Assembly: GCF_000425865.1 (NCBI RefSeq) | Contig: NZ_AUEG01000007.1 | Location: 1 to 54,172 of the forward strand | Source of the DNA: Lacticigenium naphthae DSM 19658 | GTDB lineage: Bacteria > Bacillota > Bacilli > Lactobacillales > Carnobacteriaceae_A | DNA: 54,172 bases | Direction: 5' to 3' | Notes under the pieces: generated by a model | Database searches by the model: none | Seen by the model: only the letters and a program-made list of their open reading frames with translations | Told to the model about the DNA's origin: nothing | Made by a program: the position numbers and the translations under genes | In this document: positions 1-54,172 of the stretch, in pieces | Layout: each line of letters begins with the position of its first letter | Position numbering within the stretch: position 1 is the stretch's first letter

Positions 1-2
1 GG

Positions 3-506
3 AAAATCATTCTGAAGAATGTCTGGAGTGTCGATTTTGAGCACTACTTTTCCCATCGCCTTTATGATGGTCAGGTCACTGAAAAAATGATGGTCAATTA
101 CCTTTTATCCATCGATGACCAATTCCAGTGGGTATATGATTTGATTAATGATCTAAAATGGCACCTATTTACTGGTAACTATGAAGAATTCGTTGATCAA
201 CTCGAACGCAGTAAGGAAAGACCCCTTAAAAGATACGTCAGGACCACCTTCCAGACAATAGAAAAATACTTAGATGCAATAGAAAATTCCTGCACTTACA
301 CTTTGTCCAACGGACATTTAGAAGGCATGAATAATAAAATCAAGACAATGAAGCGAAGCGGCTACGGTTATCGTAATTTCGCTCACTTGAGAGCTCGTGT
401 TTTCATCAGTTTCAAGTTGACCGAAAAGACTGACAAGAAAATCAGACCCTTAACATTTGAAGAAGAAAAAGAAATCGAAAAACACAAAGATAGTACAGTC
501 GCATAA
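3..506 (+). CDS. ISL3-family transposase, C-terminal fragment (5' truncated by window edge)
   Basis: The open frame runs from the first bases of the window, so the ATG at 87 is not the real start. The visible part carries the C-terminal DDE region of ISL3 transposases. It includes the motif around the last catalytic Glu, NGHLEGMNNKIK, and the following KRSGYGYRNF, both characteristic of DDE_Tnp_ISL3. The family catalyses cut-and-paste or copy transposition of its own element in the cytoplasm. A full-length protein is about 400-430 residues, so roughly 60 percent lies outside the window. The visible part has no stop codon or frameshift, so the element may be intact. The recognition is firm; activity is unknown. 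Confidence 0.85.
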   Translation, partial: KIILKNVWSVDFEHYFSHRLYDGQVTEKMMVNYLLSIDDQFQWVYDLINDLKWHLFTGNYEEFVDQLERSKERPLKRYVRTTFQTIEKYLDAIENSCTYTLSNGHLEGMNNKIKTMKRSGYGYRNFAHLRARVFISFKLTEKTDKKIRPLTFEEEKEIEKHKDSTVA

Positions 507-548
507 AAAGAGGTAGAAACAGTGAAGTTTCTACCTCGGGAATTATAG

Positions 549-572
549 ACCAACACGATTTGACAAAGAACC
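549..572 (-). repeat. Right terminal inverted repeat of the ISL3 element
   Basis: This is the right boundary of the ISL3 element. Its inner segment CCAACACGATTT is shared exactly with the right end of the mini-element at 24212-24239, which ties the two elements to one family. Confidence 0.65.
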
Positions 573-727
573 ACAAAAAAATAGTAGTGCAATACCACCG
601 TCGAGGATATTACACTACTAATCTCAGTATGTTTGATAGAGAATAAAAAAATCCAGCTTAAGTTAGTTAACAAAAAATTGGAGAATAGTATGAGGATTAA
701 CATTCTAATTTATTAAGATAAGAAAAA

Positions 728-1234
728 CTAAGCTAATAAGTTTTTAACTGCTTTCGCAGGATTTCCTGCTACAACAGAAAATGGTGGCATACTTTTTGAT
801 ACAACCGCACCAGCAGCGATAACACACCCTTCTCCTATTGTAACACCAGGCATTATAAGTACTCTAGTTCCCAACCAACAATTATCTCCTATGATCACTG
901 GTTTTACTTTTTCATATCCTTCAAACCGTTTTATTTCCTTATTGAATTTCTTGTTCTGGGTATATATTTGACATTCTGGAGCCATAATAACATTTTCTCC
1001 AATAATAGTATCTTGCCCAATCAAACAATCCACTCCAACATTAGCCCCATTTTTTAAAACAACTCCAGCATGAATAGAAGCTCCTTTTTCAACGTTAATA
1101 CCTTTCCCTATTTCTTTTGCGATATGCTTTGTACACCAGTTTCTAAAATTCCTACCAAAAAATTTCCCTAGCGGATGATAGGATTTAGGCAAAAATCCAC
1201 CAATTGATGATAATAATAATTTATATACTTTAAT
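728..1234 (-). CDS. Hexapeptide-repeat O-acetyltransferase, probably starting at ATT
   Basis: This is a left-handed beta-helix acyltransferase of the WcaF/CysE-like hexapeptide family. It probably moves an acetyl group from acetyl-CoA to a sugar of the cluster I polysaccharide, in the cytoplasm. Isoleucine-patch hexads run through the protein (NVGVDC, IIGENV, IIGDNCWLG, TIGEGCVIAAGAVV), and the end has the usual VVAGNPAK motif. The first ATG/GTG/TTG in frame is a TTG at 1192, which has no Shine-Dalgarno. The frame stays protein-like upstream (VYKLLLSSIGGF), and a perfect GGAGGAGG (1243-1250) sits 8 bases before an ATT at 1232-1234. I infer ATT initiation, or an ATG mutated to ATT, giving 168 residues. 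With the TTG start it would be 154 residues. It is the last gene of cluster I. Confidence 0.75.
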   Translation of the reverse strand: MKVYKLLLSSIGGFLPKSYHPLGKFFGRNFRNWCTKHIAKEIGKGINVEKGASIHAGVVLKNGANVGVDCLIGQDTIIGENVIMAPECQIYTQNKKFNKEIKRFEGYEKVKPVIIGDNCWLGTRVLIMPGVTIGEGCVIAAGAVVSKSMPPFSVVAGNPAKAVKNLLA

Positions 1235-1443
1235 GACAAAGACCTCCTCCCCAACAAATTATAATGAAATTATATTTAACACTTACGTTGTCTAGAATCA
1301 CTGTAAGTTGCCATAATATAAAAAAAGTTCAAAATATAGATATTCTATGAACCATCTAGCAACAAAGTCAATTTACAAAACAACCTTTATAAGCCTCATG
1401 TTTTTAATCTTGAATCTAACTATATATCATTCCCAATTTATGA

Positions 1444-1534
1444 TCACCTTACTTTAACCTCATAATCTATATCATTTACAAATCCACCTTTCTCAAATAC
1501 TTCATTTCTAACTATACGATTAGTGTCTTACTGG
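1444..1534 (-). pseudogene. Remnant of a GT2 glycosyltransferase, cut by the IS3 element
   Basis: The minus strand encodes a short open stretch ending with TGA at 1444-1446 that includes RNEVFEKGGF and then DYEVKVR. This resembles the conserved GT2 signature in which an R-x-x-VFEK-x-GGF segment precedes an acidic E-D/D-Y-E-x-x-x-R segment. The frame is lost at the left end of the IS3 element. It is probably the 3' end of a cluster I glycosyltransferase destroyed by that insertion. The assignment rests on one motif only. Confidence 0.35.
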
Positions 1535-1536
1535 AT

Positions 1537-2775
1537 AGGTTACAATGAGTTGGACAGAAAAGATAAGGTGTGCATACTAAGAACAACATACAAAGGAGGA
1601 ATCTATCATGTCTACTCTTCGTACACGTCGAACTTATTATAGAAGAATTCAACAAACAAATTTTTGATCTACACAGAGCAGGAAAATCAAGAAAAGAAAT
1701 CATCGAGGAATATTATTTTACAGGGTCTGTTTTTGATAAATAGGTACACCAGCATAGTCAAACAGACTCGTTTAATGAAAGACATGATTTAACACCTGAA
1801 CAAAAAGAATTGAAAGAACTGAAGAAAGTCAATTCGTAACTTCAAAATGGAAGCTGCTATTTAAAAGCACGCGAGACTGATATTCAGGCGAAAGTCGAAG
1901 TAATCAAGCAAAACCAACATAACTATTCTATATCAGCCATGTACCGGGCCCTTAAAATCATTAGAGGATTTTACTATTACTAAGTAAAAAAATGCGAAAG
2001 TGAAGCAGAACTTGAACAAGCAGTCATTGAAGAATTCGCTAAGAGTAGAAATGCCTTCGGCACAAGAAAGCTAAAACCGATATTAAAGAAACAAGGATTT
2101 AACGTGCCCCGTCGACGTGTTGTTCGGATCATGAAGAAGTTCCACTTATTATCCAATTATAATAGACCTTCCCATAAATCTCAGAGCACTGGTGTTAACT
2201 AGGCTAAAATTGAGAACATATTAAATCGCGAATTCAATCAAGTTGCGCCTATGAAAGTACTCGTAACTAATTTAACTTACATTAAAGTGGCGAGTAGCCG
2301 GTTCTATGTTTGTTTTGTCCTCGACTTGTTTATCAGAGAGTTTATTAGTTATTCTGGCGGACCTAATAAAAACGCTGACTTAGTTTTACAAGCTATGGAG
2401 ACGATTAAAGGCGATTTAAACAAGGTGGAACTCTTTCACATCGATCGAGGGCAAGAGTTTAATAACCAGACCACCGATACCCTCTTGGATACCTTCAAAA
2501 TTGAACGTTCTTTGAGTAGAAAAGGAAATCCTTATGAAAACGCGGTTGCCGAGTCAACGTACAAATCATTCAGGTTTGAGTTTATCTATGACACCATATT
2601 CGAGACACTTTATGAATTACAGGTAGAGCTTATGGATTACGTCAATTGGTGGAATAATAGGCGTCCACACGGTTCATTAAAATATTTTTCTTCTGTTGAG
2701 TTTCGAAAAACCTGGGAAGAAACTACTAACACCAAAGGTGGCGCCTGATACGTTTGTCTATTAGTTATCAAACCG
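1537..2775 (+). mobile_element. Degenerate IS3-family insertion sequence
   Basis: The element contains remnants of both orfA and orfB of an IS3-type transposase. The likely ends are an imperfect inverted repeat. The left arm is near 1537-1556 (GGTTACAATGAGTTGGACA) and the right arm, read inwards from about 2775, contains GGTTTGATAACTAATAGACA. About 1.24 kb is the normal size for the family. Both reading frames are broken and the first catalytic Asp is lost, so it cannot move by itself. Confidence 0.7.
1609..2748 (+). pseudogene. IS3-family transposase OrfA/OrfB, inactivated
   Basis: An SD (AAAGGAGG) precedes an ATG at 1609, but the frame shifts within about 60 bases. The OrfA helix-turn-helix part then reads DLHRAGKSRKEIIEEY in another frame. 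From about 1650 to 2748 one frame continues with four in-frame stops, at 1741, 1837, 1981 and 2200. It covers the coiled-coil EQKELKELKKVN and the HTH_21 region. The rve integrase core ends in HIDRGQEF, GNPYENAVAE and WWNNRRPHGSL. The first catalytic Asp, normally D-L-T-Y, is here N-L-T-Y. The open piece 2251-2748 could still be translated, but not as a working integrase. Decay by point mutation suggests an old insertion. Confidence 0.8.
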
Positions 2776-3368
2776 ACTGAACTTATTCGGGCGAGAGATA
2801 TAAATAAAATAGCAATAAAACAAATCTACACCTTATAAAATTTGATTAAAAAGTGTTGAAAAACCATACGCTGATACATGCTTTTTGAAAAACTAAAATT
2901 TACTATAATTATCGCAGTAATCACTGAACTTGTTTTATTCCATTTAACTAGTTTATCATTATTTATAGCGTTCATCAGTGTCCTTACTTAAACTCCCATC
3001 CTATTTCCCTCTAATATCTCATCTACTTCGTTGGTAGAATCTTGAAAAATCATACTTTTAACAATATTTATTTCGGTAAAATTTTCGAAAAGTATTAAGA
3101 ATTATTAAAATCCACTGAGTGAAATTGATATTTACAGAAAAAAGCCTTCTGTTTTCTCAATCATTTTTGTTATATGATTCCAACTTTCACATAAATCTTA
3201 ACTTGCATTCTCATCGAGCTTTTTAGGATTCTCTTGATTCATTTTATATTAAGAACATCACTGTTGACTAATTCTTAAAAATTGGTGTTTTGTTAACACA
3301 CTTAATTAGGAATTATTAAATATGAGGGTTTCATTATTTGCTATTAATATAAGATTTTTTTATTTCTA
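2776..3368 (-). other. 593-bp AT-rich gap with fragments of decayed coding sequence
   Basis: No intact gene is present. On the minus strand several short stretches look like protein in alternating frames. Examples are MNQENPKKLDEN, then SWNHITKMIEKTEGFF after a frame change, then DSTNEVDEILEGNRMGV near 3000-3060, then NAINNDKLVKWN. This pattern fits a gene that has lost its frame. I could not assign a family. It lies between the Wzx gene and the dead IS3 element. Confidence 0.3.
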
Positions 3369-4787
3369 TTAATTTTTCACTAACATTTTCAGTGAACTAA
3401 TTGTCTCACTTAGATCTTTTTTCTTAATAATCAAATAAAAAATATATGCAGCACCATAAATAAATACTGTAATCCAGGAGTTTATATACCATCCAGATAA
3501 AATAAATACTATCGTCATTGATAATTCTAATAAAATGTCTCTTAGTAAAGATATATTCAAAATCTTAGCTAAACTGAACTCGGCTAAAATAGATCTAATT
3601 ACTAATAAAACTACTATTGACAGAATTGCCATATCTAGATTTCGAAAAACATTCGTAGTTAATGTAGTGAATAATAAACTTAGAGAAACAGAAATCAGAT
3701 TAATCTTGAGCATTAATTTTTCTTGTCTCAATGTTTTTAAATAGGTATTAATCAATAAGGCCATTTTACCTTCATATATAAATACTGGGAAAACTAGTGC
3801 CATATACATCAAACTCTCTGAATACTTAGGAAGCCACACAGATAATAGTGTCTTCATAGGATAATAACCTACTAATAATCCTAATAGTAAGACCATTAAA
3901 AAATCTCTCATCACAAAATAAATACCCGGAAGTTTATTTTTTTCTGTTCTTCTTAAAATTGGAAACATTATTATTCCAACAGCATTTATAAAAAGCAACA
4001 TTAAATTGGAAGCACTCAATGTTAAAGATACTTTCCCAAATGTTTCAACATCCCAGCTTCGTTCGATCCCAAATCTAACTACTCCTATAATTAGCATGCC
4101 TGCTATATTTGCAAACATCAATTTTATTCCTACATTAATGTTTTCAAACATTTCTTTAAAACTGAAATAAAATGATGATATTTTTCTGAATACGATATCT
4201 TTACAAAAATACATAGCTAAAAGTAAAGAAATGACTCGTCCAATTAGGTCTGCTACAATCATTAATTTAAAATCTCTAATTCCAATTAAAAGGAATAAAA
4301 TAATTATCAAAAAATATAATAGCCGACCAATCATCGTAACCTGAGCATATTCTCTAATGCGGTTTGTAGCTTGTAAAATCAACAACAACATATGACGTAC
4401 ATTAGTAAATAGCAGGCAAATTCCAGTCATTTGAAGTATGTATGCTCGATTACTATCTAAATTAGATATTTGAGCAATAGTATATAAAACTATGGCTATA
4501 ATTATCTGGGTTAGTATCAACATGTAAAATTGTGAAAAGAATAATTTTTTATCAAGATCTGTATATTCGTCTCCACCATATCTTAAATATATACCATCAT
4601 TCCACCCAAAATGTAAAAATCCAACATATGATGCATAAAATAGGTAAAGTTGCCAATAGCCATAATCTTCAATGCCAATTAATTTCGGTACTATTAATAC
4701 AACTACAGTTGAGATAATTAAAGAGATTAAATTCGAAGATATTGTATATGAAAAGTTTTTTATGAAATTTATTACTTTATCGTTCAA
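3369..4787 (-). CDS. wzx: Wzx-type polysaccharide flippase (cluster I)
   Basis: This 472-residue protein is almost wholly hydrophobic, with about 12 membrane helices separated by short basic loops. That is the layout of MATE/MOP-superfamily polysaccharide exporters. It should flip undecaprenyl-diphosphate-linked repeat units across the membrane for Wzy polymerisation. N-terminal features fit the family: a long first helix pair with a VPKLIGIEDYGYWQLYLF-like loop, comparable to the Ls-dYGxwxL motif of polysacc_synt proteins. Translation starts with TTG at 4785-4787, 8 bases after AAAAGGAG. It is the distal membrane gene of cluster I. A second, different flippase lies at 35849-37270. Symbols for such proteins are generic because sequences diverge widely. 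Confidence 0.8.
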   Translation of the reverse strand: MNDKVINFIKNFSYTISSNLISLIISTVVVLIVPKLIGIEDYGYWQLYLFYASYVGFLHFGWNDGIYLRYGGDEYTDLDKKLFFSQFYMLILTQIIIAIVLYTIAQISNLDSNRAYILQMTGICLLFTNVRHMLLLILQATNRIREYAQVTMIGRLLYFLIIILFLLIGIRDFKLMIVADLIGRVISLLLAMYFCKDIVFRKISSFYFSFKEMFENINVGIKLMFANIAGMLIIGVVRFGIERSWDVETFGKVSLTLSASNLMLLFINAVGIIMFPILRRTEKNKLPGIYFVMRDFLMVLLLGLLVGYYPMKTLLSVWLPKYSESLMYMALVFPVFIYEGKMALLINTYLKTLRQEKLMLKINLISVSLSLLFTTLTTNVFRNLDMAILSIVVLLVIRSILAEFSLAKILNISLLRDILLELSMTIVFILSGWYINSWITVFIYGAAYIFYLIIKKKDLSETISSLKMLVKN

Positions 4788-4876
4788 TGTATAAACTCCT
4801 TTTACTGTAATTGAGATTTCTTTTAAAAAATCAAGATAAACTTACCATCAAATTAATCTATTTATTAAAATTTAAT

Positions 4877-5659
4877 TCAGTAACATGAAAAAAAAATTGG
4901 ATCCATTAAACTTAAATTTTTTGTTGAATAATCTTCAATGATAATGTTGTTTACTATAATTTCAATTCCAGAATCATCAGACATTAACATTTCAAGTGCA
5001 TACTCACTACAGTAATTTTCATTGCCTGTATTACAATTTTTATAAAACTGTTTGTGTGAATATAATTAATAGTATGTGTTGCTTTGTCTCAATTGTTAAT
5101 TATAATGCATTAGTTTACTTAACAATTTCTATCATTTTTTTAGCTAGTATGTATACCTTCTCAATGGTACTATATCTAATTTGACGGTATACTCGTTTAC
5201 TAATCTATCAGTTGTGTTGATTCCTTCTAATTTATTTATACTATGATTTTTTTAATATTAATAAAATACAGTATATGTAATCTATTAATTTTTTTGCCTC
5301 TACTTTTATCTTTCAGAAGCAACATAATCAAAACTCATTATTTTAGTTTCACGCTAAATACTTATTGAGCAATTCGTTAACTTTATTAACTAACAAATCT
5401 GAAATGAACTTCACACTACTATCCCTAAAAAGTAAACTCCTTTTCAGAACAAAACCCCAAATATCGATTTCCAATATATATATTGGAAAATTCATCTAGT
5501 GTGGATTGCTTTATATACTCTATATAAATTTGAACTGAGTCACGTCGCTCAGCGTATAAAATTACTAGGTATATCATACCGCGTTGAAATTGTTAAGACA
5601 ATATTGGTCATAAGCTCAATCAATTTCTCTAACCTTCGTAAGGAAACTTTTACTTTCAC
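4877..5659 (-). pseudogene. Probable decayed gene downstream of the GT2, family unknown
   Basis: A GTG at 5657-5659 overlaps the stop of the upstream GT2 gene in a GTGA arrangement, as expected for a coupled next gene. It opens a protein-like reading (VSLRRLEKLIELMTN...). The reading breaks after about 40 codons and continues in another frame (RRDSVQIYIEYIKQST, then NIYIGNRYLGFCSEKEF). Further pieces follow: SVKFISDLLVNKVNELLNKY ending near 5349, and SEYALEMLMSDDSGIEI ending at a TGA at 4877. Overall this would be a protein of about 260 residues broken by several frameshifts and stops. I cannot name the family. The call rests on amino-acid-like composition and operon logic. Confidence 0.4.
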
Positions 5660-6558
5660 TCTTTACTTTTCTCCATTAATTTTTGTTTAATATTTGTCAG
5701 TAAATACTTTTCGTATTTCCCTACATAAAAACATATTTTAAAAAGTCGGATTTTGGATTTTGAAATCTTTAAATATTTTTTCAAATAAATTAATTGGCTT
5801 TCTTCAAGGATTTTCGATTTAAATTTCCAGTTATTTATTGATTTTTTTATCGATAGTCCCTGATGATGTATGATTTTTTCATCAACTAAAATCACTTCTT
5901 TAAAACCTTCCTCTTTTATCTTGTGTGCAAGAATTGTCTCCTCATTATATAAAAAAGTTCTTTCATCAAAATAATCTATATTTTTCATTACTTTATATTT
6001 TATAGCAAAAAAACATCCTGATAAAACTTCTACATCGAAAGAACCACTTTGATCAACTAATTCATTCCTATTATAAAACTGACTATCTGATGTAATAATA
6101 GTATGAAGCTTTGACAAAACAAGCGATGTGTTAATAATCATATGTTGGTATCTTGGTAAGCGCCATGCAAAATTCGCAACTATATTTTCATTAATATCAT
6201 GTATCAGTCCTGAAACTGCAGCCACTTTATCATGCGAATCAAGATGATTACAGATATTTCGTATACTATCTTCAGAAACATTTATATCTGGATTCGAAAT
6301 GATTATATTCTGGGGTATATAGTTCTTTTCAGCATATTTAATTCCATAGTTGTTACCACTTGCATATCCCTTGTTTGAATCACTCGAAATTACATCAATT
6401 TTTTCAGAAACAAATTTTTTTAAAAGATCATAGGAATTATCAGTTGAACAATTATCAACAACAATAATTTTGTGTAATATTTTATATTCCTTAATTTCAT
6501 TTAAAAATATTTCTGTTGTTTGAAAGTCATTATAATTTAATAATATCATTATATTCAT
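5656..6558 (-). CDS. GT2-family glycosyltransferase (rhamnosyltransferase-like)
   Basis: This 300-residue cytoplasmic enzyme transfers a sugar from a nucleotide donor to the growing lipid-linked repeat unit. The GT-A fold shows a nucleotide-binding VDNCSTDNS near residue 35-43, a metal-binding region ISNPDINV near 90, LSGCFFAI near 180, and an acidic FLYNEETILA that fits the E-D motif of WbbL/RfbF-like rhamnosyltransferases. The length matches that group. The acceptor and donor cannot be read from sequence; dTDP-rhamnose is available from the rml genes in this window. It starts with ATG 8 bases after GGAG, and a decayed gene overlaps its stop. Confidence 0.75.
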   Translation of the reverse strand: MNIMILLNYNDFQTTEIFLNEIKEYKILHKIIVVDNCSTDNSYDLLKKFVSEKIDVISSDSNKGYASGNNYGIKYAEKNYIPQNIIISNPDINVSEDSIRNICNHLDSHDKVAAVSGLIHDINENIVANFAWRLPRYQHMIINTSLVLSKLHTIITSDSQFYNRNELVDQSGSFDVEVLSGCFFAIKYKVMKNIDYFDERTFLYNEETILAHKIKEEGFKEVILVDEKIIHHQGLSIKKSINNWKFKSKILEESQLIYLKKYLKISKSKIRLFKICFYVGKYEKYLLTNIKQKLMEKSKE

Positions 6559-6611
6559 TCTATCAACTCCAGTTAATTTCTAATCATATTTAACTTTCAT
6601 TATTGGTAATA

Positions 6612-7901
6612 CTAAGGGTTTATCTTTCTATCACTTTTAGGGAAAATAAAGAGTGAAAGAAAGACAAAGAAAATTAACCCTTGTGTTACAAATGCTGTTT
6701 CAATATTTGTCATTATAAACACATAGCAACCAATAACTATTATACCCAAATATTCTTTTTTTATATTACAGCTTCTAATAATGAAAATAAACATTGTAAA
6801 TATCAATGTGATTATGAATAATCCAATTAATCCAAAACTGAAAAACCCTTCTACAAACGAGCCAATGCTTGCGTTTGTTCCTGTTCCTATAACATATCTT
6901 CCAAACCATTTCGTGATCGTATCAGTTTCTCTATATAGAGAATCTATACCAAATATTGATGCTATTCTCGTGTGAGAAAAAAATGTGTAATTATTCAAAA
7001 AATATTCAGTATATTTCCTCGATAATAAAGGGTCTACAAATAAAGCTCTTCTAATATAATCACCTAAAAACATTTCATTCGTAATCAAAAATGTTAAATT
7101 TTCAAAAAGAGAAATTCCTAATATCATTTTTATAAATCGACCTATTTTCTGATATTTATTTTTCCCAAATGAAAGAAATACCATTAAAACTATATATATA
7201 ATATATCCCTTCAAACTTCCCGTTGTGAGGAAAACTAATAAAATCATAAAAAGAATGTAAATAATTAATGTTATTTTTTTCCTAGTAATTGAATTAATTA
7301 AAATAAAAGGCAATATATATCTCATTAAAAGAGGTGAGGTATATCCAAAGTATGGATTTCCTGAAGCTTTGAAATTTGCCCTCGATTCGTAGACATTCTC
7401 AAATAATAAATTTGAATAGTTGATAATTTGATACCTGGACAAATAAGGTAATATCAAAATACTCGTTAATGAAATTAAAGATCCAACTCGATATTTTAAT
7501 TTAGGTCTACTTAATTCGACTTTGGGTATAAATTTTTCAAGAAACAAAATTGACGTTAATGGTAATATTACAACCAGTAAAGAATTTATATTCATTCCCA
7601 TACCAACTGTTAATATCACAGCAGGTAGATAATTCATTATCAATATAATATGATAAAGAGAATAGTAGAATATATCAGTAATTGAAGATCCGAATATAAT
7701 AGCTATACTTGATGCAATAAGGCCAATACAAAAGGAGGGAAAACTAAAGTTACTTATTTCAAATCCTGCATATTTATAAACAGGACCGATTATAAGTATA
7801 TAATTAAAGGTTAATGATATGAATAAAAATAATAGCAATTGACTATTTATATGCTTATTGTACTTATTAAAAAAACCGATTAACTTGTTAGGTTTACTCA
7901 T
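6612..7901 (-). CDS. wzy: Wzy-type O-antigen/capsule polymerase (cluster I)
   Basis: This 429-residue protein has around 11-12 predicted membrane helices and one long extracytoplasmic loop in its second half (about residues 270-340). That loop is the usual layout of Wzy polymerases, and it holds a polar stretch with Arg and His residues (NYTFFSHTRIASIFG). Wzy joins flipped repeat units into long chains at the outer face. Family members share little sequence, so the call depends on topology and on its place between glycosyltransferases and a Wzx gene. A small chance remains that it is another membrane transferase. The next gene upstream in the operon is destroyed by IS30. Confidence 0.7.
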   Translation of the reverse strand: MSKPNKLIGFFNKYNKHINSQLLLFLFISLTFNYILIIGPVYKYAGFEISNFSFPSFCIGLIASSIAIIFGSSITDIFYYSLYHIILIMNYLPAVILTVGMGMNINSLLVVILPLTSILFLEKFIPKVELSRPKLKYRVGSLISLTSILILPYLSRYQIINYSNLLFENVYESRANFKASGNPYFGYTSPLLMRYILPFILINSITRKKITLIIYILFMILLVFLTTGSLKGYIIYIVLMVFLSFGKNKYQKIGRFIKMILGISLFENLTFLITNEMFLGDYIRRALFVDPLLSRKYTEYFLNNYTFFSHTRIASIFGIDSLYRETDTITKWFGRYVIGTGTNASIGSFVEGFFSFGLIGLFIITLIFTMFIFIIRSCNIKKEYLGIIVIGCYVFIMTNIETAFVTQGLIFFVFLSLFIFPKSDRKINP

Positions 7902-8039
7902 AAAATTCCTTTCTAAACATATTATAAATTAGTATGTCATTTAATGCTACAGCAATTGAATTGGCCCTATTCCTTTTTCTTATACCAAACAATTATGTAA
8001 AAAGGAAAGGAGTCAACATAATTTTAAGTATCAAACGAA

Positions 8040-9060
8040 TCATTTTTGAATAGGTGATTGTAGTAATCTTTGAAGTTTGATACTTAGTTCTTTCTTGTTT
8101 TCTTTATCATCAAATGGTATTCACAATTTAATTTTTTCATTAAATGTTTTATCAAGTAAGTTACCGAGAAATATTGCGCTATTTTTTACTTGATCAGTGT
8201 AACTCCAATCAATCCTAATCTAGAACGAAATCTCCATAATGAACTAATATACAAAAAAAATAAAATGTCCTAAAAAACATGATTCCTACTAGAAAATTAT
8301 TTTTATAATCATTATCCCTAAACTATTAATTTTTATTTATCTTTCGGTTCTTCATCTTACCACTGGATTTATGACAGTTTGCTTGACGTGTCTTTGACGG
8401 TCTTGCGCCAGAAAAGGAAACGTCAAAAACCAAAAAAATAAGAAGGTAGTTGGTTTGCCGTTGTGTCTCAGCGAAGGGCTGTGTCGCCGCCTTAGGGAAA
8501 CGTCAAACCCGTTTGTATGTAGCTATTCTTATACTAGCTCTTCCCGCAAAATCAATGGAAATTTCCATTTGAACCTATATACTATTTATCCACGGGAAGC
8601 ATTTCAAAGCTTTATAACGGAAAGAGGAAAAGAATTTGCCTATTATACCTTGAGTGAGTCAGAATTGAACATTTCAATGTGCTTTGCTGATGCGTACGAT
8701 TCTTGGCAGAGAGAAAGTAATGAAACCAGTAACGGACTTTTAGGGAGTTTATCCCCAAACAAATGAATTCCGATGCCATTCTCACTGAGGTAGTCAAAAA
8801 AACTCTTCCCTTGATTAATAATCGGCCAAGAAAATGCATGGATTGGAAAACACCAGACGAAGCATTTATTGAAATGGTGTTGTGCTTTATTTGACAAACT
8901 GTCATAAAAAAAAGATTTTAGTTTATACTTTTTTGACAGAGAATTAGCATCAAAAAGTATATTATCTCTAATTTTTCTACAAAGTATTAGCGTAGAGTAT
9001 TGGTTATCAATCTCGTTCTTTTCACCATGAATATTAGTGTCTAGAAAAAGTAGTTTCTAC
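8040..9060 (-). pseudogene. Cluster I gene split by an IS30 element and decayed
   Basis: Protein-like minus-strand reading is found on both sides of the IS30 remnant. Before it (about 8909-9060) the frame reads EIDNQYSTLILCRKIRDNI and goes on into the element end. After it (about 8040-8230) the frame reads WSYTDQVKNSAIFLGNLLDK, then an in-frame stop, then PFDDKENKKELSIKLQRLLQ to a TGA at 8040-8042. The two halves fit one polysaccharide-cluster gene interrupted by the insertion and then eroded. The family is not recognised. The region from 7902 to 8040 is plain intergenic sequence. Confidence 0.4.
8368..8908 (+). mobile_element. IS30-family element, internally deleted and frameshifted
   Basis: The ends are a perfect 14-bp inverted repeat, TTTATGACAGTTTG at 8368-8381 and its complement at 8895-8908, typical of IS30-family termini. 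The interior, 541 bp in total against about 1.1 kb for a complete element, keeps only the 3' half of the transposase gene in shifting frames. Recognisable pieces are TRLYVAI, ITERGKEFAYY, CFADAYDSWQR and NNRPRKCMDWKTPDEAF. They correspond to the DDE core of IS30 transposases (D-R-G-K-E-F, P/A-D-A-Y-x-x-W-Q-R, R-P-R-K-x-L-x-W-x-T-P). It is dead in cis but still has both ends. Confidence 0.75.
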
Positions 9061-9533
9061 TTTTAGTATAAATTTCCATGGACATCCATAAAAAAATTTA
9101 TGTTTGGCATAATATTTTTTCCTGATTTAAACAAAGCGTAGATTTCTTTAATAATTCGTCTTATTTAAGAAAATCAAAAGCATTACGGATAGACTGTCTT
9201 TATGATCATCGCTTTCCTTTTTCTTTAAGTGGAGTCTAATATTATCATTAGTTTTTAATTAACCATGCATTTCCAAAACGGGTTGCTTTAGAGAAACTTA
9301 CAGTCACCGTCTTCATTTACCATGGTTAAATTTTAAATTGAGTGTATAATTAATAATTATTTTAAATCACCTTTTTTAATTATATAAATTTAAACAATAA
9401 TAATTAAACTATTATTGTTTAAAAAACGAAGGAAGTTCCCTCAGATTTGGTTGATAAATAATACTTAAGAGCTTGAATTATTTTAGTTTACACATATTTA
9501 AATTAATTTTTCTTATTGTTTTTCTAAAGTACA
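9061..9533. other. Intergenic stretch without a recognisable gene
   Basis: This AT-rich 470-bp gap lies between the IS30-split pseudogene and the GT4 gene. A 12-base inverted repeat (AAACAATAATAA at about 9391-9402 with TTATTGTTT at 9413-9421) could act as a weak terminator for the GT4 gene on the minus strand. I see no other feature in it. Confidence 0.3.
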
Positions 9534-10646
9534 TTATTCTTCATTAAGAACATCACTATAGATATTACTATATCTATCAACAATTTTTTTCCAATTAAAT
9601 TCATGAACTTTAACTAAACAAGAATTTGAGAAACCTTCATAATTACTAACAATTCTTATCACTTTTTCTGCAATGTTTTCCTCATTATAACAGTCAACAC
9701 TATATCCCACTTCACCATCAGCAAACTGACTATCGAACCCTTGACCCTTAGAGTATATGATTGGCAAACCTTGACTCATAGCTTCTGCATATACTAAACC
9801 AAAGGTTTCATATATTGAAGGCAAAATAAAAATATCATTTTCCCTATATATATTTATAAGATCTTCTTTCGATTTATATCCTAAATAATTTATATAGTCT
9901 AATCCTTTTATTTCATTAAAAATTTTTTGATCTTTAATTTTCCCGACTATATTAAGCTCCACATTAAATCCTTTTTTATTTAGCAGGGAGGTTACCTTTG
10001 CCGTTTTTATTATATTTTTGTTTTTATTGATATCTCCTACTTGTAGCAATTTTATATCACATTTATTATTGATTTTTTTTGGTAGTCCTGTATTATCCAA
10101 CCAAAAACCCTCGATGCCATTGGGTATAACCTGTGATTTATTCAGTATATTTTCCTTATCCAACTCGGGAACATATTCATTAATTACCGAGTCTCTGTAA
10201 GATTCCGAAAGAAATATAACTCTATCAGCATTCATAAAAATCTTAATTCCTAATTTTCTCAAATGAATCATCTTTTTAAAAAATACATTTACATCAGCAT
10301 TTCTAACAGCTACCACATATGGAATTCCATATTCTTCTTTTAATTTCATTGCAATAAATCCATTAGAAAATAATGAATGTGCGTGTAATACTGAGTAGTC
10401 TTTGATTTCATATTTACTTATGACATCATTTAGAATTTTTTTATGTTTTAAATAAAAAATGAGCCTATCATATTTTGAATGGTTAACACTAATTGTTGTA
10501 TATTTTCCAAATGAATCAACATTTCTCAACTTAAGAGATACCGGCACAAAAACGCTTATATCAAGTCCCATTTTTTTTTGCTGATCATACAAGTTTTTAT
10601 AAAACTTACTACCATTATAATATGAATTAATATGAAGGATTTTCAT
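9534..10646 (-). CDS. GT4-family glycosyltransferase
   Basis: This is a 370-residue GT-B glycosyltransferase of family 4, acting in the cytoplasm on the lipid-linked precursor. The N-terminal Rossmann domain begins MKILHINSYYNGS and includes HAHSLFSNGF. The C-terminal donor-binding domain has the Glycos_transf_1 signatures LLQVGDINKNKN, NYLGYKSKEDL and the EX7E-like FILPSIYETFGLVYAEAMSQGLP, with the two Glu residues that bind the nucleotide sugar. I chose the ATG at 10644-10646, with GAGGTG 6 bases upstream. A longer frame to 10736 would overlap the previous gene by 68 bases and has no family sequence. The previous gene ends 22 bases upstream. Confidence 0.8.
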   Translation of the reverse strand: MKILHINSYYNGSKFYKNLYDQQKKMGLDISVFVPVSLKLRNVDSFGKYTTISVNHSKYDRLIFYLKHKKILNDVISKYEIKDYSVLHAHSLFSNGFIAMKLKEEYGIPYVVAVRNADVNVFFKKMIHLRKLGIKIFMNADRVIFLSESYRDSVINEYVPELDKENILNKSQVIPNGIEGFWLDNTGLPKKINNKCDIKLLQVGDINKNKNIIKTAKVTSLLNKKGFNVELNIVGKIKDQKIFNEIKGLDYINYLGYKSKEDLINIYRENDIFILPSIYETFGLVYAEAMSQGLPIIYSKGQGFDSQFADGEVGYSVDCYNEENIAEKVIRIVSNYEGFSNSCLVKVHEFNWKKIVDRYSNIYSDVLNEE

Positions 10647-10668
10647 ACCTTTCACCTCAATCTGTTTA

Positions 10669-11988
10669 TTATAATCTCCAATATTCATATCCTTGTTCTT
10701 CAATATCACTTCTGTTAAAAATGCTTTTAACATCAATCAGAATTTTTTCTTTATTATCAAAATTTCCATATAGATTGTCAATTTCTTCCCAGCTCAACTG
10801 TTTGAATATATCATGAGCTACTGCTAATACTAGACAATCAGCTTCGTTAACTTCATTAATTTCTACCAAGTCAACACCGTATTCACGTTTCGCTTCGTCA
10901 GCATTTGCCTCTGGGTCGACAACGATTGGTTCAATACCATAATCCCTAAGACTATTTATAATATCTACTACTTTAGAGTTCCTTGTGTCTGGTGTATTTT
11001 CTTTGAATGTTAAACCTAATATTACAATTTTAGAATGTCTCACAACTTTATTTGCTAAAATCAACTTTTTGATTATTGCATCTCCAACAAATTTACCCAT
11101 ACTGTCATTTATCTTTCTTCCGGACAAAACAATTTGGCTATGATAACCAAGCTTTTCAGCTTCGTAGACAAAGTAGTACGGATCAACCCCAATACAATGG
11201 CCCCCAACAAGTCCAGGCGTAAATTTTAATGCATTCCATTTAGTGTTCATCGCTTCAACAACTTCGTTTGTGTCAATATCCATTCGATCAAAAACCATTG
11301 CTAGTTCATTCATGAAAGCAATGTTAATATCACGTTGGCTATTTTCAACCACTTTGGCTGCTTCTGCAACCTTAATTGATCCAGCCCTATGAACACCAAC
11401 CTCAATCACTAATTCGTAAACTTTCGAAATCTCTTCAAGGCTTTTTTCATCCATGCCAGAAACAATTTTGATAATATTCTCAAGTCTATGAATCTTATCA
11501 CCAGGGTTAATTCTTTCCGGTGAGTAGCCTATTTTAAAATCTATACCACATTTCAATCCAGATTCTTCTTCTAATATTGGAACACAGATGTCTTCGGTTA
11601 CACCGGGATAAACAGTTGATTCAAAAACTACAATAGATCCCTTGATTAAATTGCGGCCCACAATCCTACTAGCACCTTCTACTGGCGATAAATCCGGTGT
11701 TTTGTCAGAATTAATAGGAGTCGGGACAGCTACTATATGAAACTTAGCTTCCTGCAACCTAGTTTCATTTGACGTGAATTCTACAGTTGTTTTCTTAATC
11801 TCTTGATCTCCAACTTCATTTGTTGGATCAACCCCAGACTTATATAAGTCAATTTTATTTTTATTTAAGTCAAACCCTATTACACTAACCTTTTTCGCAA
11901 AAGCTACCGCTATAGGCATCCCAACATATCCTAGTCCTACTACTGCTATTTTTTCTTCTTTTTTTACAATTTTTTCAAATAAACTCAT
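10669..11988 (-). CDS. UDP-N-acetylhexosamine 6-dehydrogenase (WbpA/TviB type)
   Basis: This 439-residue enzyme oxidises the C6 hydroxyl of a UDP-HexNAc to a uronic acid with two NAD turnovers. It has an NAD-binding GLGYVGMPIAVAF at about residue 18, the central dimerisation domain with YSPERINPGD, and the catalytic Cys in GGHCIGVDPYYF near 265. A C-terminal UDP-binding domain carries LGLTFKENTPDTRNS. The YSPER-INPGD and PDTRNS motifs belong to the WbpA/WbpO/TviB group rather than to UDP-glucose dehydrogenases. The product is probably UDP-GlcNAcA or UDP-GalNAcA for cluster I. The ATG follows the stop of the upstream GT2 by 2 bases, which suggests translational coupling. Confidence 0.8.
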   Translation of the reverse strand: MSLFEKIVKKEEKIAVVGLGYVGMPIAVAFAKKVSVIGFDLNKNKIDLYKSGVDPTNEVGDQEIKKTTVEFTSNETRLQEAKFHIVAVPTPINSDKTPDLSPVEGASRIVGRNLIKGSIVVFESTVYPGVTEDICVPILEEESGLKCGIDFKIGYSPERINPGDKIHRLENIIKIVSGMDEKSLEEISKVYELVIEVGVHRAGSIKVAEAAKVVENSQRDINIAFMNELAMVFDRMDIDTNEVVEAMNTKWNALKFTPGLVGGHCIGVDPYYFVYEAEKLGYHSQIVLSGRKINDSMGKFVGDAIIKKLILANKVVRHSKIVILGLTFKENTPDTRNSKVVDIINSLRDYGIEPIVVDPEANADEAKREYGVDLVEINEVNEADCLVLAVAHDIFKQLSWEEIDNLYGNFDNKEKILIDVKSIFNRSDIEEQGYEYWRL

Positions 11989-11990
11989 AA

Positions 11991-12920
11991 TTAAATTCCC
12001 ATCCTTCTTTTATTAAATATATTTAAAATAAATCGTCTAACTTCTTTAAAAAAATCTATCGGAGATGATAAAAACATTATAAAAATACTTCCCAATGATT
12101 TAAGATATTCATTATTCCGCTTGTATGCTATAACCATTACTGCGTAATGTCTAAATCTTATAAACATCTTCTCCTGATTTGTAAGGTCTTTAAAATATTT
12201 CTTCTTAAATTTATAAAGCGTATTTTCTCCAAATATTTTATTCTTCCCTTGTGAAATACCTCCTTCTTTATGTCTATATGCAATAACATCACATTCTGGT
12301 AAATAACAAATTTTCAAATCTTTCTCTATGGATTTTAGCATTAAGTAAAACTCTTGTCCCATATTTGAATCTTCAAATCCACCAATTTCATTAAGTTTAT
12401 TTGCTTTATACATAAATGTTGGAGTTCCTGTAAGATGTCTCGTAATATGATACTTTAGTAATGATTGTTTATCAAAGCTGTTCAAGTCAGAATATTCACG
12501 ATAATCAACAACAATCTTATTGTCATTTACTAATTTTAAATCAGTAAATGACATATCACATTCTTGTCCCAACATAAAATTCAATTGTTTCTCAATCTTT
12601 TCTGGTAAATATTCATCATCATCGTCTAGGAAGGTAACAAATTCTCCTGTTGCTACCTTAATACCATTATTGCGCGCCAAAGATCCTCCTATGTTTTTTT
12701 CATTCATATAATAAATAATATTTGGATCATTAATGTATAGATTCATAAGATTCATAGTGTTTTTTCTGTGTTTAGAATCCGGGGGGTTATCGTCAACTAT
12801 TACCATCTCCGTATTTTTATAGGTTTGATTATTTATGGAATTTATGGCTCTTAATAGATATTTTGCTTCACGTTTATATGTAGGTATAACCACACTCACT
12901 CTCGGATCAGTCACACTCAT
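11991..12920 (-). CDS. GT2-family glycosyltransferase
   Basis: This 309-residue family 2 transferase has the typical N-terminal GT-A core VSVVIPTYKREAKYL, MVIVDDNPPDS, the priming GGSLARNNGI, and the metal-binding FLDDDDEYLPEKI near residue 95. About 40 C-terminal residues form a hydrophobic and basic segment (FIMFLSSPIDFF...) that may sit on the membrane. It probably adds the second or third sugar of the cluster I unit. Its ATG overlaps the stop of the upstream initiating transferase by four bases (ATGA), so the two are translated together. Donor and linkage cannot be told. Confidence 0.8.
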   Translation of the reverse strand: MSVTDPRVSVVIPTYKREAKYLLRAINSINNQTYKNTEMVIVDDNPPDSKHRKNTMNLMNLYINDPNIIYYMNEKNIGGSLARNNGIKVATGEFVTFLDDDDEYLPEKIEKQLNFMLGQECDMSFTDLKLVNDNKIVVDYREYSDLNSFDKQSLLKYHITRHLTGTPTFMYKANKLNEIGGFEDSNMGQEFYLMLKSIEKDLKICYLPECDVIAYRHKEGGISQGKNKIFGENTLYKFKKKYFKDLTNQEKMFIRFRHYAVMVIAYKRNNEYLKSLGSIFIMFLSSPIDFFKEVRRFILNIFNKRRMGI

Positions 12921-13564
12921 CTAATCACGCTCTCCTCTTCTTTTTGCTCTTGTTTATTTGAATTTTTTGACATAACCCCAGTACCACCTTCTAACACACC
13001 ATCGTTTCTCAAAACACTAAACACAGTTCCAACGAAACATCTTGCATCCATCATGAACCCTATCATATCCGCGTACTCTCCGTCAATTCTAGCTTTTTCA
13101 TCGATTTCGATTTCGTCTCTCCCACTGATTTGTGCTAAGCCTGTCAGCCCCACCGGGACAGCATTTGCACTATATTTGTCTCTCTCCTTAATCAGGTCAT
13201 ACTGATTCCATAATGCCGGCCTGGGACCGATGATGCTCATTTCACCTTTTAAGATATTAATGATTTGCGGCAGTTCATCCAAGCTCGTTTTTCTTAAAAA
13301 CTTCCCAACTTTCGTGATCCATTGATCCGGATTCTCTAAGAGATGCGTTGGGGTATCTTTAGGTGTGTCTGTACGCATCGTTCGGAACTTCAAAATGTAA
13401 AAATGCTTTTTGTGCATCCTCACACGCTTCTGTTTAAAGAGGATGGGACCTTTGGAATCGAGCTTGATCGCGATGATAAGAATGAGAAAAACAGGAGACA
13501 ATACGATTAGTCCGATCACTGAAAATAGGATATCCAGTACTCTTTTGATTTTTAAATAACCCAT
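12917..13564 (-). CDS. Initiating polyprenyl-phosphate phosphoglycosyltransferase (WbaP/PglC family)
   Basis: This is a 215-residue small monotopic phosphoglycosyltransferase (bacterial sugar transferase family). It moves a sugar 1-phosphate from UDP-sugar to undecaprenyl phosphate and so starts the repeat unit of cluster I. One N-terminal re-entrant hydrophobic helix (about residues 8-32) precedes the conserved catalytic part. There, FYILKFRTMRTD is followed by TSLDELPQIINILKGEM and SIIGPRPAL. The four-helix extension of WbaP/WcaJ is absent, so in size it resembles PglC. The start at 13564 is preferred over the ATG at 13570 because GGAGG then lies 7 bases upstream. The dehydratase gene next to it suggests the first sugar may be a 6-deoxy-HexNAc. 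That is inference. Confidence 0.85.
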   Translation of the reverse strand: MGYLKIKRVLDILFSVIGLIVLSPVFLILIIAIKLDSKGPILFKQKRVRMHKKHFYILKFRTMRTDTPKDTPTHLLENPDQWITKVGKFLRKTSLDELPQIINILKGEMSIIGPRPALWNQYDLIKERDKYSANAVPVGLTGLAQISGRDEIEIDEKARIDGEYADMIGFMMDARCFVGTVFSVLRNDGVLEGGTGVMSKNSNKQEQKEEESVIR

Positions 13565-13616
13565 GTGCATTCCTCCTGCTTTTTTATTGTACTTGTATTC
13601 TTCTCTGTTTGAAATG

Positions 13617-13648
13617 AAAGGCTCCTCCGTTTTGGCGGAGAAGCCTTT
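13617..13648 (-). terminator. Hairpin after the dehydratase gene, weak terminator or processing site
   Basis: The arms AAAGGCTCCTCCG (13617-13629) and CGGAGAAGCCTTT (13636-13648) pair almost fully. The hairpin begins 4 bases after the dehydratase stop. No U-run follows on the minus strand, so partial read-through into the initiating transferase gene is likely. Confidence 0.5.
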
Positions 13649-13651
13649 GGT

Positions 13652-15520
13652 TTACGTGTGAACGGGTTTGGCCTCCGTGATTGCTATTTCTTTTTGTTTC
13701 TTTTCTTTTTTGTGCTGGTTTGCAAACTCGACTAGTTCGATTTTCAGTTCAGCGTCGGTGAGATAATCCAAGTGCTGTACAAACTGCATCACTTCTTTGA
13801 GTGACTGGTTGTTGACTTTCCCGACAAATATTTTCTCAAAGACCTGTTTGTCGGTATGTTCGCCACCTGCGAGGAGTTCTTCATAGAGTTTTTCTCCAGG
13901 TCGGATGCCGGCTTCAACGATCCCGATTTCTTCTTCTGCATACCCACTCAATTGGATCATTGTTCGTGCCAAGTCCAGGATTTTCACGGGTTCCCCCATG
14001 TCTAAGACAAAGATTTCTCCGCCTCTAGCCAGTGTACCTGCTTGTAAGACCAGTCGACTGGCTTCGGGGATGGTCATGAAGTAACGGGTCATGCGGTAAT
14101 CGGTCACCGTGATCGGCCCCCCATTTTGGATTTGTTCTTTAAAGAGCGGGATGACACTCCCGCGACTGCCCAAGACATTCCCGAATCGTACGGCTACGAA
14201 ATTTGTACAGCCTTCTTCATTCAAGCCGGTCACGATCATTTCGGCGATCCGCTTGGTTGCGCCCATGACGTTGGGCGGGTTGACGGCTTTGTCGGTCGAG
14301 ACCATCACAAAGCTTCCCACTCCGGCAGTTTTAGCGGCTTCGGCCATGTTTTTGGTCCCGTAGACATTGTTTTTGACAGCTTCCGTGGGATTGTATTCCA
14401 TCAAGGGCACATGTTTGTGCGCTGCCGCGTGATAGACACGGTCCGGCTTATACTGTTCCATCACTTTAAAAATCCGTTCCCGGTCTTGGATGTCTGCGAT
14501 GATGGGAACCAATTCCGTTTTGCTATCTTTGATACGGTTCAATTCTTTGTTTATCAGGTATATCGAATTCTCCCCGTGTCCCAATAGGATTATCCGTTTG
14601 GGAGAAAAGCGACTGATTTGGCGACAAATCTCGGAACCGATGGATCCACCGGCTCCACTGACTAAGATGGTCTTGCCCGTCAATTGTTGCGAGATCTGCT
14701 GCATGTCCAAATTCACTTCTTCACGTCCCAACAAGTCCGTGATCTCGATTTCTCGGAAGCGACTTACTTCCAACTGGCCTTGGACGACCTCTTCTACCGA
14801 CGGCATTTGGTTTATTTTCACAGGGGTCTCACTACAGATCTCTACGATGTGATTCAGCTCTTCTTTGGAAAGAGTCGGAATGGCGATCGTGATCTGTTCA
14901 ATGGCGTACTGTTTGACTAACTGGGGTATACTCTCGGTCTGTCCCAGGACAGGTATACCGTAAAGCGACACTTGCTGTTTGGTGATATCGTCATCGACGA
15001 ACCCAATGATATTCAAGCCGTAATTGTAACGCTGAATACTGCGGACAAAGAGACTGCCTCCATCTCCTGCCCCGACGATCAAGGTCCGTAATGGCTCGCC
15101 TTTGAGATCGGTGCTGTCCTCGCGTTGTAATTTTTGGTGGTGTTCATGGTAGATGCGCCAAAAGATCCGGGCTCCTGGAATCAAGGTCACCGCACTGAGG
15201 TAACTTAACACCATAAAGCGGAAACTGATCGTTTGGACGAAAGGTACGGCAATGATCGTTGCCAGTACGTAAGCGGCAGTGACTCCTGCCATATGTATAA
15301 GTGTTTCGCGAATACTGGTGTAGCGATTTATTTTTAAAAACAATTTCAGTGTCAGTGCGATCCCTATGTATATTACAATGCTCAGCCCGACTGCTGCCCA
15401 GAAATTCCTAGGAGGCAAGGTGACAAACGGCAGCAAGAATAGATAGGCCAGCAAGCTGGAGCTGATAATGATCACACTATCAAAAGCGATTAGAAAAGTA
15501 ATTTTCTGTTGGCGGTTCAT
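13652..15520 (-). CDS. Membrane-bound UDP-GlcNAc 4,6-dehydratase (CapD/PglF/WbpM family)
   Basis: This 622-residue protein has four N-terminal membrane helices (to about residue 130). A CoA-binding-like Rossmann domain follows (LIVGAGDGGSLFVRSI, about 147-160), then an SDR dehydratase domain with NAD motif VSGAGGSIGSEICRQ at about 285. The active-site region reads STDKAVNPPNVMGATKR, with Met in place of the usual Tyr of Y-x-x-x-K, as in PglF and WbpM. The family removes water from UDP-GlcNAc to give a UDP-4-keto-6-deoxy-HexNAc at the inner face of the membrane. No aminotransferase or N-acetyltransferase of the PglE/PglD type is in the window, so the product may instead be reduced to a QuiNAc- or FucNAc-type sugar elsewhere. 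The base composition is clearly more GC-rich than in cluster I sugar genes. Confidence 0.85.
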   Translation of the reverse strand: MNRQQKITFLIAFDSVIIISSSLLAYLFLLPFVTLPPRNFWAAVGLSIVIYIGIALTLKLFLKINRYTSIRETLIHMAGVTAAYVLATIIAVPFVQTISFRFMVLSYLSAVTLIPGARIFWRIYHEHHQKLQREDSTDLKGEPLRTLIVGAGDGGSLFVRSIQRYNYGLNIIGFVDDDITKQQVSLYGIPVLGQTESIPQLVKQYAIEQITIAIPTLSKEELNHIVEICSETPVKINQMPSVEEVVQGQLEVSRFREIEITDLLGREEVNLDMQQISQQLTGKTILVSGAGGSIGSEICRQISRFSPKRIILLGHGENSIYLINKELNRIKDSKTELVPIIADIQDRERIFKVMEQYKPDRVYHAAAHKHVPLMEYNPTEAVKNNVYGTKNMAEAAKTAGVGSFVMVSTDKAVNPPNVMGATKRIAEMIVTGLNEEGCTNFVAVRFGNVLGSRGSVIPLFKEQIQNGGPITVTDYRMTRYFMTIPEASRLVLQAGTLARGGEIFVLDMGEPVKILDLARTMIQLSGYAEEEIGIVEAGIRPGEKLYEELLAGGEHTDKQVFEKIFVGKVNNQSLKEVMQFVQHLDYLTDAELKIELVEFANQHKKEKKQKEIAITEAKPVHT

Positions 15521-15535
15521 AGTCAGGACTCCTTC

Positions 15536-16303
15536 TTAAAATAACCCAAACCTTTTTTTCTTACGGATTGATTGAGCTGGTTGCGGGTAAGCCCATTCTC
15601 CGTTGACGATATCTTTTGTGAGCTGATTGTACTGATCGACTGTTTGCTGACCGTATTCCTTTTTGAGCAACTGCATGGCTTCCTGCATGTGGAAGGAACG
15701 GTTCTGGGTGTTGTGTGCATCTGAAGCAATAAAATGGACCAGGTTAGCTTCGATGAGCTGCTTGCTGAACTTCTGGATCTCTTTGCCAAAGCCACCGGTG
15801 TAACTAGCAGCAGTGAGTTGAGCCAGTGCCCCTTTGTCCACGAGTTCTTTGAGTCGTTCCGGTTCTTTAAGGAATACCCGGTTCCGTTCAGGATGGACAA
15901 TGATGGGAGTGACACCCTTGCTTTCCAGTTGAAAGAATAAGCGCTCGGTGTAGGCAGGAACTTGACTCGTCGGAAATTCAAGGAGCAAGTACTGATTGCC
16001 TTCGTCGATAAATTGAATGGTGCCCTCTTTTATGTCTTTGAGGAGTTCGCCATACAGTCGGACCTCTTGGCCAGGAAAAACCGTTAGCGGGATATTTTGT
16101 TCGTTTAGAGCAACCTGTAGTTCACTGACTAGAGTCTGTACTTTTTGTTTGTCGTTCATCCACATCTTGTTTTGGTGATGGGGCGTCGCTAGGATGTGTG
16201 TGATGCCTTCAGAGACAGCGAGTCGCGCCATCTCAAGAGATTCTTCTAAGTCTTTCGCTCCGTCATCGACTCTTGGAAGGATATGACAATGTAAATCGAT
16301 CAT
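15536..16303 (-). CDS. cpsB: CpsB/CapC-type tyrosine-protein phosphatase (PHP family)
   Basis: This is a 255-residue manganese-dependent phosphatase of the PHP fold that removes phosphate from the tyrosine cluster of CpsD and so controls capsule chain length. It starts MIDLHCHILPRVDDGA, giving the first metal-binding H-x-H and the DDGA signature. Further metal ligands lie in ATPHH, FPGQEVRLYG, VHPERNR and IASDAHNT. I use the ATG at 16301-16303, with GAGGAG 8 bases upstream. A GTG three codons earlier overlaps the cpsD stop. It is the third gene of the cpsCDB cassette, one after another with overlaps. Confidence 0.9.
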   Translation of the reverse strand: MIDLHCHILPRVDDGAKDLEESLEMARLAVSEGITHILATPHHQNKMWMNDKQKVQTLVSELQVALNEQNIPLTVFPGQEVRLYGELLKDIKEGTIQFIDEGNQYLLLEFPTSQVPAYTERLFFQLESKGVTPIIVHPERNRVFLKEPERLKELVDKGALAQLTAASYTGGFGKEIQKFSKQLIEANLVHFIASDAHNTQNRSFHMQEAMQLLKKEYGQQTVDQYNQLTKDIVNGEWAYPQPAQSIRKKKRFGLF

Positions 16304-16308
16304 GAAGA

Positions 16309-17019
16309 TCACTCCTCATTTGCGTAATAGTAAGAATACTTATCGTCTTCTGCAGAAACCCGGTTAAAGATAGCTCCCAGAACGTTTGCCCCGACCATAT
16401 CCAATAGTTCTTTCGCTTTGGTCACTTCATCTTTGGTAGCACGTCCATGAGGGATGACGAATAGCGTCCCATCTACCTTGCTGGACATTACTTGTGCATC
16501 CGTCACGGCTAATACGGGCGGCGTGTCGAAAATGATCAAGTCGAACAAGCCTTCCATTTCTTTGGTGATTTCTTTCATGCGATTAGAATTTAACAATTCT
16601 GCCGGATTGGGTGGGATCGCTCCACTTGTCAAGATATATAATCCTTCTGTATAGGTACGGTAAATCATATCTGTCAATTCTGACGTTTTATCGGTCAACA
16701 CGGAAGTTAATCCATCGTTGTTTTTCACATGGAAAGTGCGGTGAACAGTCGGTTTGCGTAAATCCGCATCGACAAGCAACACACGCATTTCTTCTGAAGC
16801 AAAAGTCGCTGCTAGATTCGCAGAAACCAGCGATTTCCCCGAACCGGGTCCAGCCGAAGTGACCACCAATGTTTTTAAGTCTTTATCCACCATGGAAAAT
16901 TGAATGTTTGTTCGGATCGTTCGAAATTGTTCGGAAACGACGGCAGTGGGTTTAGATATCGTCACCAGCCCCGGGCGTGTTCCGTTGTTTTCTATTGCTT
17001 TATTTTTTTGTTTAAACAT
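16309..17019 (-). CDS. cpsD: CpsD/CapB-type bacterial tyrosine kinase
   Basis: This 236-residue cytoplasmic BY-kinase works with the membrane protein CpsC to autophosphorylate tyrosines and regulate polysaccharide assembly. Its Walker A is SAGPGSGKS (about 55-63) and Walker A' is LLVDADLRKP (about 81-90). Walker B is LIIFDTPP. A C-terminal tyrosine cluster YSYYY lies near residues 228-232. The RTNIQFSMVD segment before the P-loop fits the EX2RX2R oligomerisation region. As in streptococci, kinase and membrane activator are separate proteins. The stop codon lies next to the cpsB start. Confidence 0.92.
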   Translation of the reverse strand: MFKQKNKAIENNGTRPGLVTISKPTAVVSEQFRTIRTNIQFSMVDKDLKTLVVTSAGPGSGKSLVSANLAATFASEEMRVLLVDADLRKPTVHRTFHVKNNDGLTSVLTDKTSELTDMIYRTYTEGLYILTSGAIPPNPAELLNSNRMKEITKEMEGLFDLIIFDTPPVLAVTDAQVMSSKVDGTLFVIPHGRATKDEVTKAKELLDMVGANVLGAIFNRVSAEDDKYSYYYANEE

Positions 17020-17029
17020 AACCGGCTCC

Positions 17030-17767
17030 TTACACTCTTGTTCTCGCTGTACGCGAGTGTTTTTGTAGTTCAGATTTGCGTGGATCTGATTTCAATTCGT
17101 CTGTTGTCATCTCAGATATTTTGCCCAAGTTGACCCAACCCAGTTCTTGTGAAATAAACTTGTCATCTTTCACTGATGTATCTAAGAATGCCAGTACGAA
17201 AGCTAATCCGACACCGATCATCAGTCCCAAAATCAATCCAATCACCATGTTCAGTAGGTTATTCGGGGAAATCGGGCTCGTATTGGGTAAAGCTGCAGAA
17301 ATAATGGTAACATTATCTACCTTCATAATGTCGTCAATTTCGTTTTGGAATGTTTCCGCTACGGAATTCGCGATTTCTGAGGCGCGATAAGGATTGTCAT
17401 CTGTAACCGTCAAAGAAAAGACTTGTGAGTTGTCCTGATTGGCCACTTGGATTTTATCTGATAATTGGGTATGAGAAAATTCAACATCTAATCCCTCTCT
17501 TACTCCATCCAAAATCACTGGACCTTTGATGATATCTTTATATGTATTGATCAATTGTAGATTGGTGTTGATATCACTTGCCTGAATCGTTTCACCAGTC
17601 TGTGGACGATTCACTAACATTTGCGTGGTCGAACTGTATTGCGGTACTGCGATAAACAATGTATAGATGGCTGCAAGGGCTAGCCCAGCAATGCCTATAG
17701 AAAAAATCATCCCTAAACGTTTTTTCAGCATTTGCCAAATTTCAACTAAACTAATTTCTTCTTCCAT
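17030..17767 (-). CDS. cpsC: CpsC/CapA-type Wzz-like membrane activator of the tyrosine kinase
   Basis: This 245-residue protein has two membrane helices (about 18-38 and 170-193) that enclose an extracellular Wzz domain with a coiled, polar middle part. The PxxP-like PNTSPISPNNLLN before the second helix is typical of polysaccharide co-polymerases. It sets chain length and activates CpsD through its cytoplasmic tail (from about residue 200). It is the first gene of the cassette, and cpsD starts 10 bases after its stop. A second Wzz-like protein with a different tail lies at 42757-43881, which suggests that each Wzy system has its own chain-length regulator. Confidence 0.9.
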   Translation of the reverse strand: MEEEISLVEIWQMLKKRLGMIFSIGIAGLALAAIYTLFIAVPQYSSTTQMLVNRPQTGETIQASDINTNLQLINTYKDIIKGPVILDGVREGLDVEFSHTQLSDKIQVANQDNSQVFSLTVTDDNPYRASEIANSVAETFQNEIDDIMKVDNVTIISAALPNTSPISPNNLLNMVIGLILGLMIGVGLAFVLAFLDTSVKDDKFISQELGWVNLGKISEMTTDELKSDPRKSELQKHSRTARTRV

Positions 17768-17786
17768 GGTATCCTCCTGAATAACC

Positions 17787-17803
17787 GGTTCGCTTCGTGA
17801 ACC
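17787..17803 (-). promoter_or_regulatory. Leader stem-loop before cpsC
   Basis: GGTTC and GAACC arms enclose a 7-base loop in the cpsC leader, just before the ribosome binding site AGGAGG. It may stabilise the message or bind a regulator. On the plus strand it is followed by a T-run, but no plus-strand gene precedes it. Confidence 0.3.
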
Positions 17804-17833
17804 TGTTTTTTTACTTAAGCGTAACTATTTAAA

Positions 17834-17862
17834 AGTCTATACTTGATTGTGGCATGGGTCAA
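17834..17862 (-). promoter_or_regulatory. Putative sigma-A promoter of the cpsCDB operon
   Basis: On the minus strand TTGACC (17857-17862) is followed after 17 bases by TAGACT (17834-17839). An overlapping TATAGA gives a 15-base spacer. It lies about 70-95 bases before cpsC and after the LCP gene terminator, where a promoter for cluster I is expected. Confidence 0.45.
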
Positions 17863-17956
17863 GGGTTATTTCACTAATGTGCTGATGTTGACACAGAAAA
17901 CGATTTTGGATATAAGCGATCAGTTATCTAAAAATTTATATATCAGTTTTTTGTTC

Positions 17957-17999
17957 AAAGAAAAGAACTCCCTTAAGATTCTAAGTGAGTTCTCTTTGT
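17957..17999 (-). terminator. Rho-independent terminator of the LCP gene
   Basis: On the minus strand the arms AGAACTC(A)CTTA and TAAG(G)GAGTTCT are followed by TTTCTTT, a few bases after the LCP stop codon. It separates the LCP gene from the cps promoter. Confidence 0.7.
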
Positions 18000-18001
18000 T
18001 T

Positions 18002-18973
18002 TTATTCATTTACTTCTAATTCTTCTTGTAGAATGTCAGAAACTCTAGCAACTTCTTCTTCTGGAATAATTTCATAATAAATCCCATCTATATACTCGCC
18101 GTATCCTTCTAACTGAAGTTGGTCAACAGTGTCGGCAGCAGAGCGATATTTATTGAACAAATCCAACAAATCATCAAAACTTAAATTTGTCGTCATATTT
18201 TTTTCTAGCGACTCCAACACACCTTGGTAACGTACGACAGAGGATAGAGAAGCTACTTTTTTCAGAGAAGCTTCGATTAACTGACGCTGACGTTCTTGAC
18301 GGCCATAGTCGCCAGAAGGGTCACTTTTTCGATTTCTAGAATACGCTAAAGCTGCATCTCCATCTACCTTCGTTGTTACGCCTTCAGTAAATGTATAATC
18401 GTCTTGGGTAAATGAGATCGGCGGGGTCACTTCTACTCCACCCAGAGAATCAATAATATCTTTTAATCCTTGCATATTAACACTGACGTAATAATCGATT
18501 GGAACATCAAATAAATTTTGCACTGTATTAATAGACATACTTGCCCCACCGAAAGCATAAGCATGATTAATTTTGTCCATTGTCCCACGTCCAATGATCT
18601 CTGTGTAGGTATCACGCGGAATACTCAATAATTTGGTTTCATTTTTTTTCGGATTGACGGTCATTAACATAATTGTATCTGAACGTCCTTGGTCCGTACG
18701 GCCAGCAAATCCGGTATCGATCCCCATTAAAAGTACAGAAAAGGGGTCTTCTCCTCCATCTACATCAACTGGTTTTGTTCGTCGTTCTTCTTTATCTGTT
18801 ACTTCTGAATAGATATTGTCGGATGTACTGACCACGTCACTGTATACTTTCCATACTAATATACCAATTGTAGCGACCGCGATTAAGGCTAACACTCCTA
18901 AAATCCGTAAAAATCGATTCCTTTTCTTATTCTTTTTATGCAGTTGTTTTTTTTCTAATCGTGTTTGAGGCAT
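18002..18973 (-). CDS. LytR-CpsA-Psr (LCP) family polysaccharide-to-wall ligase
   Basis: This 323-residue protein has a basic cytoplasmic N-terminus, one membrane helix (about 23-45) and an extracellular LCP domain. LCP enzymes transfer undecaprenyl-diphosphate-linked polymers such as capsule, wall teichoic acid or rhamnan onto peptidoglycan MurNAc. Family motifs are present: LLMGIDTG, the Arg/Asp-rich GRSDTIMLMTVNP, KLLSIPRDTYTEI, MDKINHAYAFGG and LAYSRNRKSDPSGDYGRQERQRQ. The Arg residues that bind the lipid diphosphate are kept. It stands alone between two terminators and next to cps genes, so it probably anchors the cluster I or cluster II polymer. Confidence 0.9.
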   Translation of the reverse strand: MPQTRLEKKQLHKKNKKRNRFLRILGVLALIAVATIGILVWKVYSDVVSTSDNIYSEVTDKEERRTKPVDVDGGEDPFSVLLMGIDTGFAGRTDQGRSDTIMLMTVNPKKNETKLLSIPRDTYTEIIGRGTMDKINHAYAFGGASMSINTVQNLFDVPIDYYVSVNMQGLKDIIDSLGGVEVTPPISFTQDDYTFTEGVTTKVDGDAALAYSRNRKSDPSGDYGRQERQRQLIEASLKKVASLSSVVRYQGVLESLEKNMTTNLSFDDLLDLFNKYRSAADTVDQLQLEGYGEYIDGIYYEIIPEEEVARVSDILQEELEVNE

Positions 18974-19060
18974 ATCCTCACCTGTCTCTCTTTTTCATGT
19001 AATAATTTCTGTATTGAATTCCCAATTGTTAATTTTACTCTTTTCCTATGTAATAGTAAA

Positions 19061-19097
19061 TAAGTATGAAGGTTTCTTTACAAAATCTTCATACTTA
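19061..19097 (-). terminator. Terminator of the UDP-glucose dehydrogenase gene
   Basis: An 11-bp perfect inverted repeat (TAAGTATGAAG 19061-19071, CTTCATACTTA 19087-19097) starts 26 bases after the ugd stop. On the minus strand it is followed by a short T-rich tract. Confidence 0.6.
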
Positions 19098-19122
19098 TCA
19101 CTAAACTTCTCTTTTGATTTTT

Positions 19123-20292
19123 TTAGTTGTTGTGAAATAGGTCTCTCGTATACACTTTTTCAGGAACAGTATCTAATTTTTCATCAAAGCGGTTAGCCAC
19201 AATGACATCTGACCGTTTCGCGAATTCCGCAAAATCTCGAATAACTTCAGAGTTATAGAACTTATCTTCCTTGAGAACAGGTTCATATACAACTACTTCC
19301 ACACCTTTAGCTTTGATGCGTTTCATAATGCCCTGGATAGAAGACTGACGAAAATTATCGGATTCACTTTTCATTGTTAAGCGGTATATGCCGACTGTTT
19401 TAGGGTTCCGAGCCAACACTTGGTTCGCCACAAAATCTTTTCTTGTCCGGTTTGCCTCAACAATGGCCCCAATAATATTATTCGGGACATCTTCGTAGTT
19501 AGCCAATAATTGTTTAGTATCTTTCGGTAAGCAATAGCCACCATATCCAAAGGATGGGTTATTGTAGTGATCTCCGATACGCGGATCTAAACTGACGCCA
19601 TTAATGATAGCTTGAGAGTCTAACCCTCTTACTTCAGCATAGGTGTCTAATTCGTTGAAATAAGCTACACGTAAGGCAAGGTAGGTATTCGCAAACAATT
19701 TCACTGCTTCTGCCTCGGTAGAATCCATCAGCAATACCTTTATATCTTCTTTCAATGCTCCCTGAACGAGTAAATCAGCAAACTTCTGCGCACGTTTCGA
19801 ACGTTCACCCACAATTATCCTGCTTGGGTAAAGATTATCATACAAAGCATTTCCCTCACGAAGGAATTCCGGTGAAAAGATAATGTTTTCTGTATTGAAC
19901 TTTTCTCTGATTTCCTGAGTGTATCCAACTGGGACAGTCGATTTAATGATCATTGTCGCATCTGGAGCAAGCTGAATCACATCTTTAATGACACTCTCTA
20001 CTGCAGAAGTGTCGAAATAATTTTGTACCTCATCGTAATTGGTCGGAGCAGCAATGATCACATATTCCGGATTATGTGCATAGGCTTCTTCTCTATCTAA
20101 AGTAGGTAACAGATTCAGCTCTTTAGTAGCCAAGTATTCTGAAATCTCTTTGTCTACGATGGGGGATTTTTTATTTTTTACCATTTCAACTTTTTCTGCG
20201 ATGACTTCTAAAGCACGGACTTCGTTATATTGGGCTAATAATACTGCATTTGATAACCCTACGTAACCCAAACCTACAACAGTTATATTCAT
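19123..20292 (-). CDS. ugd: UDP-glucose 6-dehydrogenase
   Basis: This 389-residue enzyme oxidises UDP-glucose to UDP-glucuronate in the cytoplasm. Its NAD-binding motif [15 protein letters not shown] is at residue 7. The family signatures [39 protein letters not shown] and the catalytic Cys in [12 protein letters not shown] (about 257) mark it as a short UDP-glucose dehydrogenase of the Streptococcus HasB/Cap3A type. It differs from the UDP-HexNAc dehydrogenase at 10669-11988. Its product can be converted to UDP-galacturonate by the epimerase at 32858-33874. It is a single-gene unit; a possible extended -10 (TGTATGAT) lies about 60 bases upstream. Confidence 0.92.
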
Positions 20293-20989
20293 GTATTATT
20301 TCCTCTTTCCAATTAGATTGATTACAAAAAATCTCACATATTAATCATACATGATTTAAACAAAAAAATAAATCTCTATCCTCATTCTTACTTTTTTTTT
20401 AGAAATCCGTACCAATTTTGTGATATATGAATTCTTTAGGGGAATCAGGTGGAGTATGAATAAATGTGTATTTGGTGCCTTATATGAATAAAAATATCTA
20501 ACGAATATTTTAATAATTTGTTTCTTACTTTCCATAATGAAAGTTTCAATCCACAAGAAATAAACATTAGAAAAATCCAATTACTCTTTTTAAACATACA
20601 AAAGAAACACTTCCAAACAAAAATTGAGTTTCATGCTTAAAGTTGCTCATTCTTAAAAGGAAAATTTAATTCTAGGTGTTCGTGAAGCATATCGTACACC
20701 CATTTCATTTTTTCATCATAAACCATATTGTAGTCTATGCCATTCATCGTTTTTGACTGTACTTTTCAAATGAGTTTCTTCACTAAATTAATTACTCACT
20801 GAACGTCCTAGTGCTATCCAACCTGAAGACCGGAATCCTTATTTGAATCACTTTCCTATTTTTCCAAGTATGCTAATGCGGTATCATTTCAATAACATAA
20901 ACTACATTTGTACCATCCTTTATTCCTTGCATCTTCACCTCGACATAGCAAGCGAAGTGAAGTTTCGATAATTTTTTTATGCATATTTT
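20293..20989 (-). other. 697-bp gap with possible decayed coding pieces
   Basis: No intact gene is seen. On the minus strand 20639-20749 reads as a 36-codon open stretch (MNGIDYNMVYDEKMKWVYD..., ending NFPFKNEQL and a stop). A second piece near 20870-20940 reads MQGIKDGTNVVYVIEMIP. They are in different frames and may be remnants of one lost gene. I do not recognise the family. The part nearest ugd holds its presumed promoter. Confidence 0.25.
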
Positions 20990-22048
20990 TTAAAATACAA
21001 GGGATTTTTGAATACGGTAACTGAAAAAGAAAAGTAGCCCATCAATCAGTACCTTGATAAAGATTTCACTTATCCCAGTCAGTGAATAGAAAAAATAAAC
21101 CAATGCGGCAGAACTTGCCACCTGGAGGACTACCAGCAAATAATACTTAAATACCGTGGACTGGATATTTTTCTCGCTTTTGAATACGTACAGTTTATTC
21201 GAACCATAATTAAAAAGCGAGGATATTATTCTTGCCAGGATGGACGCCAGCACGATTCTCCTACTAGCAGTCAACGTACCCAATAGGACGATGAATAGCT
21301 GGAAGAAGGAAATATCAATGAGGAATGACATCAAGGAAACACCCATGTATTTGAAGAAATTTCTGAACAGCAGTCCGTATATTTCAAGGGAATCCATCAC
21401 TGGTCGGAAGTGGCTCTCGCTGTTTCCATTCAAGTAGATTGTCTGGATAGGAATCTCCTTTATATCAACTTTGTTTTTCACAGCTGCAATTAGCATATGG
21501 ATTTCGTAATCAAACCGTTCACCAAACAGTTTGATGAATTGAGGTAATATGTCCTTAGTTATTCCCCTCAATCCTGTTTGCGTATCATTGATGGTTTTTC
21601 CGTACATTAATTTGAACAGCACCTTTGTCACCTTATTACCGAGCTTGCTTTTGATCGGGATGTCACCCTTATCAAACTGCCTAGTTCCCATAATAAGCGA
21701 TGTAGCGGAGCCGATGAGTTCCTTATGGACCTTAATCACATCCTCCACCAAGTGCTGTCCATCTGAATCGACTGTTATCAGTCCAGACCATTGTTTCTGA
21801 TTTGGCAGGTTCATAAAATAATTGATGGCATTTTTTAATGCTCTACCTTTACCCAAGTTTGTGGCATGACACATCAATGTGACTTCACTGTATGCCTCAA
21901 GTTTATCGAATAAGGGTTTCTTTTCAGGAGCACTCCCATCATCCACGACCAGAATAGAATCGAATCCGAATTGAACCAGATTTTCTACATATGTCAGCAA
22001 TTCACTATCCGGATTGTATGCGGGAATGACGATTAAACACTTTTTCAT
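20990..22048 (-). CDS. Polyprenyl-phosphate glycosyltransferase fused to a GtrA domain
   Basis: The protein has 352 residues in two parts. Residues 1-225 are a DPM1/GtrB-like GT2 domain with LIVIPAYNPD, SILVVDDGSA, TNLGKGRALKNA, TVDSDGQHLVEDV and the GTRQFDKGDIP region. Residues about 230-352 are a four-helix GtrA domain (SFLIDISFFQLF, ..., LFNYGSNKLYVF, ending with YRIQKSLVF). GtrB enzymes load a sugar onto undecaprenyl phosphate and GtrA-like proteins help the lipid-linked sugar across the membrane. The fusion puts both steps in one chain. The upstream gene, 17 bases away, encodes a large GT-C-like membrane protein that could act as the third component and place the sugar on a wall polymer outside the cell. 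The domains are clear; the target polymer is not known. Confidence 0.85.
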   Translation of the reverse strand: MKKCLIVIPAYNPDSELLTYVENLVQFGFDSILVVDDGSAPEKKPLFDKLEAYSEVTLMCHATNLGKGRALKNAINYFMNLPNQKQWSGLITVDSDGQHLVEDVIKVHKELIGSATSLIMGTRQFDKGDIPIKSKLGNKVTKVLFKLMYGKTINDTQTGLRGITKDILPQFIKLFGERFDYEIHMLIAAVKNKVDIKEIPIQTIYLNGNSESHFRPVMDSLEIYGLLFRNFFKYMGVSLMSFLIDISFFQLFIVLLGTLTASRRIVLASILARIISSLFNYGSNKLYVFKSEKNIQSTVFKYYLLVVLQVASSAALVYFFYSLTGISEIFIKVLIDGLLFFFSYRIQKSLVF

Positions 22049-22065
22049 AATTTCTCCTCACAAAT

Positions 22066-23826
22066 CTAGTTAATTTGGATGATCATCTTGGAGCCATCAA
22101 GGTTATTCCTTTCCAGCAGGTCCATAATATATTCATCTTTTTCAATCAGAACAACATGTGCGTTTTTACGTTCCGTGATAACTTCCTCGATATTGCTTTT
22201 GTTGATTATCTTTACATACGGACTTCGCAATTCATATTTGGCAATATAAGTCAGTATTCCTGCTTTATTCAATCTGTCATTGTCCGATTTATAGATATAA
22301 AATTCACCAGTTTCCGGTATATCTTCACCTTCTATCACATCACTGAAAATACTCCGGACAGAAGAAGGTGACTGGTATTTACCCAGCAAATCACTGACAT
22401 CGTGCCTCCCAGGAAGGAACAGATAAACGGCTAGCAGTATCACAGAAAAAGTTTTTAGTGTAATAGTAGCCGGTTTGCTGAAGACAGTTTTTTGATTCTG
22501 CACTAAAAAGTAAATCAACAATAACCCATACAGATACATGACAATCGTCAAATTATACCGTTCATACCCAGCTAGATTGATCGCCTCCCCGATTGGCATT
22601 GAGAATAGGTACATCGCCCACAGCCCCGCTTGATAAACAATATACAGAAGTATGGACGAACAAAACAATTTCCACTCACGGTAATTATTGACCCCATTCC
22701 TTCTGAAAATCATCTTGGAGAGAGCAACGACCAAGAATGTCACGAGCACCATCATAAATATCCTGACATCCGGTGTTTGGGTGTTGACCATCCGATCCAG
22801 AAACGTTTTTGTGATCAGTTCAATATCTTCAGGAGTCTTCGATTCCATTATGGCTTGATAATTCTCAAGTGATACGGAATGCTTGGCTTCCCGTCCGCTT
22901 GGAAAGACAAAGTCTACGTGTTTCGTCCATAAATAGCTGAAGAAATACGGAACGGCGAAACTCATTACTGAAAGAGAAAGGTTTTTGTTGTTAATCCCTT
23001 TTGACTTCAACAAAAGCCCTGCATACAATATAGAATTTATCAGCACAAACAGGATGCTACTGTTTTTTATGATCATCAAAAACGCAAGGATTGGCAGGAT
23101 GACTAGAAAAGATTTTTCCATGGTTTTCTCACGAAAGTTATGTAAGAGGATCGCTGTCACTCCCAACCCAATCAGAGTCAGTAAAGTATCAACTGATAAC
23201 ATGAAAATGGAATTATTCGCCGTGAAAAAAAAGAGTGTAGCTATCAATATCAGCACCGTATTGACTATCTTATTTTTCTTGACGAAAGCAAAAAACACGG
23301 TTATACTCGCCAAGAGCAACAGACTCTGACCAAATAACAATATACCCTCGGATTCCCCGAGTATTTTCCCAATGAAGTACATAAAATTAGCACTCCCAGT
23401 GGGATAGGACTGGAAAGTTATCAGTTCAGAGGCAAAATTTGGCATTTGATCGTTCAGGACCAACTCCCGGGCAACCAGACCCCAGTGAGAAAAGTCATCG
23501 TATTCTGAGAAACGGACTCCCTTCAGCAAGATAGCTAAGTAAGCTATCATTCCTAAAAAGTAGCTCATACCAAGTGACGGAAAGAGTTTCCGGAGTTTCC
23601 GGTTAACAATCAGATAGATTAAGTAAAATAAAGAAAATCCAATAAGGATCAGTATCGATTCCTGCATGACGTTCAACAATCCCGCCATAAAACTTACCAG
23701 ACCGATTGATGAAAATACAAAAAGCGGAATGAAATCCTTTTTTATGTTCAGTTCAATCAACGAAAATTCGAATAGTCCGAATAGAACCACCATCAAAAAT
23801 ACAAATCGAATTATTAACTCTAACAT
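22066..23826 (-). CDS. Polytopic membrane glycosyltransferase-like protein (GT-C fold, GtrC role)
   Basis: This 586-residue protein has about 12 membrane helices up to residue 470 and a soluble C-terminal part of about 110 residues. After the third helix or so, the first large outer loop carries RFSEYDDFSHWGLVAREL, with adjacent acidic residues as in the catalytic loop of GT-C enzymes that use polyprenyl-phosphate sugars. That motif plus the co-transcribed GtrB-GtrA fusion is the basis for the call. It would move a single sugar from undecaprenyl phosphate to a polysaccharide or teichoic acid at the outer face. I do not recognise a specific named family, so the function is inference. The start has GGTGAGGGA directly before the ATG. 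The two genes form their own unit. Confidence 0.65.
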   Translation of the reverse strand: MLELIIRFVFLMVVLFGLFEFSLIELNIKKDFIPLFVFSSIGLVSFMAGLLNVMQESILILIGFSLFYLIYLIVNRKLRKLFPSLGMSYFLGMIAYLAILLKGVRFSEYDDFSHWGLVARELVLNDQMPNFASELITFQSYPTGSANFMYFIGKILGESEGILLFGQSLLLLASITVFFAFVKKNKIVNTVLILIATLFFFTANNSIFMLSVDTLLTLIGLGVTAILLHNFREKTMEKSFLVILPILAFLMIIKNSSILFVLINSILYAGLLLKSKGINNKNLSLSVMSFAVPYFFSYLWTKHVDFVFPSGREAKHSVSLENYQAIMESKTPEDIELITKTFLDRMVNTQTPDVRIFMMVLVTFLVVALSKMIFRRNGVNNYREWKLFCSSILLYIVYQAGLWAMYLFSMPIGEAINLAGYERYNLTIVMYLYGLLLIYFLVQNQKTVFSKPATITLKTFSVILLAVYLFLPGRHDVSDLLGKYQSPSSVRSIFSDVIEGEDIPETGEFYIYKSDNDRLNKAGILTYIAKYELRSPYVKIINKSNIEEVITERKNAHVVLIEKDEYIMDLLERNNLDGSKMIIQIN

Positions 23827-24045
23827 TCCCTCACCTTTTCCCTGAATTGTAAGACAAAAAAGACAGTTCCCCCACGTCCCCCACTATAGGTCAATTTCCA
23901 GTGATGAGGGCACTTTTCCCATTATAATCGCTATTCCCTTTTTTAGAAAGAGCACCCGACAAAAACAATCGAAATTTACTATACCATACAAACAAAAGAG
24001 GTTGTACAATAAATGACGTTGGTGAGAAAATTAGGTTGTACAATA

Positions 24046-24089
24046 AATGACGTTGGTGAGAGAATTACTCACTAACGTCATTTTTTTCA
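24046..24089 (+). terminator. Terminator inside the mini-element
   Basis: AATGACGTTGGTGAG (24046-24060) pairs with CTCACTAACGTCATT (24068-24082) with one G-U pair and is followed by seven Ts. It uses the second copy of the element end as one arm. It would stop outside transcription from entering the transposase gene. Confidence 0.65.
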
Positions 24090-24101
24090 TCTATATAGAA
24101 A

Positions 24102-24165
24102 GCAAGTGAGTTCTCCTGTAGAATAATAGTCCACGAAAACATCACCTAAGGAGGAACTCACTTGC
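24102..24165 (+). promoter_or_regulatory. RBS-sequestering hairpin of the deleted transposase
   Basis: GCAAGTGAGTTCTCCT (24102-24117) is the reverse complement, with one extra G, of AGGAGGAACTCACTTGC (24149-24165), which holds the Shine-Dalgarno and the TTG start. Transcripts that enter from outside would fold this way and not be translated. This is a known way for insertion sequences to limit transposase synthesis. Confidence 0.55.
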
Positions 24166-24328
24166 CTACATCAAATGATATACAAAAATCGTGTAAGCAA
24201 GTTCGTTAGAACTCACCAACACGATTTATTATAGACCCCAATTTTTTTGCAATTAAATAATCATTAAACAAGAAAACTCTTCTACGTCTTTTCAGGTATA
24301 TATTATATAATAATGCTTTTTTAAAGGC

Positions 24329-26665
24329 CTATTTCACGAAAGGTTTCACTGCTATCCCGGGTGCATCACCATTTTTTTCTACCAAAATGATTTCTATTGC
24401 TTCCAATCTTTTAGCCTTTCCTTCAGTTCCCGCTGGTTCTCCATTTTTAGCCCAGTCAAGCCACCCATATGTTTCTGAATGAACCCTGTAGTAAACATCA
24501 TAATCATTTGCCACTTCTTGAACTAATCTGATTTGTATAGCTTCAAGTCTTTTTCTTTCACCCGTTGTTCCAGACAATGAGCCATTCCTGACCCAATTTT
24601 GCCAACCTATTTTTTCAACGTGTGCTTTATATTCTATAGCTCCTGAATAGGCCAGATTATCTAATTTTATTTGAATGGATTCTAATCGTCTAGACAATCC
24701 TGTGGACCCTGCAGTGTCCCCTTCGTTAAACCATCCTTGCCATCCACTAGTTTCAATGTGTGTTTGATAAGATAATATTGGCCTCGTATTTTTCCTAAAT
24801 ATTTCTTTATTTCCCCCTGAGACCCCGTAATCTTTTGGAACTAATTTAGATTGCATTCCAACTATATAATCCTGATTGTTTATATTTCCAGCAATAGTTC
24901 CATTTTTGTTCCAACCTTGCCATCCTTTATTATTGATATTCACTCTATAATAGACATCGAAATGATAAGCCATTTCACCTTCTAGCACAATTTTCATAGC
25001 ATCGATTGCTCTAGTAGAATTCATTATTCCGCTATCTTGTCCATTATTTTGCCAGCTTAACCAAGCATCAGAATTGCTTCCTTTAAGATGGGAAATAAAC
25101 CGAACATTCCCTGTTTCAACTGTGTTTTCTAAATTTACTTTTAATGCTTCAAAATTAAACGCTGAAGTTCCGCCTCCAAGTGTTTTTCCATCAATTGAAT
25201 CGCTGCTCCATTTTTCATCTATTTTGGAATTGTACATGGCATAAGAAATTTTTGGAACTAATTTAGCTTCAATCGCTTCAATTCTATAATCGAATAATTC
25301 GGTTCCGGTTATTTCACCATTTTTGGCCCAATCCATCCAACCAATTTTTTCAACATGTATTCTATAATAGATATCATAATAGTCCGATTTACTCCCGGTC
25401 AGTTTCATTTTAACAGATTCGATTCTCTGATTTTTCCCTTTGGTTCCTATCCATGTGCCGTTGCCCATCCAGTCAGTCCATCCTTGTGATTCGACAAACC
25501 CTGCATACTGGATTCCCAACTCAGGAATTCCTTTGATATTGAATTGAATTGCTTCGATTCTCCTTGATTCTCCTACAGTCCCGCTTAGTTGCCCGTCTTG
25601 AACATTTTTTTGATCCCCCACTCTTTGAACATGGCTCTGATAATTCAAAGTTGGTGTTGGGTCATATTGATATAATTTATATCTTGAAATTATTGCATTC
25701 AGTTTATGAGGATAATTCGGATCTGTTGCATATCCCGCATCTTTTAAAGCTTGCGTAGCATGACGATATGTTGGTGAAGCACTCATATTGACATTTTTAT
25801 ATCTTGTTTTTTGTAAAAAATTTGCCTGATCCAGAAAAGCTTCGTCATACGATGGATATACTCTAAATTCATCCATAATTGTAATATAATATCCGCCTTC
25901 TGGATGCGTTTTATCAACAATCCATTCTTGAGTGGGAACTGTAATATAATCCCCTGAAAAATCTCCACTAGCTTTTATCCCGAACATTTGGTGATAAGGC
26001 GGTTGGGATAATGAACTGTTTCCCCAGCCTGACTCTAGAATAGCTTGGGCAAGCATAACCGAAGGATATAAATTATATTGTGTAGCATATTTTTTTGCTA
26101 AAGGAGCAAATTGATCAAGGAAAGACTGTGTTGGGGAGATACTCGCCATTCTAAACATCATCACAGATTGTTGCCCGTCTTCTTCCATGATATCCATTGC
26201 CTTTTTCCTATTTTCTTCTACCGAATAAACCTCTGGGTAAATAGGGTTCGATTGAGCAGTATTCTCTATCTCAGCTAAATCACTCGTATTAATTTGTGAT
26301 TCAGTTGAGTTATCCTCGGAGATTGTATCTTGGGGCTTCTCTTCTACTACAGCATCTATTGACTTCGATACGTCGTCTGAATTTGTTTCTTCGATTACTT
26401 CATATGTACTGTCTTTTTCAATAACAGCGTCTTGACTGGTATTTGAAAGATCATCAGAAATAATGGCACCATCTTGGATTGTTTCTTCTTCACTATTTAC
26501 AGATTCTTCTGCATCTATTACTGTTTTTTCTTCAACTGGTTCTTTAAATTCCTCTTCAGTATTTTGATATTCCTGAGATTCAACTGCCATAACAGCACTT
26601 GGAATAAAATTAGTCGCCACAAATGTTAGTACGACTAATTTTTTGAATAATTTATTTCTCATCAT
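24329..26665 (-). CDS. Secreted GH73-type N-acetylglucosaminidase with nine ChW repeats
   Basis: The protein has 778 residues. A signal peptide (about 1-27, ending AVMA) and an acidic Ser/Thr-rich linker (about 30-150) come first. The glucosaminidase domain (about 178-335) carries MLAQAILESGWGNS with the catalytic Glu at 211, then HQMFGIKASGDF and a typical YPSYDEAFLDQANFL. Residues about 338-766 are nine ChW repeats of about 45 residues (core G-W-x-x-W-x-x-N-G, A-G-T, R-x-E-A-I-x-I-x-L). They occur as three triplets. The type order is Y-Q-S-H-V, then a Y-x-A-H-V-E type, then Y-D-V-Y-Y-R-V-H; the middle triplet is degenerate. The enzyme should cut glycan strands while bound to the wall. It starts 38 bases after rmlD with no terminator between, so it is probably co-transcribed with the rhamnose genes. 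Confidence 0.88.
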   Translation of the reverse strand: MMRNKLFKKLVVLTFVATNFIPSAVMAVESQEYQNTEEEFKEPVEEKTVIDAEESVNSEEETIQDGAIISDDLSNTSQDAVIEKDSTYEVIEETNSDDVSKSIDAVVEEKPQDTISEDNSTESQINTSDLAEIENTAQSNPIYPEVYSVEENRKKAMDIMEEDGQQSVMMFRMASISPTQSFLDQFAPLAKKYATQYNLYPSVMLAQAILESGWGNSSLSQPPYHQMFGIKASGDFSGDYITVPTQEWIVDKTHPEGGYYITIMDEFRVYPSYDEAFLDQANFLQKTRYKNVNMSASPTYRHATQALKDAGYATDPNYPHKLNAIISRYKLYQYDPTPTLNYQSHVQRVGDQKNVQDGQLSGTVGESRRIEAIQFNIKGIPELGIQYAGFVESQGWTDWMGNGTWIGTKGKNQRIESVKMKLTGSKSDYYDIYYRIHVEKIGWMDWAKNGEITGTELFDYRIEAIEAKLVPKISYAMYNSKIDEKWSSDSIDGKTLGGGTSAFNFEALKVNLENTVETGNVRFISHLKGSNSDAWLSWQNNGQDSGIMNSTRAIDAMKIVLEGEMAYHFDVYYRVNINNKGWQGWNKNGTIAGNINNQDYIVGMQSKLVPKDYGVSGGNKEIFRKNTRPILSYQTHIETSGWQGWFNEGDTAGSTGLSRRLESIQIKLDNLAYSGAIEYKAHVEKIGWQNWVRNGSLSGTTGERKRLEAIQIRLVQEVANDYDVYYRVHSETYGWLDWAKNGEPAGTEGKAKRLEAIEIILVEKNGDAPGIAVKPFVK

Positions 26666-26703
26666 TACTTAAAAACTCCATTCTCATAATTATTCTTCGA
26701 TTT

Positions 26704-27552
26704 TTACGATTTGTTTTCTATTATCGTTTTAAAAGACGCCAAAGCTTGTTGCCAGGTAGGGATTTCAAAGCCTGTTTTTTTAGTTTTCTCTAAACTTAAT
26801 ATGGAATGTTGTGGCCTTTGTGCTTTTTGTGGATATTCTTCACTCGTTACTGGATCGATTGTAATCTCTTTGTCTTTTAAAATTTCTTTGGAAAATTCAT
26901 ACCAACTACATTCGCCATCGTTTGAAAGATGATAAATACCATATGGTACTTCTTTTTCAATCAGATAGATCATGAATTCAGCTAAAGTTCTTGTCCAAGT
27001 AGGTCTCCCATACTGATTGTTTATAACTGCTAGTTCTGACTTTGTTTCGGACAATTTCAACATGGTATATACAAAGTTTTTTCCGTATTGACCAAATACC
27101 CAAGACGTACGAACGATATAATACATTGAAAGGTGTTTTTGCACCATTTCTTCTCCTTTTAATTTCGCTTTTCCATACTCGTTGATTGGATCAGGAGTGT
27201 CTGAAGTTAAATATTCATTTTCGTTTTTCCCATTAAAAACATAATCAGTACTTATATAAACCATTTTGGCTTGCCTTTTTTTACAGGCCTTTGCTATATT
27301 TTCAGTTCCCAAAACGTTAACTTTATAATTCAGCTCTTTCCCGTCATCTTCTGCGTTATCGACAGCTGTATAAGCGGCACAATGAAAAACAATAGTCGGC
27401 TGAACTTCGTTAAATACTGCGCTGACTTTTGAAGAATCTGTAATATCCATTTCATCAGAGTCACAGCCAAAGTATTCTAATTCCATTTCATCTAACAATT
27501 GTTGCAATTCTTGTCCAAGTTGACCATTTGCACCCGTAATCATGATTTTCAT
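26704..27552 (-). CDS. rmlD: dTDP-4-dehydrorhamnose reductase
   Basis: This 282-residue SDR-type enzyme carries out the last step of dTDP-L-rhamnose synthesis, reduction of the 4-keto group with NAD(P)H. Visible motifs are GANGQLGQEL at the N-terminus, YISTDYVFNG, and the catalytic Tyr and Lys in NEYGKAKLKGEEMV, followed by VRTSWVFGQYGKNFV. The ATG at 27550-27552 has AAGGAG 9 bases upstream. A TTG three codons earlier is less likely. It is the fourth gene in the order A-C-B-D common in Gram-positive bacteria. A 12-bp inverted repeat separates it from rmlB. Confidence 0.93.
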   Translation of the reverse strand: MKIMITGANGQLGQELQQLLDEMELEYFGCDSDEMDITDSSKVSAVFNEVQPTIVFHCAAYTAVDNAEDDGKELNYKVNVLGTENIAKACKKRQAKMVYISTDYVFNGKNENEYLTSDTPDPINEYGKAKLKGEEMVQKHLSMYYIVRTSWVFGQYGKNFVYTMLKLSETKSELAVINNQYGRPTWTRTLAEFMIYLIEKEVPYGIYHLSNDGECSWYEFSKEILKDKEITIDPVTSEEYPQKAQRPQHSILSLEKTKKTGFEIPTWQQALASFKTIIENKS

Positions 27553-27582
27553 TTTACACAACTCCTTTTTTAAAAATAGAAT

Positions 27583-27614
27583 AATGAGAAAAGATGGCAG
27601 TGTCTTTTCTCATT
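27583..27614 (-). promoter_or_regulatory. 12-bp perfect hairpin between rmlB and rmlD
   Basis: AATGAGAAAAGA (27583-27594) and TCTTTTCTCATT (27603-27614) form a perfect stem with an 8-base loop between the rmlB stop and the rmlD start. On the minus strand ATTCTATTTTT follows. It may be a partial terminator or attenuator that lowers expression of rmlD and the glucosaminidase, or an mRNA processing site. Confidence 0.5.
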
Positions 27615-27619
27615 GTTCC

Positions 27620-28600
27620 TCACAACTTTGCTTTTTCTTTCAACGGTTTCCACCATTCTACATTTTCTTTATACCATTCTATTGTGTCATTGATCCCTGT
27701 GTCAAATGTATATACTGGCTTCCATCCTAACTCATTTTCAAGTTTCGTAGGATCAATTGCATAACGTTTATCATGGCCTAGTCTATCTTCTACATACGCA
27801 ATTAAATCTTTTGAAACATTCAGTTTATTTACTATCGTATGAACAATTTCATTATTCGTTCTCTCATTATGTCCACCTACGTTATACACTTCTCCCTTTC
27901 GACCATTTTTAAGGACCAGGTCGATTGCTTGACAATGATCTTCCACGTGGAGCCAATCGCGTATATTTTTTCCATCTCCATAAATAGGTAAGTTTTTCCC
28001 CTCCATTGCATTAGTGATCATGAGTGGGATTAATTTTTCAGGAAAGTGGTAGGGACCATAGTTATTAGAACATCTAGTTATGTTGACATTCATTCCATAT
28101 GTTTCGTAGTAGGAACGCACCAGCAAGTCTGCACTTGCTTTGCTGGCCGAATAAGGGCTATTGGGGGCTAACGGAGTCTCCTCTGTGAAATAGCCTTCTT
28201 CACCTAATGAACCATATACTTCGTCTGTCGAAACTTGTAAATATTTATGAACGCCGTATTCTTTCGCCACATTCAGTAAAGCTAACGTTCCTTTTACATT
28301 TGTTTCAACAAAAATTTCAGGATTCGTTATACTTCTGTCTACATGTGATTCAGCTGCAAAATTGACAACATGAGTGATGGTATATTCTTTGATTAAATAA
28401 CTGACTAATTCAGTATTTGTAATATTTCCCTGAACAAAAATATGTTGGGAATTATTCTGTAAATCATCTAGATTATGAATATTTCCAGCATACGTCAATA
28501 AATCTAAATTTATGATTTTATCATCCGGATGATTTCTCAGCATATAATGAACAAAATTACTCCCTATAAAACCGGCACCACCTGTAACTAAAATATTCAT
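27620..28600 (-). CDS. rmlB: dTDP-glucose 4,6-dehydratase
   Basis: This 326-residue enzyme converts dTDP-glucose to dTDP-4-keto-6-deoxyglucose with a bound NAD. The NAD motif GGAGFIGSNFVHYM begins at residue 7. STDEVYGSLGE holds the catalytic Thr-Asp-Glu set, and YSASKASADLLV holds the Y-x-x-x-K pair. NNYGPYHFPEKLIPL and GDGKNIRDWLHVEDHC complete the family pattern. The ATG at 28598-28600 overlaps the rmlC stop as ATGA, so the two are translationally coupled. An ATG six codons upstream is less likely. Confidence 0.95.
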   Translation of the reverse strand: MNILVTGGAGFIGSNFVHYMLRNHPDDKIINLDLLTYAGNIHNLDDLQNNSQHIFVQGNITNTELVSYLIKEYTITHVVNFAAESHVDRSITNPEIFVETNVKGTLALLNVAKEYGVHKYLQVSTDEVYGSLGEEGYFTEETPLAPNSPYSASKASADLLVRSYYETYGMNVNITRCSNNYGPYHFPEKLIPLMITNAMEGKNLPIYGDGKNIRDWLHVEDHCQAIDLVLKNGRKGEVYNVGGHNERTNNEIVHTIVNKLNVSKDLIAYVEDRLGHDKRYAIDPTKLENELGWKPVYTFDTGINDTIEWYKENVEWWKPLKEKAKL

Positions 28601-29169
28601 TTTTCTTCTTCCTTCCATACAAATGGATTATTGATTTCACTCAATTTTGGATGGTGTTTATCCTTTTCGGACAATATGACACTATTTAAATTCATTGGCC
28701 ATATGATCCCTATATCCGCATCATCAAAGGCAATCCCAGCATCATGCTCTTTGGAATACAGTTCGTCTACTTTATATTGAACGTTACAATTTTCTGTTAA
28801 AGTAATAAAACCATGTGCGAATCCTTTTGGAACGAGCAATTGTCTATGATTATGTTCACTTAATATAAAGCCTTCCCATTTTTCAAACGAAGGAGAGCCT
28901 TTTCTTAAATCAACAATGACATCATAAATAGCTCCAGTTGTACACCGAATCATTTTTGTTTGTGCCTTTGGAGGCATTTGAAAATGCATCCCTCTTAACA
29001 CTCCGGGCTCTTTTGATAAAGAATGATTATCTTGTATAAAATTATTGTTTATACCCATTTTTTCGAATTTGTTTTGTGTGTAACTTTCTGTAAAAAAACC
29101 TCTATGGTCTCCATAAACATCCGTTTCGATTAAGACAACATCTTGAAGGGAAGTATCTATCAGTTTCAT
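28597..29169 (-). CDS. rmlC: dTDP-4-dehydrorhamnose 3,5-epimerase
   Basis: This 190-residue cupin-fold enzyme epimerises C3 and C5 of dTDP-4-keto-6-deoxyglucose. Family motifs are DHRGFFTESY, LRGMHFQMPPKAQTKMIRC with the catalytic His, DLRKGSPSFEKW and VPKGFAHGFITL. The ATG at 29167-29169 lies 8 bases after GAGGAG. A GTG three codons earlier would sit within the spacer. The gene follows rmlA by 16 bases and overlaps rmlB by four. Confidence 0.94.
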   Translation of the reverse strand: MKLIDTSLQDVVLIETDVYGDHRGFFTESYTQNKFEKMGINNNFIQDNHSLSKEPGVLRGMHFQMPPKAQTKMIRCTTGAIYDVIVDLRKGSPSFEKWEGFILSEHNHRQLLVPKGFAHGFITLTENCNVQYKVDELYSKEHDAGIAFDDADIGIIWPMNLNSVILSEKDKHHPKLSEINNPFVWKEEEK

Positions 29170-29185
29170 ATAACACACTCCTCGT

Positions 29186-30055
29186 TTATTTTTCGTTTGA
29201 GATTCTTAACAAATACTTCCCATACCCACTTTTCTTTAGCGGTTGAGCTAATTCGTTTAACTTTTCTTTTGATATATATCCCATACGATATGCAATTTCT
29301 TCTAAACAAGCCACTTTGAAATTTTGTCTTTTTTCTATTGTTTCTATAAACATACCAGCTTCTAGTAATGATTCATGAGTTCCTGTATCCAGCCAGGCAA
29401 ATCCACGACCCATTAATTGAACATCTAACCTGTCTCTACGCAAGTATTCCTGATTGACATCTGTTATTTCAAGTTCCCCTCTTTTTGAAGGTTTAATATT
29501 TTTTGCGATTTCAACAACCTCATTATCATAAAAATATAATCCTGTTACAGCGTAATTACTCTTCGGTATTTCAGGTTTCTCTTCGATAGATACTGCTTTC
29601 ATAGTCTTATCAAATTCAACGACACCAAATCTTTCTGGATCATTTACATGATAGCCAAAGACGGTTGCTCCTTTTGGTTTTTCGGCTGCGGATTGAAGCA
29701 TTTTTGATAATCCACTACCATAATAGATGTTATCACCCAATATTAGACAAACTGAATCGTTACCTATGAATTCTTCTCCAATAATAAACGCTTCAGCTAA
29801 CCCATTGGGTTTCTCCTGAACGGCGTAAGAAAATTTCACCCCGATTTCATCCCCAGTACCCAAAAGTGTTTCAAATCTTGGTGTATCCTCCGGAGTTGAG
29901 ATAATCAATATTTCTTTTATACCAGCCAACATCAAAGTCGAAATAGGATAATAAATCATCGGTTTATCATATATCGGCATCAACTGTTTAGATACAGCTT
30001 TCGTAAGAGGATATAATCTAGTTCCACTACCACCAGCTAATACAATACCTTTCAT
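29186..30055 (-). CDS. rmlA: Glucose-1-phosphate thymidylyltransferase
   Basis: This 289-residue nucleotidyltransferase makes dTDP-glucose from dTTP and glucose 1-phosphate, the first step of dTDP-rhamnose synthesis. The N-terminus has the signature [20 protein letters not shown] with the dTTP loop and [14 protein letters not shown]. The magnesium-binding [10 protein letters not shown] (about 105-114) and [10 protein letters not shown] with [11 protein letters not shown] are typical of the RmlA group. It is the first gene of the rml operon, with an extended -10 promoter just upstream. Confidence 0.95.
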
Positions 30056-30087
30056 AATTTCACTTTCCTTTCTAAATAACCGTAACC

Positions 30088-30096
30088 ATTATATCA
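30088..30096 (-). promoter_or_regulatory. Extended -10 promoter of the rml operon
   Basis: On the minus strand TGATATAAT gives a TG-n-TATAAT extended -10, about 33 bases before the rmlA ATG. No good -35 is seen at 17 bases, which an extended -10 can replace. Confidence 0.5.
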
Positions 30097-30168
30097 TACT
30101 AAAAACGTAAAGAATTAAACCACCTTATTGAAAGTATATCTATCATTACATCACATAGTCAATTATTT

Positions 30169-30201
30169 AAAAAAAGGTTGAGAGTGAACTCAACCTTTTT
30201 T
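30169..30201. terminator. Bidirectional terminator between the amidase gene and rmlA
   Basis: AAAAAAGGTTGAG and CTCAACCTTTTTT arms with a 6-base loop begin 2 bases after the amidase stop. On the minus strand it ends the amidase transcript, so the rml operon has its own start. Confidence 0.8.
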
Positions 30202-30202
30202 G

Positions 30203-32704
30203 TCAGTATAAGTATTCTAAAATACCATTAACATAACCTCTAGCCAATTTTTCTTGATAACTGTTTTGTACCAATCGTGCACGCTCAGTAGGATTGTCGA
30301 TATAACCAAACTCTATCAAGGCAGAAGGCATCAACGTTTCTCTTAATACATGGAAATTTGCTTGTCTAACTCCACGATCTTCTTCACGAGCTTTTGCTCC
30401 TGAGGATTCCACAACATTCGCATGAATTGCATTCGCCAATTTAGAACTCTCTAGGATTCTATTAAAATCATTTGCTAAAGGGTTGTTAGTAGTTCCAGAT
30501 TGATTGTAATAGTAAGTTTCAATTCCTTTTACTGTACCGTTAAAGGCATTGTGATGGATACTTAAAAATATATCCGGTTTTAATGTATTAGCTTTTAGGG
30601 ATCTCTCTTTTAACGAATATGTCTGATCACCCAATCGAGTCTGTTGAATAGTTATTGGTCGATTATTTATTTTTTTGTCTTTTAACATGCGTACAACTTT
30701 TTGAGTAACGCTAAAATTTAAATTTTTTTCATAGATACCAGCTGAGGTCGCCCCTGAATCGTTCCCTCCATGTCCTGAATCAATGTAAACAATTACTGGT
30801 CTTTCAAATGATTTTTTGTCTAATTCTGGGCCTGTCCCTTTTTTAAATAATTTCACTTCAATTGCTTCTATTCTTTTAGCTAATCCTTCAGAGCCAGACT
30901 TCATTCCGTTTTTTGTCCAACCTAACCAGCCATAACTCTCTATATGAGTTCGGTAATAAACATCATATTTTTGTGACATTTCACCAGTTAATCTGACTTG
31001 AATCCCTTCCAGCCTTCTAGCCAATCCCACAGTCCCGGCCGTACTCCCATTACTATAGTAGTCAGTCCAGCCGACTTTTTCAATATGAGCTGTATATTCT
31101 ATAGAACTATTTGCTGGAAAATTCTCTTGGAAAATTTCAATAGCTTCCATTCTTTTTTCTTGTCCAGTAGTCCCACTCATCATTCCTTCTTCAACTTGCT
31201 CTAACCAGCCAAGCTTTTGAATATGTGTTTTATAGGTTATCGAGGGAGCAACATATTTTTTAAAAGGGTTGTCACCTTTTATTAAAGAATTGTCCTTTTT
31301 ATTCTTAATCGAAACTTCGATTGCTTCTAGTCGATAATCAAATCCTTCTGTTCCAGCTGTTTCTCCATTTTTTGTCCAGTCAAGCCAACCAAATTTTTGT
31401 GCATGGACTCTATAATAAACGTCAAATTCCCCTGAGTCTTCACCACTTAATCTGATTTTAATCGCTTGGATCTTTTTAGACTGTCCGATACTTCCCGCAA
31501 TTTCCCCCTCATTATGCCAATCAGACCATTGATTATTTTCACTCAAAATAGAATATTGAACGTTTACTTTATCCGTGTTCATTATATCTAGTTGAATTGC
31601 TTCAATTCTTTTCGATTCATTGATTGTCCCCGATAATGTCCCATTCTGTACAATATCCATCCATCCATATTTTTGAACATGAGACTGATAAGTAAGCTTA
31701 GGATATTCATTGACAATAAATGGTTCAGTTGTTTGCATCTCTTCGACGACTTCATCTTTATGCGCTAGGTCTATATCAATCGCTTCAATATGCTTATCGT
31801 AATCTTTCACACCTGCTGGTTGTTCATTATTAGCCCAATCAAGCCATCCATAACTCTGAGAATGCACACGATAAAAAAGATTATATTCCTCAGATTCTTC
31901 TCCAATCAACCTCAAACGGACAGCAGATATTTTTAAATTTTCATTAGTGATTTCTGAATGTCCCCATTCACTCCATCCGATTCCATCAGTATAAGTTGAA
32001 ATCTCAATAGCCAGGTTCAAAGAATCATCTATTTCAGTTTTCAATCCTTTAATTTGCTTGGATTTTCCAACGGTCCCCGCAAAGTCACCATGAACACCAT
32101 TATATACCCAACCACCATCATCCGTTTGAACAGCGTAATCCAACACAGAATCTGTGACAGCTATTTTTTCTTCTTGAACAATAGCTAAAGAATTAGTATC
32201 TGCTATTACTTCATTAGTCTTAGAGATACTGTCTCCTTCAGTGTTTTTGTTTTCGCTAACCTCGAATGATTCTTCATCCTCCACTAACAAATTTGCTGAT
32301 TCTTCCTCCTCGACAGTAATTGTCTCTGTCGCTTTGATCCATCCAATTTCTTCATCATTTAAATATATATTAAGCCATTCATCTATTGCACCATCATCTA
32401 CTTTAAAAGTTGCTTTCACTTGAAAAGCTACTTCTTTCCATTCAGTTTGATAAGAAATTTCATTACTTTCTAAATGTGGTTCCGAAAAAACATGTTGTTC
32501 CGGAGAAACAATTTCCACTTTATATGTATAACCTATTTCATTAATATTGTCTTTCCAATTTTCATCATAAAGAACTGAGGTTGTTTCGACCTGTTCATTA
32601 GTTAGAACTTCTTCCTGTGCATATACCTGATCCATATTGATATACGAAATAAAAAATAAACTCAAAAAAACTAATCGAATAAATTGTCTGATTTTCTTCT
32701 CCAT
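30203..32704 (-). CDS. Secreted N-acetylmuramoyl-L-alanine amidase (amidase_3) with nine ChW repeats
   Basis: The protein has 833 residues. A signal peptide (about 1-29) is followed by a region (about 45-120) with an SH3-like look (HVFSEPHLESNEI, ..., WLNIYLNDEEIGWI), then an acidic linker. Nine ChW repeats (about 188-630) again fall into three triplets, the first of which is the most diverged. Residues 638-833 form an amidase_3 domain. Its zinc ligands are His645 (DSGHGG), Glu659 (YEKNLN) and His717 (SIHHNA), with catalytic Glu798 (IEFGYIDN). It cuts the MurNAc to L-Ala bond. In the glucosaminidase the catalytic domain comes first and the repeats last; here the order is reversed. Its gene has its own terminator and lies between the epimerase and rml genes. 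Confidence 0.9.
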   Translation of the reverse strand: MEKKIRQFIRLVFLSLFFISYINMDQVYAQEEVLTNEQVETTSVLYDENWKDNINEIGYTYKVEIVSPEQHVFSEPHLESNEISYQTEWKEVAFQVKATFKVDDGAIDEWLNIYLNDEEIGWIKATETITVEEEESANLLVEDEESFEVSENKNTEGDSISKTNEVIADTNSLAIVQEEKIAVTDSVLDYAVQTDDGGWVYNGVHGDFAGTVGKSKQIKGLKTEIDDSLNLAIEISTYTDGIGWSEWGHSEITNENLKISAVRLRLIGEESEEYNLFYRVHSQSYGWLDWANNEQPAGVKDYDKHIEAIDIDLAHKDEVVEEMQTTEPFIVNEYPKLTYQSHVQKYGWMDIVQNGTLSGTINESKRIEAIQLDIMNTDKVNVQYSILSENNQWSDWHNEGEIAGSIGQSKKIQAIKIRLSGEDSGEFDVYYRVHAQKFGWLDWTKNGETAGTEGFDYRLEAIEVSIKNKKDNSLIKGDNPFKKYVAPSITYKTHIQKLGWLEQVEEGMMSGTTGQEKRMEAIEIFQENFPANSSIEYTAHIEKVGWTDYYSNGSTAGTVGLARRLEGIQVRLTGEMSQKYDVYYRTHIESYGWLGWTKNGMKSGSEGLAKRIEAIEVKLFKKGTGPELDKKSFERPVIVYIDSGHGGNDSGATSAGIYEKNLNFSVTQKVVRMLKDKKINNRPITIQQTRLGDQTYSLKERSLKANTLKPDIFLSIHHNAFNGTVKGIETYYYNQSGTTNNPLANDFNRILESSKLANAIHANVVESSGAKAREEDRGVRQANFHVLRETLMPSALIEFGYIDNPTERARLVQNSYQEKLARGYVNGILEYLY

Positions 32705-32794
32705 ATTTCACACTCCTTTTTCCTATTTTTATTTTACCATTGCGCATATTAAAGAAGAATGGTTATTTTATAAAAACCTCTTACTGTATGACAA

Positions 32795-32839
32795 CAAAAA
32801 AAGTTTCTGAGTTTATTTTTAACTCAGAAAACTTTTTTT
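32795..32839. terminator. Terminator of the UDP-glucuronate epimerase gene
   Basis: AAAAAAAGTTTCTGAGTT and AACTCAGAAAACTTTTTTT pair with one bulge around a 7-base loop. It lies 18 bases after the epimerase stop, with A/T runs on both sides, so it can work in both directions. Confidence 0.75.
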
Positions 32840-32857
32840 ATTGTGTACATATAGCTC

Positions 32858-33874
32858 TCATTTCTTTTTATAATAGTCAACATACCAATCCGTAAATTTC
32901 TGCAAACCTTTCTCCAATGGAGTTTGCGGTTTGAATCCTGTGATTTTATTAAGTTTCTCAATTGATGCATAGGTAGCTGGAACGTCTCCTGGCTTCATTG
33001 GTTCAAATACCTTTTGAAATGTGACTTCCCTATTTAGTGATTTACTTAATGCATTTTCTAGGGTACTTATAAAATCCATTAATTTTACCGGGTTATTATT
33101 TCCAATATTAAAAATCGTACTTGGAACATTCCCGTCTTCACTAGAAGGTGGCAATGATATTAACCGTGAAACTCCTTCAACAATGTCGTCGACATAAGTA
33201 AAGTCTCTATATAAATCATTTTCAAAGTCCCCATTATTATAAATTGCTATGGGTTCATTATTGAAAAACTTATCTGTAAATCCAAAATAAGCCATATCCG
33301 GCCTTCCCATTGGACCATAAACAGTAAAGAAACGTAATCCAGTAGTTGGAATATTGTATAAGTGACTATATGTGTATGCCATCATTTCATTAGTTTTTTT
33401 ACTCGCAGCATATAAAGATACTGGGTAATCCACTCTATCTTCCTCTTTAAAAGGAACATTTTTATTATTTCCATAGACAGAGCTTGAAGATGCGTAAATC
33501 AAATGTTTCACAGGGTATTTTCTGCATGCTTCTAAAATATTAAAGAAGCCTTGCACATTACTCTCCATGTACACATCTGGGTTGACAATAGAATACCTTA
33601 CTCCTGCTTGAGCAGCTAAGTTTATAACAACAGTTGGCTTTTCATTCTTAAAAACATCTAAAATGATTTCCTTTTTTGAAATATCACTTTTAATAAATTT
33701 GAAATTATCATACGTTTGCAAATTATTCAATCGGCTTTCTTTTAAATTTGTATCGTAATAATCATTAAGATTATCTACTCCTATGACTACATTTCCCGAC
33801 TCCAAAAGTCTTTTTGCTAAAAATGACCCTATAAATCCTGCTACTCCTGTGATTAAAATATTTTCATTATTCAT
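32858..33874 (-). CDS. UDP-glucuronate 4-epimerase (CapI/LspL-like)
   Basis: This 338-residue extended SDR enzyme converts UDP-glucuronate to UDP-galacturonate. It has the NAD motif GVAGFIGSFLAKRL, the DNLNDYYDTNLKESRL segment characteristic of the UDP-GlcA epimerase group, the S-S-S-x-V-Y-G motif, Y-A-A-S-K-K as the Y-x-x-x-K pair, and FFTVYGPMGRPDMAYFGFT. The last stretch separates it from GalE. Its substrate is the product of the ugd gene 13 kb away. It follows the LtaS-like gene by about 30 bases with no terminator, so the two are probably one unit. The product would give galacturonic acid in one of the polymers. Confidence 0.85.
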   Translation of the reverse strand: MNNENILITGVAGFIGSFLAKRLLESGNVVIGVDNLNDYYDTNLKESRLNNLQTYDNFKFIKSDISKKEIILDVFKNEKPTVVINLAAQAGVRYSIVNPDVYMESNVQGFFNILEACRKYPVKHLIYASSSSVYGNNKNVPFKEEDRVDYPVSLYAASKKTNEMMAYTYSHLYNIPTTGLRFFTVYGPMGRPDMAYFGFTDKFFNNEPIAIYNNGDFENDLYRDFTYVDDIVEGVSRLISLPPSSEDGNVPSTIFNIGNNNPVKLMDFISTLENALSKSLNREVTFQKVFEPMKPGDVPATYASIEKLNKITGFKPQTPLEKGLQKFTDWYVDYYKKK

Positions 33875-33905
33875 TATGATATCTCCCTCACTTAGTTTAA
33901 TTATT

Positions 33906-35753
33906 TTAGTTATATAATCCTAATTTAGAACTATAATTAGCGCCGGTAGTTATGTCATATAATATTATATCATAATCATTTAACAATTCCTGTGCCGCAA
34001 CAGGTAACTCTTCTCGTCTATTGTAGTATTCAGATTTTTTTTCGCTATAATATGTTCCATTACTGATAACGGGAATATGCTCTTCTAAAGACATTAGCAA
34101 CTGAATGTATGGACTTACTTTAGAGTTATTCAAACTATAAATATGGTTCATAAAATAAATAGGACTAATTGTATCCGGAACTGCTCCAATCTCTGAAAAA
34201 TTTGAATACATATACAAGGGAGTTTTGTGCATTTTTGTTTTCCCATTGCTTCCGTATACGTCATCTCCGTATAAGCTCGGTAAATGATCTCCCCAAAAGA
34301 AAACCACAGTTTTTTCAGGTGAATTTTCAAGCTTTGAAATGAAGTCCTTCAATGCCAAAGAACTGTAGTATAAATCATTCATGTAATGAGCCGTTTCAAT
34401 ATTATCTGGTGTCCCTTCTACTTCAAAAAGCAAGTTGTCGTATTTGCCCAAATAAGGCTGATGATTCTGCATAGTCACTAAATGAATAAATGATGGTTTT
34501 TGATTCCCTTCAATTGTTTTTATTACCTCTTTATATGCAGATTCATCGGAGATAAATTCATTGTTTTCAATTCTTTCTGTGTATTCCATAGTATGATGGT
34601 CAAGAAATTGGTCAAACCCTAGACCTTCATACACTTCTTTTCTCTTATACAAATTGGTATTGTATGGATGAATTGCCAATCGGTCATACTTGTCACCTAC
34701 TAAAGACAAAATAGAGGGATAACTTTCTATTTCTTTTGCTAATTGAATATATGGAGTGGTAATGTTTGCAGACAAAGGTTCCAGAGATATGCCCGTCAAC
34801 GCTTCAAACTCAACATTTGCAGTGCCTCCTCCATATGCAGGGGTATACACCCAACTTATATTTCCAAAATTTTCAAGATTCCTAAAATCGCTGATGGGGT
34901 CTTGGTTTACGGATAAACCATCATAATATAATGGATCGGAAAAAGTTTCGTTCATCACATACACTATATTCATATCATCAAGATTTGTCACTCTGTCTTC
35001 ATTAGTCGCAATACTTTGTTTTTTATACTTATTAATAATTTCTTCCACTTTTTTCTCGGAATATCCTCCTGGTTCTTGCATTGCAGGAGACTTTAAGTTA
35101 AATAAGAACCCAACGATTACGCCATTTTTCGAATAATTAGAATGTTGGTTAAACATGACCCATGAAGTATGATTGGAAAAAAATTCTTTGATAGCATTAC
35201 CAGGTTTATTAAAATTACTCATATAAAATAAGCCATAGGTCAAAATAATAATAGATACTAATCGAAAAATTTTATACTTATGGTCGGCTGACCGTTTGTT
35301 TTTGGACATTAATATATATATAAAAACTCCTGTGATAAAAGTCACTATTAAAATAAGTGCCACTAAATAGATTGGTTCGACCATATCTAACACAAAATTT
35401 ATATCTTTAAGAAAATAAATATCTGAAGGATACAAGGGTTCACTTCTGTATTGGATTTTTTGTTGGTTTGCTACCCCCATCAGAAGAAAAAAAACAGTGT
35501 TGATGATTGTTGCGAGTAGAAGACTTCTTGTAATTGAGAATAGCCACAAACCGATCCAAATCAATATGAATGTCTGTGCTAATATAATAGAAGTGTTCTC
35601 AATCGAAAAAAAATTACTTATTAATTCTTTTTCAAAGTTGAAATGGAGTAATTGCAAAAAAAATGTAATCAAAAAATGCAATGCTATAAATAGAATGATT
35701 TTTAAGCCTGTAATTGGCAGTAGAGAGTTTTGTTTTACAGAAATAAATTGCAC
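33906..35753 (-). CDS. LtaS-like sulfatase-fold phosphoglycerol transferase
   Basis: This 615-residue protein has five N-terminal membrane helices (to about residue 185) and a large extracellular alkaline-phosphatase/sulfatase-fold domain. MNETFSDP holds the first metal-binding Glu. GGGTANVEFEALTG holds the likely catalytic Thr. HLVTMQNHQPY and FFWGDHLPSLYGDD give the remaining metal ligands. Family members take glycerol phosphate from phosphatidylglycerol, either to build lipoteichoic acid or to decorate a polysaccharide, as the streptococcal GacH does. Its place between polysaccharide genes favours decoration, but an LTA role cannot be excluded. Translation starts with GTG, 9 bases after AAAGGA. 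It is transcribed with the UDP-glucuronate epimerase gene. Confidence 0.82.
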   Translation of the reverse strand: MQFISVKQNSLLPITGLKIILFIALHFLITFFLQLLHFNFEKELISNFFSIENTSIILAQTFILIWIGLWLFSITRSLLLATIINTVFFLLMGVANQQKIQYRSEPLYPSDIYFLKDINFVLDMVEPIYLVALILIVTFITGVFIYILMSKNKRSADHKYKIFRLVSIIILTYGLFYMSNFNKPGNAIKEFFSNHTSWVMFNQHSNYSKNGVIVGFLFNLKSPAMQEPGGYSEKKVEEIINKYKKQSIATNEDRVTNLDDMNIVYVMNETFSDPLYYDGLSVNQDPISDFRNLENFGNISWVYTPAYGGGTANVEFEALTGISLEPLSANITTPYIQLAKEIESYPSILSLVGDKYDRLAIHPYNTNLYKRKEVYEGLGFDQFLDHHTMEYTERIENNEFISDESAYKEVIKTIEGNQKPSFIHLVTMQNHQPYLGKYDNLLFEVEGTPDNIETAHYMNDLYYSSLALKDFISKLENSPEKTVVFFWGDHLPSLYGDDVYGSNGKTKMHKTPLYMYSNFSEIGAVPDTISPIYFMNHIYSLNNSKVSPYIQLLMSLEEHIPVISNGTYYSEKKSEYYNRREELPVAAQELLNDYDIILYDITTGANYSSKLGLYN

Positions 35754-35814
35754 AGTCTATTATCCTTTCTGTTTAGAATTTATCAAAAAATATTGAAGAA
35801 TAGATACTTGAAGT

Positions 35815-35846
35815 AAAAAAGCAAATCATTTTGATTTGCTTTTTTA
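35815..35846. terminator. Terminator at the end of cluster II
   Basis: AAAAAAGCAAATCA and TGATTTGCTTTTTT form a strong stem directly after the stop of the second Wzx gene. It closes the nine-gene cluster II transcript. Confidence 0.8.
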
Positions 35847-35848
35847 TT

Positions 35849-37270
35849 TCATTTAGAAACTAATTTCTTCATTTCCTTTATCTGTCCGGTAACGATTAAA
35901 CCAAATAAAAACACTACTGAAAAAACAATCAACTTAATGACTAAGTTAATGAATATACTATATTGAAGTTCGGGAAGAATAAGGAAAATAATTATTTGAA
36001 AAATTCCTAATATTATTGGTTTAGTTAAAGATATAATCAAGTTTTTGAATCCTGTTTCAAATACTTGATACATTAGCAGATAATTATTCACTAAGAAGTT
36101 TGCACTAAATGAGATTACTAACATCACACCTACAGCTTCAACGCTCCCTAAATATACCCCATAAATAATAAACAGTGCATTTAATATCATGGACTGTACT
36201 CCAGAAAATAAAAGGAGATCAGTACGATTTGTAGATTGGTAAAATGCCCCCGAAGTACTCGCAATCATTTGAAGCCAAATTGATACTGCAAGTATTTTAA
36301 AGGTTAATACGCTGTCGACCCATTGATTACCAAATATGAATAAAATGATCTCTTCAGCAGCAAAAAACGAGAACACGGATACCGGTATACCAATATTAGC
36401 TAAAATACGTGTGATTCGTAAATAGACTGTTTCTATTACTTTTGTTTCCTTTTCATATTCAGACATAATTGGTTGAATCACAGGAGTGATTATTCCAGCC
36501 AATAATTGATTAGGATATAGTGAAATTTGATAAGATTTATTATAAAAAGCTAACTGAGTAGGTCCCAAAAACTTCCCAATCAAAATACTATCTAAATTCC
36601 GAGAAAAATAATTAATAAAATTAAAGGCAAATTGATTCCTTGAAAACAACCATATTTTTTTTATGGGTTCCCATGAAAATGATACTCGGGAAGAAATTTT
36701 TGTCTTTTTGTAATAAAACCAATAAGTAATGATTGCTTGAACAATAGCCCCAATAATTATTGAGTAGTATTTGAAGTTTTGTAACGCTAATATGATTGAT
36801 ACAATACCTTTTACAATACCGGAAGCAATAACTACCACATTTACTGTTCTAAAATCTTTATCTTTTAGTAGTATCGATTTTGGAACCACTAAAAGGGCCT
36901 GGAAAAACACAGAAACACCTAAAATAACAAAAATAGGAATGTAAACACTATTTTCAAAAAAAATATTGACTGGGTAACCTAAAAACATGAACATAAAGCC
37001 TAATACTATTGCTACATAAATCGAAAACTTATAAATTACTCTGATGTCTTTTGTTGTTAAGGTTTTGTTTTGAATAATAGCGGGTCCAAATCCCATATCA
37101 GCCAAGAGGGTAAAAAACACCAAAAATATCTGAACTATAGCTACTACACCGTAATCATCAGGCGTTAATATTCTAGATAGCACAGCATTAACTAATAATT
37201 GAATTACAACATTTGAATACTTTCCAACTGCGCTGTATATAATCCCTGATTTAAAATCGCTCATTACCAT
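35849..37270 (-). CDS. wzx: Wzx-type polysaccharide flippase (cluster II, WzxC-like)
   Basis: This 473-residue protein has about 14 membrane helices and belongs to the polysacc_synt_3/WzxC-like branch of the MOP superfamily. The start region fits: SAVGKYSNVVIQLLVNAVLSRILTPDDYG, then GFGPAIIQ, as in colanic-acid type exporters. The central NFINYFSRNLDSILIGKFLGPTQLAFYNKSYQI is also typical. It should carry undecaprenyl-diphosphate-linked repeat units of cluster II across the membrane. It belongs to a different branch from the cluster I flippase, so the two are not a recent duplication. The Shine-Dalgarno is weak, and either ATG at 37270 or at 37264 could be used. It is the last gene of its operon. 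Confidence 0.88.
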   Translation of the reverse strand: MVMSDFKSGIIYSAVGKYSNVVIQLLVNAVLSRILTPDDYGVVAIVQIFLVFFTLLADMGFGPAIIQNKTLTTKDIRVIYKFSIYVAIVLGFMFMFLGYPVNIFFENSVYIPIFVILGVSVFFQALLVVPKSILLKDKDFRTVNVVVIASGIVKGIVSIILALQNFKYYSIIIGAIVQAIITYWFYYKKTKISSRVSFSWEPIKKIWLFSRNQFAFNFINYFSRNLDSILIGKFLGPTQLAFYNKSYQISLYPNQLLAGIITPVIQPIMSEYEKETKVIETVYLRITRILANIGIPVSVFSFFAAEEIILFIFGNQWVDSVLTFKILAVSIWLQMIASTSGAFYQSTNRTDLLLFSGVQSMILNALFIIYGVYLGSVEAVGVMLVISFSANFLVNNYLLMYQVFETGFKNLIISLTKPIILGIFQIIIFLILPELQYSIFINLVIKLIVFSVVFLFGLIVTGQIKEMKKLVSK

Positions 37271-37302
37271 GAGGAGAATTCCCTACTTTCCATTATTACT
37301 TC

Positions 37303-38193
37303 TTACTTATCAATACGATATGCAAAATTTTGCTGATTTATAATTTTTTGTATTTTTTCCTTTGATAAGAAATACAATTTAAGCGCTTCTTTTACACTTT
37401 TTCTTCCATATTTATACTTAATATCTGTCTGATTGTTGAAACTCATCGTTGATGATTGGTCCTCTTTATGATAAATTTCAATATCGTCTAAATAAATCAT
37501 TTTTAAGTTCATTTTTTTGAAAATCAATCCCAATATATTCTCTTCATAATACAAAAATGTTTTTGGATAAAAACCTGTAGCTTTATTTAAATAATTTTCT
37601 GTTAATAAAATAGCTGCTCCATGCAAAATATAACCACTTTTTTGGGTGGTATCTTTTTTACTATCCTTTTCTTTTCTACCTTCAATTCTATTTGACTGTA
37701 CAAATCTTTTTATATTCCTATATGTTTCTATTATTGGAAAAATCAATTCTCTAAAAACACTTTTAAGTGAAGGGTTAAAATATATTGGATTCTGATTATT
37801 TCCGTCACTACCAACGATTCTCGTTCCAATTGCCCCAACAGTCTTATCCATTGGAACTTTTACTAGTTTTTCAAAATAATCGAATTCTTTGAAGATAGTA
37901 TCATTGTTCACCACAAAAACATTGGAAATATTTAATTTATTTATACAGTAATGTATCCCGAGATTATTTCCTTTAGCAAACCCTAAATTTTCATCTGATT
38001 GTAAAAAATGTATAGGAATTCGTTTTTTGTCCGCAATAATCTTTCCTTTTATGTTTTCTATGGACCGATTCTTAGAATTATTATCGACTACTACTATCTC
38101 TAAGTCACCATAAGTCTGATTATAGATAGAATCGATACACTCAACAGTATCTTCCCAATTTAAATAATTTAAAATTACGATTCCTAATTTCAT
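37303..38193 (-). CDS. GT2-family glycosyltransferase (rhamnosyltransferase-like)
   Basis: This 296-residue GT-A enzyme has ILNYLNWEDTVECIDSI, VVDNNSKNRS, ENLGFAKGNNLGI and the metal-binding VVNNDT near residue 92. The N-L-G-F-A-x-G-N-N segment is typical of the WbbL/RfbN rhamnosyltransferase group, and YYEENILGLIF gives the acidic catalytic region. It probably uses dTDP-rhamnose from the rml genes 8 kb downstream. That is inference from the subgroup. It lies between the Wzy and Wzx genes. Confidence 0.78.
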   Translation of the reverse strand: MKLGIVILNYLNWEDTVECIDSIYNQTYGDLEIVVVDNNSKNRSIENIKGKIIADKKRIPIHFLQSDENLGFAKGNNLGIHYCINKLNISNVFVVNNDTIFKEFDYFEKLVKVPMDKTVGAIGTRIVGSDGNNQNPIYFNPSLKSVFRELIFPIIETYRNIKRFVQSNRIEGRKEKDSKKDTTQKSGYILHGAAILLTENYLNKATGFYPKTFLYYEENILGLIFKKMNLKMIYLDDIEIYHKEDQSSTMSFNNQTDIKYKYGRKSVKEALKLYFLSKEKIQKIINQQNFAYRIDK

Positions 38194-38224
38194 AGTTGAT
38201 CCTTTCTATATTAAATAATAGCTA

Positions 38225-39508
38225 TCATTTTCTAATAAATCCATTATTCTCGTATTCCGTAACAAAATAATACGGTAATAAGTAGGGTATAAGATAATGA
38301 TATATACCACCCTTGATTTCAAAAACAATAAATAAAAATAGTAAACAAAACAATAAGACATGAGCTGCTTTACCATTATTTTTGAGCAGATTGTTAAACA
38401 TAAAGAATATTATCAGAAGTGGTATGAAATAATTCAGGAGTGTTGGGAAAATACCAAAAAAAAGTAAACTTCTTAGAAAACCGACATCTGTTGAACCAAA
38501 ATAACTACCCGTAATAGGATCTGTAAAGTATGCTTCACCAACAAAGAATTCTTTTATTGTAGGTAAAAAATACATATTTTCGAAAAGTGCAGTTGTGGAA
38601 ACAGAAGTTGCTTCCCCAGTTCTGAATAAATTTATTATTATTTCAAAAGCCCAGTTAAACCAAGTATTTATGGTTTCACTTAAAAGTGAGCCAACAAGTA
38701 ATATAAATACTAGCGAAACAAGTCCCAACAGATAGCTTATAAAGAGATGTAATCCATTTTGATAATATAAAAATAGTAGGAAAGCTATTCCTAAAGCCAA
38801 TACGGATGCCACACTACCTATTCTCCCGTACAATAAAGTTCCAATGAGTAAAAAAAACATTGAAAAATAAAAAACTATATTTATTTTTGCTTTTGTTGAG
38901 ATGTGGGTTATTAGTAAATATACATTTAAAACTACAGCTAATGAGAATCTTAAAGTCTGTCTAAATCCTGCAAAACCGTCTATACCTATTCTTGTATAAT
39001 ATTGTGGTTTTGCTAAATGTTCAATATCCGTTTCGGATATATATAAAATACTTAGCCAGGATGAGCGCAATCCAGGAGTCAATACTAAAAATACAGTAGA
39101 AAACAAATATAATAGAGAAGCTACTATATAGAATTTAGCTAACAATACCAGCGTAGCCTCTTCTTTATACCATCTAATATATAAAAGAACTAAAGCCAAA
39201 TGACTTATGATCAACTGAAATGATGAAAAATATATCCCCCTAAAAAAAGATAAATCATAAGTCCCCATTATAAATGGATACATGATCGAATAAAGGGATA
39301 TTAATATAAACAAACTTAGAATGAGCATATTTTTAGGCTTGAAAAAGTTTATTTTCCTAATCAATATAGACCAGTTTGTAAATATTATCAACAAGTATAC
39401 TATGAAAAATAGTAGATCTTGCAGCAAATGATTTTGTTTGAAAACAAAGGGAAAAGAAATATAAAAGAGAAAAAGGAGAAAAAAAATATTTTTTAATTTA
39501 TTTTGCAT
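38225..39508 (-). CDS. wzy: Wzy-type polysaccharide polymerase (cluster II)
   Basis: This 427-residue protein has 11-12 predicted helices and an extracytoplasmic loop of about 60 residues near 290-345 (NLFRTGEATSVS..., GEAYFTDPITGSYFGS). That is the topology of O-antigen/capsule polymerases. It is unlike the cluster I polymerase in sequence, which fits a different repeat unit. The GGGGGG stretch before the ATG can serve as ribosome binding site. The first 11 bases overlap the end of the GT4 gene. The call is from topology and position, as usual for this group. Confidence 0.72.
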   Translation of the reverse strand: MQNKLKNIFFLLFLFYISFPFVFKQNHLLQDLLFFIVYLLIIFTNWSILIRKINFFKPKNMLILSLFILISLYSIMYPFIMGTYDLSFFRGIYFSSFQLIISHLALVLLYIRWYKEEATLVLLAKFYIVASLLYLFSTVFLVLTPGLRSSWLSILYISETDIEHLAKPQYYTRIGIDGFAGFRQTLRFSLAVVLNVYLLITHISTKAKINIVFYFSMFFLLIGTLLYGRIGSVASVLALGIAFLLFLYYQNGLHLFISYLLGLVSLVFILLVGSLLSETINTWFNWAFEIIINLFRTGEATSVSTTALFENMYFLPTIKEFFVGEAYFTDPITGSYFGSTDVGFLRSLLFFGIFPTLLNYFIPLLIIFFMFNNLLKNNGKAAHVLLFCLLFLFIVFEIKGGIYHYLIPYLLPYYFVTEYENNGFIRK

Positions 39509-40619
39509 TATTTCCCCCCTCTTTTAAAACTGTTCTCAAAACTGATACAGTTTTAGAAATGTCGAAATCACTATCTTTCACAATAGTATTCATCTCGATT
39601 CTATCGACTTCTTTATCTAAAAGATATTCTATAACACCGATCCATTCATCAGGACTGGATATATCCTTCCTATAAACAGAATCAGTGACCTTTACTTCAC
39701 TGGGCACTGCATTAGAAACTACACATTGTAAACCTGATGCTTGAGCTTCTATAGTAGCTATAGATAATCCTTCACTTTTCGAGGGTAGCAAAAACAAATC
39801 TGCAATTTCTAAATAATTCTCGATTTTTTCTTTAAATCCCAAAAAAAATATATGGTCTTGTAATCCTAATTCCCTCACTTTTGTTTTCAATACATTTTCT
39901 AAACTGCCTTGCCCAAGTATCAATAGTTGCCTATTTTTATTGTGTTTTATCAGTTCGGGCATGATATCAATTAGAAACTCATGATTTTTAACTTCTTCGA
40001 GTCTCCCCATCGTTAGCAAAATCTCTTTATTCTCTAAGTTTAATTCTTTTTTCATTTGATTACGTTCAACACGGTTGTACAAATACTTAGAGGATTCGAT
40101 GCCGTTATAAATAATATGAACATTTTTTACTGTATCAAATAACCACAAAGCGGCATCGTTAGAACTGGCAAAAAGTATGTCCCCATAATGGCTAATTCTA
40201 GTTTTGTTGATTTTATCTAGCAATTTTAACAAGTAGTATTTCATGCCTTTATTTCTCGATTCAAAAGCAGCTCCATGAGAATGTATGATCAATTTGGCAT
40301 TAGAATATTTTTTCGAAATTTTAAATATTGAAATATTACTTGCAGAGGTAGTGTTCACCCAGATATAATCATATTTTTTTCCTTGTACTATTTTTTTGAC
40401 TTCTTTTCCATGTTTAAGAGGATTTTCTCCCCAAGGTGTAACTTTTATTATATTTGAATTCGTTTCATCTAAAGTTTGTTTATATTGAACGTCGTTTTTA
40501 CTTGATAGAATAAAATCAAAGTTAAAACAGTCATTTTTTGTGTGTTCAAGAAAGTTAAGAAAAAAGGATTCAATTCCTCCGATTTCAGTAGATATCCCAT
40601 AAACTAGTATATTTATCAT
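39498..40619 (-). CDS. GT4-family glycosyltransferase (EpsF-like)
   Basis: This 373-residue GT-B enzyme starts INILVYGISTEIGGIESFFLN, the usual G-G-I-E/G-x acceptor-side loop of family 4. It has HSHGAAFESRNK in the N-terminal domain. The C-terminal domain has LLTMGRLEEVKNHEFLID, FLGFKEKIENYLEIADLFLLPSKSEGLSIATIEAQASGLQ with the EX7E pair, then VVSNAVPSEV. It resembles EpsF/CapM-like enzymes that elongate exopolysaccharide units. It overlaps wzy by 11 bases and follows the beta-propeller gene by 15. Confidence 0.85.
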   Translation of the reverse strand: MINILVYGISTEIGGIESFFLNFLEHTKNDCFNFDFILSSKNDVQYKQTLDETNSNIIKVTPWGENPLKHGKEVKKIVQGKKYDYIWVNTTSASNISIFKISKKYSNAKLIIHSHGAAFESRNKGMKYYLLKLLDKINKTRISHYGDILFASSNDAALWLFDTVKNVHIIYNGIESSKYLYNRVERNQMKKELNLENKEILLTMGRLEEVKNHEFLIDIMPELIKHNKNRQLLILGQGSLENVLKTKVRELGLQDHIFFLGFKEKIENYLEIADLFLLPSKSEGLSIATIEAQASGLQCVVSNAVPSEVKVTDSVYRKDISSPDEWIGVIEYLLDKEVDRIEMNTIVKDSDFDISKTVSVLRTVLKEGGNNAK

Positions 40620-40634
40620 TATCTTACCTCTCGT

Positions 40635-41897
40635 TTATTTTTCCAAAAAATTTTCCGGTTTCACTTCTATTGTATACATTCTTCGCTTGCCTTCAAATAC
40701 GGAATCAAATGCAATGGCAGTACTACTTCGATTCCACCGAGGATGAAGATCACACCTAACATCATTATCATATTTAAACGGTGCAAATACTTGTGCCAAA
40801 GTATTTATTTCACCACTCTCTTTTGCTAGATAAATATTAGCAATCCTTTTCCTATCCGGATAGGTATCCGTTATAATCCATTCTTTATCAGGGGAATAGC
40901 TTGGATGTCCATCATTTTTCAAACTGGTTAAAATCTCTTCATAATTTAGAGATTTATCTTTAAACAAATAATACCCTGATCCCTTGCCTTGTTTATTAGC
41001 ATATGCAATTATCTCATAATCATTTTTCCAGAAACAATGTGAAGTCATTTTGTCATCATTTAGATTAAACATCTTTTTCCCATCCATATCAATAGTGACT
41101 AGGCGAGTAAATTTATTTGTTCCTTTTAGCCATCTATGCAACACCATGAACCTATCTCCAGAAGGGTTGATCATTATATGATTGACTTTATGTTCTGCAT
41201 CTGACATTGATTTATCATTTTCAAAATTATAAAAATCAGAATATGATAATAAGTCTGTTACCTCGTTCGTTTTTAAATTCACTTTCCAAATCGCAGTACT
41301 CGTAGGTACTTTTTCATTTTTGGAAGCATCTTCTTTGTTTGAATATCCGTACCCTTTACGTAGCCTATGCAATCTAGAAAAGTCTAAAGATAGTGCGTAA
41401 TTCCCATCTTCAGTAATACTATAAATTGGTTTTGAAATAATTCTCTTTTCTTTAGTAACTATATTTAAAATTATAGATCTGTATTCTCCCTCGATAAAAT
41501 CGTTGTATATGATTTCTTCATTATAATTAGGTCCCAACCATTGCATCATACATCCTTGTTGTACATTCCATGCATTTGTATAACCTAAGCTAGTTAAAGT
41601 ATTATCATTTTTCGTATCGATCAATAATAACTCGGCAGGTTCCTTAGGAGCGACACTCTTAGAAGTATCTTGAACGCGTAAGCAGAGCATATACCTCTCG
41701 TCACTATCCCAAGGAGACTTATCATAGTATCCAAAGAAGTATTCAAATTGATCGTTTGGTGTGACTCTATTTATATTCCCTTTTTTTTCTTCCTTATTGG
41801 ATAAAAGATAAAATGTCACTTGATAAAGACGCTTAACACTCTTTTTTATAATTGGATATTTAGTCAATATTTCATTAATTTTTTTTTCAATAATCAC
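40635..41897 (-). CDS. Cytoplasmic TolB-like beta-propeller protein of unknown role
   Basis: This 420-residue protein has no signal peptide and no membrane helix. After about 45 basic residues it shows repeated blades with W-s-x-D-x-R-Y-M-L, G-N-Y-A-L-S-L-D, P-S-G-D-R-F-M-V-L, P-S-Y-S-P-D-K-E-W-I and P-R-W-N-R-S-S-T-A-I-A-F motifs. They are like TolB/WD40-type or oligogalacturonate-lyase-type propellers. Conserved-looking His and Asp residues occur in DAEHKVNHIMINPSGD, HCFW, DGHPSYSP and CDLHPRWN, which could form a metal site. Its gene is embedded within cluster II between GT2 and GT4 genes and starts with GTG. A role as glycan-unit binding or quality-control factor, or as a lyase-like enzyme, is speculative. 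I do not recognise a studied homologue. Confidence 0.65.
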   Translation of the reverse strand: MIIEKKINEILTKYPIIKKSVKRLYQVTFYLLSNKEEKKGNINRVTPNDQFEYFFGYYDKSPWDSDERYMLCLRVQDTSKSVAPKEPAELLLIDTKNDNTLTSLGYTNAWNVQQGCMMQWLGPNYNEEIIYNDFIEGEYRSIILNIVTKEKRIISKPIYSITEDGNYALSLDFSRLHRLRKGYGYSNKEDASKNEKVPTSTAIWKVNLKTNEVTDLLSYSDFYNFENDKSMSDAEHKVNHIMINPSGDRFMVLHRWLKGTNKFTRLVTIDMDGKKMFNLNDDKMTSHCFWKNDYEIIAYANKQGKGSGYYLFKDKSLNYEEILTSLKNDGHPSYSPDKEWIITDTYPDRKRIANIYLAKESGEINTLAQVFAPFKYDNDVRCDLHPRWNRSSTAIAFDSVFEGKRRMYTIEVKPENFLEK

Positions 41898-41912
41898 AAT
41901 TATCCAACTTCC

Positions 41913-42743
41913 TTATTTTATATTTTCCCTCAAAATCTTTTTATTGATCAACTTAAATAATTTTAATGGTGCAAAATATACAATTATAAAAGCTATCGTT
42001 GTAATTGTAAGGTCCAGAATGGAAGAGTAGCCTTTTCTAAAAAATTTATACCTCATTTGTATGTCATATGAAGTTTTTTTCCAGCTTTTTCTTCGTTTCA
42101 AATTATCACTATCGGCTCTAAATAAAAGCAATGGCTCCTGAATATTATATGCTTTTATCCCATTATTTAACATTCTGACAAATAAATCATAGTCCTGATT
42201 TCGCCTAAAGTCTGAATAACCATTGAATTTTAAGACTAGGTTTTTTTTGTACATGACAGTTGGATGGTTAAAAGGGCTTCTCCTTCGTGAAAACTTGACT
42301 ATATCATCGTGATTTTCAGGAACCGTTCTTTGGCTGACAACATTCTTTGGATTGTCAACAAATTCACTGATATTGCTGCCAACAATTCCGATTTCTGGAA
42401 TTCTGTTAAAAATTTCAAGTTGCTTTTCAAATCTATCAGGCATAGATATGTCATCCGTATCCATACGTGCCACCAGATCATACTTACATTCTTTTAATCC
42501 TGCATTTAAAGCCAACCCTAATCCTACATTATCTTTCAACGTGACGATTTTAAACAAACTTGGCATTTCTTCAATAAAATTTGATAGCGTTTCTTCAAGT
42601 TCTTCTGTCAGTGGCCCATCTTTTACAATTACAATTTCCGAGGGTTTTACGGACTGATTAATCACACTATTTAAACTAGCAATTAAAAAGTCTTTTTTTT
42701 CTTTCTGATAAACGGACAATAATACTGAGAATTCATTATACAC
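41913..42743 (-). CDS. GT2-family glycosyltransferase (AmsE/EpsE-like)
   Basis: This 276-residue enzyme belongs to the AmsE/EpsE branch: FSVLLSVYQKEKKDFLIASLNSVINQS, EIVIVKDGPLTEEL, DNVGLGLALNAGLKEC and the metal-binding ARMDTDDISMPDRFEKQ. The V-x-R-M-D-x-D-D form is typical of this branch, which often adds Gal or GlcNAc to exopolysaccharide units. A hydrophobic C-terminal segment (LDLTITTIAFIIVYFAPLKLF) may bind the membrane. GTG is the start, 8 bases after GGAG. It precedes the propeller gene by 15 bases. Confidence 0.85.
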   Translation of the reverse strand: MYNEFSVLLSVYQKEKKDFLIASLNSVINQSVKPSEIVIVKDGPLTEELEETLSNFIEEMPSLFKIVTLKDNVGLGLALNAGLKECKYDLVARMDTDDISMPDRFEKQLEIFNRIPEIGIVGSNISEFVDNPKNVVSQRTVPENHDDIVKFSRRRSPFNHPTVMYKKNLVLKFNGYSDFRRNQDYDLFVRMLNNGIKAYNIQEPLLLFRADSDNLKRRKSWKKTSYDIQMRYKFFRKGYSSILDLTITTIAFIIVYFAPLKLFKLINKKILRENIK

Positions 42744-42756
42744 TAAGTTTACTCCT

Positions 42757-43881
42757 TTAATTCGATTTCTTATTTTGGTTCATTTCAATAACTAGTATAT
42801 CTTTTGATAAGTTCCGAATGAGCTTTAATTGATCAGTGTACCAAGATTTTTTGGTTTGATTTAATTCAGTTATTATAATGAATTTATCAAAATTTTCTTC
42901 TTTGGGAATATCCAAAACGGACATATAACTAGTATTAGCGTAATTGTTTAACCATCTTTCATCTTGCAAATTCTTTTTTGAATCATCTTGCACTAAGAAA
43001 GCAATCTTTTCTTTTGTATTATTTGTAATCAAACTTATAACATTAATGATACTATCTGTTTTTCGAGTTGAATAATGGCTCATTTTTACAAGTTTCTCAG
43101 TATTAGCAAGTTGATAGTTATACAGGGAAGAAATATTTTTTGAAAAAAATGTTTTTATGAGACTGGTTACCAGTCCAACAATGAGACCTGCGAATACTAT
43201 CAAAATGAAGACAACAACCAAATTACTTGCACTGGTGGGATCTTGAAGTTCGGAAGGATCTATAGCTTCTTCCTGAAGATCATTTTTTATTGGGGTTGAA
43301 TCGATTAGATACACATTTTTGTTTTCAAAAAAAGTTCCCTCTGCATTTTCTAGCAGCGAATAATACTCTTCTGCAATATTTAAATTGTCTGCTTCATTTC
43401 CGATACCAACAAGAAATGTGTGAACATTATTTTTCTGATCGAAAGACATACGAATTGCTCTACTAGCATCAGGTTTGAATTTAACATTTAGATTATTTTG
43501 AATTTGTTGAATAGTCTCAGGCAATGTTAATATTTCTTTAACAGTACCGAATTCTCTATAGGGTTCACCATCTTTGAGTTCAATAAAATATCTAAAGATA
43601 TATGCCTCTTGATCTAAATAGTTAATTAGTTCTGATTGTTGGTTTTGTGTAAGCACCTCATATTCAGTATCCAAATACTGATCAGCTTCCTCTTTTGATA
43701 TTATTTCTTCATTCGCCACAGTTTTTCCAATAGATTCTTCATCGCCCTGCGAATCTAAAATATTAAAAAAATAATATAGACCCGAAAAAATAATCACAAA
43801 AGCAAAGGAGGTGATTATTATTGTTTTTTTTGATTGTTTTAAAAATAAAAGATAATCTTTCAGTGTAAAATATTGGTCCAT
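42757..43881 (-). CDS. Wzz-like chain-length protein with a P-loop-less kinase-like tail
   Basis: The protein has 374 residues. One helix (about 19-39) and a second (about 221-244) enclose an acidic extracellular domain with the place and size of a Wzz domain, and PTSAS before the second helix recalls the proline-rich motif. Unlike cpsC, about 130 residues follow in the cytoplasm. They have the order of a BY-kinase (a strand KIAFLVQDD, then FDKFIIITEL where Walker B would be, then DILVIEMN) but no Walker A, no Walker A' and no tyrosine cluster. I infer a co-polymerase with a degenerate kinase fold that may bind a partner such as CpsD. The family relation of the tail is a guess from order and hydrophobic pattern. 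Confidence 0.6.
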   Translation of the reverse strand: MDQYFTLKDYLLFLKQSKKTIIITSFAFVIIFSGLYYFFNILDSQGDEESIGKTVANEEIISKEEADQYLDTEYEVLTQNQQSELINYLDQEAYIFRYFIELKDGEPYREFGTVKEILTLPETIQQIQNNLNVKFKPDASRAIRMSFDQKNNVHTFLVGIGNEADNLNIAEEYYSLLENAEGTFFENKNVYLIDSTPIKNDLQEEAIDPSELQDPTSASNLVVVFILIVFAGLIVGLVTSLIKTFFSKNISSLYNYQLANTEKLVKMSHYSTRKTDSIINVISLITNNTKEKIAFLVQDDSKKNLQDERWLNNYANTSYMSVLDIPKEENFDKFIIITELNQTKKSWYTDQLKLIRNLSKDILVIEMNQNKKSN

Positions 43882-43892
43882 TTGAATGCTCC

Positions 43893-44879
43893 TTATTTGA
43901 ACTGTTTATAAATCTTTAAAGGTATAGCGAGAATATTATAATTTACGGCAAGGACAGTAACCATTAATTTACGATTGAACGACATAGGTGATTTAATCAA
44001 TAGCAAATAGTTTTCCCTGATGTTTGCTGTTAATTCTTTTATTGTTTTTTTTCTAGAGATGTTTTCATCACTTACTCCATAGTATGCGATTTTTGCTAAT
44101 AAAGAAAAATAAGTTCTTGCTTTTTTTACTTTAGCTAAATATATCAATCTTTCATTCTCGCTTTTTTGGGTCACTTCGACAAGTTCCTTACTTACTTCTA
44201 GCAGATCAAAGTCTCTTTTTTTCAATCCACTTCTTGTTGTGCTTTTATTTTCCTGAAAATAATAATAACCTACTTTATTAGTGTGAACGAGTTTATCTGC
44301 TTTTTCTAATGCAGAATAATTAAATAAGATATCCTCATTTATTGTTTTCTCATCAAATCTAAGATTCTCTAAAATAGATTTAGAGTAAACTTTTCTCCAC
44401 ACTGTAAAAGGCGCTACTTCTGTTTGACCGCGATACAGGTAATCTTCTAAAATTTCCACACCATTGACCTCGACTACTTGATCTGTAACTTCAGGAAGTT
44501 TTTCATCGCCATTAGTTTGAATGGTATTAAAACTCACTATATCTATCTTAAGTTTGTTAAATAATTGAACTACATGCTCGTAGATTTCTTTAACTAACCA
44601 ATCATCACTATCTACAAATGTGATTAAATCGCCCTTGCAGATACTTAATCCCATATTTCTAGCACTCCCTTGACCACCATTTGGTTTAGTTAGTACTTTA
44701 ATACGAGAATCCTCTCTCTCATAACTACGACAAATTTCCAAACTTTCATCTGTAGAACCGTCATCTATCAGCAAGATTTCTAGGTTAGCATATGTTTGAA
44801 GAACAATCGAGTTCAAACACCTAGGAAGCAAGCTCTCAACATTATAAACTGGTACAATAACACTAATTAATGGATTCAT
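43893..44879 (-). CDS. GT2-family glycosyltransferase
   Basis: This 328-residue enzyme has a standard GT-A core: ISVIVPVYNVESLLPRCLNSIVLQTY, EILLIDDGSTDESLEIC, PNGGQGSARNMGLSICKGDLITFVDSDDWL. The D-S-D-D-W is the metal-binding motif. The middle part (YRGQTEVAPFTVWRKVYSKSI, INEDILFNYSAL) is like EpsJ/CpsI-type galactosyl- or hexosaminyltransferases of lactic acid bacteria. It follows the next glycosyltransferase of the operon with a gap of only 4 bases. Donor and acceptor are unknown. Confidence 0.87.
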   Translation of the reverse strand: MNPLISVIVPVYNVESLLPRCLNSIVLQTYANLEILLIDDGSTDESLEICRSYEREDSRIKVLTKPNGGQGSARNMGLSICKGDLITFVDSDDWLVKEIYEHVVQLFNKLKIDIVSFNTIQTNGDEKLPEVTDQVVEVNGVEILEDYLYRGQTEVAPFTVWRKVYSKSILENLRFDEKTINEDILFNYSALEKADKLVHTNKVGYYYFQENKSTTRSGLKKRDFDLLEVSKELVEVTQKSENERLIYLAKVKKARTYFSLLAKIAYYGVSDENISRKKTIKELTANIRENYLLLIKSPMSFNRKLMVTVLAVNYNILAIPLKIYKQFK

Positions 44880-44883
44880 TTAT

Positions 44884-45870
44884 TTACCTCTCTTGCTTTT
44901 TTGAAATTTGAAATTTTTGATAATATTTACTCAAAAAAATAAAACTCAAAGATAATTTTAATGTAGTATTCCAATATTTTTTCCTATATATAGACTGATA
45001 TAAATCTCTTTTTTTAATTTTTTTCAGTTCGTGCTTTAAATCCCAAAAAACAGATTTGCGGTCCTTTTCACTTGCGATTTGAGGAACTTTTGATAATTGA
45101 TATGAATAATATAAATACTTGATATTATCAAAAAGCTGTTTATCATAATTTTCATTCATTTTATAGTATTTTTCTACATTCTCAATACTCGGTCTAATAT
45201 CCAATATTGATTTCGTATACGTATTGCTTATACTACCTTCTCTAAATCGGTAATAGTATACTACTTCTTTAACAAATTGTATCTTTCTAACGTGAAGCAA
45301 TACCTTTAGGTAGAAGTTTAAATCTTGAGCAATTTTGACATTTGCAAAATAAATATTATTATCTTTTATCACATTTGTGCGGTACATTTTGTTTCCCGGA
45401 AAAGGGGGGACAAATGCTAGTTCCTTAAGATTATCACTAACCTCTAACAATTTCGTATCTGTATACCCAAAATCTTCTTTTTTACCTAAGGTGCCTTTTT
45501 CATTCATATGTTGATATTGGCCCACAACCAAATCAACTTCTTTATTTTCAAAAGAGAACAACATATTTTCTATTGCTTCAGTATTTAATTCATCGTCCGA
45601 ATCAATTAAATAAATAAAATCTCCCTTAGATTTTGAAATACCATAGTTCCGAGCAGCTGGTGCTCCAGCATTTTTTTGATAGAAGTAGTAAACACGTGAA
45701 TCTGTTTCCACTAATGTTTCAATAATCGATTTACTTTTATCTGTCGATCCATCATCTACAAGAATTAATTCAATGTTTTGAAAGGTTTGTGCTAAGACAG
45801 ATTCTATCGTTTTTTTTATATATTCTTCAGCATTATAGACCGGTATTATAACTGATACTAGTTTATCCAT
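44884..45870 (-). CDS. GT2-family glycosyltransferase, first gene of cluster II
   Basis: This 328-residue family 2 enzyme has VSVIIPVYNAEEYIKKTIESVLAQT, ELILVDDGSTDKSKSII, NAGAPAARNYGISKSKGDFIYLIDSDDEL. The C-terminal part is basic and aromatic. It is close in layout to the next gene (43893-44879), and the two may have arisen by an old duplication. The ATG at 45868-45870 has GAGGGAG 6 bases upstream. A TTG five codons earlier lies inside that ribosome binding site and is rejected. Being first in the operon, it might add the second sugar onto the TagO/WecA-primed lipid; this is inference. Confidence 0.87.
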   Translation of the reverse strand: MDKLVSVIIPVYNAEEYIKKTIESVLAQTFQNIELILVDDGSTDKSKSIIETLVETDSRVYYFYQKNAGAPAARNYGISKSKGDFIYLIDSDDELNTEAIENMLFSFENKEVDLVVGQYQHMNEKGTLGKKEDFGYTDTKLLEVSDNLKELAFVPPFPGNKMYRTNVIKDNNIYFANVKIAQDLNFYLKVLLHVRKIQFVKEVVYYYRFREGSISNTYTKSILDIRPSIENVEKYYKMNENYDKQLFDNIKYLYYSYQLSKVPQIASEKDRKSVFWDLKHELKKIKKRDLYQSIYRKKYWNTTLKLSLSFIFLSKYYQKFQISKKQER

Positions 45871-46018
45871 TTTTAACTCCCTCAATCAAATTTTACAATT
45901 TACTAACAATAAATATTTTAACGCTATTTTTTAATTTATTACTATGCTTTTCTAATTTTATCTTTTCACATTATCTAAATTATGATAGCATAACTCGCTT
46001 CTTAATTCATCTTCATTA

Positions 46019-46063
46019 AAAAATTATTAGTCATATTTCTCCATTACCTGACTAATAATTTTT
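46019..46063. promoter_or_regulatory. Perfect 15-bp inverted repeat between cluster II and galE
   Basis: AAAAATTATTAGTCA (46019-46033) and TGACTAATAATTTTT (46049-46063) pair perfectly with a 15-base loop, between two divergent genes. The shape is that of a bidirectional terminator, but no transcript is expected to end here. The right arm overlaps the putative -35 of galE, so it could be an operator. Confidence 0.5.
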
Positions 46064-46078
46064 GGATTATGCTATACT
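46049..46078 (+). promoter_or_regulatory. Putative galE promoter
   Basis: TGACTA (46049-46054) and TATACT (46073-46078) are 18 bases apart. The start of transcription would be only about 12-14 bases before the galE ATG, just at the ribosome binding site AAAGGGAGGG, so the assignment is tentative. Confidence 0.35.
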
Positions 46079-46097
46079 TTTCAAAGGGAGGGATTTT

Positions 46098-47108
46098 ATG
46101 TCCATTTTAATCACGGGTGGTGCTGGTTATATCGGTAGCCATACGGTAGTCGAATTATTGAAGAAAAACTTCGAAGTTATTGTCGTTGACGATTTCTCTA
46201 ATAGCAAACACGAAGTTCTAAATCGCATCAAAAAAATCACAGGTAAGAGTTTTACTTTTTATGAGGAGACTCTTCTCAATAAAGAGGGTTTAGAAAATAT
46301 TTTCAAAGAGAATAATATTGAAGCGGTTATTCATTTTGCAGGTTATAAGGCGGTAGGTGAATCAGTTGAAAAACCATTGAAATATTACCGTAACAATATT
46401 ATAGGAACCATTACACTGATGGAATTGATGAATGAATACGCTGTAAAAAACATGGTCTTTAGTTCATCTGCTACAGTTTATGGTATGAATAACGTTGTTC
46501 CTTTCAAAGAAACTATGCCCTTAAGCACCACCAATCCATACGGCACAACAAAAATGTTTATCGAACAAATCTTGCAAGATCAATCTATTGCCGATAAAGA
46601 TTGGAGTACGGCTCTTTTACGTTACTTTAATCCAATCGGCGCACATGAATCGGGTCTGATTGGTGAAGATCCTAGTGAGGTCCCGAATAACCTCATGCCG
46701 TATCTCACTCAAGTCGCAGTAGGTAAACGCGCAAAACTAAGTGTGTTTGGGGATACTTATAAAACACCAGACGGTACAGGCGTTCGGGATTATATTCATG
46801 TAGTTGATTTGGCCAAAGGTCATATTCAAGCCCTAGAAAAAGTTCTCCATTCAACTGGTATCGAAGCCTACAATTTAGGTACGGGAAAAGGCACGAGTGT
46901 ATTAGATTTAGTCCGGACTTTTGAAAAAGAGAATGGTGTAGATATTCCGTATGAAATTGTAGAACCGCGAGCTGGAGATATTGCGAGTAGTTATGCCGAT
47001 GTTTCCAAAGCAAAAGAGGAGTTGAATTGGGAAACGAAACTAACAATTGACGATATGGTTCGTGACTCATGGAACTGGCAAAAAAACAATCCAAATGGTT
47101 ATGAATAA
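46098..47108 (+). CDS. galE: UDP-glucose 4-epimerase
   Basis: This 336-residue SDR enzyme interconverts UDP-glucose and UDP-galactose (possibly also the GlcNAc forms). Motifs are GGAGYIGSHTVVELL, VVDDFSNSKHEVLNR, HFAGYKAVGESVEKPL, SSSATVYG and the catalytic TNPYGTTKMF. RYFNPIGAHESGLIGEDPSEVPNNLMPY is typical of GalE, as is GTGVRDYIHVVDLAKGH. The ATG at 46098 has AAAGGGAGGG 5 bases upstream, so the longer frame from 46062 is not used. It is the only plus-strand gene in the polysaccharide region and supplies UDP-Gal to either cluster. Confidence 0.95.
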   Translation: MSILITGGAGYIGSHTVVELLKKNFEVIVVDDFSNSKHEVLNRIKKITGKSFTFYEETLLNKEGLENIFKENNIEAVIHFAGYKAVGESVEKPLKYYRNNIIGTITLMELMNEYAVKNMVFSSSATVYGMNNVVPFKETMPLSTTNPYGTTKMFIEQILQDQSIADKDWSTALLRYFNPIGAHESGLIGEDPSEVPNNLMPYLTQVAVGKRAKLSVFGDTYKTPDGTGVRDYIHVVDLAKGHIQALEKVLHSTGIEAYNLGTGKGTSVLDLVRTFEKENGVDIPYEIVEPRAGDIASSYADVSKAKEELNWETKLTIDDMVRDSWNWQKNNPNGYE

Positions 47109-47144
47109 AAAGTAAGAGACTGGATTCCCAGTCTCTTACTTTTT
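47107..47144. terminator. Bidirectional terminator between galE and tagO/wecA
   Basis: AAAAAGTAAGAGACTGG and CCAGTCTCTTACTTTTT form a 17-bp stem with a 4-base loop between two convergent genes, with A/T tracts on both sides. Confidence 0.9.
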
Positions 47145-47153
47145 ATTTGTATT

Positions 47154-48254
47154 CTATTTATTTGGCTTTTCATCTGATTTTGCTTTTTTGAATAATTTCT
47201 TAACAAAATTTAAAAATGGAGTTCTCCCCGGATCTATTAAGCCTATAACTTCCACGAATATTTCTACACCCACTATTACTCCAATAGATAAAATAATCGT
47301 ACCCCAGAATGTTGACATTTTATACAATAAAGCAATAATGGAAAAAATGATTCCGAGCGAGTAAATCGCTAATACCGTTTGTCTATGCGACAGACCCAAT
47401 CCCATTAGTCTATGATGTATATGATGTTTATCTGCAGCTGATATGGGCAGTTTCTTCAGTTTTCTTCTTATGATTGCATAAAGTGTATCTGTTATCGGAA
47501 TACCCAATATTACTATCGGAATAACTAATGAAATAAAGGTAACATTCTTCAATCCATTTAATGAAAATACTGCAATCATAAACCCAAGAAACAGTGCTCC
47601 CGTATCTCCTAAAAAAATAGAGGCTGGAAAGAAATTATACGGCCAGAAGCCTACAATTGCGGCTACCAACGTGAATAACATAATGGAAATTTCTACATTT
47701 TCAAATCCTAGAAAGAAAAATCCAATAATCCCCATCGTACTCAGCGCTATTATTGAAATCCCACTCGCTAACCCATCTAGTCCATCGACTAAATTAATCG
47801 CATTTGTAATCCCTAAAATCCAGATGAGTGTCATCGGTAAGCTTAAAACCCCAAAATGAATTTCACCAAATATAGGTATAGTGATCATCTCTAATTTGAT
47901 ATCAGTAAAGTAATAAATAATTGTCGCCGCTATGACTATCCCAAGTATTTTGGCTAACGGAGAAATTTCTTTTATATCATCTATCAAACCTGTGACAATT
48001 ATGAACGATGAAGCTATGAATACCGGTAAGACTGTTTGTGTGGAAAGTGGCTGCAAGAAAAAGGCGGAAATGAAAAAAGAAATAAAAATTGCTAACCCAC
48101 CAATTGTCGGCATGGGCTTTATATTTACCCTTCTCTTATTCGGATTATCCACAGCTCCTACAGTGACTGCCAATTTTTTAACTAAGGGAGTAACTATCAG
48201 CGAAATGACCATGGTGAATACACACATAATCAAAACAAAAAACATATCATACAT
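47154..48254 (-). CDS. tagO: UDP-GlcNAc:undecaprenyl-phosphate GlcNAc-1-phosphate transferase (TagO/WecA)
   Basis: This 366-residue polytopic enzyme of the MraY/WecA superfamily has about 11 helices. It transfers GlcNAc-1-phosphate to undecaprenyl phosphate and so starts wall teichoic acid, rhamnan or similar polymers. Motifs are VDNPNKRRVNIKPMPTIGG, GLIDDIKEISPLAKI, the catalytic TNAINLVDGLDGLASGI, FLGDTGALFLGFMIA and the His-rich DKHHIHHRLMGLG loop. No initiating enzyme is found in cluster II, and this gene is only 1.3 kb from its start, so it is the likely initiator for that polymer. WecA and TagO cannot be told apart by sequence alone. Confidence 0.9.
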   Translation of the reverse strand: MYDMFFVLIMCVFTMVISLIVTPLVKKLAVTVGAVDNPNKRRVNIKPMPTIGGLAIFISFFISAFFLQPLSTQTVLPVFIASSFIIVTGLIDDIKEISPLAKILGIVIAATIIYYFTDIKLEMITIPIFGEIHFGVLSLPMTLIWILGITNAINLVDGLDGLASGISIIALSTMGIIGFFFLGFENVEISIMLFTLVAAIVGFWPYNFFPASIFLGDTGALFLGFMIAVFSLNGLKNVTFISLVIPIVILGIPITDTLYAIIRRKLKKLPISAADKHHIHHRLMGLGLSHRQTVLAIYSLGIIFSIIALLYKMSTFWGTIILSIGVIVGVEIFVEVIGLIDPGRTPFLNFVKKLFKKAKSDEKPNK

Positions 48255-48393
48255 AATAAAGACCTCTACTCATTTAAATGATTTTTAGAAATAACACTTA
48301 GAATAGTATAACATATCTCAAGCCTATTTTATTTGTTGAATTTTTAATAACGACTGTGTTTCTATTTCTTTAATTTCTTTGGTGTAAAAGCAT

Positions 48394-49305
48394 TTACAAA
48401 CCTATTTCAAACCAGTTGAACAAGCTCCCAGGATCTGTTTTTCTTCCTTTAGAATATTCATCGTGTCCTACGATATGGTTCCTGTCTCTTTGAATACTTG
48501 GGTGCCGCTTCACTATATCATCTACTAAGGATCGAAGTGCAGTATATTGTGCCTCAGTGTACCCGATATCTTCTGAATCGATTTGAGCATAGGTATCTTG
48601 GGGGACCATTGCTTCCATTTCATCTTCTGTGCCGATAGCGAGCAATTCTATTCCGATAGAATGATGGTTGAGTCTGTCTTGGTATTGTGGAAATCCGTCT
48701 AAGTCACCTTTTCCCGCATGGTAAGCTATTCGATTTTCTTTAACCAAGGAATAGATTTCCCCATTTTTTCCAATAACGTAATGAACAGAAACACCATAAT
48801 CTTTAAAGATGGAATACGTATCTTCAATCAGAAATGGGTCTGCCGGTTTGTTTTGAGCATTGCTCGTAAAATGGATAACGATATGCGTCAATTCTTCAAC
48901 TCTTTCAGCGGAGTTTTCTAAAGGTAGTAAATACTCTATTACGTTAACAGTTGGACTTCCATTGAAGTTTTGTTTCTTCTCGGTGGTTATTTCCGATTTT
49001 ACTACTTTTTTGGAAGTTTTATGTTTGGTTTCTTTATTCTCTATTTTTTCCTCTTCAGTTTCTATTGTCTCAGAAACTATCTCAGCTGATACTATATCGC
49101 CTGGTTTTTGAGGTTTCTCCTCTAATAAATCTTCTTGAGTTTCGTCTTCTGCTACTTTAGAAGACAGCTCAGGTTTCTCTATTCCTTTTGCTAAAACGAC
49201 TGTTTCATCATTATCTTTTTTAGTTGTCTCGTCTTTATTACAGCCACCAATGAAAAATGTCGCTATCATAATTGCTGTAAGTAATCTTTTATATATGTGC
49301 CTCAT
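48394..49305 (-). CDS. Lipoprotein N-acetylmuramoyl-L-alanine amidase (amidase_2)
   Basis: This 303-residue protein has a lipoprotein signal peptide with lipobox FIGGC, which puts the lipid-bound Cys at residue 22. An acidic Glu/Lys-rich linker runs to about 110, and an amidase_2/PGRP-type domain fills about 125-303. Zinc-binding and catalytic positions are seen in HIVIHFTSN, RIAYHAGKGD, NHHSIGIELL and IVGHDEYSKGRKTDPG. It should cut the MurNAc to L-Ala bond from the outer face of the membrane, perhaps in wall turnover. It stands alone, with an SD GAGGAG 8 bases before the start. It has no ChW repeats, unlike the two other hydrolases in the window. Confidence 0.88.
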   Translation of the reverse strand: MRHIYKRLLTAIMIATFFIGGCNKDETTKKDNDETVVLAKGIEKPELSSKVAEDETQEDLLEEKPQKPGDIVSAEIVSETIETEEEKIENKETKHKTSKKVVKSEITTEKKQNFNGSPTVNVIEYLLPLENSAERVEELTHIVIHFTSNAQNKPADPFLIEDTYSIFKDYGVSVHYVIGKNGEIYSLVKENRIAYHAGKGDLDGFPQYQDRLNHHSIGIELLAIGTEDEMEAMVPQDTYAQIDSEDIGYTEAQYTALRSLVDDIVKRHPSIQRDRNHIVGHDEYSKGRKTDPGSLFNWFEIGL

Positions 49306-49519
49306 TCATTTCACTCCTCTAACAAACCGGTATATTTTTTTACATACTGTTTGTTTATCGGAGTACTTTTTCTTTCTTTAAGGTTTTTTTTGCATTCTCT
49401 CAGAAAACAAAAAATGAATGAGTTTTTGAAGCATCCTCAATAAAGCAGACCCGACGTCCATTTCACGACTAGCTTCATGTATTCGTTCCAATGATCCGGG
49501 TCTGAACGCCTATTGTCGC

Positions 49520-50249
49520 ACTCTCTTTTTGAAACGAGTTGTACTTTGCAGAAATGCGGTTGCTTCGCTGGGCTTCACCGATTCTAACGAATCTTGTTCT
49601 GCCCTGCTCCAGCCCCTCATTTCTTAACGCAAAGCTCCACTCTCTTTTTGAAATGAGTTGCGGCTTTGCAGAAATGCGGTTGCTTCGCTGGGCTTCACCG
49701 ATTCTAACGAATCTTGTTCTGCCCTGCTCCAGCCCCTCATTTCTTAACGCAAAGCTCCACTCTCTTTTTGAAATGAGTTGCGGCTTTGCAGAAATGCGGT
49801 TGCTTCGCTGGGCTTCACCGATTCTGGCGAATCTTGTTCTGCCCCGCTCCAGCCCCTCATTTCTTAACGCAAAGCTCCACTCTCTTTTTGAAATGAGTTG
49901 CGGCTTTGCAGAAATGCGGTTGCTTCGCTGGGCTTCACCGATTCTGGCGAATCTTGTTCTGCCCTGCTCCAGCCCCTCATTTCTTAACGCAAAGCTCCAC
50001 TCTCTTTTTGAAATGAGTTGTGCTTTGCAGAAATGCGGTTGCTTCGCTGAGCTTCACCGATTCTAGCGAATCTTGTTCTGCCCTGCTCCAGCCCCTCATT
50101 TCTTAACGCAAAGCTCCACTCTCTGTTTGAAATGAGTTGCGGCTTCTTGGCTCTCGGGAAAAAGATGCCGCTTGGCCATGCGCAGGGTGCTCTGTCCTGT
50201 GCGGCCCTATTTTCCGGTCGAGCCAGGGCAGTCGCCTCCACTCTCTTTT
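49520..50249. repeat. Tandem array of about 120-bp structured repeats (five copies plus a diverged sixth)
   Basis: Near-identical units begin with ACTCTCTTTTTGAAA at 49520, 49639, 49759, 49879 and 49999. A sixth unit (50118-50239) keeps the border but has a different, GC-rich interior. Each unit holds GATTC-N4-GAATC and CTCATTTC ... GAAATGAG inverted repeats, and GCAAAGC ... GCTTTGC overlaps the latter. Because the period is close to a multiple of 3, long open frames appear on both strands; they have no start signals of their own and are not genes. The array lies between the convergent ends or starts of the amidase and oxidoreductase genes. Confidence 0.9.
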
Positions 50250-51155
50250 TTAGTACCCTTCCTTCTTCAGCATTTCTTCACAGATTTTGTGTGAGAGCCA
50301 GGCTGATTTGGGGGTGACGGGGCTTTTTTTGGTTTTGAGGGCATCCAGGAATGCTTGGATGATTGGTTCAAAGCCGCGTTTGTGTAAGGTTGGTGTCCAG
50401 TCACTGTAGCGGGTGGTCTGGTCGGTATTTTTTATGCGTGTCGTAAGCTGATCCAGGTTTTCCAGGCGCATGGTCCCGTTTTTGCTTTGGACTTCCATGA
50501 ATTCAAGGTTGGCGCCGGCTTCGGTGTTCACGGATACCGAGACGGTCGTATCTTTGGATTCGATCATCACCCAGGCTCGTTGAAAGTTGTCTTTTGTGCC
50601 GACTATTGTGGACTGGATGGATTCAACTTCTCCGTCGAGCAGGTAGAGTGCTGTATCCAGTGGATGGATAAACAAGTCGTAGATCATGAAGCGCGTGTTG
50701 CGTCCGCTACTGCCTTGACGGTTTTTTTGGACAGAAACGTACTGCTTGTCTTCCATTTTTTTCAATTCGTCCAACATGGGCGCAAAGCGGCGGTTGAAGC
50801 CGGTCATGAGTAAGACGTTTTTTTCTTCGGCGAGTTCGAGGAGTTCTTTGGTCTGGTCCAGGTCCTCGCTGATGGGTTTGTCCACGTAGACGTGGATGCC
50901 TTTGTGGATGAATTGCTTGATGACGTCGTAATGGGTAGCTGTGGGCGTGTGTACGAAGACCCCTTCGATCCCGCTGTCCGTAAATTCGTCCAAGTCCGTA
51001 AAGAGTTTGTCGATGCGGTATTGTTTGCCGATCTGCTCTAATTTTTCCTGGTTGCGCGTGCAGAGATGCCAGTCCACTTCTGGGTGCTGGGTGAGCATGA
51101 CGGGTAAGTAAGCTTTCTGTGCGATGTTCCCGAGTCCGATAACGCCTATTTTCAT
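50250..51155 (-). CDS. Gfo/Idh/MocA-family NAD(P)-dependent oxidoreductase
   Basis: This 301-residue protein has the N-terminal Rossmann fold IGVIGLGNIAQKAYLPVML, the family segment VFVHTPTATHYDVIKQFIHKGIHVYVDKPIS with the catalytic Lys in the D-K-P motif (usually E-K-P), and MTGFNRRFAPM. The C-terminal substrate domain has HPLDTALYLL. The family oxidises or reduces sugars, inositols and related compounds. The substrate cannot be read here. The gene is richer in GC than the polysaccharide genes and its stop touches the repeat array. No partner gene is adjacent. Confidence 0.88.
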   Translation of the reverse strand: MKIGVIGLGNIAQKAYLPVMLTQHPEVDWHLCTRNQEKLEQIGKQYRIDKLFTDLDEFTDSGIEGVFVHTPTATHYDVIKQFIHKGIHVYVDKPISEDLDQTKELLELAEEKNVLLMTGFNRRFAPMLDELKKMEDKQYVSVQKNRQGSSGRNTRFMIYDLFIHPLDTALYLLDGEVESIQSTIVGTKDNFQRAWVMIESKDTTVSVSVNTEAGANLEFMEVQSKNGTMRLENLDQLTTRIKNTDQTTRYSDWTPTLHKRGFEPIIQAFLDALKTKKSPVTPKSAWLSHKICEEMLKKEGY

Positions 51156-51431
51156 GTGTGTTTCATCCTTCCTGTCTGTTTGCTTCCTCTAGTATACCGT
51201 ATGAAAGGGAACTTTTGCGAGGAGGAATGGTTGAACGGCAGGATGTCTTAGTAGGGTTTATGATCCGGGGACCGTAATTGCTTGCTTGCTCACTTCTTCT
51301 CACTTTAAATAAGTGGATTATCCTATTGTGTACTGAACGTCAAAAAATGCTTGTATTTTAATTAAACTCTCATACTAAAGTGTTTTCATTTGTGTTTTTG
51401 TGAACAAAATATGCTTTATTGCGTATAAATA

Positions 51432-51460
51432 TTGCGCAAGCCAATCCATGTCGGTATACT
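51432..51460 (+). promoter_or_regulatory. Sigma-A promoter of the YeeE/YedE-like transporter gene
   Basis: TTGCGC (51432-51437) and TATACT (51455-51460) are 17 bases apart, about 42 bases before the ATG. The rest of the 347-bp gap since the oxidoreductase start shows no gene. Confidence 0.65.
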
Positions 51461-51502
51461 CTTAGTGAAATCAATCACATTTAATTATAAGGAGAGGGTA
51501 GT

Positions 51503-52783
51503 ATGTTGGTGTCAAAACCAATGCAGAGGGAGTCTAAAATCCAACCGATTTTTGGCTTTGCATTTTTAGGTATTATTTTATTCATGGGGTACAATTTTTT
51601 AGAGTCGGGTATGCTATTTTTCCGCTTGCTTATGGGCTTATCCTTAGGCTATGCACTCTCACGTGCGTATACAGGTTTCGCTGGAAGCATCAACCGGGCC
51701 TATACAACGGGGTCAACGAAATTATTGCGGACGTTGATGTTTATGTTTTTCATCACTACGTTGATCTCGACAGCTTTCTTGTTTAATGCCGATCCCACTA
51801 CTTTTGGATTGTGGATCAATCCGATCAACTTTGGCTTACTTGCTGGGGGCGCATTATTTGGCTTCGGGATGTCCTTCTCCGCTTGTTGTGCTTCTGGGGT
51901 CTTGACTGACTTGGTCACTGCTTTACCACGTGCGTTAGTCACGTTAGTCTTTTTCGGAATGGGCGTTTTCTTAGGTTTTCCTATCCAACGTTCCGCTGAA
52001 TTCGTCACAGCTACTTGGTTCAACTCCAGTACATTTGAAACGGGTGTCTTCTTGCCTGATTTATTCAAATGGGACGGCTTGAACGGGTACTTGGGTGCCA
52101 TTCTATTGACCGCACTCTTTTGTGGCATCGTCATTTTCTTCAGTTACAAATTTGAAAGTTCACGCAAACGCAACAATACCTATGCTGGACATTTCATGGA
52201 AACTCGTCAAGATGAACCCGATACATTCGATTCGAAAGAATACAGCTTGTTCTCCAATGAAACTTACAACCGCTTGTTTGTTCGTCCCTGGACTTTGAAA
52301 CAAGGTGCTGTAGCAATCGCCTTGGTTTTCGCACTCTTGATGGGCGTCACTGGTTCTGGTTGGGGCGCTTCGACTCCTTACGGTTTCTGGTTTGGGAAAG
52401 TCCTCATGTTGTTTGGGGTTTCTGCAGAAGCGTTAGCTGAATTTACACTCGGCGCGCCTGAACATTACAGTGCTCCCTTCTTCAGTCATCCGGTCAATAC
52501 ACAAAATGCCGGTATCTTCTTGGGGACCATCGTCTTCTTACTCACTGCAAACAAATTCAGAGAAGCGTTCATGTCTGAAATGAGCTTATCTGTGCGTCAG
52601 TTCTTCTTATTCGCTTTGGGTGGCCTGTCCATGGGATTTGGTACACGTTTAGCTAATGGTTGTAACGTCGGGGCATTGTATACACCGATTGCACAATTTT
52701 CATTATCTGGCTGGGTCTTCCTAGCAGTCATGATCCTTGGTGGGATCATCGGAAACAAATTCGCCAAAGTTTGGTTTAAATAA
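51503..52783 (+). CDS. YeeE/YedE-family (TsuA-like) sulfur-compound transporter
   Basis: This 426-residue membrane protein has about ten helices in two similar halves (YeeE/YedE, DUF395). Known members such as TsuA take up thiosulfate through membrane-buried cysteines. The two signature cysteine motifs are present: GFGMSFSACCASGVLTDL (about 125-140) and GFGTRLANGCNVGALYTPI (about 380). The halves are joined by a polar loop (about 222-250). AAGGAG lies 8 bases before the ATG. It has its own promoter and terminator and no TusA-like or sulfurtransferase neighbour in the window. The substrate could be thiosulfate or another reduced sulfur compound. Confidence 0.85.
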   Translation: MLVSKPMQRESKIQPIFGFAFLGIILFMGYNFLESGMLFFRLLMGLSLGYALSRAYTGFAGSINRAYTTGSTKLLRTLMFMFFITTLISTAFLFNADPTTFGLWINPINFGLLAGGALFGFGMSFSACCASGVLTDLVTALPRALVTLVFFGMGVFLGFPIQRSAEFVTATWFNSSTFETGVFLPDLFKWDGLNGYLGAILLTALFCGIVIFFSYKFESSRKRNNTYAGHFMETRQDEPDTFDSKEYSLFSNETYNRLFVRPWTLKQGAVAIALVFALLMGVTGSGWGASTPYGFWFGKVLMLFGVSAEALAEFTLGAPEHYSAPFFSHPVNTQNAGIFLGTIVFLLTANKFREAFMSEMSLSVRQFFLFALGGLSMGFGTRLANGCNVGALYTPIAQFSLSGWVFLAVMILGGIIGNKFAKVWFK

Positions 52784-52834
52784 AGAATAAAGTCTGAAAC
52801 AAGCGTTCAGACCCGAAAAACTTTAACTATAAGG

Positions 52835-52879
52835 AAAGGCCAGTGTTCAAGTCGAAACTTGAATACTGGCCTTTTTGTA
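52835..52879 (+). terminator. Terminator of the sulfur transporter gene
   Basis: AAAGGCCAGTGTTCAAGT and ACTTGAATACTGGCCTTT pair with one mismatch around a 4-base CGAA loop, followed by a T-run. An additional smaller hairpin GTCTGAA/TTCAGAC lies at 52792-52811. Confidence 0.88.
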
Positions 52880-52965
52880 CGGAGAATAGGTATTGTCGCT
52901 GTGGGAGAGTGACTGGTGTCGGCTTGATCGTCAAGCGGAATCCTTGGGAGCTGGTTTTTTTAGAC

Positions 52966-52995
52966 AAAAAAAGGAGGTCACGCTTGCGCGTGACC
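52966..52995 (-). terminator. Terminator of the 152-residue protein gene
   Basis: On the minus strand GGTCACGC-GCAA-GCGTGACC is followed by TCCTTTTTTT, about 43 bases after the stop. It is a strong intrinsic terminator and supports the reality of the gene. Confidence 0.88.
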
Positions 52996-53037
52996 ACGGA
53001 GTAAGAGGGTATAGATATAAAACAAGAAGCAACTAGG

Positions 53038-53496
53038 TTAGTTTGAAGAAGCGTCCGGATAAACTTCTTCAGCGGTTGTTTCTGGATCGATAACGAGGTA
53101 TAACTTATCGTTATCGGAAACAAAAGATGATTGGTAAGCATTGACGTGTTCATCCGTGTCTGATGCTTCATACGGGAAGTAAATGCTGTCTCTTTCCGCT
53201 AAGTCGCGGTAAAGGATTTCCATTCTTTCGATATCTTGGCGACGGGCAACGCGGTCAAACATGCCGGTTTCGAGTCCTCCAAGGTTGATATCGTTGGATT
53301 TCACTTGATCAGCTTCACGGGTAATTTCGATTTTGAATGATTGGCAGGGGTGAATTTCTTGTAATTCGCCTTCGTCAATACGTCCGTAGCTGGTTGTGAC
53401 TTGTTTGATCCATAAGTCACCAATGTTTTCGCGGTCAATTGTCCACGTTTCTCCGTTACGGAAATAGAATTTTAATCCACTCATGATTTTTTTCAT
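53038..53496 (-). CDS. Uncharacterised acidic protein of 152 residues
   Basis: I do not recognise a family. The protein is soluble and acidic, with a basic start (MKKIMSGLKFYFRNGETWTI) and a beta-strand-like N-terminal half. The second half is helix-rich, with a charged RRQDIERMEILYRDLAERD. It ends in a polar acidic tail (DPETTAEEVYPDASSN). It has no signal peptide or membrane helix, and one Cys (HPCQSF). The ATG at 53496 has only a weak TAGGGA before it; a second ATG four codons on has no ribosome binding site. A strong terminator follows. Codon use looks normal, so it is probably a real, conserved gene of unknown role. Confidence 0.7.
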   Translation of the reverse strand: MKKIMSGLKFYFRNGETWTIDRENIGDLWIKQVTTSYGRIDEGELQEIHPCQSFKIEITREADQVKSNDINLGGLETGMFDRVARRQDIERMEILYRDLAERDSIYFPYEASDTDEHVNAYQSSFVSDNDKLYLVIDPETTAEEVYPDASSN

Positions 53497-53805
53497 AATT
53501 GTATCCCTACTCCCTACATAATATCTTTATTTTCTTGCATGTGATTAGTTTAACATGTTTTTAAAGAAAGATAAACTGTTTTTGCAAAGTATGTCGAAAA
53601 AAAACAAAAAGATTGTTACCTTGTGAACAGATTGTTTCGCCCTCTTCTCCTCTTACTCTCCTGTGAGTGGAATCAGCTTTCGTGGCTGTTTCCCACAAGC
53701 CTTTTTTCCTCACAACTTAAGAATAACAGACTTGGATTCAATTGCTTAATAAAATGTTTGAGAGAATTATTCAAGCAGTTATCGGTTCCTTTTTCTGATA
53801 GAAAA

Positions 53806-53834
53806 GAAAGTCTGGGGGGATTCCCAGACTTTTC
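53806..53834. terminator. Hairpin in the gene-free right end, possible terminator
   Basis: GAAAGTCTGGG (53806-53816) and CCCAGACTTTTC (53823-53834) form a stable stem. Nothing that looks like a gene lies next to it between 53497 and 54007: the short open frames there have no ribosome binding site or family sequence. It might end a small RNA or a gene from outside the window on the minus strand. Confidence 0.45.
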
Positions 53835-54007
53835 ATCTCTGTAGCTATTTTTTCTGAAACCTACTTTCAAGACTAGCGACAGTCTACTAAACGCTCCTGT
53901 AGAGTCACATAGCATGAAAAGCGGTCAGGTAAATGGGTAGTCGCAGGCATCTTCAGCAAGTTCAAAAGAGATGGGTTATTTGAAGTTGCTTGAACGGAAG
54001 TAATCTC

Positions 54008-54172
54008 GGCAACTTCAGCTGTGCTTTCTTCAAAAGTTGACCGATTGGGTTGCTTATGGGTAACTTCAAAGCGAATACTGTTCGAAGTTGACCGATTCTG
54101 TGTGTTTCCGGCAACTTCGCCTATATTTTCTTCAAAAGTTGGCCGATCGGCTCGCTTATGGGTAACTTCAAG
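54008..54172. repeat. 102-bp palindromic repeat running off the right edge
   Basis: GGCAACTTC recurs at 54008 and 54110, a period of 102 bases, and TTCTTCAAAAGTTG-CCGAT-CTTATGGGTAACTTCAA follows each time at the same distance with a few changes. Within a unit, AACTTC and GAAGTT occur several times in opposite directions, so each unit can fold. Related pieces (TTGAAGTTGCTTGAAC) occur from about 53980. The end of the array is outside the window. Confidence 0.6.

Follow-up and report, generated by a model that had tools for sequence, protein, structure and literature searches.

Triplets of ChW repeats in two wall hydrolases flanking the rhamnose genes of Lacticigenium naphthae, and a proposed wall polysaccharide ligand

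Gene content around the rml genes

The window analysed here, a stretch of 54,172 nucleotides from Lacticigenium naphthae DSM 19658 (contig NZ_AUEG01000007.1), contains two wall hydrolase genes flanking the rml genes, with coordinates and frames as given in a preliminary description of this DNA. The features of the region are as follows.

18002..18973, minus strand: LytR-CpsA-Psr protein (Pfam PF03816)
24329..26665, minus strand: 778-aa GH73 glucosaminidase, nine ChW repeats at its C-terminal end (ORF; Pfam Glucosaminidase 117.1 bits, ChW 288.8 bits)
25673..26107, minus strand: GH73 catalytic domain (Pfam and GH73 search)
26704..27561, minus strand: rmlD (TIGR01214, 301.3 bits against a cut-off of 224.05)
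27620..28618, minus strand: rmlB (TIGR01181, 497.7 bits against 365.1)
28597..29178, minus strand: rmlC (TIGR01221, 229.4 bits against 155.75)
29186..30055, minus strand: rmlA (TIGR01207, 502.3 bits against 360.65)
30169..30200, minus strand: terminator-like hairpin and T run directly after the amidase stop, between amidase and rmlA (read directly, absent from the hairpin scan list)
30203..32704, minus strand: Amidase_3 N-acetylmuramoyl-L-alanine amidase, nine ChW repeats and then the catalytic domain, 833 aa (ORF; Pfam Amidase_3 158.3 bits, ChW 284 bits)
30218..30790, minus strand: Amidase_3 catalytic domain (Pfam)
32330..32527, minus strand: possible GW (SH3_8-like) domain near the amidase N-terminus (Pfam 20.3 bits, slightly below the 21-bit cut-off)
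32796..32838, minus strand: terminator-like hairpin upstream of the amidase gene (hairpin scan and direct reading)
32858..45885, minus strand: remaining polysaccharide cluster, with an epimerase, an LtaS-like protein, a Wzx-like flippase, GT2/GT4 glycosyltransferases and three ORFs with no Pfam match (Pfam)

All four rml genes, rmlA, B, C and D, score above their NCBIfam cut-offs. The catalytic domains are nearly or fully complete: the GH73 match (PF01832, cut-off 30.2) covers positions 1-123 of the 123 in the profile, and the Amidase_3 match (PF01520, cut-off 27) covers 1-173 of 174. Family membership predicts that the GH73 enzyme cuts the glycan strand, and both proteins have a hydrophobic N-terminus and are probably secreted. 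Their domain order is opposite, as first described, with GH73 at residues 187-331 followed by repeats at 338-764 in one and repeats at 185-622 followed by Amidase_3 at 639-829 in the other. The whole genome gave 13 ChW matches at E<=0.001, all inside these two genes.

The GH73 gene starts exactly 38 bases after the rmlD stop (gap 26666-26703), and the hairpin scan listed no terminator-like site in this gap, so the suggested co-transcription with rmlD is plausible. The amidase gene lies between two terminator-like hairpins and thus probably forms a separate transcript; its co-transcription with the rml genes was rejected on the same ground. The LytR-CpsA-Psr protein is a candidate for the ligase that would attach a polymer from this region to the wall. 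An Rfam scan of the window returned no family at the gathering score.

The ChW triplet as a unit of sequence and fold

ChW proteins (PF07538), first described in Clostridium acetobutylicum, include many Bacillota surface proteins and some phage lysins. Both window proteins score far above the family cut-off of 22 bits, with eight stretches scored by Pfam in each. A window-specific HMM made from six of the repeats listed 17 of 18, amidase repeat 2 appearing as a mere scrap (E 0.58); the eighteenth, GH73 repeat 4, was not found by this HMM and was placed from the spacing. The count of nine repeats per protein given earlier therefore holds when one degenerate repeat in each is included. The arrangement of these repeats as three sets of three types, A-B-C, was borne out in both proteins.

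25250..25654, minus strand: GH73 ChW triplet 1, A-B-C (repeat and triplet profiles, type HMMs)
24833..25255, minus strand: GH73 ChW triplet 2, the most diverged in this protein, repeat A degenerate (repeat and triplet profiles, type HMMs)
24374..24781, minus strand: GH73 ChW triplet 3 (triplet profile; AlphaFold2 model)
31757..32146, minus strand: amidase ChW triplet 1, repeat B degenerate (repeat HMM, triplet profile, type HMMs)
31298..31702, minus strand: amidase ChW triplet 2 (triplet profile, type HMMs)
30839..31246, minus strand: amidase ChW triplet 3 (triplet profile, type HMMs)

Clustering of the repeats by position in the triplet was confirmed: 14 of the 18 repeats had a nearest neighbour of their own type, where shuffled labels gave a mean of 6.0 and reached 14 or more in 16 of 20,000 shuffles. 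Type HMMs trained without the window repeats, on triplets gathered by an A-B-C-phase search whose pattern lies inside repeat C, gave the expected type to 18/18 window repeats; A. gilvum is present in both the training and the test sets of these HMMs (L126, L092). The same periodicity extends to relatives. A triplet profile of 136 positions matched 43/43 ChW genomes of the order Lactobacillales, mostly near full length among the matches listed. In a non-random, hand-picked sample of 40 fetched regions (region L083 yielded no ChW ORF), the repeat number was a multiple of three in 46 of 55 ChW ORFs and neighbouring repeats formed A-B, B-C or C-A pairs in 240 of 273 cases.

AlphaFold2 modelled GH73 triplet 3, with a 74-row alignment, as a compact all-beta domain (pLDDT 96.3, pTM 0.90); a model from the single sequence with no alignment (pLDDT 41) was discarded. 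Searching PDB sequences with the triplet profile gave one match, judged to be chance. Neither Foldseek against the PDB (best E 0.18) nor VIA-align (best Z 3.6) yielded a convincing solved fold for the model, threefold-repeat folds such as the beta-trefoil included, a missing match excluding nothing. In a viral structure library the model matched five predicted phage proteins at E<=0.001, of which three bear the name lysin, endolysin or lysozyme. Phage sequence searches returned two records for a window triplet and nine for a CHAP-ChW protein, several of the latter through the CHAP part only.

Given the sequence periodicity and the confident model, each A-B-C triplet appears to be one folded all-beta domain. 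The earlier proposal of the triplet as functional unit is thus well supported at the level of sequence and folding; the idea itself was already in print, Sullivan et al. (2007) being credited with ChW repeats acting in triplets in PMC5817068, and the organisation attributed there to the family is found in both window proteins. Known ChW proteins carry the same repeat family, likewise in wall hydrolases and surface proteins. Compared with earlier ChW work, the present analysis clusters the A, B and C types across many genera, models the triplet as a single domain and derives a proposed ligand from where the genes lie.

Location of ChW genes relative to rmlC

Among the 43 Lactobacillales genomes with ChW, 31 had an rmlC match at E<=0.001 and 12 had none. 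Of 163 triplet matches, the 150 listed were used. In the 31 genomes with both, 23 of the 63 listed ChW genes lay no more than 20 kb from rmlC, where 1.0 was expected, and 32 of 63 within 35 kb, where 1.7 was expected; the expectations assume uniform placement and ignore contig breaks and relatedness. The remaining 31 had no rmlC on their contig at 35 kb or less. A later listing for the 12 genomes with no near ChW added three weak ChW genes, none near rmlC, for a count of 23/66. Wall hydrolases lacking ChW behaved otherwise: once matches less than 3.5 kb from a listed ChW match had been removed as ChW genes, 2 of 134 GH73 genes among the matches listed (1.9 expected) and 0 of 91 NlpC/P60 genes (1.4 expected) lay within 20 kb of rmlC.

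Counted by genome, ChW occurred within 35 kb of rmlC in 19/31; in the other 12, the two were on the same contig at least 185 kb apart (six genomes) or on different contigs (six). Twelve of 16 genera included a genome with such proximity, and drawing one random genome per genus gave a mean of 10.8 of 16. Of 27 polysaccharide loci marked by PF02397 with rmlC within 40 kb, 19 had ChW at a distance of 35 kb or less, as opposed to 2 of 35 such loci lacking rmlC, and a tie between ChW and polysaccharide loci in general was accordingly rejected. Genus g12 has rmlC-like genes below the cut-off, yet contributes none of the 43 ChW genomes, indicating that rhamnose genes do not require ChW.

Gene order near rml is partly kept within families and partly variable. 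The order of rmlD followed by a GH73-ChW gene recurs in three other genomes (gaps of 26, 70 and 209 bases), and that of Amidase_3-ChW followed by rmlA in one (187 bases). Domain scans took in 20 of the 55 ChW ORFs. The ten from regions near rml had the triplets in common and varied in the remainder (GH73, Amidase_3, C39 peptidase, Big_2, Amidase_2 with GW, or ChW alone), while the ten far from rml either had no further domain or carried NlpC/P60, CHAP, Amidase_5, trypsin, YkuD or 5'-nucleotidase. These location counts would be raised by common ancestry of a conserved locus, although gene order and architecture are variable.

Scanning genome contigs with the whole GH73 protein as query gave no match; with an alignment as query, 78 named loci were found, of which only seven had an rmlC match inside the flank retrieved, which extended 10 kb at most. 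From these loci, themselves chosen by similarity to the window triplets, 25 were hand-picked as a non-random sample representing 24 genomes, 22 with rmlC and 21 searched for ChW (A. gilvum was omitted as a repeat of G107). In these named Bacillota genomes, 28 of 82 ChW genes among the best matches listed lay within 20 kb of rmlC against 1.2 expected, and 16 of 21 genomes had ChW within 35 kb, although three of the 21 (Jeotgalibaca, Trichococcus and Enterococcus) belong to the same order as the first set and may repeat it.

Candidate ligands and related wall anchors

As the preliminary description had noted, the ligand of ChW is not settled: it is called unknown in PMC5817068, and ChW function is called unknown in PMC8051824. 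In our judgement the triplet probably, if far from certainly, anchors proteins to the rhamnose-containing wall polysaccharide of their own locus, perhaps via its decorations. That the ligand may be the rhamnose polymer made here, as originally put forward, is something we still infer, now with genuine support from the enrichment of ChW at rhamnose loci relative to chance, to ChW-less hydrolases and to loci lacking rmlC. Counterweights are the 12 of 43 ChW genomes with no rmlC match, the 12 of 31 with no ChW within 35 kb, and the nearest precedent, EpaU, which binds decorations of a rhamnan-based polymer and not the rhamnan core (PMC13343894).

Both window genes would thus encode wall hydrolases, probably secreted, with a common targeting module of three tandem ChW triplets. 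Most likely this module would keep both of them on the rhamnose-containing wall polysaccharide that the surrounding genes produce; glucosaminidase and amidase may thereby cut peptidoglycan at the places of polymer attachment, with three domains in tandem providing avidity. The epitope could be either the rhamnan backbone or its decorations. Position in or beside the rml operon would couple synthesis of the polymer to its readers, by putative co-transcription for the GH73 gene only.

It is unlikely, in our estimate, that ChW triplets instead have peptidoglycan itself as their ligand, such as an amidated D-Asp cross-bridge, and lie close to rml genes simply by both serving the wall. A Lactobacillus casei phage lysin domain labelled ChW binds more after TCA stripping, resembles a domain reportedly shown to bind the amidated cross-bridge (Regulski, 2013) and has peptidoglycan, in the form of an amidated cross-bridge, as its reported ligand (PMC10610939), and domain usage in Enterococcus has suggested peptidoglycan as a possible ligand of ChW (PMC8051824). 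Against this, a lactococcal phage anchor, assigned to ChW by manual alignment and not recognised as such by Pfam, was not detected in the wall fraction released by lysozyme and mutanolysin (PMC6700490). The ChW-less hydrolases of the same genomes are not near rmlC among the matches listed, and cross-bridge enzymes do not track ChW: full-length FemAB matches occur in 10 of 43 genomes (all of genus g25), partial ones in 5 and none in 28, with ChW near rmlC whether or not the genome has a match. Moreover, the named-loci scan found ChW to be frequent in Bacillaceae and Lachnospiraceae, families with direct mDAP cross-links.

Variable polysaccharide loci are known for gene exchange, and such loci might be hot spots that gather surface-protein genes, ChW arriving by gene traffic or shared descent with the polymer left unbound. 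The partly kept, partly variable gene order near rml agrees with this, but the scarcity of ChW at polysaccharide loci lacking rmlC and the absence of enrichment of ChW-less GH73 and NlpC/P60 genes, the two families taken as controls, leave it with a low probability. Binding to wall teichoic or lipoteichoic acid is very improbable: an LtaS-like gene lies in the window cluster and similar ones lie beside ChW in two other loci (L081 and L082), lipoteichoic acid has been proposed for one phage anchor (PMC6700490) and the decorations bound by EpaU are teichoic-acid-like (PMC13343894), but 19 of the 31 genomes with ChW and rmlC have no match to a TagF-type polymerase, so a poly(polyol-phosphate) wall teichoic acid is not a general feature.

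Anchoring to a rhamnose-containing polysaccharide would place ChW triplets beside known systems. The CWB2 triples of Clostridioides difficile bind PSII, made probably by the adjacent locus, and resemble ChW in being units of three tandem non-equivalent repeats found at either protein end and encoded beside the presumed polymer locus (PMC4973711). They differ in belonging to another Pfam family, whereas here there are several tandem triplets, a rhamnose-making locus and a binding that is predicted. EpaU/AtlE of Enterococcus faecalis is likewise an autolysin of a rhamnopolysaccharide locus, encoded within the EPA locus, whose repeat domain binds EPA (PMC13343894, PMC9510096), but its catalytic part is GH25, its six repeats are described as OB-like, and the term ChW is absent from the main text of the EpaU paper (PMC13343894). 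In SLH modules, three repeats act jointly in keeping proteins attached to a secondary wall polymer (PMC4973711). Neither window protein matched CWB2 (PF04122) or SLH (PF00395) at E up to 10, HMMER filters dropping most matches above about 0.1, and by Pfam they carry GH73 and Amidase_3 and not the GH25 domain of the EpaU/AtlE type. A gene in or beside the polymer locus, as for CWB2 and EpaU, was found in the window and, within 35 kb, in 19/31 genomes.

The evidence seems to us evenly balanced on whether ChW triplets are, beside SLH and CWB2, a widespread third three-repeat wall anchor in Bacillota, of a fold with no solved relative so far, that reads rhamnose-containing wall polysaccharides, with hydrolases and surface proteins placed in rhamnose loci and the domain borrowed by phage lysins. 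A specific link between ChW and rhamnose loci, with controls, narrows the ligand question to one clear binding test. If true, the proposal would explain what targets a large group of wall enzymes, supply a probe for rhamnose-containing wall polymers, allow polymer and binder to be paired by gene position and resolve a standing question about a widely used surface anchor.

Triplet organization of the ChW repeats

The preliminary description had proposed that the 18 ChW repeats (PF07538) of the two wall hydrolases encoded in the window group by position within A-B-C triplets, and this grouping was borne out. The nearest neighbour of 14 of the 18 repeats was of the same type, against a mean of 6.0 with shuffled labels, and 14 or more such neighbours arose in 16 of 20,000 label shuffles. 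Type-specific HMMs built from other genomes only assigned all 18 repeats as expected. Type C was the best conserved; for the A and B repeats alone, the nearest neighbour agreed in 9 of 12. Pfam called eight ChW stretches in each protein, and an HMM built from six window repeats listed 17 of the 18, one merely as a scrap (E 0.58), missing repeat 4 of the GH73 protein, which is nevertheless in phase.

When the six window triplets were combined into a profile, it matched all 43 ChW genomes of the order, most of the listed matches running almost end to end. Among 55 ChW ORFs in 40 regions fetched from other genomes, the number of repeats was 3, 6, 9, or 12 in 46, and the A-B-C cycle was kept in 240 of 273 adjacent repeat pairs; exceptions to cycle or number include an ORF cut by a contig end (in region L090) and five proteins without a called C type (in L103, L104, L105, L107, and L110), and some of the others are probably missed degenerate repeats. 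From a 74-row alignment covering the 136 residues of a triplet, AlphaFold2 produced a model (pLDDT, 96.3; pTM, 0.90) that was all beta except for one short helix. Sequence and structure searches gave no good match among the solved structures compared with the triplet; five predicted phage proteins matched the model, three of them named lysins or lysozyme. The triplet idea is already published: PMC5817068 credits it to Sullivan 2007 and describes the ChW ligand as unknown.

Proximity of ChW genes to rmlC

Within the 295 genomes of the order, 43 carried ChW and 92 carried rmlC above cut-off. The latter was present in 31 of the 43 ChW genomes versus 61 of the 252 others (31 of 43 versus 102 of 252 with weaker matches included), although the genomes are related and p-values for this co-occurrence are therefore not independent tests. 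Among the matches listed in these 31 genomes, the distance from a ChW gene to rmlC was at most 20 kb in 23 of 63 cases, where 1.0 would be expected, and at most 35 kb in 32 (1.7 expected); the remaining 31 genes were not within 35 kb. Counted per genome, ChW was near rmlC in 15 of 31 at 20 kb and 19 of 31 at 35 kb; at the latter distance, this held for 12 of 16 genera, and 21 of 34 rmlC genes had a ChW neighbour. A hot spot for surface genes could account for this location but is disfavoured by ChW-less controls (GH73 and NlpC/P60 only) from the same genomes, of which 2 of 134 GH73 genes among the matches listed and 0 of 91 NlpC/P60 genes lay within 20 kb of rmlC. Furthermore, when polysaccharide loci were marked by the initiating sugar transferase (PF02397), 19 of 27 loci with rmlC within 40 kb had ChW no more than 35 kb away, versus 2 of 35 without, and thus the link is to rhamnose and not to polysaccharide loci at large.

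The pattern was repeated in named Bacillota genomes, a nonrandom sample picked for window-like triplets and including three from the same order: rmlC was present in 22 of 24, ChW lay within 35 kb of it in 16 of the 21 searched for ChW, and, among the matches listed, 28 of 82 ChW genes were within 20 kb (1.2 expected) and 34 within 35 kb (2.0 expected). Fetched flanks reached no more than 10 kb on either side of the 78 named loci, and often less; an rmlC match fell within them in 7. In the order, 12 of the 43 ChW genomes had no rmlC match at E<=0.001, and 12 of the 31 with rmlC had no ChW within 35 kb in a complete ChW listing, six having it at least 185 kb away on the same contig and six on different contigs. 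Thus, rhamnose alone cannot account for all ChW proteins, except if these genomes make it by another route or the proteins act on other cells.

Gene arrangement and ChW proteins at rhamnose loci

The genome carrying the window is 2.13 Mb, and the following features bear on its rhamnose locus.

Features of the window
9534-20292: second polysaccharide cluster, directly beside the rhamnose cluster
24329-26665, minus: GH73 gene, downstream of rmlA-C-B-D
27583-27614: 12-pair hairpin with T-rich tail in the rmlB-rmlD gap of the presumed operon
30203-32704, minus: amidase_3 gene, upstream of rmlA-C-B-D
33906-35753: LtaS-like protein (PF00884), inside the rhamnose cluster

All four rml genes passed their NCBIfam cut-offs, and both hydrolases have a hydrophobic N-terminus that, read by eye, looks like a signal peptide. 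The surrounding cluster encodes a Wzx-like flippase, several glycosyltransferases, an epimerase, and the LtaS-like protein, which matched lipoteichoic acid synthase weakly, far under that cut-off, and could attach glycerol phosphate to the polymer. Similar genes adjoin ChW genes in two fetched regions (L081 and L082). The second cluster encodes Wzz, a CpsD-like protein, CpsB, an initiating transferase, two UDP-sugar dehydrogenases, and LCP. The rmlD stop and GH73 start are 38 bases apart, with no terminator-like site listed in the gap. The amidase gene is probably transcribed alone, since a hairpin with a T run lies directly 3' of it and a second hairpin lies 5'; the rmlB-rmlD hairpin could serve in attenuation or processing. 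Positions 23989-24249, in the gap between the GH73 gene and the gene next to it, contain two copies of a 34-base direct repeat and several inverted repeats, mostly imperfect and 12 to 38 bases long; this stretch had no match in an Rfam search and is possibly a small mobile element or strong terminator.

Elsewhere, rmlD is followed by GH73-ChW genes at gaps of 70, 26, and 209 bases (L076, L077, and L084), and an Amidase_3-ChW gene precedes rmlA by 187 bases in L090. Ten scanned proteins near rml had the ChW triplet as their common part, partnered by GH73, Amidase_3, C39 peptidase, Big_2, or Amidase_2 plus GW, or standing alone. Ten others, away from rml, carried NlpC/P60, CHAP, Amidase_5, trypsin, YkuD, 5'-nucleotidase, or ChW only, and some look like phage lysins.

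ChW-triplet proteins in fetched regions
L072:10709-12898, L076:9181-11526, and L085:12732-15800: Big_2 Ig-like plus ChW triplets, at or near relatives' rhamnose loci
L091:5144-8590: Amidase_2, GW, ChW triplets, and GH73 in a single protein, near rml
L099:8914-11034: 5'-nucleotidase type with ChW triplets
L105:8620-9969: trypsin-like protease bearing a single diverged ChW triplet
L106:8312-10000: L,D-transpeptidase (YkuD) with ChW triplets

The L072 and L085 Big_2 proteins had LRR matches under cut-off; that of L085 contains Amidase_3, and those of L072 and L076, without a hydrolase domain, may be adhesins. Because YkuD and 5'-nucleotidase-type proteins carry triplets, the module is not confined to peptidoglycan hydrolases, and the domain content of the L091 protein suggests that a protein can combine GW with ChW anchors. 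The L105 protein comes from genus g15, whose other five listed ChW genomes also encode one-triplet ORFs of similar size; none of these genomes gave an rmlC match.

Candidate ligands

Peptidoglycan as the ChW ligand is supported by a phage-lysin study (PMC10610939) and suggested in PMC8051824. Such a ligand leaves the closeness of ChW to rmlC unexplained, however, and the set of cross-bridge enzymes differs from one ChW genome to another (full-length FemAB matches in 10 of 43, partial in five more). Teichoic acid would be a second candidate, but 19 of the 31 genomes with ChW and rmlC had no match to TagF-type polymerases.

Based on periodicity, model, and location, we think instead that each triplet is a lectin-like domain that would tether its protein to the rhamnose-containing wall polysaccharide produced at the locus. 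In the literature covered, mostly other than subscription papers, we found none linking ChW with rhamnose or with wall polysaccharide plus hydrolase; the two microbiology papers that name both ChW and rhamnose did not relate one to the other in the text examined. Experimental precedents for an anchor binding a polymer of its own or an adjoining locus are CWB2 and EpaU. In C. difficile, all three CWB2 copies are needed and cannot replace one another, and they bind PSII, a polymer that the locus adjoining the cwp genes probably makes (PMC4973711). Similarly, PMC13343894 places the E. faecalis epaU gene inside the EPA locus and reports that its repeat domain binds EPA, with binding lost in an epaR mutant that retains only rhamnan. 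By analogy, since rhamnan alone did not sustain EpaU binding, the epitope of the window triplets may be a decoration rather than rhamnose. The GH73 and amidase_3 enzymes would be secreted, would bind the polysaccharide with avidity gained from three triplets, and would in this way be aimed within the wall.
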